This document shows, in pieces, positions 1 to 33,676 of a DNA stretch of 33,676 bases. The DNA comes from Candidatus Sulfotelmatobacter sp. Lineage in GTDB: Bacteria > Acidobacteriota > Terriglobia > Terriglobales > Acidobacteriaceae. The translations under genes and the position numbers were made by a program. A model generated the notes under the pieces. That model was not told the origin of the DNA, ran no database searches, and saw nothing but the letters and a program-made list of their open reading frames with translations. Each line of letters begins with the position of its first letter. The stretch's first letter is position 1. The stretch is taken from contig JASHQK010000259.1 in assembly GCA_030039195.1 (NCBI GenBank), positions 1 to 33,676 of the forward strand, in the 5' to 3' direction.

Positions 1-660
1 TATTTCCGGAGAGAAGATCCGGGTGAGGTGCTGTTTCGTGAATGGTCCGCCTGCAAAGATCAGGAGCTGCATTTTTCGAATCACGACACCTGGGATCGGA
101 TGCTCGAGCAGGGAATCATGCTGTTGACGCGGTTCTGCCAGGACGATCGGGTACGGGTGCCGCGGCCGCGCCGCAATTTGCAGATCAAGTTCACGCACCC
201 GATCGGACGCAACGAATTCGTTGCCTACATCGATGCTATCGGGACTCTCGACGGAAAGCGTTGTCTGCTAGAGTGGAAAACCTCTTCGGCACGATATTCC
301 GAAGAGCCTGCAGGTGTGCTGTCACTCGATCCGCAACTCGTCTGCTATTCCTGGATCACCGGGATTTCGGAAGTGGCTGAGGTCGTGTTTGTCCGCAAGA
401 AAATGGCGGAAGTCCAGTACCTGCAAACCACGATCAGCGACGCGCAACGTGAGGAATTTGGTCGGCTGGTCGGGGATACGATTAGCAGAATCGAAGCGGC
501 CGAGTTTCTGCCGCATAGCGGCATTCGCTTTCCCCAAAATCCGTGCAGCAGCTGTCCGTTTGTGGGCCTGTGCCTGGGCCAGCAGCCGATTGTTGATATG
601 AACTTGGTTCGCCGTCCTGGAGCAGAGAGTCTTGGTTGGCTTGACGAGCTTAATTACTAA
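1..660 (+). CDS. PD-(D/E)XK nuclease, RecB/Cas4-like, 5'-truncated by the window edge
   Basis: The frame is open from base 1, so the true start lies upstream; the GTG at 28 is only an internal candidate. The visible 220 residues show the nuclease core: an Asp in AYIDAIGTLDG, then LLEWKTSS (the E-x-K of the PD-(D/E)XK site, near 220-285), then a conserved Gln/Tyr helix (DPQLVCYSW). Near the C-terminus NPCSSCPFVGLC gives a C-x2-C-x5-C cluster at about 540-580, the pattern that binds an Fe-S cluster in AddB- and Cas4-type nucleases; a fourth cysteine would be in the missing N-terminus or is the Cys in WSACKD. Likely a single-strand DNA exonuclease or processing nuclease. It lies 10 nt before a small unknown gene and then an HNH gene, apparently as one operon. 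No CRISPR or cas1 is nearby, so a Cas4 role is not supported. Confidence 0.8.
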   Translation, partial: YFRREDPGEVLFREWSACKDQELHFSNHDTWDRMLEQGIMLLTRFCQDDRVRVPRPRRNLQIKFTHPIGRNEFVAYIDAIGTLDGKRCLLEWKTSSARYSEEPAGVLSLDPQLVCYSWITGISEVAEVVFVRKKMAEVQYLQTTISDAQREEFGRLVGDTISRIEAAEFLPHSGIRFPQNPCSSCPFVGLCLGQQPIVDMNLVRRPGAESLGWLDELNY

Positions 661-670
661 CGATCCTCCC

Positions 671-1368
671 ATGCCTCCGAAACTCAATCGCGAGCGCGCC
701 AAGTTTGTGCTGGCGAAGATCGACGAGATTCTGGCCTGGGAGCAGAGAAGGGAAGCCGAGCGCGACACGAAGTTCGTCGAACTCGGGCGCTATTTGTGGA
801 AGTGCGGGCGGGGCAGTACTGGCGGGTCGAGAGCGTGAAGTCGTTCGACGAGTTTCTAGAGAGGCGATTTCGCGGGTCGCGGCGGAAAGCGTACTATCTG
901 ATGTCCATTCACGAGAACTTGCCGCCGGAAGTGAGAAAGGAACTGAAGGAAGTGGGATGGGCGAAAGGGCTGGAACTGGCGAAACTGGCCAAGAAGGAGA
1001 AGAAGCACTTCAAAAGTGCAATCTGGTTGCACAGAGCCCGGGAATTGCCGGTGGATCAGTTGCGGGTAGCGGTCGAAAGGGAACTGACGGGCAAGGAAAC
1101 GGAACCGTGGGAGATCGTGTACTTCAAGCTGTACCAAAGCCAAATCCCAGTGATCGACCGCGCGATCGAAATGGCGGCGCTGATGCTGGGCAGTGATCGC
1201 TCACGGGGGTACTGCCTCGAGATGATCTGCGCGGACTTCCTGGCGGGAGTCAACCTGGACAACGGCGACCCGGAAACCCTGCTGTTCTCGATGAAGAGGT
1301 TCTTTCGACTGCTGCCGGAACAGCAAAAGCAGACATTTTTCGAGTCGATCCTACCCAAGTCCTCATGA
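671..1368 (+). pseudogene. Conserved small protein of unknown function, broken by one frameshift
   Basis: Two overlapping frames read as one protein of about 232 residues. The first starts at ATG 671 (MPPKLNRERAKF) and runs in frame to LGRYL at about 796. The remainder, EVRAGQYWRVE onward, is in the -1 frame from about 797 to the stop at 1366-1368. Losing one base near TTGTGGAA (791-801) explains the break; from memory, intact relatives read LGRYLCEVRAGQYW there, so a T seems to be missing from a TGT codon. The protein is charged and helical, with no domain I can name. I recall it mainly from Acidobacteriota, next to nuclease genes as here. Its end overlaps the HNH start (ATGA), so it belongs to the nuclease operon. 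It may be a true pseudogene, a sequencing error or, less likely, a programmed shift. Confidence 0.7.
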
Positions 1369-1634
1369 ACAACATTCGGCCGAAACAGGCACGGCTGGGG
1401 CTCAAAGCCGAAGCCTATGAGAAATTGCGTCAGCAAGTTTCCCGACGCGATGCCTGGCGCTGTCAATCCTGCGGCTCGATGTCGAATCTAGAGGTTCATC
1501 ATCAGGAATTCCGAAGTCGAAGCGGCTCCGACTCTGAACTGAACCTGATCACACTTTGTAAACTATGCCACGAGGAAATCCATCGTCGCTGCTTTACGCG
1601 ACAAGATAGGGATCAGGGAGTTGCAGAATTTTGA
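1365..1634 (+). CDS. HNH endonuclease, small
   Basis: An 89-residue protein with a complete HNH/zinc-ribbon fold: C33-x2-C36, the catalytic His pair H45-H46 (LEVHHQEF), N60 in ELNLITL, C65-x2-C68-H69 and H73. The four cysteines should bind a structural zinc, and His/Asn/His the catalytic metal. The N-terminal basic stretch (MNNIRPKQARL) could contact DNA. The ATG overlaps the TGA of the preceding frame by 4 nt, which indicates translational coupling; a frameshift upstream in that gene could therefore lower HNH expression. It is a stand-alone nuclease rather than part of an intron or intein, because no splicing blocks or intron structure surround it. Its target is unknown; a role in defence or DNA repair with the PD-(D/E)XK nuclease is inference from position only. 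Confidence 0.88.
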   Translation: MNNIRPKQARLGLKAEAYEKLRQQVSRRDAWRCQSCGSMSNLEVHHQEFRSRSGSDSELNLITLCKLCHEEIHRRCFTRQDRDQGVAEF

Positions 1635-1794
1635 CAAAACTGGGACACATCTCGGAACTGCGATTGTTACGCTTACCCGTCATATTTCAGTTTCTACTCT
1701 TTGCTGAACCGGCGACGTCAGATGTCGGCGGATGATCTTTCTAGAAGTGCCCGACACCCACCGTCTTTATTTGCCGCTTCCGAGGGCCTGATTC

Positions 1795-1811
1795 TCCAGT
1801 CGATGACTGGA
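1795..1811. repeat. Perfect inverted repeat (7-3-7) between HNH and the decayed gene
   Basis: TCCAGTC-gat-GACTGGA is a perfect dyad with 7-bp arms and a 3-nt loop. It is not followed by a T-run, so it is not a classical intrinsic terminator. It lies 160 nt after the HNH stop and 60 nt before the start of the decayed nucleotidyltransferase. It could be an operator or a weak terminator. Confidence 0.4.
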
Positions 1812-1835
1812 TGTGCGAGGTCAAGGCCGTACGAG

Positions 1836-1853
1836 GCCACAAAGTTTCGTGGC
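1836..1853 (+). repeat. Imperfect hairpin just before the decayed gene
   Basis: GCCAC (1836-1840) pairs with GTGGC (1849-1853); the inner bases AAAGTTTC allow two more A-T pairs after one mismatch. It ends 18 nt before the ATG at 1872 and just upstream of the GAGG ribosome-binding site. In an ancestral transcript it would sit in the 5' leader. Function unknown. Confidence 0.25.
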
Positions 1854-1871
1854 GCTAAGTGAGGTCGAATC

Positions 1872-2915
1872 ATGAGTCAGGCTGCGGCAGAGACGATTGT
1901 CCAGTTCTTGAGTTTTTCGGTCAACGACTGCCACCAACATTTCAGAGCGATGCAACGATTCACGCCACGCCGCCACGCCAATGGGAACGAGTTCTCTTCT
2001 GGCCCGACCATTCAGGTTTAGCCGTCTACTTATTCCAAAACTAAAGGATGTGAAAGCCGTCGATGCGATCCCTGATTCGGTCGCAAGCCGCCTACAACAG
2101 AATCTTGAGGCCAACCGGCTTCGGGTTGAGGACATGTCACAACAGTTCGGCACGATCAACAAGAAATTTAATGATGCGGGGATCTGGTACGCAGCCGTAA
2201 AAGGTTTTTCGCTAGTTCCTGAGTACTGTCCGTATGCCCCGCTGCGGCATCAAGGGGACTTCGATTACTTGGTGGAAGACAAGTCACTGCCCGCAGCGCG
2301 CCGGTTGCTGCTCGAAGCCGGATCGTCTCGAAAGAATCTCGTTCCAGCGTTGAGGAGATTTTTGTCATTCCTGGAGCAAAACCGTCTCGCAGTGCAGAGC
2401 AGTTTGGCCACGAGCACCCCATGCAGTCGAGTTACATACAGATATGTGGGACAGAGAAATGCATCAAGTGCCGCAAATTCCCTGTCTGTTCTCCCTCGAC
2501 CACGTAATCACCAAGCACTGGGACGGCTTGACGTTCCCTGCCCTGTGCGATCAGGACACATTTCTCGTGCAGGTGCTCCACGTGTGCAATCATCTCTTCA
2601 CTTTTTGGATACGGATGTCGAATCTCTTTGAAATTGCTTATTTCCTGAACACGCGAGTTCACGATGCAGAGTTGTGAAGCCGGACTGAGGAACGAATCGG
2701 TGACAGCCTGATCCTGCGCGAATTCGTCGTAATCGTCAGAATGCTCGTATCGAAACTCTCAAAGTACCTCTTCCTGTCCTTATTCAAGATTGGAGTGCAA
2801 AGATTCGCCCGGCGACTGGAGTGTGGATTGAGCATTATTCTCGTCAATGTTCAGGTGCGTCCTCACGGAATTGTCAGTGAAGAAAGAGTACGAATTTCGC
2901 TGTTGGAAATAGCCT
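1872..2915 (+). pseudogene. Decayed nucleotidyltransferase-family protein (NTP_transf_5-like)
   Basis: Pieces of one protein appear in order in changing frames. MSQAAAETIVQFLSFS starts at ATG 1872 (GAGG 7 nt upstream) in frame 0. QWERVLFWPDHSGLAVYLF follows to about 2038 in frame 2. KLKDVKAVDA to LLLEAGSS (about 2040-2330) is in frame 1 and includes the nucleotidyltransferase-like core KGFSLVPEYCP and QGDFDYLVED. EEIFVIPGAKPSRSAEQ (about 2350-2412) is in frame 0. AVELHTDMWDREMHQ to RVHDAEL (2423-2674) is in frame 2, then TGA at 2675-2677 where Trp is expected, and SRTEERIGDSLILREFVV follows in the same frame. LPVLIQDWSAKIRPATGVWIEHY (2770 on) is in frame 1. This implies at least four frameshifts and one nonsense change. 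The family (uncharacterised nucleotidyltransferase) often occurs in polysaccharide loci. A relic, not functional. Confidence 0.72.
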
Positions 2916-3268
2916 AAACTGGTGTTAAGAGCATGCGAAAGTGTTTGCTTCCTTCCTCACGTCTTGCGCGCGCATGGCTGGTAGCCGGGCAGTTCGGAAA
3001 ATACACCAGCAAGGAGATGAAAAACGCTTCGTTAGACGATGAGGTGATGTCTCCACCAACTTAGTTGCAGCGCGAGGGACGGGTGGTTTTTTATGGACGA
3101 TGTGGGCTTCGCTATCTTGCGAGGTTCAACGTTAGCGATGGCTGAATCGCAGCAGAGTCCCGACAGGTTCTTAGGTTAGTCAGAAGTGGGTGTTATGAGC
3201 GTGAATATCGACCAGTCCAGACCCCGAATTGAAATCTCAAACTGCGGCACTACTGAGTAAGAAACCAG
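2916..3268. other. Intergenic stretch without a recognisable gene
   Basis: About 350 bases between the end of the decayed nucleotidyltransferase and the candidate promoter of the arylsulfotransferase-like gene. I see only very short open frames (for example 15 codons from an ATG at 3018) without homology that I recognise, no tRNA-like cloverleaf and no T-tailed hairpin. It may be further decayed coding sequence. Confidence 0.5.
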
Positions 3269-3297
3269 TTGACGGCACTGCGATGGCGTGCCAAAAT
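3269..3297 (+). promoter_or_regulatory. Candidate sigma-70 promoter for the arylsulfotransferase-like gene
   Basis: TTGACG (3269-3274, 5 of 6 to consensus), a 17-nt spacer and CAAAAT (3292-3297, 4 of 6). A transcript would start near 3304, leaving a leader of about 60 nt that ends with a G-rich ribosome-binding site (AGGGGG) just before ATG 3363. Identified by eye only. Confidence 0.4.
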
Positions 3298-3362
3298 CTC
3301 CCAACTTATCAAAGCTAGTGTGGTGGCGAGGGGCTGTGCATAGGGCGTGCACAGGGGGATGA

Positions 3363-4871
3363 ATGAGCCTGCGGAAGAGTCGAGCTACTCGGTCCGGGTT
3401 ACTCCTTTTTTCTATTTTTTCCACAATGATCACGGTCGGCTGCGGATCGGCAATCTATTCCAAAGTCACCGCCACGCAGAACCCTCTCGTCGCTCAATAT
3501 GAAGTCATTCCTTCAGCGGCACGTCCCGCCGCCTCGCAAGGCTGGGTCGAGTTTGGTCCAACCGTAAGCTATGGTCGGCAGACCTCCACGGTGAGCCCAG
3601 CCCAGAATGGGTTCGCATTGCCGATTCTCGTCGCGGGAATGAAGCCTTCTACGACCTACCACATGCGGGCGCACGTGGTCTGGCCTGATGGCGACACGTG
3701 GGTGGATCAGGACCACACATTCACGACAGGAGCCCTGCCGGCGGCGCTTACGCTGCCAGGCATCAGCGTCACGCAGCCCAATCCAGGATTGCCACCGGCA
3801 CCCGGAGTGGAATTGGTGAACTCCGTTGCCGGTACGAACGTGTTGGCGACTTTTGTTACAGACCTGCAGGGAAACATCATCTGGTATTACCCGAGGGGCG
3901 CAATTCCAATCAAGCTCTTACCTAACGGCCACTTCATTCTGAACGTTGAAAGTGATCTGCTCGAGATCGATTTGGCTGGGAACACGATCCGCGATGTCTC
4001 CCTCAATCAAGTGAACCAGTCTCTGCAGGCGATCGGCCGCTCCTTAACGATCATTAACTTCAGCCATGACGTACTCGTACTGCCGAATGGACACTGGATC
4101 ACGATTGGCCAGGTCGCACAGAACTACACGGATTTACCGGGATATCCCGGAACAATCGCTGTGTTGGGCGATGTTGTTGTGGACATCGACACCGCAGGCA
4201 ACACGGTGTGGTCATGGTCAGCCTTCGATTATCTCGACGTCAACCGAGCTCCCGAGGGACTTCCCGACTGGACGCACAGCAACGCACTTGTTTACACCGC
4301 TGATGGCAACCTGCTGCTATCGATGCGAAACCAGAGCTGGATTCTGAAGCTCGATTATGCAAATGGCAATGGTTCGGGCAATATTCTCTGGAAGCTCGGC
4401 GAAGATGGGGATTTCGCGATTACCGGAGGCGATCCGAGTCAATGGTTCTACGGTCAACATTATCCGAACATATTGAGCGTGAACGGAACTCAAAGCACGA
4501 TGGCCATTTATGATGATGGAAACCTTCGCGTGTACGCCGACGGAGTTGAGTGCGGAAGCTCGCCTATGGCACCGGCTTGCTACAGCCGAGCGACGATCTT
4601 CAATATCGACGAAACTACGAACGTGGCCACGTTGCTGTGGCAAGATCTACCTGGTTTCTTCTCGTTTTGGGGAGGAAGTATCGGGACTTTAAGTAACGGA
4701 GACGTCGAGTTTGACAGCTCCGAGCCGTGGAATACAACCTCGTCGCTGATCCTGGAAGTAACTCAAACAGAAAATCCGCAGACCGTGTGGCAGATGACCA
4801 TTAACGCCGAGAACGCGTATCGTGGGTTCCGTATGCCGAGCCTGTATCCAGGGATCACGTGGAATCAATAG
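3363..4871 (+). CDS. Exported arylsulfotransferase (ASST)-like lipoprotein
   Basis: 502 residues. Residues 1-27 look like a lipoprotein signal (basic start, hydrophobic core, then TVGC with C27 as the lipidated Cys). Residues about 38-125 form a fibronectin-III-like N-terminal domain ending HTFTTG. The rest is a beta-propeller with repeated LPNGH/GNI.W blades, as in bacterial ASST. The catalytic set of E. coli AssT has plausible equivalents: H235 (SHD), H305 and N307 (THSN), R322 (SMRN) and H366 (GQHYP). C397 and C406 could form the family disulfide. Such enzymes move sulfate between phenolic esters in the periplasm without PAPS. Here the acceptor may be a phenol or, speculatively, the adjacent polysaccharide. 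The gene stands alone with its own candidate promoter, facing the beta-helix gene. Confidence 0.85.
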   Translation: MSLRKSRATRSGLLLFSIFSTMITVGCGSAIYSKVTATQNPLVAQYEVIPSAARPAASQGWVEFGPTVSYGRQTSTVSPAQNGFALPILVAGMKPSTTYHMRAHVVWPDGDTWVDQDHTFTTGALPAALTLPGISVTQPNPGLPPAPGVELVNSVAGTNVLATFVTDLQGNIIWYYPRGAIPIKLLPNGHFILNVESDLLEIDLAGNTIRDVSLNQVNQSLQAIGRSLTIINFSHDVLVLPNGHWITIGQVAQNYTDLPGYPGTIAVLGDVVVDIDTAGNTVWSWSAFDYLDVNRAPEGLPDWTHSNALVYTADGNLLLSMRNQSWILKLDYANGNGSGNILWKLGEDGDFAITGGDPSQWFYGQHYPNILSVNGTQSTMAIYDDGNLRVYADGVECGSSPMAPACYSRATIFNIDETTNVATLLWQDLPGFFSFWGGSIGTLSNGDVEFDSSEPWNTTSSLILEVTQTENPQTVWQMTINAENAYRGFRMPSLYPGITWNQ

Positions 4872-5187
4872 TTCCCTAGCGTTACCTAAGTATCGTTAGA
4901 GTAGGAGAGCAGGCGAAACGACTGGCTGCGAAGCGGATGCGTTCAGGTATCGACGACTGGCGGCGATGTTGGCCGGGCAAAGAATCCGGCTAACCCCCAA
5001 CTGTATCGCGAGGAAGGCTTGGGCGGATAGGCTTTTGGCCGATTCGGTCTGTGTGATCGCGTTAGCACGGGCATGGTGATTCGGGGTTTCAAGGGTTGGA
5101 CACGTCTTAGCGGCTTACGTCGTCCTATCGTCGTCCGAAATAGTAATCGAGCACGATTAACGTTTACGGCTATCAGTTCCGTCGAAA
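4872..5187. other. Convergent intergenic region
   Basis: About 316 bases between the stops of two converging genes. A short GC-rich inverted repeat, GCCGG-N9-CCGGC near 4974, is visible but has no T-run. I see no gene and no clear bidirectional terminator. The open frames here have no features of a real protein. Confidence 0.5.
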
Positions 5188-7080
5188 TCACTGTGGGCCG
5201 AGATTATGTGAGCCATTTGAAACTGCCGAGCTGCCAGTCTGATTCGGGCTCCACTGCGACACGGGCGTCCATTGCAAACTTCCAGTTAGGTCGTTTCGGA
5301 CAAATGTTATCGACCCGTCTATCGTTAGTTGGTCAAGCCCCATAAGTGCAATGTTGCCCCCCGAAGCGAATGTAGCTGTTCCACCTAACATGAACAGCGT
5401 CACCATTTCTCCGGGGCCGAGGGTGCTCTGAATTATCGCAATTGGGGTAGTCGACGAATTCAACCCGATTGAGTGAGCTCCACCTATGTTGAGCGTCGAG
5501 CTTGGTGATAGTTGGGTCGTGATTCCCGAGGTAGGCGGGACGTTAGGCCCTCCGAAATAAATGGCGTTGTAAAAATTATCACGATAGACCACTTGGGCGA
5601 GATTAGTGCTACTGATTACTGAATCAGGAAACCCATAGATTTGGTTATGTACAAAGCGAATACCGAACACATAACTTGTCGCAACATTTAACAGATACCC
5701 ACTGCCACCGTTTACTCCGACATCGCCGAAGAACTCACTGTCCTCAATATTAACACCCTGGGTAACAGTATTATTGCTGAGGGTTATCTGAATCCCCCCC
5801 CAGAGTTTCTCGAAATGCGCAGTATGGAATGAGATTGTTGACCCGCCATCGACCTGTACAGCGGACGCCGCGCCTTGCGTAACTAAGCCCCGAAAGGTGA
5901 TATCAAATGGCCATGCGTAATTATTGCCAGTATAGCCGCCGATGAAGATATTAGTTCCCATGCCTATCCCTGGACCATCAAATTCACAATCTGTAAAGTG
6001 TAACTGAAAATTAGCGCCCTCAATTCTGAGGGCCTCGCCTGCGCCCGCTCGGAACACGTCCACATTGTTAAAACGAAGCCATTGATTTGACGCCCCAAAA
6101 TTCCCATTGGGTCCACGAAGATGAATCCCAACTCCAGCAAAGTCAAATATCTGAATATCCTCTAAGGTTGAGTACCACAGCCCAGAGTTAAACAATAAGC
6201 TTGCATCGACGAAAAAGGCATCTTGGTCGGTGTTCCCCGCTGCTCCGTACACCCGGAAACCAGAGAGTGAAACGTTAGTGGCAGCAGTATTGTCTAGCTG
6301 TGGGATGACAAAAACTGCATTGCTAGGGTTAACGGAATGCAAAGCCGTGCCGTTACACGGTTCAACACGGCAAGGAACGGAGCCCGACTTTCCACCGGAA
6401 GCGCCCATGCCAACAATTTTGAGGGATTTTCGCAAGGTTATCTTATCCACTGTGAAGTTGTATGGTCCAAGATAGATTGTAATGGCTTTGGCTTTGGGGT
6501 CGATCTGGCCGAGATTGCGATTTACTCGCGGAGATGTGGCAAAGATTACGCATCCTTGACTAGGGCATGCGGCGACTGCGGCAGGTACGCCCCCCGGGAA
6601 ACTATCAGCAAATATGAGGTCCGCACTGTCTTGCGAAGTTGCTCCACGACTCTTTTCGTCTTGCTGTAAGCTTTCTGTCGACTCTTGGCCAAACTGGGTG
6701 GCTATCTCTTCGTTCCGCACCGATGAGGGCGCTCCATCCAGCATTGCTGCGCAGTTGAGGGGCTTTAGGTAGTTCTTGACAAATGGAACGATTACCGGTA
6801 ACGAGGGGACAAAACGACCGCGTATGTCGAAGAGCACTTTGTGAGCGCCGTGGGCCCGAGTAATCTCCTCAGGCGGACTTATATAAACACTGTAGGTAAG
6901 TCCAAGTGCGGGAGCTAGTTCAAGATCTGAAGCAGGACACTGGGTTTCACGAAGAGTACCTGAGCGTGACAAAGCCGGCATACAAGAGTTAGCGCTTTGC
7001 GTGCACTGCGAGGCGCTGAGAGGTATTTGGCTCCCCACTGAGAGCAGGAGCATGACGAAAAGCTTTACGGTGGTTTTCAT
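5188..7080 (-). CDS. Secreted right-handed beta-helix (pectate-lyase-like) protein
   Basis: About 630 residues. I chose the ATG at 7080 because it gives a clean signal peptide (MKTTVKLFVMLLLSVG...LSAS); a TTG at 7092 adds only four residues, and neither start has a good Shine-Dalgarno sequence. After a Cys- and Ser-rich N-terminal part (residues about 25-150), the segment VIFATSPRVNRNLGQ...ITIYLGPYNF begins a parallel beta-helix. It has rungs rich in N, G and aromatic residues (VSLSGFRVYG, LEDIQIFDFAGVGIHL, LHFTDCEFDGPG, VNIEDSEFFGDV) up to about residue 500, then a C-terminal beta-rich part. This fold occurs in polysaccharide lyases, epimerases and phage-tailspike-like proteins; I see no catalytic set that identifies one. 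It is separated from the exopolysaccharide operon by about 550 nt. A role in binding or trimming the polysaccharide is inference. Confidence 0.75.
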   Translation of the reverse strand: MKTTVKLFVMLLLSVGSQIPLSASQCTQSANSCMPALSRSGTLRETQCPASDLELAPALGLTYSVYISPPEEITRAHGAHKVLFDIRGRFVPSLPVIVPFVKNYLKPLNCAAMLDGAPSSVRNEEIATQFGQESTESLQQDEKSRGATSQDSADLIFADSFPGGVPAAVAACPSQGCVIFATSPRVNRNLGQIDPKAKAITIYLGPYNFTVDKITLRKSLKIVGMGASGGKSGSVPCRVEPCNGTALHSVNPSNAVFVIPQLDNTAATNVSLSGFRVYGAAGNTDQDAFFVDASLLFNSGLWYSTLEDIQIFDFAGVGIHLRGPNGNFGASNQWLRFNNVDVFRAGAGEALRIEGANFQLHFTDCEFDGPGIGMGTNIFIGGYTGNNYAWPFDITFRGLVTQGAASAVQVDGGSTISFHTAHFEKLWGGIQITLSNNTVTQGVNIEDSEFFGDVGVNGGSGYLLNVATSYVFGIRFVHNQIYGFPDSVISSTNLAQVVYRDNFYNAIYFGGPNVPPTSGITTQLSPSSTLNIGGAHSIGLNSSTTPIAIIQSTLGPGEMVTLFMLGGTATFASGGNIALMGLDQLTIDGSITFVRNDLTGSLQWTPVSQWSPNQTGSSAVSNGSHNLGPQ

Positions 7081-7636
7081 AGTTAGTTTCAAAACGATTC
7101 TGACCTGGTAAGGGAGTCTCGCGGCCGCACGCTATTCCATTGTTCGTGCACAACGCCGATCGAGGAAAGGCACTCCAGCGAGTGGATTGTGATAACGAGA
7201 CATACGGGAGTCTTCACGGAATTATGCAAATGGGACCTGCCACAGGTTGCGATGCAGTTGGTCTCTTGCCAAGAATCTGGGCCAACCCGCGTGAGAGAAG
7301 TCCGGTAAGTTGGGTATGCCAATCTACCGCGCATGACTCGATGAAAAAGTGAGAATTCACCGAACAACAGACCGCGTATGTTTTGCGGGAGCCGTAGGCG
7401 GGACTACAACGGGGGGAAGCAGGTTGCAAGATGGAGGTCAGCACCAAGATCTGCCACCGCTCGAAAGCGAAAAAGAAGTGGATGGGTACCAATGATACTA
7501 AGAACCTGAAGCAGATAGGGGAACGACGACCGTAAGCTGAAGGAACTTCGGGCGGAGCCGAGGTTTGATTGCATAGGTTTCAAAGACGTTTCTTCAGAGG
7601 TTGTACGCATTAAAAGGGAAAACCTGAAAATGCCGC
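7081..7636. other. Intergenic region between the exopolysaccharide operon and the beta-helix gene
   Basis: About 556 bases after the last operon gene, before the beta-helix gene on the same strand. It should hold the operon's end and the beta-helix promoter, but I found neither a hairpin with a T-run nor a convincing -35/-10 pair. A T-rich stretch (on the - strand, about 7630-7610) follows the HAD stop without a stem. Open frames in it, such as 7404-7652, look like chance. Nothing else recognised. Confidence 0.5.
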
Positions 7637-8365
7637 TCACGTCAATAGGCAAGTAGAGCCGAGGAGATCTGAAGGGCTCAGCGAGATAAAGTTAGAAATT
7701 ACGACCTCCGCTCCCGCCGCACGCAACTCTTCTACTCGCCCGCCAGTTGCGACCCCTATGCAGCGAAATCCGGCGCATAGGGCCGCTTGCACGCCGGAAA
7801 AGGCATCTTCAAAGGCTAAGAGTTGTGATGGATTCTCGTGAAGACGCGCGGCCGCCAGACGATAAATACTGGGATCAGGCTTGCCGATAGAGACGTCATC
7901 CCCAGTAACGATGGTATCAAAATAATTCTTTATGCCTAACTCGCATAACGTAGCCTCTGTGCGATTTCGTGCCGCAGAAGTGGCCAGGCCCATGGCAACA
8001 TTGGTCCTCCGGAGTTGGAAGAGAAACTCGATAGCACCGCCGATCGGCTGCGGCCGAGTTCCCAACTCGCGCAGCATCTGATCCTTTCGATTTCCATAGT
8101 CGTGGATTTCCTCAAGCGACAATTCTTCTCCCAGGAAATGGCGAAGTATTTCTTCGCGCTTCCGTCCATCGAGAATAAAGTCGATTTCGCCGTCGCTTGT
8201 GGGACGCCCAAGGCTATTGAGAAATTGCTTCCAAGCGGTGCGGTGAGAGGGATGGCTATCAACGATGACGCCGTCCATATCGAAAACCACGCCACGAATT
8301 TGATTCCCGTTCCTCAAGCGGCCACGTTCCTGGGCGGCCGGTCTGTTAGACCCCGATGGTCTCAT
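7637..8365 (-). CDS. HAD-superfamily phosphatase (beta-PGM-like), probable heptose bisphosphate phosphatase
   Basis: 242 residues from ATG 8365; this start overlaps the kinase stop by 20 nt, and longer starts would run deep into the kinase gene. Motif I is VFDMDGVIVDS (nucleophile D29, acid D31), motif II ATSAARN, motif III GKPDP and motif IV LAFEDAFSG. There is a helical cap between motifs I and II (residues about 38-105), as in subfamily IA (beta-phosphoglucomutase-like). The gene follows an HddA-like kinase, so the likely reaction is removal of the 7-phosphate from heptose 1,7-bisphosphate, which is the GmhB step. Classical GmhB belongs to a different HAD subgroup, so this would be a non-orthologous replacement. 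Other sugar-phosphate substrates cannot be excluded. It is the last gene of the operon. Confidence 0.85.
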   Translation of the reverse strand: MRPSGSNRPAAQERGRLRNGNQIRGVVFDMDGVIVDSHPSHRTAWKQFLNSLGRPTSDGEIDFILDGRKREEILRHFLGEELSLEEIHDYGNRKDQMLRELGTRPQPIGGAIEFLFQLRRTNVAMGLATSAARNRTEATLCELGIKNYFDTIVTGDDVSIGKPDPSIYRLAAARLHENPSQLLAFEDAFSGVQAALCAGFRCIGVATGGRVEELRAAGAEVVISNFISLSPSDLLGSTCLLT

Positions 8366-9425
8366 TGGGAATAAAAACCCAGCGATGCCCCCCCCGCTCA
8401 TCCCCGTCGATGAAAGGATCGTCCACAAGCACGTGGGCACCTTGCATATCGAAGGCGAACTTCATTTCCTGCAGACCCTGCTCTCGGAAAGCATTTCTGA
8501 CCGCCGAGTGACGATCGGACGGGCAAAAGAGCAGGAGAAAGCCACCACCACCTGCCCCTGTTATCTTGCCGCCCAAAGCGCCATGCTGGCGAGCCAAGTC
8601 GTACAAGCGGTCAATGCGGGCATCCGAGATTCTAGCTGAAACCCGACGCTTAGCCATCCAGGCGAGATGAAGAAACTGGGCGAAATGATCAAGGTCCTCC
8701 TCCAGAAGGGCGTTGCGCATTTTCGCGCCGAGAGCTTTGACCTCGTGAAGGGCATCGACGGCGGGACCCCTGCGCTCGCGCGTGGCGGTTTCCTGCTCCT
8801 TCAGAATGCTCCAGGAATGATGCGCTTCGCCAGTAAAAAACAGCATGAGGTGCAGTTGGAGTTCCTGGGCGAAATCAGGTGAGACTTTTAGAGGGTCGAC
8901 GGAGACTCGTCCATCTGGACCGAAGCTGATGTAATTGAGTCCGCCAAATGCAGCGGCATATTCGTCTTGTTTGCCTATGTTTCGGCCCAGAATGTTTCGA
9001 GCAACATGGAACGACTCTTCCGCCAAGTCATATTTTGAGATGGGACGGTGGAGATAGGTGGTGAGTGTTTTGAGCAGGTTGACGCAGACGCTGGCGGAAG
9101 AACCGAGTCCAGTACCAGGGTGAATCTCAGAAGCCAGGAAGAGGTCGACCGGAAACTTGAAATCCAAATGTTTCAGAACTGCAATGGGTATTTCGAGTGG
9201 ACTTTTTGCCCCCTGCATTGCAGATAAATCGTGCAGACTCTCGAACACCCGCAGGTCCGAGGAGATGATCTGAATGCGATCGTCGATTCGCTTGCCAAGA
9301 ATCGTATAGAAATACTTGTTGATAGCAACACTAAGAACAGCACCGCCAAACTGCTCGTAATACGCGGGTAAGTCGGTGCCGCCACCTCCGAAACTAATGC
9401 GAACCGGACTGCGGACGATCAGCAT
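8346..9425 (-). CDS. hddA: GHMP kinase, D-glycero-D-manno-heptose 7-phosphate kinase-like (HddA)
   Basis: 359 residues from ATG 9425, which has GAGGA 9 nt upstream; this is better than the in-frame starts at 9434 and 9512, the latter lying inside the preceding gene. GHMP motifs are all present: RISFGGGGTDLPAYY (residues 9-23), ATP loop PGTGLGSSAS (103-112), GKQDEYAAAFGG (151-162) and GKITGAGGGGFLL (286-298). The N-terminal GGGGTDL pattern and length fit heptose-7-phosphate kinases, which phosphorylate C1 to give heptose 1,7-bisphosphate in the cytoplasm. It lies with GmhA and a HAD phosphatase, which supports the heptose assignment. Fucokinase- or galactokinase-like activity is the main alternative. 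The GDP-transferase HddC is not in the window. Confidence 0.85.
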   Translation of the reverse strand: MLIVRSPVRISFGGGGTDLPAYYEQFGGAVLSVAINKYFYTILGKRIDDRIQIISSDLRVFESLHDLSAMQGAKSPLEIPIAVLKHLDFKFPVDLFLASEIHPGTGLGSSASVCVNLLKTLTTYLHRPISKYDLAEESFHVARNILGRNIGKQDEYAAAFGGLNYISFGPDGRVSVDPLKVSPDFAQELQLHLMLFFTGEAHHSWSILKEQETATRERRGPAVDALHEVKALGAKMRNALLEEDLDHFAQFLHLAWMAKRRVSARISDARIDRLYDLARQHGALGGKITGAGGGGFLLLFCPSDRHSAVRNAFREQGLQEMKFAFDMQGAHVLVDDPFIDGDERGGHRWVFIPNETIGV

Positions 9426-9447
9426 AAAGGTCATTCCTCGACCTGGT

Positions 9448-10860
9448 TCAAGCTGCAGCAGATTTCGAAGCTGCTCGGTTATCTTCGAGGGATGTTGGCG
9501 AGTACCGGACAAATCCGTGGAGATGCCCCAGTCGGATCATCAATGTCCAAATCGTCTGAAGCAGCAAGGACACATCCTGAAAAAGCGAACGGTGCAGAAT
9601 GTACTGTAGATCGTATCGAGTTTTATCTTCTAAAGGATGCTGATCACGCAGTCCGTGCACTTGGGCCAAGCCTGTAATGCCCGGCTTAACACTCAGACGC
9701 TGCCAATGCCAGTCCGTGTAATGACGAACTCTATCAATCCCTTCCGGACGTGGACCCACCAGACTCATTTCTCCTCGCATTACATTCAAGAGTTGCGGGA
9801 GTTCCGTGATACTAAGATGCTGCAGGATGCGCTCATGTTTTGGCAGATTGGTCTCTTTACGGGAAGAGTTTAAGCGGTAGAGCCAGAACCGTTCACCGCG
9901 CAATCCATAACGTTCTTCGCGGCAAAAGGCGCGGCCCTTGTTCAGCCGGATAATGAGTCCAACGCCACAAATGATCGGCAAAGCAATAAATAGGAGCGGA
10001 ACACATAAGACCAAGTCCATAACTCGCTTCGACTCTAGAAGCCGATGACTGTTGACAGAGCTTCGTAAACGAACGAGAGGAATGCCGTCAAGATCCACAA
10101 GTTCGACAGCCGACGAATAAAGTTCATAGGGCTGCGGAATTATGCTGATGGCGATGCCGCGCTTCACGCATTGTTGCATTAATTCTGCAATCCGTGGATC
10201 TCCATTCCTGCAGTTGGCAAACACCACTTCTTCAACTTGCCGGGCCCGCAATGCGTCCAGGACTCCCGCTGCAGGAATATAAGTTGAAGTCGGCGTGCCA
10301 CCACTGCTGAACACGTCGAGCGATGTGTCGTCGGGAGCGAGAAATCCGATTACTCTGCAACGCATCTCGGGATGCTGGGCAAGCCGCGCTGCAGTTTCGC
10401 GCGCTACCGGCCCGCTGCCTACGATACAAATCTTGCGCGCAGTATCCGTATACGTCCTTGTTCTTAAAGCTGCTCGCACAGCAAAACGAATTGCGACAAA
10501 CCCCAGAAAGGATAGGATTCCAAAATAACAGATCGCCAAACGCGAAAAATAAATGCGGGCTAAATATGCCGCAGTCAGAAGGACAAACATCATGACGGCG
10601 ACCATGAGCCCTAGATGAGAAATTATCGCGGGACCACGCCATCCCTGGCGCCCGCCGCCGCCTAAATCGGCTAGGCGCGATAATGCAGGCCAGATCACGC
10701 AGCTCCCGAGCAGGGTTAGCCCGAAACTTTCTAGGGTGGAACGTGGTTCCGAACGCCAAGCTAGCCCATAACGCAAAAGACAAGCCAAACTTACGCTGAC
10801 AATCAGCCAGAGTAAGTCGCCGACTAGCATCCAATTTCTAAACTTACGATAGCCATTCAT
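9448..10860 (-). CDS. Polyprenyl-phosphate sugar-1-phosphate transferase with substituted catalytic Asp
   Basis: 470 residues with the layout of WbaP/WcaJ-type initiating enzymes: four N-terminal membrane helices (about 11-130), a CoA-binding-like Rossmann domain (KICIVGSGPVARETA, 143-157, to about 265), a re-entrant membrane segment (RVMDLVLCVPLLFIALP, 279-295) and the C-terminal catalytic domain (SLVGPRPEG 366-374, VKPGITGLAQVHG 391-403). Two key places are unusual. The invariant D-E pair of SLDELPQL reads SITELPQL, giving T352-E353 (ACG codon read directly), and the YKFRSM motif reads LYRLNSS (327-333). The Asp is the nucleophile in PglC-type enzymes, so activity is doubtful or altered. 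It overlaps gmhA by 4 nt (ATGA). An intact second transferase lies at 12681-13346. Confidence 0.88.
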   Translation of the reverse strand: MNGYRKFRNWMLVGDLLWLIVSVSLACLLRYGLAWRSEPRSTLESFGLTLLGSCVIWPALSRLADLGGGGRQGWRGPAIISHLGLMVAVMMFVLLTAAYLARIYFSRLAICYFGILSFLGFVAIRFAVRAALRTRTYTDTARKICIVGSGPVARETAARLAQHPEMRCRVIGFLAPDDTSLDVFSSGGTPTSTYIPAAGVLDALRARQVEEVVFANCRNGDPRIAELMQQCVKRGIAISIIPQPYELYSSAVELVDLDGIPLVRLRSSVNSHRLLESKRVMDLVLCVPLLFIALPIICGVGLIIRLNKGRAFCREERYGLRGERFWLYRLNSSRKETNLPKHERILQHLSITELPQLLNVMRGEMSLVGPRPEGIDRVRHYTDWHWQRLSVKPGITGLAQVHGLRDQHPLEDKTRYDLQYILHRSLFQDVSLLLQTIWTLMIRLGHLHGFVRYSPTSLEDNRAASKSAAA

Positions 10861-11507
10861 GGTTCGTGCGGTATTTCATCCGCCTGATCTGCGGCCTCTG
10901 CGATCTTGTGCCGCAGAGAGATAAATACCGCGTGCGTGACCGCAACGTGATAGTCCTCAATCAATTGCATACAGTCGGAGGGGACGATCACACAAACGTC
11001 GCATAAGAATTTCATCTTGCCGCCTTGAAAACCAGTTAATCCGATGGTTCGTGCGCCCGTTTCACGCGCAATCTGTAGAGCTCTGAGAACATTCTCTGAG
11101 TTCCCACTTCCACTAATCGCGAAGGCAACATCATTGTGTCCGATAAACGGCCGTAGTTGTTCCGCAAACACTTCGGAATAGTGATGGTCATTTGCCCAGG
11201 CGGTAAGTAAGGGTACATTGTCGGTAAGGGACATCACACGAAAGCGCCGGTTGCCATTTATTACCGTTCCCTTGCCGAAGTCGCAGGCGCTGTGAGATGC
11301 CAAGGCGGCGCTTCCGCCGTTTCCGAACACAAACAATGCCCGATCCCGCTGGTAGGCTTGCCAAAGGATGTCTGTGATTTCATCAATCCTGTGGTGAGGA
11401 AGGTTGTGGAGAACTTCGGAAAACATCCGGAAATATTGTTGCGAACCGGACCCGGGCGATGGCGCGCTGAAAGGTAGCGCTCTACCACTGGTGGGCGAGG
11501 CAGTCAT
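10857..11507 (-). CDS. gmhA: Sedoheptulose-7-phosphate isomerase (SIS domain)
   Basis: 216 residues; start ATG 11507 with GGAG 8 nt upstream. The SIS fold shows the sugar-phosphate loop GNGGSAALASH (62-72), a second phosphate loop ISGSGNSENVL (131-141) and a C-terminal helix QLIEDYHVAVTH (181-192) that carries catalytic and metal-binding Glu/His residues in GmhA proteins. The N-terminal 22 residues are a low-complexity Ser/Pro/Gly extension absent from E. coli GmhA (192 aa). It converts sedoheptulose 7-phosphate to D-glycero-D-manno-heptose 7-phosphate in the cytoplasm, the first committed step to NDP-heptose. The neighbouring kinase and phosphatase fit the next two steps. A minority possibility is a related phosphosugar isomerase. 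Confidence 0.88.
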   Translation of the reverse strand: MTASPTSGRALPFSAPSPGSGSQQYFRMFSEVLHNLPHHRIDEITDILWQAYQRDRALFVFGNGGSAALASHSACDFGKGTVINGNRRFRVMSLTDNVPLLTAWANDHHYSEVFAEQLRPFIGHNDVAFAISGSGNSENVLRALQIARETGARTIGLTGFQGGKMKFLCDVCVIVPSDCMQLIEDYHVAVTHAVFISLRHKIAEAADQADEIPHEP

Positions 11508-11540
11508 TGATTGCTCTCCAATAACAAGTGGCTGGAAACA

Positions 11541-12653
11541 TCAGTGGGCAACAGTAACAACAACGCCAGCTTTTTTCATCTGCCAGTAGGGGTCGGCGAT
11601 CTTGTCAGGGATACCTCCAATGTCGTCGACCCAAGCGATAAAATCATCCAGAATAGTGGAAAGATTGCGACGAGGCTGCCACCCTAAACTACATAACTTT
11701 TCTATCGCGGAGATACTGTGCCGATTGTCACCGCGACGATATTCCCCGGAGATTTGGAAATCCACGTCGTGTCCGCTCTTATTCCGGACCGCTTGCGCGT
11801 ATTCCAGGACGGAAACTGCATGGCCACTTCCAACATTAAACGCCTGAAAATCAGCATTTCTGTTTTCGAGGACAAGCATGTTCGCATCGACAACATCTTG
11901 AATGTGTATGAAATCTCGAGTCTGTTTGCCGTCTTCATAGATGATGAACGGTTCGCCCCGCATAGCCCGGCTAACAAAAATCCGACAGATGCCCGAATAG
12001 TGATTGAACAATGATTGACGTGGTCCCTGCGTGATGGAGTAGCGGAGAGCCACAGTTGGAATACCATGCAGCCAGCCAAGACCCAGGGCCACTTTCTCCT
12101 CAGCCAGTTTGGAGACTGCATACTGGTTATAAGGATTGTTGTGCTCTTCGCACAAAACTCGAGGGAGGCAGTACTCTCCACACTTCGGACATTGCACTTC
12201 CCAAATTCCAGCTTGCAGTTGTGAAATGCTGCGCGGCATTGGAAGCAGGAAGCCATGTTCGGGGCATTCATACTGGCCCTCGCCGTATACCGCCTGAGAG
12301 GAAGCTACAATCACTTTCTTGACAGGTAATTTCTTTTCAATAATCAGCTCATACAATAGGGCAGTTCCCGTAACATTGACATCGATGAAGTGGGAGAAAT
12401 CAGGCATGTAGTCCTGATATGCGGCTTGATGCGACACGATATCTACACCCTTAAGAGCGTTGAGCAGTGTCTCGCGGTCAGTGACGTCACCCTGGATGAA
12501 CTCGGCCTGCGGCGAGAGCCATGGCGGTTCGCCGTATGGATGAATTTTCGGATCGAGAGAATCGAGAACACGGACATGAAATCCATCAGCCAAGAACCGA
12601 TCTACAAGGTGACCGCCAATAAAACCAGCCCCCCCGGTTATGAGAACTCGCAT
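11541..12653 (-). CDS. NAD-dependent SDR epimerase with an inserted zinc-ribbon-like segment
   Basis: 370 residues; ATG 12653 has AGGAG 5 nt upstream. The extended-SDR core is clear: GGAGFIGG (7-14), ASSQAVYGEG (118-126), catalytic YAVSK (178-182), and EDGKQTRDFIHIQDV late in the chain. Between the active-site Ser strand and the YxxxK helix there is an insertion with C130-x2-H133 and C155-x2-C158, plus C162, C168 and H171, spaced like a zinc ribbon. I recall this cysteine-containing arrangement, and the GPRQ...NHYSGI region, from proteins annotated as dTDP-L-rhamnose 4-epimerases. The substrate here could be a dTDP-deoxyhexose or an NDP-heptose. It lies between gmhA and a sugar transferase in the operon, with a 33-nt gap to gmhA. 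Confidence 0.82.
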   Translation of the reverse strand: MRVLITGGAGFIGGHLVDRFLADGFHVRVLDSLDPKIHPYGEPPWLSPQAEFIQGDVTDRETLLNALKGVDIVSHQAAYQDYMPDFSHFIDVNVTGTALLYELIIEKKLPVKKVIVASSQAVYGEGQYECPEHGFLLPMPRSISQLQAGIWEVQCPKCGEYCLPRVLCEEHNNPYNQYAVSKLAEEKVALGLGWLHGIPTVALRYSITQGPRQSLFNHYSGICRIFVSRAMRGEPFIIYEDGKQTRDFIHIQDVVDANMLVLENRNADFQAFNVGSGHAVSVLEYAQAVRNKSGHDVDFQISGEYRRGDNRHSISAIEKLCSLGWQPRRNLSTILDDFIAWVDDIGGIPDKIADPYWQMKKAGVVVTVAH

Positions 12654-12680
12654 GTTGTCTCCTGGAAAGAGTAGAACTGA

Positions 12681-13346
12681 CTATTTGCCGGACCCTGACA
12701 CAACGGCAACAACAGTCTTAGCTAGAATGGTTAAGTCGAGCCATAACGACCAATTCTGGATGTATTGCAGATCGAGAGATACCCATGCATCGAAGTCGCG
12801 GATTTTATTCCGCCCGCTGACCTGCCAAAGACACGTGATACCGGGCTTGACCGCAACTTTTTGCTTTTGATATTCCGTAAACTGCTTGTACTCGCTTTGA
12901 AGCGGCGGACGTGGTCCGACTAGAGACATGTCTCCAATTAGAACGCTATAAAGCTGAGGTAACTCGTCCAAGCTGTAGCGCCGCATCCATGCTCCCACCC
13001 GAGTGATTCGCGGATCGCGCGTAAGCTTGAACACCGGCCCGGTCATCTCGTTTGTCGCCAGTAGTGAGGCCTTAAGCTGATCTGCTTCTACCACCATCGA
13101 GCGAAATTTGTAGCTGGAAAATGAACGACCGTTCTGGCCCACGACTTTCCACTCGTAGAGTGCTGGTCCAGGCGATGTCAGCTTCACGAGCAGACTCAGC
13201 ACGAAAAATACGGGTGACAGTAAAACAAGCAACAGCGCTGAGGCGATGACATCCAAGGCCCGCTTGCTGATAGCCCAAAACCTATTTTCCCAGCAGGGAG
13301 AGTGGACGATAGCCGTTCCCAGTTCTTCTTCTAAACTCAATGACAT
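12681..13346 (-). CDS. Undecaprenyl-phosphate sugar-1-phosphate transferase, initiating enzyme
   Basis: 221 residues, the short monotopic form (catalytic domain only, without the four-helix and Rossmann modules). It has a re-entrant hydrophobic segment (KRALDVIASALLLVLLSP, 28-45), YKFRSM (79-84), intact SLDELPQL with the D127-E128 dyad, DMSLVGPRPP (139-148) and VKPGITCLWQVSGR. It should transfer a sugar 1-phosphate from its nucleotide sugar to undecaprenyl phosphate on the inner face of the membrane, starting the repeat unit. The start lies 5 nt after the stop of rmlD, so translation is probably coupled. The donor sugar (glucose, galactose or other) cannot be told from sequence. It probably does the priming if the second transferase (9448-10860) is inactive. 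Confidence 0.9.
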   Translation of the reverse strand: MSLSLEEELGTAIVHSPCWENRFWAISKRALDVIASALLLVLLSPVFFVLSLLVKLTSPGPALYEWKVVGQNGRSFSSYKFRSMVVEADQLKASLLATNEMTGPVFKLTRDPRITRVGAWMRRYSLDELPQLYSVLIGDMSLVGPRPPLQSEYKQFTEYQKQKVAVKPGITCLWQVSGRNKIRDFDAWVSLDLQYIQNWSLWLDLTILAKTVVAVVSGSGK

Positions 13347-13351
13347 GGGTG

Positions 13352-14227
13352 TTACGCAACTGCGAATCTTTCAATTTGCTCCAGGTATCGCAGGAGCCCG
13401 AATTGCCAATGACTTAAGCGGTTTAGTCCGACCTTTTTCAAGGCTGAATTCTCGAGCACAGAATACTGTGGGCGGGGAACCTTCGCCGGAAATTCATTCG
13501 GAGATGCAATATCAACTCTTGCCTTGAGCCCAGCTGTTGACAAGATTGCTCGAGCGAACTCATACCACGAGCAACTGCCTTCTGAAGTAGCATGGTAGAG
13601 TCCATAGGCGTCGGTCTTAACCAACTCATTGATCTGAACGGCAAGTTCTGCCGTTGCCGTTGGGCTAACCGTCTCCGCGTCCACAACGCGCATTTGGCCA
13701 CGTTCCCGGGCCAGTTTCAACATAAGATCAACAAAGTTTAAACCTCCCTTCGCCCGACAGGGCGAAACGCCGTACAACGCCGATGTCCGAATCACAAAAT
13801 GTCTTGGATTGAGTGTCCTGGCAAAGCATTCTCCAGCTAGCTTGCTATTCCCATAAACGTTCAGCGGTAAAGGCTCATCTCCCTCGACATAGGGGTCCGA
13901 CTTTTTTCCATCAAAAACGTAGTCGGTGCTAATGTGCACGAGCACGCAATCCATCTCCTGGGTTACGCTTGCCAGGTTTCGAGTGCCGATCGCGTTCACT
14001 CGATATGCCCTTTCTGGATCAGCTTCACACTTCTCTACATTGTGCATAGCCGCGGTGTTTACGACGACTGACGGTCGCAGGCGTTCTATGACACCTCTTA
14101 CAGAGTTTATGTCATATATCTCGATATCCTCATGCGTCAGGCCTATGACTTCGTGCCCAGATCCAGTCATCGCGCGTGTAACATCACTTCCTAACTGACC
14201 CGTTGCTCCGATAACTGCTGCTTTCAT
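13352..14227 (-). CDS. rmlD: dTDP-4-dehydrorhamnose reductase-like (RmlD)
   Basis: 291 residues, normal for the family. It shows the N-terminal NAD(P) loop GATGQLGSDV (8-17), VNTAAMHNVEKCE (the substrate-side region following the strand), ISTDYVFDG and the catalytic YGNSKLAGE. These are hallmarks of RmlD, which reduces dTDP-4-keto-L-rhamnose to dTDP-L-rhamnose with NADPH. The ATG overlaps the stop of the upstream SDR gene by 4 nt (ATGA at 14224-14227). RmlC is two genes upstream; RmlA and RmlB are missing from the window, so the first two rhamnose steps must be elsewhere or the substrate is different, for example a keto-heptose. Confidence 0.88.
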   Translation of the reverse strand: MKAAVIGATGQLGSDVTRAMTGSGHEVIGLTHEDIEIYDINSVRGVIERLRPSVVVNTAAMHNVEKCEADPERAYRVNAIGTRNLASVTQEMDCVLVHISTDYVFDGKKSDPYVEGDEPLPLNVYGNSKLAGECFARTLNPRHFVIRTSALYGVSPCRAKGGLNFVDLMLKLARERGQMRVVDAETVSPTATAELAVQINELVKTDAYGLYHATSEGSCSWYEFARAILSTAGLKARVDIASPNEFPAKVPRPQYSVLENSALKKVGLNRLSHWQFGLLRYLEQIERFAVA

Positions 14228-15213
14228 GACGCGACCGCCATTGCCTGCACCTCGATACCATTATCCAGTTCTTTGAACGTCTGTATGTTGGAATACACGG
14301 GGTTGTCCCAATCGGAAAACTTTGAGACATTGTCCATCAACGAATTCACAATCGACCTCACGTCTCCAGTTGGATGGAAGCTCAAGATGTTTGCCGCACG
14401 TTGTGTATCAACCTTGTAGTTTCGAAAATCTTCAATGTGTTTGATTTCAAGGCTGATGTGCTTGTTGCTTTTTTCTTCAATCGCCTTCTTCACTAGATCG
14501 CCAACCTCTCCGACCGTGTAGTTGGCCGACGCGATGTTGAATACCCCAGACAAGCTGTAATTCGCCTCGAGAGCACGAATATATGCAGTCGCAGCGTCCT
14601 CGATCGAGAGTATTGGCCTCCAAATTGAGGGATTGTTAACCGTAATCTTGCCCTCTCGCATAGCCGCCTTAAACATCGTGTTGATAATGAGATCCAGCCG
14701 CATTCGAGGACTATAACCAGAAATCGTCCCTTTTCGAAGGGAGATGACCGAAAACTGTTCGCTGCCCAACTGCAGCACCGCTTGTTCTCCTTGAAGCTTC
14801 GAGATTCCGTAGGGATAACTTGAGGCCACAGGGCGGCTCTCGTCGTACAACTCATTCTCGGTATAACCGTAGACCGAACAGGAAGAAGCGTACACATACC
14901 GTTTTACACCTGCGCGCTTCGCGATATACGCCAAGTAGGCGGGAGCGGCTGCATTGAATATGAAGTTCTTGCTAGGTGAGTACTCTGCCATCGGGTCATT
15001 GGATAGCCCGGCCAGGAATACCACTTGATCATAGGGCTCCAAATCGTCCACTCCTAAACTAAAGATATCCTTATGGATGACCGTGACCTGACGTGGGAGA
15101 TGGTTACCGAACCAAAAGAGGTCTACGACATCTACCTTGTAGCCACGCTCCAGTAGTCTTGGAATAAGCACACATCCGAGATAGCCCGCCCCTCCTGCGA
15201 TTAACACTTTCAT
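14224..15213 (-). CDS. NAD-dependent nucleotide-sugar epimerase/reductase (extended SDR)
   Basis: 329 residues; ATG 15213 with AGGAG 5 nt upstream. The core has GGAGYLG (7-13), the active-site strand YVYASSCSVYGYTENE, and the YPYGISK catalytic motif. The Ser-Cys-Ser-VYG segment replaces the TDEVYG of 4,6-dehydratases, so this is more likely a 4-epimerase or reductase than a dehydratase. A RIWRPILSIEDAA-like region (PSIWRPILSIEDAA) is the usual substrate-binding part. It lies between rmlC and rmlD, so it probably acts on the same keto-sugar branch or on NDP-heptose. The product is unknown. Confidence 0.83.
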   Translation of the reverse strand: MKVLIAGGAGYLGCVLIPRLLERGYKVDVVDLFWFGNHLPRQVTVIHKDIFSLGVDDLEPYDQVVFLAGLSNDPMAEYSPSKNFIFNAAAPAYLAYIAKRAGVKRYVYASSCSVYGYTENELYDESRPVASSYPYGISKLQGEQAVLQLGSEQFSVISLRKGTISGYSPRMRLDLIINTMFKAAMREGKITVNNPSIWRPILSIEDAATAYIRALEANYSLSGVFNIASANYTVGEVGDLVKKAIEEKSNKHISLEIKHIEDFRNYKVDTQRAANILSFHPTGDVRSIVNSLMDNVSKFSDWDNPVYSNIQTFKELDNGIEVQAMAVAS

Positions 15214-15224
15214 GTCGTCTCCTC

Positions 15225-15821
15225 TTATGTCTTCAGCAAAGTTTGCATTCGTTCTGAGTACTGAAAAAAGTCCGCCTCAGGACACAATAGCCACTCTGAG
15301 AGCTTCAGCGCTTGTTGATCTCTTTGAGACACCAGTGGATCTGTGATCGGCCAATCGATTCCGACCACGGGGTCATTCCACAGAATTGCGGATTCCGCCT
15401 TGCTGTTGTATATCCCGGTACACTTATATTGGATTTCGACCGTTTCAGAGACAGCGCAGAAGCCACGCGCGAAACCGGCCGGTGCCCAGATTTGCCTGCG
15501 GTTTTCCGCCGAAGCGTAAACACCAACCCATTTCCCCAATGTCGGCGACTGCTTCCGAATGTCTAGGGCGACCAGGTAAGCAGTCCCTGCCGTCACCCGC
15601 ATTAGCTTTCCCATTGGAGGATCCCACTGGAAGTGTAGCCCCCGAATCGTTCCCTTGGATGAGCGCGAATGATTATCCTGAACAAATTCGGTTGGCAGAC
15701 CCAACGCCGCGAACTGGTCACTGCGAAAGGTCTCCATGAAGAAGCCCCGGTTGTCCTGAAAAATATCAGGGATGATTACTACAACGTCATTCAGATGACG
15801 CGAGTCAATTCGAATTTCCAT
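15225..15821 (-). CDS. rmlC: dTDP-4-dehydrorhamnose 3,5-epimerase-like (RmlC)
   Basis: 198 residues with the RmlC cupin: D23-N-R25-G (QDNRGFFMETF), TIRGLHFQ with catalytic base H63, K72 (MGKLMRV), WAPAGFARGF, and Tyr132/Tyr138 in QYKCTGIYN, the usual acid position. It inverts C3 and C5 of dTDP-4-keto-6-deoxyglucose; related enzymes act on GDP-keto-heptoses in some heptose pathways, which matters here because heptose genes are in the same operon. The stop is 11 nt upstream of the next gene's start. The initiation site has no strong Shine-Dalgarno sequence and follows the preceding stop by 5 nt. Confidence 0.9.
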   Translation of the reverse strand: MEIRIDSRHLNDVVVIIPDIFQDNRGFFMETFRSDQFAALGLPTEFVQDNHSRSSKGTIRGLHFQWDPPMGKLMRVTAGTAYLVALDIRKQSPTLGKWVGVYASAENRRQIWAPAGFARGFCAVSETVEIQYKCTGIYNSKAESAILWNDPVVGIDWPITDPLVSQRDQQALKLSEWLLCPEADFFQYSERMQTLLKT

Positions 15822-15826
15822 AATGG

Positions 15827-17131
15827 CTACTCAGCTCTGCAGACTTCGGATCCCTGCGTGACGGAATTCGGCGTCTTTGCTCGAAGGGAGATGAGATCGT
15901 AGAAGAAGGTTTCGTATTGATCGGTAATGTGCTCCCAGGTATAGGCTTCACGAATGCGTTGAGGAGCTCGTTTTCGCAACTCCTCAACAGTCTCAGGATG
16001 ATCCTCGACGTATTGCAATTTATGAAATAGGTCCTCGACATCCCGGTCAAACGTGACGCCACTTCCGTGAAGAACCTCATTGTTGAACGGCGTGTTCAAT
16101 GCCACTACACAGTTTCCATACCCCAATGCCTTGACAAGCGAGGGATTCGTACCTCCCAGACTGTGTCCGTGAACGTAAGCGTAGGCATTGCAATGCAATT
16201 CCTTCACATGATCTGCATTGCCCACATGTCCAAGAAATCTGATCCGCGGATCTGTAGTCTGCTTTAGCGACTTCACAAACTCGCTACGGTAATTTACGCC
16301 CCCGGCGACAGCCAGTAACTTGTTGGTACGCAGTCGTTCAAAGGCCTTAATGATTAGGTCTGGATTATTTTCGGGGACCATTCGGCTCGCGATTAGGTAG
16401 TACTGGTGAGGTTCCAGTCCATATTGACGCACAACTTCAGGATGCTCTGAACTCTCAATATTGGCTCCGTAGGCAATATTTGCCGCTCGGGTTCCGAATT
16501 CTTCCCAGTAGATGCGCTGCATTTCGGTGGCATCGGTGATCACGCCATTCGGGCAAATACGTCCGATATATTTTGCGTTTAGGAAAAAGTACTTCCGCGC
16601 AAACCTTCCCCACTTGCCCCGTTTCCAGTCTAGACCATCAACGTTGATCGCAAAGGCCCTGCCAAAGAGCCTTGGAATCAAACAATGAAACCCATTCACG
16701 ATATTTATGACCAGAAACACGTCGGTTTTCCGAAACAAAACGTCAACCATACAGGCTAACGTGTGCGTCGGGGTTCCCAATATCTTCGTCTCGATGCTGG
16801 GCAGATAGATGAGACGCACCCCCCGGTATGTCGGGCGCTTTTCCGGGAATAAACTGTTTCTGCAATACACGATCACATCATGCCCGCGGTCGGCCAGCCG
16901 CGGAGCCAACTCCTCCAGAAAGGCTTCCGCACCTCCGTAGGTATGTGGAATTCCTCGGGACCCAAAAAAAGCAATACGCAGCGGGCGTTTCGACCTGTCT
17001 ACTTCTGTCTCTGGCCGGCGAACTTTAGTTTCGAGCGCAGAACAAAAGTGCTCCCCCGTCAGAATACGATTGTCTGTGTGGTTGTTCGTCATACCTACCG
17101 TCACCGGTCCGCGACCAAAGTGGGTGTTCAT
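15827..17131 (-). CDS. Glycosyltransferase family 4 with DUF1972 N-domain, rhamnosyltransferase-like
   Basis: 434 residues. The first 50 residues are an unconserved extension; homology begins at LRIAFFGSRGIPHTYGGAEAF (51-71), typical of the DUF1972 N-terminal domain. The C-terminal GT-B domain has SRMVPENNPDLIIKAF, RFLGHVGN and HGHSLGGTNPSLVKALGYG. In GT4 enzymes the last block normally ends in an acidic residue (PSLVEA); here it is Lys, which may be a subgroup trait. Members transfer rhamnose or similar sugars to lipid-linked intermediates on the cytoplasmic face. Start ATG 17131 is the longest; ATG 17092 is an alternative. A cytoplasmic enzyme of repeat-unit assembly next to the flippase. 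Confidence 0.87.
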   Translation of the reverse strand: MNTHFGRGPVTVGMTNNHTDNRILTGEHFCSALETKVRRPETEVDRSKRPLRIAFFGSRGIPHTYGGAEAFLEELAPRLADRGHDVIVYCRNSLFPEKRPTYRGVRLIYLPSIETKILGTPTHTLACMVDVLFRKTDVFLVINIVNGFHCLIPRLFGRAFAINVDGLDWKRGKWGRFARKYFFLNAKYIGRICPNGVITDATEMQRIYWEEFGTRAANIAYGANIESSEHPEVVRQYGLEPHQYYLIASRMVPENNPDLIIKAFERLRTNKLLAVAGGVNYRSEFVKSLKQTTDPRIRFLGHVGNADHVKELHCNAYAYVHGHSLGGTNPSLVKALGYGNCVVALNTPFNNEVLHGSGVTFDRDVEDLFHKLQYVEDHPETVEELRKRAPQRIREAYTWEHITDQYETFFYDLISLRAKTPNSVTQGSEVCRAE

Positions 17132-17150
17132 TTAACGCTTTACCGCCGAA

Positions 17151-18671
17151 TTACTCGAATAAATTGTCCATAGACCATCGATTCATCCGCCAATCTACCA
17201 ATTTCGCCGAGGAACGCAACACGGAGCCGTACAAGACGAATATGAGTACGGTCGCGAGAGGCAAGTAGGCGCACGCACCTGTTCTAAGATTGTTCCAAGA
17301 TGAGCAAAGCGCAAACCATGTCGCGCAGGTACCGTACGCGATAGCAGTCCGGCTTATATTCTTATAGCTTCCTCTGGTTACCAATCTTAGCGAGTTCTCA
17401 TTCAGCGCCCACCAGATCGCGAGAGCACCTAACATGGCAAGCGGCATCATTGAGAGCCTGCCTGTGCGACGAGCGAGGTCGAGAAGAATCAGGGCAGCAA
17501 TTAACCCTACGCAACAGCCAAAAAGCAGTCGTCCCAGTCGTAGTGAGCTTCGAAGATAGTTTGACTGAAGAATGTGAATCACTGCTGTAAAGCCAGTTCC
17601 GAGCATCAGTAGTCGGAGCACAGGTAGGCTGGGGACATAGCTTGGCAGTAGACGTGTGATCAGCCAATGCAATGGAAAATACCCGACTAGACCAACCGCC
17701 CACATCGCAACCAATACGGCTTCGCCCAACCAGTAGCCCTCAATTCGCCGTTCCTGCCCAATACGGTCGGAAACATACGGGAATACCACCCTTGAGATCG
17801 AAAAGATTATCGTATTTACTACGGCAAGGGCCGTTGCGGCCAGACTATATATCGCGAAGTCACGGATACTGTAGCTGATGCTCACCACAATGCGATCGAG
17901 AGATAGCGCTATATTGGTTAAGAGTAGTGCCGCTACCACAGTCCAACCAATCCGGACATTGTGAATGCCGACTCGCCACGCATCGCGACAACGCGGCCTT
18001 GCCGTCCGGAACCTGCTGTACAAGGACACCCACACTGGGATTCCAGCGAGCAGCCACGACGAAATGAAAGCGACAATGACGGTGAGAAGCGTCATGTGCC
18101 CTATGTAATGTAAGGCCAGCACACCGGCCAATAAGAGAGCCGGGGTAAGAATGATGGCCGCTGAAAGCAAGGTGAAGGCTTTCTCCGCTTGCAGAGCATA
18201 TTGTCCGAAGCTGCACACATTGAACACCACAGCATAAGCTGCCAAGGTTAGCACTAGAAAAAACCACGGCTGGCGGTGGAACAAGAGCGCGAGAATCGCG
18301 GTCGCCGGGATCAGAATGACTGCGTGTACCGCCAGAAGAAAAGCGAGAGTGCTAAACAGTTCCGCTTTCATCCGCTGCTGCGGACGGGCCGCCCAACGGA
18401 TCAAAGCCCCGTCCAGCAGGCCGAGATGCAGCACTCCGGCAAAGCCGCCATAAAGAATAAACAGCCGGTAATAACCGTAGCTCTCCATCGACAACCATCG
18501 CGGAAGCAGGAATGTGAGGACACCGTTGCAGACAAGAGCAATCAGATTCGCGGTGCAATGAATCACAACGTGGCGTACGAACGAGCTGCCCGATACCTCA
18601 CGCGCGCAGGTTCGGATCTCGAAATCAGCCGGCTCTCCGCGTTCTGCGATGGTCGTTCCGGGCGTCACCAT
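17151..18671 (-). CDS. wzx: Wzx-like polysaccharide flippase (MOP superfamily)
   Basis: About 506 residues. I chose ATG 18671, with AAGG 5 nt upstream, over a TTG at 18695 inside the preceding gene. An N-terminal soluble stretch of about 30 residues is followed by 12-14 hydrophobic helices, starting VVIHCTANLIALVCNGVLTF and ending with ATVLIFVLYGSV near the C-terminus. Charged residues inside helices (for example LLDGALIRWAAR, and SLDRIVVSISYS in the middle) fit MOP/polysaccharide-synthase proteins. It should translocate the lipid-linked repeat unit across the inner membrane, feeding the Wzy-like polymerase at 23468-24901. Together with Wzz and Wzy this marks a Wzx/Wzy-dependent pathway rather than an ABC-transporter one. 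Confidence 0.85.
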   Translation of the reverse strand: MVTPGTTIAERGEPADFEIRTCAREVSGSSFVRHVVIHCTANLIALVCNGVLTFLLPRWLSMESYGYYRLFILYGGFAGVLHLGLLDGALIRWAARPQQRMKAELFSTLAFLLAVHAVILIPATAILALLFHRQPWFFLVLTLAAYAVVFNVCSFGQYALQAEKAFTLLSAAIILTPALLLAGVLALHYIGHMTLLTVIVAFISSWLLAGIPVWVSLYSRFRTARPRCRDAWRVGIHNVRIGWTVVAALLLTNIALSLDRIVVSISYSIRDFAIYSLAATALAVVNTIIFSISRVVFPYVSDRIGQERRIEGYWLGEAVLVAMWAVGLVGYFPLHWLITRLLPSYVPSLPVLRLLMLGTGFTAVIHILQSNYLRSSLRLGRLLFGCCVGLIAALILLDLARRTGRLSMMPLAMLGALAIWWALNENSLRLVTRGSYKNISRTAIAYGTCATWFALCSSWNNLRTGACAYLPLATVLIFVLYGSVLRSSAKLVDWRMNRWSMDNLFE

Positions 18672-18684
18672 GAAAGCCTTAGTT

Positions 18685-19545
18685 TCAACTCGCAACGAGA
18701 TCTAGACGCTCCGGGCCACGCGCTTTACGGGACTGCATAGACGGGTGGTCGAGCGAGTAAAACGTATGCATTCTACGCAGCCAAAGACGCTCCGCATAGG
18801 GACGGCCTTCAGAAAGCCAATCGTCTCGATCAAAAAACCGTTGACTAGATATCGAGTTGAACTCACTGAGAGCTGCTGCCTCGCCTACTCTGCGTGGTAC
18901 AAAGGCATGGAGATAGTCATCAAAATAACACTCGATCAGCGGAAGGATGGAAGTTGTCGGGGCATCCCGCAGAGCCGTACAAATCGCTTTCGTACTGGAA
19001 TAATAATCGACATCGACCGAAACAAAGCCAATCGGAAGTCGAGTGCCGTTCCGCAGCCAGCTAGGAAGGGTATCTTCGATGCGACCGATAATTACGTCAG
19101 CATCAATAGGAAGACGCTGCCGCAGCGTCGTGAGATTACACGGAAAGTCTCCGGCGTTCCAGTGCCAGGGTGCATCCCGGGGATCTTCGCTCTCCGGAAG
19201 TCCTCCTCCTGCATCGAAGCCGACGACTTGAATCTTCAATCCGGTCAGCCGCGAAGCCAACTCGGCGTACTTTGATAACGCCAGCAACCCGTTGCCGCCA
19301 GCTACGCCGAATTCAACAGCCGTGAAGCCTGGCGATCCTTCTCGTTCGGCATACTGCGCAGCAACTAGGAGGCCGACCCCATAGGCAGTGTATGAAAGCG
19401 CATCGAAATCAGCCGCCCACTCGAATATCTTCGGACTACGGGGCAAAAAACGCTGAGCGATTTTAAGAGCCGTCGTAGTAGCTAGTCGTAGTGGCGGTTC
19501 CGATAGGAGTAATTTCATGTACCGTCTTAACCGCGGTTTGCTCAT
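18685..19545 (-). CDS. SAM-dependent methyltransferase-like protein
   Basis: About 286 residues from ATG 19545, which has AGGG 7 nt upstream; in-frame ATGs at 19572 and 19602 are weaker alternatives. The nucleotide-binding loop VEFGVAGGNGLLAL followed by VVGFDAGGGLP is a class I methyltransferase motif I and acidic loop; VSVDVDYYSSTKAI marks the later strand with an acidic metal or substrate site (TylF/MacF-like). It could O-methylate a sugar hydroxyl of the repeat unit or of the nucleotide sugar in the cytoplasm. It overlaps the region before the flippase start and follows a glycosyltransferase gene. I am sure of the fold but not of the substrate; a non-methylating homologue is possible. Confidence 0.75.
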   Translation of the reverse strand: MSKPRLRRYMKLLLSEPPLRLATTTALKIAQRFLPRSPKIFEWAADFDALSYTAYGVGLLVAAQYAEREGSPGFTAVEFGVAGGNGLLALSKYAELASRLTGLKIQVVGFDAGGGLPESEDPRDAPWHWNAGDFPCNLTTLRQRLPIDADVIIGRIEDTLPSWLRNGTRLPIGFVSVDVDYYSSTKAICTALRDAPTTSILPLIECYFDDYLHAFVPRRVGEAAALSEFNSISSQRFFDRDDWLSEGRPYAERLWLRRMHTFYSLDHPSMQSRKARGPERLDLVAS

Positions 19546-19608
19546 CTTTTTACCCTGTCCGCACCGCAACATCTCATTCTCTCGCCGACCTGCAGCTATC
19601 ATGAAAGG

Positions 19609-20760
19609 TTAGACACTCACCGTTTCTGTCGTCCGGCCCGTGCATTTCTCCGTACCGCAGACCCTTTCATAAATCGTCAGAGTCTTCCTTGCCATCGCCG
19701 TGAGATCGAATTGGCTGCTGCGCCGCACGCCGCGACGACCAAGTTCCTGCCGCAAGTTGGAGTCGCCGATTAATCGCTCGAGTGCTGCCGTAATCATAGT
19801 GAGGTCCGACGGATCAACGATCAATGCGGCATCTCCCGCGACCTCCTCCAATGACGACCCCATAGAAGTGACGACGGGAGTTCCGCAGGCCATTGCCTCT
19901 ATAACCGGTAGGCCGAAGCCTTCAAAGAAAGACACGTAGGCAAACACATCAGCCGCATTGTAAAACCAAGGTAGATCCACGGTAGGAGTGTACCCAGTCA
20001 AAAGTACATCATCGTTTAGTCCAAGCTCTGCAATCGTCGAAAGGATATGCTCAGCCCCCCAGTCCTTCTTGCCAACCAAGACGAGCTGATGGTCAGCCCC
20101 ATGACGACGAGCGTTCCCATAAGCCTGCACTAGTCTTACCAGGTTCTTACGCCCTTGCAGTCGTCCCACGAACAGGATAAATGGCCGTGTTATACCATAA
20201 CGGCGGGCAACGTATTCGCGGGCTTGCCCATGGTCGCGTGGGAAGTATTCTTCTTCAGCCGCCTCGTAGGTCACTGTGACCTTCGCGGGATCAACGCCGT
20301 AACGGCAGATTAGATCTGCCCTGGAGAATTCAGATACGGTAATGATGTGATCCGCCCTTTTTGCGGACCCCGAGATCAGCCGCTTCGACCAAGCCACCTG
20401 AAACGCAGAAAAGTACTCTGGGTGGTGTTCGTACGCTAGGTCCGGAATGGTCGTCACCACCCGGCACTTTACGAGAGGCGGGATGATGTGCTGCGCATGA
20501 AAAATGTCCAGACTCTCACGGAATATTCGGATTGGCATTGCAAACGGGATACGAAGATAGGCATTACTTGGACGAACTTGCCGAACCTTGAACCGATGCT
20601 GACCTAGCTTCATCTGCTTTAAGGATTGAATGCGCGCGCCATAGACCACATATTCATTTGTCTCATCGATACAAACGAGCGATTTCAGCAGAGATCGGAA
20701 ATAAGTTTCATTTCCGCCTTTACCCGCACCTACGCTGTGTGCATCAATGCCAATTCGCAT
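19609..20760 (-). CDS. Glycosyltransferase family 4 (GT-B)
   Basis: 383 residues. N-terminal Rossmann domain begins MRIGIDAHSVGAGKGGNETY with the acceptor glycine loop. The C-terminal donor domain has FILFVGRLQGRKNLVRLVQAY and the retaining-enzyme motif FFEGFGLPVIEAMACGTPVV (E-x7-E). The start ATG is immediately after the stop (TAA 20763-20761) of the preceding GT2 gene, so the genes are coupled. A cytoplasmic enzyme adding one sugar to the lipid-linked repeat unit; donor and linkage unknown (mannose or similar is common in this group). Confidence 0.93.
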   Translation of the reverse strand: MRIGIDAHSVGAGKGGNETYFRSLLKSLVCIDETNEYVVYGARIQSLKQMKLGQHRFKVRQVRPSNAYLRIPFAMPIRIFRESLDIFHAQHIIPPLVKCRVVTTIPDLAYEHHPEYFSAFQVAWSKRLISGSAKRADHIITVSEFSRADLICRYGVDPAKVTVTYEAAEEEYFPRDHGQAREYVARRYGITRPFILFVGRLQGRKNLVRLVQAYGNARRHGADHQLVLVGKKDWGAEHILSTIAELGLNDDVLLTGYTPTVDLPWFYNAADVFAYVSFFEGFGLPVIEAMACGTPVVTSMGSSLEEVAGDAALIVDPSDLTMITAALERLIGDSNLRQELGRRGVRRSSQFDLTAMARKTLTIYERVCGTEKCTGRTTETVSV

Positions 20761-21759
20761 TTAATTCCTCGAAACAGAAGAGGATGCAGAAGAGGGTATC
20801 GCCTTTGGCATATGTTCCACGACAGAAGGTAATGTGGTCCGGATTAGCTCCGGCGGAAGGGCTAACAAATCAGGATCGTGACGCATCTCGAAGTAAGCTC
20901 TCACTCCCTCCCAGACAGCCTTTACGGAGCGCATATCTCCGTGCCTAGCCCTTTGTGCTGTGATTATCAGGAGAAAGGGTACGAACTGAGGCGCAAACGT
21001 AAGCCACTGTGCTCGCGTTGCATGCTTGTGCATAATCCATAACAGGTTGCGTGTGAAGGTAAACGTCCGTACGTACTCCCCAACATTCCGTCGGTAGTCC
21101 ACGCCTTCCTTGTGCCAAACCTTGGCGCGCGGAGCGTAGCGAATCCGCCAGTTGGCTCGCCGCAGGCGAAGGGACAGATCCAAGTCTTCACCATTCCCGA
21201 AAAGCCGTTCGTCAAACAAGCCAACCTCGCTCAAAGCCTGACTGCGAAGCAAAAGAACACATCCCGTAGCCCAATCGATGGAGCGGGGCTCATCAAATTG
21301 CCCTTCATCCTTGCTCCGGCGCCCGATATGCGAAGGGATCCCGTGCCAAAGGTTGTAACGACCGCCGGCCCACCAGATCCGGTCTGGCAAGTCGAAATAC
21401 AAGATTTTCGGAGAGACCATCGCCGCCGACGGGTCCTTTTCCGCTTCACGGAGAAGCTCCGCGAGCATGTCCGGATCAACTTCGGTGTCGTTATTTACGA
21501 GCAGGATGAACTCTGTGCCGGTCTGCAACGCCCGTTTCATTCCGACATTACAGCCTGCGGCAAAACCAAGATTTCTTCCTTGCGGAAGTACCTCAATCTC
21601 CGGAAATTGATTTCGTAGGAATTCAACGGACCCGTCAGAGGAACCGTTGTCAATCACAGTGACGCTGAGCTCGGCAGCCCGCATACCCAGAAGGCTATGC
21701 AGACAATTCGCAGTCATCTCCCGCCCGTTCCAGTTAAGAACGATGATTTGTGCTTTCAT
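20761..21759 (-). CDS. Glycosyltransferase family 2, rhamnosyltransferase-like
   Basis: 332 residues with a GT-A fold: IIVLNWNGREMTANCL at the start, VIDNGSSDGS, GFAAGCNVG, the metal site LVNNDTEVDPDML, the acceptor-side ATGCVLLLRS and the catalytic-base motif NGEDLDLSLRLRRANW. This arrangement is that of WbbL/RfbF-like inverting enzymes, which often transfer rhamnose. A C-terminal amphipathic region (WLTFAPQFVPFLLIITAQ) may associate with the membrane. Rhamnose supply would fit with rmlC and rmlD in the operon. The gene lies 8 nt after the FkbM methyltransferase gene. Confidence 0.92.
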   Translation of the reverse strand: MKAQIIVLNWNGREMTANCLHSLLGMRAAELSVTVIDNGSSDGSVEFLRNQFPEIEVLPQGRNLGFAAGCNVGMKRALQTGTEFILLVNNDTEVDPDMLAELLREAEKDPSAAMVSPKILYFDLPDRIWWAGGRYNLWHGIPSHIGRRSKDEGQFDEPRSIDWATGCVLLLRSQALSEVGLFDERLFGNGEDLDLSLRLRRANWRIRYAPRAKVWHKEGVDYRRNVGEYVRTFTFTRNLLWIMHKHATRAQWLTFAPQFVPFLLIITAQRARHGDMRSVKAVWEGVRAYFEMRHDPDLLALPPELIRTTLPSVVEHMPKAIPSSASSSVSRN

Positions 21760-21767
21760 GGATGCAA

Positions 21768-22559
21768 CTATTTGTAACCGTAGATCAGGACGTCCTGAAA
21801 AACATTCCGTAAAGCAACAGGAAAAAACCAGGCATTTAGCTGATATTGCCAGCCACAGTTTTCGAGAATCTGCAAAAACCTGCCTAGAGCCGACGGTTCG
21901 TCGGAAATGTGGTGGTGATATTCGATTATCAATCGCTTCACCATGTTCATTTTTCCTGATTGCACGAGTTCCCCGATTACCCGTGACTCGGCCCCTTCCA
22001 CATCCAGTTTCAGAAGATCGACGGAGGTCCCGATATATTCAGACAGCTTCCTCGCAGGAACCTTTATTTGCGTTCCTTGTGTTCGGGCAGGGTTCAAGCT
22101 CATCAGAAGGGATCCACGCTCATCACGCTTGATGTAAAACGGCATTTCGACGTTCTCGTCCCATAGAGCCACATTGCGAGCCTCGACTCCAGCTAACCCA
22201 TTTCGTTGAATGTTCTCACACAATACTCCAAATGTAGTAGGATCCGGTTCGAAGGCGACAACTCGGCTCCGTGGATAGAGCCACTTGAAAAAAAGAGTGG
22301 CCATTCCAATATTGGCTCCACAGTCGAAGATCACAGGCTGATCCGAGTCAGACTCAAAGAAATATCCTTCTCGTGCAAACACTTCGTGGAAGAGTTGGGT
22401 GAATGAGTCCTTGTTGAGGTATCTGACATCGAAACCCATAACGTGCTTGGAAGCCCTGATGGACAGTCCGCACAATTCAACCCAACGCTTCAGTTTATTA
22501 GGCGCACGTCCCTGCCATAAGAGCTGAGAACTGCGGACGTATCTAGTTATCTGTTGCAT
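21768..22559 (-). CDS. FkbM-family methyltransferase
   Basis: 263 residues. The SAM-binding signature FDCGANIGMATLFFKWLYP (motif I) is followed by VVAFEPDPTTFGVLCENI, then LLKLDVEGAESRVI and LIIEYHHH, the standard FkbM order. Such enzymes O-methylate sugars in the cytoplasm. Its ATG overlaps the stop of the upstream glycosyltransferase by 13 nt. It is the second methyltransferase gene of the operon, so the polysaccharide probably carries two kinds of O-methyl group, or one methylates a terminal sugar to stop chain growth (inference). Confidence 0.92.
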   Translation of the reverse strand: MQQITRYVRSSQLLWQGRAPNKLKRWVELCGLSIRASKHVMGFDVRYLNKDSFTQLFHEVFAREGYFFESDSDQPVIFDCGANIGMATLFFKWLYPRSRVVAFEPDPTTFGVLCENIQRNGLAGVEARNVALWDENVEMPFYIKRDERGSLLMSLNPARTQGTQIKVPARKLSEYIGTSVDLLKLDVEGAESRVIGELVQSGKMNMVKRLIIEYHHHISDEPSALGRFLQILENCGWQYQLNAWFFPVALRNVFQDVLIYGYK

Positions 22560-23401
22560 AATTCGCTGACAGATTGCTGCCTCATAAGATCAGTCCAATC
22601 GATTCCAGGGGATAGACCATTCTTGTCGAGATGAGTGGCAATTCCTGGAACTGGAACCCACAACTTAGCCCGATGGCCAAACAGTAACTGGCGATAGCAA
22701 TAGATCCAAGCCCTGACCAGAATCTTCCAGTAAAACTCCTGCCGACACAGATATCGAATGAATACGAGCGGATTGAATACTCTATCCTTGGTCATGCTAA
22801 GCCATAGGGCACAATCGTCATTTCCGTTGGAATAACTCCGGAAGATCGACTCATACCGCCTAACGGTTTCTCTCGTGGTGAGAAAAGTCAAACAGGTCGA
22901 GGACGCAGTACGCCAGTGACGACGGCCATCCGTACCAAGCCATTTTCGTTTGCGATGCAGATACAGACGATAGCAGTCGGGATGGTCGTAAGGGGAGACG
23001 AAGTCCACGTCATCAGATGAATTTAAAAACTCCACGAGAGCACCAAACTGATCGGGCACGTATACATAGTCATCCTCGGCGAAGTACACGCATGAAGCGC
23101 AGTCTTGTTTTGTCAGGACGTCGATCTGCCGGCCGAAAGTAGCTCGGTTGCCGATGGGAGGATCGAAACGTAATACAACCAGATCTTCGGGCCGAATGTG
23201 TCGGCGGAACATTTCCTCGTATGATTCCGGGCATCCATCGAGGAGCACCCAAAATTTGGCGCGGATCGACCCTAACGAGGCAATGAGAGAACGAAGGCAG
23301 ATCTCGGACAATTCAAGCTTATCCACTGCAAACGGTAGACCCTGCGCCGGCTTTGAAACATAGGGGCAAATTCGATAGGCAATCGCTAAATCGTAGTTCA
23401 T
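22547..23401 (-). CDS. GT-A-like glycosyltransferase family protein
   Basis: About 284 residues from ATG 23401, where the homology-like start MNYDLAIAYRICP begins; ATG 23446 (15 residues longer) and 23419 are possible, and none has a strong ribosome-binding site. It has a Rossmann-type N-terminus with FWVLLDGCPESYEEMF and an acidic metal motif YFAEDDYVYVPDQF, as in GT-A enzymes. The middle VDFVSPYDHPDCYRLY and SSTCLTFLTTRET resemble acidobacterial glycosyltransferase-like proteins. No transmembrane helix is obvious. It may transfer an activated sugar to the growing repeat unit. The family assignment is moderate; the donor is unknown. Confidence 0.72.
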   Translation of the reverse strand: MNYDLAIAYRICPYVSKPAQGLPFAVDKLELSEICLRSLIASLGSIRAKFWVLLDGCPESYEEMFRRHIRPEDLVVLRFDPPIGNRATFGRQIDVLTKQDCASCVYFAEDDYVYVPDQFGALVEFLNSSDDVDFVSPYDHPDCYRLYLHRKRKWLGTDGRRHWRTASSTCLTFLTTRETVRRYESIFRSYSNGNDDCALWLSMTKDRVFNPLVFIRYLCRQEFYWKILVRAWIYCYRQLLFGHRAKLWVPVPGIATHLDKNGLSPGIDWTDLMRQQSVSELCNR

Positions 23402-23467
23402 TTCCGTCACTCGCGGCATGCTATGGAAAGAGCAATCCTGGTTCACCTAAGCCGCTTTTATTATTTC

Positions 23468-24901
23468 TCAGGCTCTGTTCGGGGCTTTGCTAGCGGTTAG
23501 AGTGCACCCACACAATCCTAGATGAACCCAGAGGAACGAAAGCATTGTTCCATCCGTTGCCTGAAATGTAATCACATAGACGAAGAACCCCAGAGCGAGA
23601 GAAGTCAACATTGCCAGTTGCGTCCCCTCAGAACGGTGGGCTTGTTTTAGCATGGAAGCGATCAAAATGACAAAGAAAGCGAGAAGAGTAAGCGATCCCA
23701 GGATTCCGGTATCATGCAGTACCCTGATGGTAGTATTGCCAACCCAAGCTCCCCGACCCGCGGTATCGGCGGCTTGAGAGCCGTAGACGTCGCTCAAGTC
23801 GAAGAAAAGTTGGAGACTCGAAGTCCCAGTGCCCAGCAATGGGTGCGAACGAATGCCCTCGATTGCGGCAGCATCCTGAATAAAGCGGCTCATCGTTGTC
23901 TCGTCGTTCAAGAGATCGCTCATGTCAAGAGTGCTGAAACGTGCCTCCAATAAAGGATAAACAACCCGACTCAACACCGCAGCAAGCGTGCAAACCACCA
24001 CAGCCCACTTAACGGCCGTGCCTAAGCTGACCCTCACTTTCTTTCTTGCGACCCACATCACGAACCCCAGCATGACCAGAAGGGCGAGTATTGGTGCTCG
24101 CGACAAGCTAATGACAGTTGCCAGGCTAGCTATAAGAAACCCGCCTGCATAGAGCCGGCGACGCGCATGGTCATCAAAAAGATAAGCCGATGCGCACATG
24201 ACAGCGCAACAGGCCGAATATGCCCCAAAAAGGTTCGCCTCGAAGTGCGTACCGAACGTTCCCGGTATCGCTCCGTACTGGTCAGCTTCGACACCAATTT
24301 GTGTTCCAAAGAGTCGATTCGACAAGAAGCAAAGGACTCCGAAAAGCGATTCCATGATGCCGATCGTAACCAGAAGTCGCCAACAGCGCACGACCTCCTT
24401 ATATTCCGTAATGAGATGGCGCAGAATGAAGTACGGAAGCAGGGCGATGACACTCAGCGCAGCCCATCGCAAGGTCCTGGACGGTTCTGGAGACATGAAG
24501 GTCGAAACCAAAAGGCTAACAACAGCGTATGCAAGCAGTGGAAGATCTGCTGGAATGATCTGAAACTTCTCCCCTCTACCTGCCAACCGCTTTGCCCCGA
24601 CGACAAATATGACAAGTGCCGTCGCGACATATTCGGGATGGATGTGATAATTCCCAACCTCCCAGGTAATTCTAGGCATTACGCTGCTGATTGCAAGGAG
24701 TGCGAATCCACCTACGGAACCAATCGCAACAATCGCAAACACTAACAATGCGCCGCCAATTACAATCGTGACGGCCCATCCGGCCAGACCCACTCCCTCC
24801 GTGGCACAAAGCCAGCCAACGATTCCGAGTTCGATGGCGGCGGCCACTTTCGTGAGCCGAATCAAACGCAACGATGAGTGCTTCATCGCTGAACTGGTCA
24901 T
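23468..24901 (-). CDS. wzy: Wzy-like O-antigen polymerase/ligase family membrane protein
   Basis: 477 residues with about 10-12 hydrophobic helices (first AAAIELGIVGWLCATEG, last ALGFFVYVITFQATDG). The long periplasmic loop at about 310-400 contains SRFIQDAAAIEGIRSHPLLGTGTSS, the HPLLGxG block of the Wzy_C (O-antigen ligase) family, and VISLSRAPILALLV precedes it. It should join undecaprenyl-linked repeat units in the periplasm. The ATG overlaps the stop of the Wzz-like gene by 4 nt (ATGA), a natural pairing because Wzz tunes Wzy chain length. A surface polymer ligase role is the alternative. Confidence 0.88.
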   Translation of the reverse strand: MTSSAMKHSSLRLIRLTKVAAAIELGIVGWLCATEGVGLAGWAVTIVIGGALLVFAIVAIGSVGGFALLAISSVMPRITWEVGNYHIHPEYVATALVIFVVGAKRLAGRGEKFQIIPADLPLLAYAVVSLLVSTFMSPEPSRTLRWAALSVIALLPYFILRHLITEYKEVVRCWRLLVTIGIMESLFGVLCFLSNRLFGTQIGVEADQYGAIPGTFGTHFEANLFGAYSACCAVMCASAYLFDDHARRRLYAGGFLIASLATVISLSRAPILALLVMLGFVMWVARKKVRVSLGTAVKWAVVVCTLAAVLSRVVYPLLEARFSTLDMSDLLNDETTMSRFIQDAAAIEGIRSHPLLGTGTSSLQLFFDLSDVYGSQAADTAGRGAWVGNTTIRVLHDTGILGSLTLLAFFVILIASMLKQAHRSEGTQLAMLTSLALGFFVYVITFQATDGTMLSFLWVHLGLCGCTLTASKAPNRA

Positions 24902-26256
24902 TTGAGGCCGACCTTTGTCCGGTATTTTCCTAATGCACTGTTCGTTCGGGACCGCAGGTCGAGAGCGGCCTCCTCAACATCATTGCGCACTGTAGTGGCA
25001 AACTGCTTCCAGGTGGCTTGGGCGTCAGTGTCACTCCACACTTGGCTCCCTGCGATGTATACCGCGGTCACGACAAAAATGGCAAGAGCTCCGAGCACCA
25101 TGATCAGCAGGCGTGGCGGGAACGATTTCTTTTCGGGCACCATTGGCGCATCCAGAACCTGGACCACCGGGATCTCTTTGGCTTCTTGGATTTTGGCCAG
25201 CTCATATTGCTGCGTGAGCAGTTCGTAGACCTTTTCTTGAATTTTGGTCTGTCGGTATAAGTCAGCCCAGCGTACACCTAAGAGTGGGAGTTGCCGGATG
25301 GTTGGAAACTGAGCCGGTGAATTCGGAGAATTGGTAGCTTCCGGCGTAGAGTCCAGTCCGCTGAATTTGTCGAGTTGCTGCTTAAGTTCATCTACCCGGG
25401 CACGCACGGAGCGCACACGGGCGTTATTTGGTGTATAGATCTGTTCCAATCCTTCGAGTTCCGATTGCGCAGCGATGAGTTCACCCTCTAACTTAGCTGC
25501 TGCCTCGACCATTGCCTTGCCCTGCTCGGTGATATCAATGGCCGTATTCTTGCTCGCGTATTCACTGAACTGCTGGGACGCAGTATCGAGATCACGCTTG
25601 ACGGTTTTTAGACGCTGTTCGATGAAGATTCTTTCGCGACGGGCAGAGGAAGTTGACACTTGCGCGACCAAACGATCGAGTTCTTCGACATAGGCCTGCG
25701 CCATGTCACGCGCGTGATAAGGATTGTGATCGGTCACCACAATCGTGATCACTCCGCTTTTGCGATCTTCGGAAATGCTCGTGTATTTGGCCAGAACTTT
25801 GCGAGCGTCCTCCTTATACCTGACGTGGTAAACCTTGAGCAGATCAAACCGGCTGATGATTGCAGTTTGCACAGTGCTTCCTGAGAGGATGACAACGAAT
25901 AAAGCGCCGGAACTTTTCATTCCCAGAAGATCCCCAGCCAGAGCGCCGAGTCCAGAAGTGCTGGAACCAGCCAAAGCCGCCATCATCGCCACCCCAGAAG
26001 TCGATTGTGCATCCGGAGGCATGAGGCGAGCCGTCGATTCATAATCCTTGGGAATCAGGAAGGCAATGACTGTCGAGAGTACCAATCCCCAAAGCGTCGC
26101 TGTGGCCAAGAGCCTGCGTCGGTCCCAAAGCAGCCACAGCCATTCGACAGCTTCAATTTTCGCAGCTGTCTCGCGGACCGCGAATCCGTTTCTTGGGGGC
26201 TCGAGTTCGCCGGGCATCTCGACCGGGGCTGCTACGGCTTGTATCGAACGTTTCAC
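24898..26256 (-). CDS. Wzz-like polysaccharide copolymerase (chain-length determinant, no kinase)
   Basis: 452 residues: cytoplasmic N-terminus (1-47), transmembrane segment 1 (about 48-69, LLATATLWGLVLSTVIAFLI), a large periplasmic part with coiled-coil runs (RRERIFIEQRLKTVKRDL to LEQIYTPNNARVRSVRARVDELKQQL), then a Pro-rich PVVQVLDAPMVPEKKSFPPR before transmembrane segment 2 (about 382-403). The 49-residue C-terminal tail has no Walker motifs and no Tyr cluster, so there is no BY-kinase domain (PCP-2b type). No separate Wzc-like kinase gene is in the window. Controls chain length with the Wzy-like polymerase. It lies 7 nt after the PAP2-Wzi stop. Confidence 0.88.
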   Translation of the reverse strand: MKRSIQAVAAPVEMPGELEPPRNGFAVRETAAKIEAVEWLWLLWDRRRLLATATLWGLVLSTVIAFLIPKDYESTARLMPPDAQSTSGVAMMAALAGSSTSGLGALAGDLLGMKSSGALFVVILSGSTVQTAIISRFDLLKVYHVRYKEDARKVLAKYTSISEDRKSGVITIVVTDHNPYHARDMAQAYVEELDRLVAQVSTSSARRERIFIEQRLKTVKRDLDTASQQFSEYASKNTAIDITEQGKAMVEAAAKLEGELIAAQSELEGLEQIYTPNNARVRSVRARVDELKQQLDKFSGLDSTPEATNSPNSPAQFPTIRQLPLLGVRWADLYRQTKIQEKVYELLTQQYELAKIQEAKEIPVVQVLDAPMVPEKKSFPPRLLIMVLGALAIFVVTAVYIAGSQVWSDTDAQATWKQFATTVRNDVEEAALDLRSRTNSALGKYRTKVGLK

Positions 26257-26263
26257 AACGTGC

Positions 26264-28807
26264 TCAGTTCGAGTTGTTTCGGTCGCCAGCTTTGCTGAAG
26301 TGCATTTTGGGATAGAACGTAAGTTGAACTGACGCGCTCACGTCCGACTGCCGAGTCGTGCTGATGACTGGGAAACGCCACTGTTCGTATTGGAACAAGC
26401 CAGAAAGTGCTATCTGGTGAGACAGCAGAAAATTTCCTTTGGCCGAATAGCCGGCCAGTCGACCGCCTTCAACAAACTTAGGAGATACCGTCTGCAAGCG
26501 ATAGCCAAACTGTAGTTGGTTGCGAGGAGAGAATGAGTAAGTGAGCCATCCTTGCACACCACGACTTGCTCGTCCAACTGGGCTTCCGAGGAGGTTACCA
26601 TCGTTCGTATACCCATCAAGGAAGCGACGTTCATCGAAATAAACGAAGCCCGGGGGAAATTGATGATTTCGGGACTCGTTAATGCCCTCGGCTCGGAATT
26701 CAATCTTAGACAGTCCCGGCAGCTGCGGCATATAGATGCCAGGATTCACGTTTGCCCGAGTGGAGCCAATAGGCGAAATTTCGTCGACCACCAAAGAGTC
26801 GAGGTAGAAAGTCAACCAGTCCCGCATGCCAGGGATTCGGTAAGTGAGATCTGCTGCCGAAATTCGTTTGCCGGGGTTGTTAGTGGCGGTCGATGAGTGG
26901 GCGTATAACGTGCGAAAAAAGTTACCGAACGTAACGGGTAGTCCTGGGCCGCCAAACATCGCGGTGTATCCCATGCCGAATTCGAAATTCGGGGTGGGCT
27001 GAAAGCTGATCTTTCCTCCATGAATAAACGGTTGCGGCGAGATATTTGGGCCAACTACATCCGAATATCCGGGATACGATTGGCACGTCGCAACAATACA
27101 GTACTCCCAGCGATGCCCTGAGAGCTGTCCAATGAAAAACTCCGTTCTAAAAGGACCCAGAATGCGGGACAGCCCGGGCATTTGGTGTGGTACCACATCG
27201 TCGATCTCGACCATCGGAAAAGGCCTGGCATTATTGCTCATTAACCAGGGTCCTGATTCTGTCGGGCCCAGCCATGCGCTCTGCGTTCCGACAGAGATCT
27301 GTACGTTGTTGATGTTAATGGACGCCATGCTATCGAGCAGTGCCAACTTGTTTGCTTCGGTTGTGCCGTTGGGAAGCGGCGGCGTGCCGTCGGCGGCAGC
27401 CGTGGCTGCAAGAACCGATGAAGGATACGACGGCATCGCCGGCGCGTGCTGATATTCGCCGCGAAGATAGAAAGAAACTGGTCCGACCTCAGCGTCCGCA
27501 GTTAGGCCGGTGACGTTATTAAAGCCTTCCCAGTACGGGCGGCCATAATCGTTGACGATCGTTTGACCAAAGTGATAGCTATCCCGGAGAGGCGTTCCCG
27601 AAATGCCCATTGCGCGCGTGTACACGGATTCTACTTGTGCCCCAACATTCGGAGCACCGTCCAGACGTGCAATCTCAGGTCTAAATTCCATTGTTAACGT
27701 AGAATAGATTTTTCCAGCCTGGCTGGTGACGTCGGTTGGAAACTTCTCTGAAGCGTCATCCAGGAGTCTGGCACACGCCATGCGAGTCCACGGGCGCATC
27801 CCTAACATGCCGGATTGGACATAGCCCAAGGCAATTAATCGTTGCATCGCCGGATAAATCCAGCTGTCCAATGGGACATATGGAGACGCCATATAGTTCG
27901 GGTTACGCCCTGTCTCGCCGGTCTTCTCGTCGAACATGTTGCCCCAAGCCGAACCGCCAAGTTCAGGATCATGATGCGAACGATAAACCTGACGTGCAAA
28001 ATACCAACCCACGAGGCTGCCGATGATCACGTCGGAAGGGAAATGTTGTTTGGCGGTAACCCGGGTTAAGCTAACAGCAGAAGCCAATCCATAAGCGGCC
28101 ATTTGACTAAACCACCCGGGATACTCGTGCGCCCAGACACTGGCTACGGACCAGGCAATCGTCGAGTGCATCGACGGAAATGAACTTCCACCGGCGAAAA
28201 AGTTACCATGCCCGTTTGCCTGATATGGACGTTGCCTCTGGGCGGCCTCTCTGAACGCAAAAGCCGCAGCTGCGGCATCGAGCGCGGCTTCGCCTGACAG
28301 TAGACCGGCTTCAGACAATTGATCATTGCGCCTTATGTGGCCCAGAAGAAAGGATGCGCCACTCAAGCCAATGAGTGAATAAGTACCATAATCTGATACT
28401 TTCTTGCTGATCGCTTCGTGGCTGACCGGAACCTGCTTCGACAGCCAGCTGTCGGTTGCTATGAAAGCCGCCGTCAGGCTTGCCCCCGGCACGATCCACT
28501 TCAAGTCCTTCGTCTCGAAACGCGAGGGAAGTGTCCAGAACTGCTTCTGATCAGAGGCCAAATGCTTGAAGAAAGGCGTCAGCAAACGATTTTGGGGATC
28601 CTCGCCGGGCTGAAGTAGATCTCCAAAAGTAGCGCTGTCAGTTTTCGCGAACGCTCCGGAATTCGTGTTGGCCAACGTCTGGTCGTGACCAGGCGATGGA
28701 GCCGACGGTAGGCTTGAATCCGCTGTCTGGGCGAAGGCTGTATTGCCAATCAGGAACACTAACATCACAATGTACCCGCACGGTCCTGGCCGCAAAATCC
28801 TAATCAC
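26264..28807 (-). CDS. Fusion: exported PAP2 phosphatase + Wzi-like outer-membrane beta-barrel
   Basis: 847 residues from GTG 28807, which has GGGG 6 nt upstream and gives a compact signal peptide (IRILRPGPCGYIVMLVFLIG...AFAQ); a TTG at 28849 inside the upstream gene would add 14. The N-terminal domain (about 100-280) carries all PAP2 motifs: REAAQRQRP (R-x6-RP, with Arg in the usual Lys place), SSFPSMHST (H214) and TRVTAKQHFPSD (R249, H255, D259). From about residue 310 to the end it is a Wzi/capsule-assembly-like porin rich in aromatic beta-strands (RPYWEGFNNVTGL, FRTEFFIGQLSGHRWEY, RNQLQFGYRLQTVSP, ending in LTFYPKMHF). PAP2 may dephosphorylate undecaprenyl pyrophosphate on the periplasmic side or remove polymer-end phosphates, while Wzi binds surface polysaccharide. 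Mature protein would be periplasm/outer membrane. Confidence 0.86.
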   Translation of the reverse strand: MIRILRPGPCGYIVMLVFLIGNTAFAQTADSSLPSAPSPGHDQTLANTNSGAFAKTDSATFGDLLQPGEDPQNRLLTPFFKHLASDQKQFWTLPSRFETKDLKWIVPGASLTAAFIATDSWLSKQVPVSHEAISKKVSDYGTYSLIGLSGASFLLGHIRRNDQLSEAGLLSGEAALDAAAAAFAFREAAQRQRPYQANGHGNFFAGGSSFPSMHSTIAWSVASVWAHEYPGWFSQMAAYGLASAVSLTRVTAKQHFPSDVIIGSLVGWYFARQVYRSHHDPELGGSAWGNMFDEKTGETGRNPNYMASPYVPLDSWIYPAMQRLIALGYVQSGMLGMRPWTRMACARLLDDASEKFPTDVTSQAGKIYSTLTMEFRPEIARLDGAPNVGAQVESVYTRAMGISGTPLRDSYHFGQTIVNDYGRPYWEGFNNVTGLTADAEVGPVSFYLRGEYQHAPAMPSYPSSVLAATAAADGTPPLPNGTTEANKLALLDSMASININNVQISVGTQSAWLGPTESGPWLMSNNARPFPMVEIDDVVPHQMPGLSRILGPFRTEFFIGQLSGHRWEYCIVATCQSYPGYSDVVGPNISPQPFIHGGKISFQPTPNFEFGMGYTAMFGGPGLPVTFGNFFRTLYAHSSTATNNPGKRISAADLTYRIPGMRDWLTFYLDSLVVDEISPIGSTRANVNPGIYMPQLPGLSKIEFRAEGINESRNHQFPPGFVYFDERRFLDGYTNDGNLLGSPVGRASRGVQGWLTYSFSPRNQLQFGYRLQTVSPKFVEGGRLAGYSAKGNFLLSHQIALSGLFQYEQWRFPVISTTRQSDVSASVQLTFYPKMHFSKAGDRNNSN

Positions 28808-28820
28808 GCCGCGCCCCAGC

Positions 28821-31800
28821 CTAGAAGGTCCTCGCTGCACCAACGGCAAGTGCTACAGCCGAGAGGATCTGTGCTGTCTGTATTGTGTTCGTCCAGGCAC
28901 GACTGACTGTGATGACCTTCTCGGGGACAACCACCATATCGCCGGGCTCCATCGCCGCGCTCTTGGCTCCTCCGCTGAACAACCCGCCTGGTCCGCCGAC
29001 GACAGAACCGTCAGCCCGGATGACGAAGAGGGCTTTTTTGTTCGCCATCTCGGTGGGTCCGCCCGCTTGCTGCAGATACCATCCCGCATCGCGTCCGGGT
29101 TTGAAAGTTATGCCCGTGGCGTTGTAAACAGCACCATCGACGAGCACTACGCTTGGTCGCTTCGGAACATAAATGGTATCGCCGTTGCGCACCTGAACAT
29201 CCGCCGCCGTATTCGCCCAACGCGCCACATTACTGGAGATGTGGATGACCATTCGGCCCTGAGGAGGTGCGTTCTGCAATTTCTGCAAAGTTACTTGAAA
29301 CTGTTGAATTGCAGCATCCTTGGCTAGCGCATCCTGCGGATTAGACTCCGGGAGGACCTTGATGTTAGCGGCTTCCCCTTGGACACGATCCAGCAAGCTC
29401 AAGCGGTTCTTCTCCTCGAGTTCTCTGATTTGCGGTCGCTCGAAAACCGCGCCGTACGGATAGGCATCACTGCGGAAACCACCTGCGCGCCGAATGATCG
29501 AGCTGAGATGTTCACCCTCTTGAATGCCATACGTTCCAGGGTGAACGACTTCTCCGGTAACAGTAATCGTCGCACCCACATCTTTCCAACCAGACAGTTG
29601 CTGGATCGTTAGAACATCGCCGTCTCGCAGCCGCACATCTGTGTCAGGTTGATTGGCTAGAGCTGCGCCGATAGGAACGGATACGTGGTCGCTGACGATC
29701 TTAGTGCCTTGTTCCAGTTCGTAACGGGTCAGATCCGCTTCTTGCGTGTAGGCGCCCCGTTTCAAGCCGCCCGCGAGACGAACCAGATCCGCAGCGGTCA
29801 TACCGTCGCCGAGAGGATACTTGCCGGGACGAGCCACCTCTCCTTCCACCGAGACAGTAGGTGGGTCAAGCTTGTTGAGCTCACGGTGAATGAAGATGCG
29901 ATCCTTCGGCTGGAGTTCGATGTTATCCTTCGCATCTCCATCAAGGGCTTTGGCCAGGTTCACATTGAGGACTTCCAACTTGCCGTCATTCGTCTTACGA
30001 AAGACTTGGGCATCGCTCAGCAAAGCATCGCGGGTCGCTCCCCCAGCCAAATAGACCGCGTCACGAAGGTGCGTAACGCCATTCGTTAAGTGGTCTCCGG
30101 GATCCCTCACCTCTCCGGTAATCGTGATGATCGGGGGATCCTCGAAGTCGAATCTTCCAAAGACGCGGACGATATCAAAGGGCTTCAGGACCAGATCCTG
30201 ATCCTTGCCGGCGAGGGCATCACCCAAGTTAAAAGTCAGCACTTCGGGGGCATAATCAGGCGGAGACAGGCGGATGATCTCGGCGTGACTCGTTGCTGGC
30301 TCCGGCAAAAGATCCTTGTAAGAAGAGATCAGATCGGTAACCTTCATCCCGTCGCGATAAGCAAATTTTCCTGGGCGAGAGACATGTCCATCCAGATAGA
30401 CCGTCTTATCGGCGTAGGGCAGGATTGGGGTGATCTTTATCTTGTCTCCGTCCTGGACCGCGAAATCCTCCAACGCCTTTGCAACCGATGCGTCGTTGTT
30501 TGTCTCCGGGATGTCCAGACGGAGCATCGTCCGGGCTTCGTGACTTTCGACTCTTTCGACGTCTACATGGCGCAACGTGCCTGAAGGCAGAACACCGCCA
30601 GCAAGTTGCAGGACTTCGGCCAGATTCTTCTCGCCATTGAGTTCGTAGATCGCAGGTCGCCGCACCATGCCCTCCACCGTGACTAACCCGCTCAACGGTG
30701 GCACCTCGATGGTGTCGCCCGCCTGCAGTCGCTGAACGTCACCTCGAATGCCGTGCAGCAACAGATCGTAGCTGTCGATTTGCTGAATGAGTTGCTTGCC
30801 CCGGTAGTGGCGGATGATTCTAAGCGAACCCTCTGATGTTGGACCTCCCGCGAGATACAAGGCATTGAGTGGAGTGGAGAGGGAACTTACATCGTACGCT
30901 CCGGGGCGTTCCACATCTCCCACAACATAAACCCGCACACTTCGAATGCGAGAAAGCGAGACGTCGGCGTCGATACCGCGGAACTGGCTCCGGAGAACCG
31001 CTTGGACCACACGCTGAACATCGCCCAGATTGTGCCCGGACACCTCAATGGCACCGACTTCGGGCAGCGCGAGACGACCTTCGCGGTCAACAACTCGTTG
31101 CAGGCGTTGCGAAACACCACCCGTAAGATTGATCGTAAGTCCGTCGCCTGGCCCGACTACATAATCGGGGCCCACTGGCAGATCCATTGGAAGTTCGTCA
31201 AAATTACCAGTGCCATTGCGGAAGACATCCTCACCGAAGCGTTCCAATCGGGGCGATCGCTTTGAGTACTGTGCGTACAAGTCATAGAGCGAAGGTACAT
31301 CCGCGTAAGGATTCGGGCGATAATGGAGTCGCGGTTGCTCAGGCGGCTTCGGCACTGTGTATGACGGAAACTCGAGACTGCGTGCCTCAAGACGAGCTTC
31401 TTCGGATCCAAATCCGTTCTCTGATCCCTGACGGTTCGTCAACGAACCGAGCAGGGATGCGCCAGCAGAAGGCAAACTCATTCCTGGCATCCCCGATGCG
31501 GCACTTCCATCCAACATCCCCTGATTGGACATCGAGCCAGAAGTCCCTGTCTGACCTGCGCTCAACAAGCTCGGGAGTTCATCGGGTTGAATGCTCGCCA
31601 TCTGACTCTCGTCGCTGTCGGAGCCGAAGTAGTCCTGCGGCTGGGCTTGGGTCATTTGAAGCTGGCCGCCGTAAGTCGTGGACGGAACCGGTTGGGGAAC
31701 CTGGTTCGGATACTGCTGCCGCGGAGTTGCTGGGCCCGTATATGGTTGCTGAGAGTACTGCTGCTGTGGATAGGTTTGTTGCGGATACGCAGACTGCGGG

Positions 31801-32459
31801 CGTTGCTGCGGATACTGTTGAAAGGGCGCCTGAGTGGTCAGAGGCTGCGTGTACATAGTTTGCGCAGTAGTGTTAGGCAAGTATGGAACGAGATTACAAT
31901 CTACGTCATCCTGGTGTTTCAGCCAATACGCTGCCTCTTGGTTCGTAGGAGCCACCGTCTGGCGAAACTGATCATTGCTCGAACTCCCGCCGCTGGAACC
32001 AGCGTTAGTCGTCGGCACTAGCGGCTGACAGGGCAAATCCCTCGCAATTTCTTCCTTCGTCGGCTTAGCCCTGATGTAAGACCGATCTTCGATTTGCTGC
32101 GTCGCAATGATTCGCACATTTTGATCGTCGCGGATCAAATCGAAAACCGCATCATCAGTGAGATCTTTCGGATCAAGGATTCTGCCCTGATCGTATGCCC
32201 TACGCACGAGGGCTTTTTTCACCTGCAACAACAGGCCCGTTTCATCGCGCAGAATTTGAATGATCTTGTCGGGCGACAGCGCAACCATCTGCTCCGCTTC
32301 TTGCTCGGCACGAGAATTGGCCTGGCCGATTGCAGTGCTTGGAGTGTAGGAAAAGCGCTGCTGCTGGCTCCAAAGCGAAGCGGAAGACCCAAGTATCAGC
32401 GCAATGAACGCTGCTACAACATTACTACGCACAGCAGAGGTGTAAATGGGACTAGGCAT
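28821..32459 (-). CDS. Giant polysaccharide export protein, Poly_export plus seven SLBB repeats (Wza-like)
   Basis: 1212 residues, against about 380 for E. coli Wza. ATG 32459 has GAGGGG 4 nt upstream. A signal peptide (VVAAFIALILGSSASLWSQ) lacks the lipobox Cys of Wza. Residues about 40-160 are helical; 210-264 is a Q/P/Y-rich linker with YPQQ repeats. Poly_export begins near 427 (VGPDYVVGPGDGLTINLTGG). Seven SLBB-type units follow from about 505 to 1170: VVGDVERPGAY, VEGMVRRPAIY, LDGHVSRPGKF, ITGEVRDPGDH, VEGEVARPGKY, VTGEVVHPGTY and VDGAVYNATGI, most with an LAGG/RAGG turn. The C-terminal IQTAQILSAVALAVGAA could be an outer-membrane helix as in Wza. It would form the secretion channel with Wzz. 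Sits directly after the antiterminator gene. Confidence 0.92.
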   Translation of the reverse strand: MPSPIYTSAVRSNVVAAFIALILGSSASLWSQQQRFSYTPSTAIGQANSRAEQEAEQMVALSPDKIIQILRDETGLLLQVKKALVRRAYDQGRILDPKDLTDDAVFDLIRDDQNVRIIATQQIEDRSYIRAKPTKEEIARDLPCQPLVPTTNAGSSGGSSSNDQFRQTVAPTNQEAAYWLKHQDDVDCNLVPYLPNTTAQTMYTQPLTTQAPFQQYPQQRPQSAYPQQTYPQQQYSQQPYTGPATPRQQYPNQVPQPVPSTTYGGQLQMTQAQPQDYFGSDSDESQMASIQPDELPSLLSAGQTGTSGSMSNQGMLDGSAASGMPGMSLPSAGASLLGSLTNRQGSENGFGSEEARLEARSLEFPSYTVPKPPEQPRLHYRPNPYADVPSLYDLYAQYSKRSPRLERFGEDVFRNGTGNFDELPMDLPVGPDYVVGPGDGLTINLTGGVSQRLQRVVDREGRLALPEVGAIEVSGHNLGDVQRVVQAVLRSQFRGIDADVSLSRIRSVRVYVVGDVERPGAYDVSSLSTPLNALYLAGGPTSEGSLRIIRHYRGKQLIQQIDSYDLLLHGIRGDVQRLQAGDTIEVPPLSGLVTVEGMVRRPAIYELNGEKNLAEVLQLAGGVLPSGTLRHVDVERVESHEARTMLRLDIPETNNDASVAKALEDFAVQDGDKIKITPILPYADKTVYLDGHVSRPGKFAYRDGMKVTDLISSYKDLLPEPATSHAEIIRLSPPDYAPEVLTFNLGDALAGKDQDLVLKPFDIVRVFGRFDFEDPPIITITGEVRDPGDHLTNGVTHLRDAVYLAGGATRDALLSDAQVFRKTNDGKLEVLNVNLAKALDGDAKDNIELQPKDRIFIHRELNKLDPPTVSVEGEVARPGKYPLGDGMTAADLVRLAGGLKRGAYTQEADLTRYELEQGTKIVSDHVSVPIGAALANQPDTDVRLRDGDVLTIQQLSGWKDVGATITVTGEVVHPGTYGIQEGEHLSSIIRRAGGFRSDAYPYGAVFERPQIRELEEKNRLSLLDRVQGEAANIKVLPESNPQDALAKDAAIQQFQVTLQKLQNAPPQGRMVIHISSNVARWANTAADVQVRNGDTIYVPKRPSVVLVDGAVYNATGITFKPGRDAGWYLQQAGGPTEMANKKALFVIRADGSVVGGPGGLFSGGAKSAAMEPGDMVVVPEKVITVSRAWTNTIQTAQILSAVALAVGAARTF
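31668..31829 (-). repeat. Q/P/Y-rich low-complexity repeat tract (coding)
   Basis: Within the SLBB export gene, residues about 210-264 contain repeated YPQQ-type units (QQYPQQRPQ, AYPQQTYPQQQYS, RQQYPNQVPQ). At the DNA level it is a run of imperfect CTG/TTG/CGG-rich repeats on the + strand. Probably a flexible linker that may vary in length among strains; it is not a CRISPR array. Confidence 0.75.
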
Positions 32460-32628
32460 AATGCCCCTCTATTTCGGACCAATACGCTTTCTTGTCGTTC
32501 AGCAACCGGAGTTTTCGATGCCGGCCAAGCATCCGGATGGAAATGTACGGCCTTCATTTGCGACTTTGCAGGATCATCCTACGCAAACGTTTCCCGTTAC
32601 AGCGCGAGCGACAAGAGTGGTAGTGTGG
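32460..32628 (-). promoter_or_regulatory. Leader between antiterminator and export genes
   Basis: About 170 nt on the - strand separating the UpxY stop from the SLBB start, the largest gap inside the operon. It contains a short palindrome AGGATCATCCT (32570-32580) and the GAGGGG ribosome-binding site. No T-tailed hairpin or E. coli-type ops element (GGCGGTAGCGT) is visible. If the UpxY-like protein loads cotranscriptionally, its recruitment signal could lie here or upstream of its own gene. Confidence 0.3.
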
Positions 32629-33183
32629 TCACGACACAGGCTCAACATCGGCTTCCCCGATTTCCACTGCCACGGAACGCTGAATCGCCGAGATCGAGAT
32701 AATTAGTCGATTCCGCTGTTTCCGGCGCACGAAAATACCTTCCGCGCCGCTCATCGGCCCGCTCGTAATTCGTACCCTTCGCCCTTCTTTCAGATAGGGA
32801 TGAGGTTGGACGACAATGGAACCAGTTGTTCCCCGGCGCAGTGCGTCGATCTCCGTTGCGGCTATCGGTGCCGGCTTCCCCTGAAAACAGACTAACTGCA
32901 CTACCCCAGGAAGACGAAGAACATCAATCCGGTTCTGCTCCGTGACTTGCACAAATACGTAGCAAGGGAATAAAGGCAAATCGAGGCACTTCCGCCGGTC
33001 TTTCCACCGCCGCACGGACGAGTACAGCGGCAGAAACGATTCGATCTGTCGTTCATTTAACTGGTGGGCAACATACTTTTCGTGTCGGGGACACGTGTAA
33101 GCCGCGTACCATGGTGTGCCATAACAAGCGGGATTCTGTTGACCCTCGGTATAGTTCATCGGCTCTGTTGTCGGGGATAGCAT
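32629..33183 (-). CDS. NusG-family transcription antiterminator, UpxY/RfaH-like
   Basis: 184 residues from ATG 33183 with GAG 6 nt upstream; GTG 33213 is 10 residues longer and ATG 33159 eight shorter. NGN domain: WYAAYTCPRHEKYVAHQLNERQIESFLPLYSSVRRWKDR, then LPLFPCYVFVQV and LRLPGVVQLVCFQGKPAPI. C-terminal KOW: LKEGRRVRITSGPMSGAEGIFVRRKQRNRLII. The NGN start and FPCYVFV block fit specialised NusG paralogues that sit first in long polysaccharide operons and suppress termination/polarity by binding RNA polymerase. It is the promoter-proximal gene of the 25-kb operon, exactly the expected place. Housekeeping NusG is unlikely because secE and rpl genes are absent. Confidence 0.93.
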   Translation of the reverse strand: MLSPTTEPMNYTEGQQNPACYGTPWYAAYTCPRHEKYVAHQLNERQIESFLPLYSSVRRWKDRRKCLDLPLFPCYVFVQVTEQNRIDVLRLPGVVQLVCFQGKPAPIAATEIDALRRGTTGSIVVQPHPYLKEGRRVRITSGPMSGAEGIFVRRKQRNRLIISISAIQRSVAVEIGEADVEPVS

Positions 33184-33253
33184 TTGTCGCTCATCTAGAT
33201 ACAGCTTCGCCACCTTACTTACAAGGCACAGTCGGGTATAAGTGCCGTATTAA

Positions 33254-33282
33254 TAACAGCTTAGAGCATATAAGCTGTACAA
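33254..33282 (-). promoter_or_regulatory. Candidate promoter of the exopolysaccharide operon
   Basis: Read on the - strand: TTGTAC (33282-33277), a 17-nt spacer and TGTTAT (33259-33254). These match consensus at 3 and 4 of 6 positions, so the call is weak, but the spacing is right and the position, just upstream of the antiterminator gene with a leader of about 60 nt, is appropriate. A perfect dyad covers the spacer and part of both boxes. Confidence 0.3.
33256..33278. promoter_or_regulatory. Perfect dyad, operator-like, over the candidate operon promoter
   Basis: ACAGCTTA-GAGCATA-TAAGCTGT: 8-bp perfect arms separated by 7 nt, 23 bp in total. Its centre lies between the candidate -35 and -10 boxes, as expected for a repressor or activator site contacting adjacent DNA turns. 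As RNA it could also form a stem. No specific regulator is identified. Confidence 0.45.
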
Positions 33283-33330
33283 ACACACCCTGAATCGAAC
33301 AAGAACAACATTCTCAGCCGCACACACACC

Positions 33331-33363
33331 TCGAGTACTCAGTTGCGGTGAGGAGTAACTCGA
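33331..33363 (-). repeat. Imperfect inverted repeat between the receiver-like gene and the antiterminator
   Basis: TCGAGTACTC (33331-33340) pairs with GAGTAACTCGA (33353-33363) with a single bulged A and a 12-nt loop. It is downstream of the receiver-like gene on the - strand. The following - strand sequence (GGTGTGTGTG) has no T-run, so if it terminates transcription it is not a classical intrinsic terminator; an operator role is also possible. Confidence 0.4.
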
Positions 33364-33391
33364 TAGTTTGCCAACGCCAAGCCGATTCATG

Positions 33392-33676
33392 TCAATTAGT
33401 AAAAGTTATATGCCGAGCAGCTTCGCGCATCGCGCCGAGGATACCTTCCTCGGATGTTGGAATCGCACGTGAGCGGATATCGACGAACGCCCAATAGCAG
33501 GTGCTGTCGTCGTGTCCAGACGAAACCGCGAGGATACGCATACCCGGGTACCGTCCAAGCAGGAAACCGCACAAACTTGGATCGCGCTCTGGGTCTTCGA
33601 GCGCAATGATCAGGAAATCAGGTCGGGTCTTGTCCACGAGTTCGGTGATCTCGCCTTCGTTCTGTGCCTCACCGAC
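33392..33676 (-). CDS. Response-regulator receiver-like protein without phosphoacceptor Asp, cut by window edge
   Basis: The frame is open from the right window edge, so the start is missing; GTG at 33637 is only an in-frame codon. The visible 94 residues read VGEAQNEGEITELVDKTRPDFLIIALEDPERDPSLCGFLLGRYPGMRILAVSSG in outline, which follows a receiver domain: in PDFLIIALEDP the place of the phosphorylated Asp (PDLVLLDL...P) is Ala. It resembles short receiver-like proteins of unknown function that I recall from Acidobacteriota. The end (ILGAMREAARHITFTN) has no output domain in view. Whether it regulates the operon is unknown; it is upstream of it on the same strand. (Residues are quoted only to show the pattern.). 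Confidence 0.6.
   Translation of the reverse strand, partial: VGEAQNEGEITELVDKTRPDFLIIALEDPERDPSLCGFLLGRYPGMRILAVSSGHDDSTCYWAFVDIRSRAIPTSEEGILGAMREAARHITFTN

Follow-up and report, generated by a model that had tools for sequence, protein, structure and literature searches.

Among the described systems that resemble the protein analyzed here, Wzi of Escherichia coli K30 (2ynk) is a capsule-anchoring outer-membrane lectin that belongs to a polysaccharide cluster and has a helical periplasmic part before its barrel. In the accessible part of the relevant paper, E. coli Wzi is presented as a monomer, its helical bundle is likened to DnaJ-like domains, no PAP2 domain is described for it, and Wzi homologues from Acidobacteria are already included in a tree (Figure 4 legend; PMC3791409). 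OmpM of Veillonella (stalk structure 8bz2) has an SLH-type domain directly ahead of an outer-membrane barrel of a different kind, a trimeric porin; according to the available sections of the source, the SLH sites are formed between three chains, the ligand residues are W, G and T-R-x-E, no phosphatase is described, and Gracilicutes are said to lack OmpM altogether (PMC10628300). Bacteria of the FCB group also have a Wzi-like barrel fused to a secreted domain; as far as the accessible text of the source goes, the partner is TonB-C rather than PAP2, with no PAP2-Wzi fusion reported, and soluble versions of PAP2 are said to exist (PMC12419801). The E. coli enzymes YbjG (annotated as undecaprenyl pyrophosphate phosphatase), LpxT (annotated as lipid A-core phosphotransferase) and PgpB are inner-membrane PAP2 proteins of only 198-254 aa. 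The motifs of the PAP2 superfamily take the forms K/R-x6-RP, PSGH and SR-x5-H-x3-D, and another member, LpxE, is an inner-membrane lipid A phosphatase.

The window (the whole stretch of DNA analyzed here, 33,676 nucleotides from Candidatus Sulfotelmatobacter sp., contig JASHQK010000259.1) encodes a protein in which a PAP2 phosphatase domain, an SLH-like domain and a Wzi-type outer-membrane beta-barrel follow one another in a single open frame (26264..28849, minus strand, as for all features below; 861 aa from the TTG at 28849). The preliminary description gave the span as 26264-28807; position 28807 is an in-frame GTG, an alternative start located 14 codons after the TTG at which the frame opens and just before the signal peptide. 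This putative Sec-type signal peptide, read by eye, comprises about residues 15-40 (28730..28807), with the cleavage context ...YIVMLVFLIGNTAFA followed by Q (NTAFA before QT), and contains the hydropathy peak of 1.62 at residue 16. The PAP2 domain extends over about residues 85-298 (27956..28597), with residues 202-293 matching PF01569 (E-value 5e-16; 59.1 bits vs the curated cut-off of 27.2), and the barrel at residues 416-835 (26345..27604) matches positions 6-389 of the 392 in the PF14052 profile, far above the cut-off (E-value 2.6e-90); both families are matched by all 25 aligned fusions, including that of the window. The two-part architecture originally described is correct as regards these halves but overlooks a third part between them, the SLH-like domain (about residues 322-400; 27650..27886), which was detected by comparison of a family profile with solved structures and is connected to the PAP2 domain by a linker of approximately 29 residues. 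AlphaFold2 gave no usable model for five full-length rows (mean pLDDT 29); for six rows of the SLH-like part, the value was 54.

A single full-length match was found in 32 of the 45 genus genomes, that of the window included, and in 68 of the 298 order genomes (a count of the listed rows). The possibility that two neighboring genes were wrongly joined during assembly or annotation is refuted by these matches, and its probability is negligible: a genus genome (G445) does show two adjacent overlapping frames, but the frameshift sits within a PAP2 motif, in the conserved HFPSD stretch. The preliminary description had claimed a natural PAP2-Wzi fusion, which the single 861-codon frame with both Pfam domains and its recurrence in the genus bear out; separate genes in close relatives, which it had named as the sign of an artefact, were not observed to replace the fusion, the split copy in G445 being a frameshift. 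It had further considered that the architecture may exist elsewhere in the phylum, and the fusion indeed recurs across its family, to which all full-length matches listed in the whole-genome searches, which covered Acidobacteriota, are confined. Wzi-only and PAP2-only paralogues exist elsewhere in genomes that carry the fusion, and given that many genomes of the family possess Wzi without a fused PAP2 domain, the fused phosphatase is not essential to Wzi. A scan of viral contigs revealed no relative, and a search of plasmids returned only a Wzi-only match in Granulicella and a weak match in Klebsiella. No description of a PAP2-Wzi fusion was found in the accessible parts of the listed literature.

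The gene neighborhood agrees with the polymer-related setting that had been proposed for the fusion. In the window, the fusion gene is linked to a Wzy-dependent cluster that is headed by a NusG-family protein (32629..33213; PF02357) and includes, upstream of the fusion, an SLBB polysaccharide export protein (Wza-type, 1212 aa; 28821..32459; PF02563, PF10531), downstream, a Wzz/GNVR chain-length (co-polymerase) protein (24898..26256; PF02706, PF13807), as well as a Wzy_C protein of the O-antigen ligase family (23468..24901; PF04932) and a Wzx-type flippase (17151..18695; PF01943); the SLBB gene overlaps the fusion frame if the latter starts at the TTG. Among the 27 type A loci that were fetched, out of a larger number of listed type A matches, an SLBB gene immediately precedes the fusion on its strand in 20, a Wzz gene immediately follows it in 19, and both arrangements occur together in 18; the upstream SLBB gene is absent in seven loci, and two (L005 and L042) have neither neighbor within 3 kb. 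In this set, L184 and L185 were left out (same contigs as L003 and L007), L006 was retained (clipped by its contig, with the SLBB gene in the opposite orientation), the frameshifted L201 was kept separate, and the near-identical or identical rows L045/L046 and L050/L051 were each counted. In the 14 type B fusions, an SLBB gene never lies directly upstream, and SLBB or Wzz occurs within 3 kb of nine. The corresponding number for standalone PAP2 loci is 0 of 39, a zero that may miss some neighbors because 25 of these loci have a flank shorter than 3 kb. The queries in all neighborhood searches were the window's own proteins only. The host genome encodes its own BacA (PF02673) at another place, so the fusion is dispensable for ordinary carrier recycling; the fusion is the only PF01569 match above the cut-off in this genome.

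The PAP2 half had been described as distinct from an ordinary inner-membrane PAP2, and its composition agrees with this view. The mean of the top five 19-residue Kyte-Doolittle windows is 0.98 for the PAP2 domain of the window vs 1.85 for YbjG, 1.81 for PgpB and 1.90 for LpxT, and the several strongly hydrophobic transmembrane helices of the integral-membrane PgpB/BcrC type are not seen in these windows. Standalone exported relatives are intermediate between the fusion and the membrane enzymes, in a comparison limited to individually named rows and to the fused group (27 rows), the groups of PAP2 domains labeled as standing alone containing fused genes clipped at locus ends. Because it is far less hydrophobic than the inner-membrane enzymes of E. 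coli, the PAP2 half is probably periplasmic.

The PAP2 motifs noted previously are all present: motif 1, R200-x6-R207-P208 (28226..28252); motif 2, PSMH, P225-S-M-H228 (28166..28177); and motif 3, R263-x5-H269-x3-D273 (28031..28063), with H228 and H269 corresponding to H214 and H255 in the numbering from the GTG. Residues R207, P208, R263, H269 and D273 are invariant in the 25 aligned fusions. Compared with the superfamily forms, the catalytic positions of the window's domain are kept, PSGH is changed to PSMH, and the serine preceding the arginine of motif 3 is replaced by threonine. Across the fused rows, RxRP, [PA][SA]xH and Rx5Hx3D are all complete in 39 of 41, the departures being D to E in L193 and RP to SP in L196, and 36 of these 39 begin motif 1 with K or R. 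The glycine of PSGH is missing throughout the 41 fused rows, and 31 of the 34 readable standalone rows retain it (36 rows, two without a readable motif); its loss could mean that activity was altered or lost. This change, together with the loss of a core residue in two fused rows and of the first K/R in three more, might indicate that the PAP2 domain is enzymatically dead and now has a docking or structural role for the exporter. Such a scenario appears decidedly unlikely, given the complete motifs in nearly all fused rows and the fact that YbjG (PSDH) and LpxT (PGDH), annotated enzymes that share with the fusion and with PgpB (PSGH) motifs of the PSxH and Rx5Hx3D types, likewise lack the glycine.

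Comparison of a PAP2 profile, built from 29 of the 42 listed references (20 fused, 9 standalone), with solved structures gave 9htz as the best match (E-value 2.5e-10), an entry titled only "Phosphatase PAP2 family protein" which, from the aligned motif, we take to be class A-like. It is followed by LpxE (6ebu, 8.5e-9), the YodM/PgpB entry 5jki (5.2e-6) and the acid phosphatases 1d2t (class A; 2.6e-5) and 9jq0 (3.4e-5); the solved chains of 6ebu and 1d2t, of 180 and 231 aa, respectively, share the PAP2 core but, unlike the fusion, have no barrel. The rank of LpxE and the match to 5jki are compatible with action of the PAP2 domain on lipids of the outer membrane: it would dephosphorylate either transiting lipid A or inner-leaflet lipids of the phosphatidate type and thereby alter the surface charge at the site that holds the polymer. 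We consider this unlikely: lipid A of the outer leaflet would be beyond the reach of a domain that should be on the periplasmic side, and the fusion gene has the exporter and Wzz genes as neighbors in most type A loci. The acid phosphatases among the relatives, the presumed class A-like nature of 9htz, the low hydrophobicity and the intermediate position of the standalone exported relatives could also suggest a general secreted acid phosphatase, anchored in the outer membrane by chance and employed in phosphate scavenging. This too seems improbable in view of the position in exopolysaccharide operons in most type A loci, as opposed to none of the 39 standalone relatives, and of the change of the PSGH glycine that separates the fused rows from nearly all readable standalone rows.

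Judging from domain composition and gene context, we would give an even chance to the fusion being an outer-membrane-anchored phosphatase that adjoins the exopolysaccharide exporter in a Wzx/Wzy-type export module. The order of this module would be SLBB exporter, PAP2-SLH-Wzi and Wzz, with the fusion as the outer-membrane component. The barrel, homologous to that of E. coli Wzi (the fusion family profile matches 2ynk with an E-value of 1.8e-24) and likewise preceded by a helical periplasmic part, would hold or receive the polymer in the outer membrane; the SLH-like domain would lie just beneath it, probably in contact with the cell wall, and the PAP2 domain would be suspended in the periplasm next to the exporter. 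Given that this domain resembles a secreted, non-membrane enzyme in which the catalytic residues are kept, it would most likely act at the export site by removing or transferring a phosphate or pyrophosphate; as the substrate, we would tentatively propose the polymer's reducing end or the polyprenyl carrier of the chain, at the hand-over to the exporter or the barrel. The linker between the PAP2 and SLH-like domains, up to an estimated 10 nm or so when extended, may still allow PAP2 to reach the inner membrane.

To our knowledge, how the chain is released from its lipid carrier is an unsolved problem. How exactly Gram-negative bacteria retain their capsule is not known either, as stated in the accessible part of a 2025 review (PMC12220298). 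A phosphatase probably located on the inner side of the barrel hints at an enzymatic step in coat export or attachment, and the maintenance, over many species, of such a fusion with an anchoring barrel, beside the exporter gene, points to a chemical step at this place, for the study of which the fusion offers a single protein. A more ambitious and rather unlikely version of the proposal casts the fusion as the dedicated end-processing enzyme of Wzy-type export, whereby a wall-tethered PAP2 domain, held at the outer membrane, would cleave or transfer the (pyro)phosphate at the carrier end at the exporter entry, coupling carrier release to capture by the barrel, and the protein would in addition act as a wall tether similar to OmpM in the Gracilicutes part of the bacterial tree, from which OmpM was reported absent.

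The nearest solved structures of the SLH-like part are OmpM-type SLH-barrel tethers: a profile of 42 SLH-like domains (of 58 listed) matched 8bz2 with an E-value of 2.1e-7, then 8bys and 8bym at about 5e-6, whereas the next match was at 0.44, and 2ynk was not among the matches at E-values up to 5. Only family profiles gave these matches; the window's domain as a single-sequence query gave none, and the Pfam SLH model was reported for none of the 42 members at E-values up to 10, in a HMMER search whose filters discard weak matches. Among the OmpM-type ligand residues, W and R are present in all 42 domains, T in 41, and G and E in 23 each; the domain of the window has the G, and T-R-M-A in place of T-R-x-E. 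The SLH-like domain would add a possible contact with the cell wall, in a phylum where a barrel tether of this kind was unexpected: we take Acidobacteriota to be on the Gracilicutes side, and the NCBI taxonomy places them under Pseudomonadati. The monomeric state of E. coli Wzi, as compared with the three-chain SLH sites of OmpM, counts against the proposed reading of the fusion.

With regard to the origin of the fusion, the PAP2 tree, from which L070, L075 and L076 had been removed beforehand, requires two changes between the fused and standalone states; a weakly supported branch (70) separates the fused rows plus L061, L065 and L067 from the remainder, and the AU test does not reject a topology that keeps all fused rows together (p 0.228). 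The Wzi tree requires five changes, with fused and unfused lineages intermixed. Repeated fusion events may account for this pattern, but a single old fusion followed by losses fits best.

On the minus strand, the fusion occupies a single open frame (26264-28849), which gives 861 aa when read from a TTG codon; the start proposed in the preliminary description, 28807, is an in-frame GTG. The Pfam PAP2 and Wzi domains (residues 202-293 and 416-835, respectively) both score well over the cut-off, and the PAP2 motifs are present (R200-x6-R207-P208; PSMH with H228; R263-x5-H269-x3-D273), which confirms the joining of a PAP2 phosphatase to a Wzi barrel that had been noted from the window sequence. 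In an alignment of 25 fusions, R207, P208, H228, R263, H269 and D273 are invariant.

The preliminary description had also allowed for an assembly artefact, to be recognized by the two halves being separate genes in close relatives. Such an artefact can be dismissed as the origin of the fusion itself: a single-row full-length match is present in 32 of the 45 genomes of the window's genus, that of the window included, and the split in G445, where the PAP2 and Wzi halves lie in adjacent frames, results from a frameshift within the conserved HFPSD stretch. In four of the 32 genomes (G433, G409, G399 and G410), the sole full-length row contains a single stop codon, and its open frame measures 837-860 aa. 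Among the matches listed for the 396 genomes of the phylum that were searched, full-length fusions are confined to the window's own family. Two kinds of fusion were found, namely type A, which resembles that of the window, and type B (14 genomes, all of genus g4), in which the Wzi part is about 28-34% identical and the linker between the PAP2 and SLH-like domains is longer than the approximately 29 residues of the window fusion. By count of printed rows, 68 of the 298 genomes of the order, all within the window's family, have a single-row full-length match, a number that leaves out type B because these fusions print as two rows. Many genomes of the family additionally encode a Wzi that lacks PAP2, and exported PAP2 relatives that stand alone; the family includes Granulicella tundricola, whose Wzi is identical in the tree to that of plasmid pACIX902.

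The third residue of the PSxH motif is glycine in 31 of the 34 readable standalone PAP2 rows (22 PSGH, 9 PGGH); in the 41 fused rows this position is always another residue (E, D, N, T, M, A or Q). Of the three exceptions among the standalone rows, L061 and L067 cluster with type B fusions, as if the Wzi part had been lost, and L069 clusters with other standalone rows. Two changes are needed to account for fused versus standalone proteins in the PAP2 tree, where a test of all fused rows as a single clade gave no rejection (AU p 0.228). The Wzi tree, which needs five changes, gives a less clear picture. The glycine is missing, as in the fused rows, from E. coli YbjG (PSDH) and LpxT (PGDH), so its loss need not imply lost activity. 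A non-catalytic role of the PAP2 domain is possible; the motifs RxRP, [PA][SA]xH and Rx5Hx3D are all complete in 39 of the 41 fused rows, with K or R at the first position of motif 1 in 36 of these 39. The two incomplete rows, L193 (D to E) and L196 (RP to SP), belong with L039 and L198 to a sub-branch of fusions that have no SLBB (Wza-type) exporter gene within 3 kb, and motif wear affects three of its four members (K to S in L039), as if the PAP2 enzyme were being lost there.

In hydrophobicity, the PAP2 half of the fusion does not resemble a membrane domain. The five most hydrophobic 19-residue windows of this half in the window protein score 1.29, 1.08, 0.96, 0.79 and 0.76 (mean 0.98), and the same mean is 1.85, 1.81 and 1.90 for E. 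coli YbjG, PgpB and LpxT, respectively; the score of L134, a membrane-type PAP2 of a relative, is 2.02, the median of the fused group (27 rows) is 1.04, and standalone exported proteins are intermediate (for example, L058, 1.10; L061, 1.15; L066, 1.20). This half could thus traverse the periplasm with the barrel precursor, as an outer-membrane location demands. The existence of soluble versions of PAP2 is noted in an eLife 2025 paper (PMC12419801). Among solved structures, the PAP2 profile matched 9htz, LpxE, a YodM/PgpB entry and acid phosphatases. Dephosphorylation of lipids is a possible activity of the PAP2 domain.

The profile built from 25 fusions had matches to E. coli Wzi (E 1.8e-24), PAP2 enzymes and the SLH stalk of OmpM, 8bz2 (E 2.4e-5). 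The profile of the middle domain, for which 42 of the 58 domains listed were used, some from fusions and some not, matched 8bz2 (E 2.1e-7) and two more entries named for SLH domains (about 5e-6), with the next match at 0.44; the middle domain of the window as a single query yielded no match, and the Pfam SLH model was reported for 0 of the 42 domains. Compared with the SLH ligand-binding residues as given in PMC10628300, tryptophan and arginine are found in 42/42 domains, threonine in 41/42, and glycine and glutamate in 23/42 each. Wzi-only relatives carry the SLH-like domain too, so it belongs with Wzi and not with PAP2, and we infer that it binds the cell wall. Acidobacteriota, which NCBI taxonomy places within Pseudomonadati, are, we assume, members of the Gracilicutes. 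OmpM has been stated to be completely absent from the latter (PMC10628300).

Along its minus strand, the window carries in order genes for a NusG-like protein, the SLBB exporter, the fusion, the chain-length protein Wzz and Wzy_C, followed on the same strand by glycosyltransferases and other genes, Wzx, RmlC, an epimerase and RmlD, and then by two sugar-phosphate transferases, a SIS isomerase, a GHMP kinase and a HAD protein. Among the 27 type A loci fetched, SLBB is immediately upstream on the same strand in 20, Wzz immediately downstream in 19, both in 18, and either is within 3 kb in 25; for type B, the latter count is 9/14, with SLBB immediately upstream in 0/14, and for standalone PAP2 it is 0/39, 25 of these loci having flanks shorter than 3 kb, all with the reservation that divergent neighbours may be missed because the window's own proteins served as blastp queries. 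The L006 locus (1-5279), where the fusion frame is truncated at the contig start and ends against an opposite-strand SLBB gene, is rearranged or misassembled. In the window's genome (90.8% complete), the fusion is the sole PF01569 match over the cut-off, and BacA is encoded elsewhere. General phosphate scavenging is another possible role of the PAP2 domain. We favour the view that the fusion is the outer-membrane component of a Wzx/Wzy-type export module, carrying its own putative periplasmic phosphatase and probably in contact with the wall; our guess at the substrate, which best fits this position, is a phosphate or pyrophosphate at the polymer's carrier end. A 2025 review states that how exactly Gram-negative bacteria retain their capsule is not known (PMC12220298).

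PAP2 and Wzi are both known families, and the SLH-barrel arrangement is likewise known; acidobacterial Wzi homologues (PMC3791409) and a Wzi-like barrel joined to another secreted domain (PMC12419801) are on record, and no description of the present PAP2/SLH-like/Wzi combination was found in the literature searched. A 2016 survey of outer-membrane proteins considers fusions with other domains rare and mentions SLH-bearing porins; the words "PAP2" and "phosphatase" do not occur in its main text (PMC4827864). Public domain databases probably show the architecture. In two proteins from other families of the phylum, L070 (642 aa) and L075 (566 aa), a related PAP2 domain lies towards the C-terminal end; these are possibly other PAP2 fusions.

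The genes for the HAD hydrolase, the GHMP kinase and the SIS isomerase, identified by Pfam, lie close together on the minus strand (7637-11507) and are reminiscent of GDP-heptose synthesis by GmhB/HddA/GmhA, so manno-heptose may be a constituent of the polymer; the RmlC- and RmlD-type genes (13352-15821) suggest rhamnose as well. The two sugar-phosphate transferases (Bac_transf, PF02397; 9448-10860 and 12681-13346) differ, one having a CoA_binding_3 part, and are possibly two chain-starting enzymes in one locus. For three long frames (5188-7092, 18685-19602 and 22547-23446), Pfam gave no match with E values up to 0.05. The NusG-family gene that heads the cluster (32629-33213) may encode an operon-specific antiterminator of the RfaH/LoaP kind. 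An arylsulfotransferase gene (PF05935; 3363-4871) lies near the cluster and a relative of it (44% identity) adjoins the fusion in L198, so the polymer may be sulfated.
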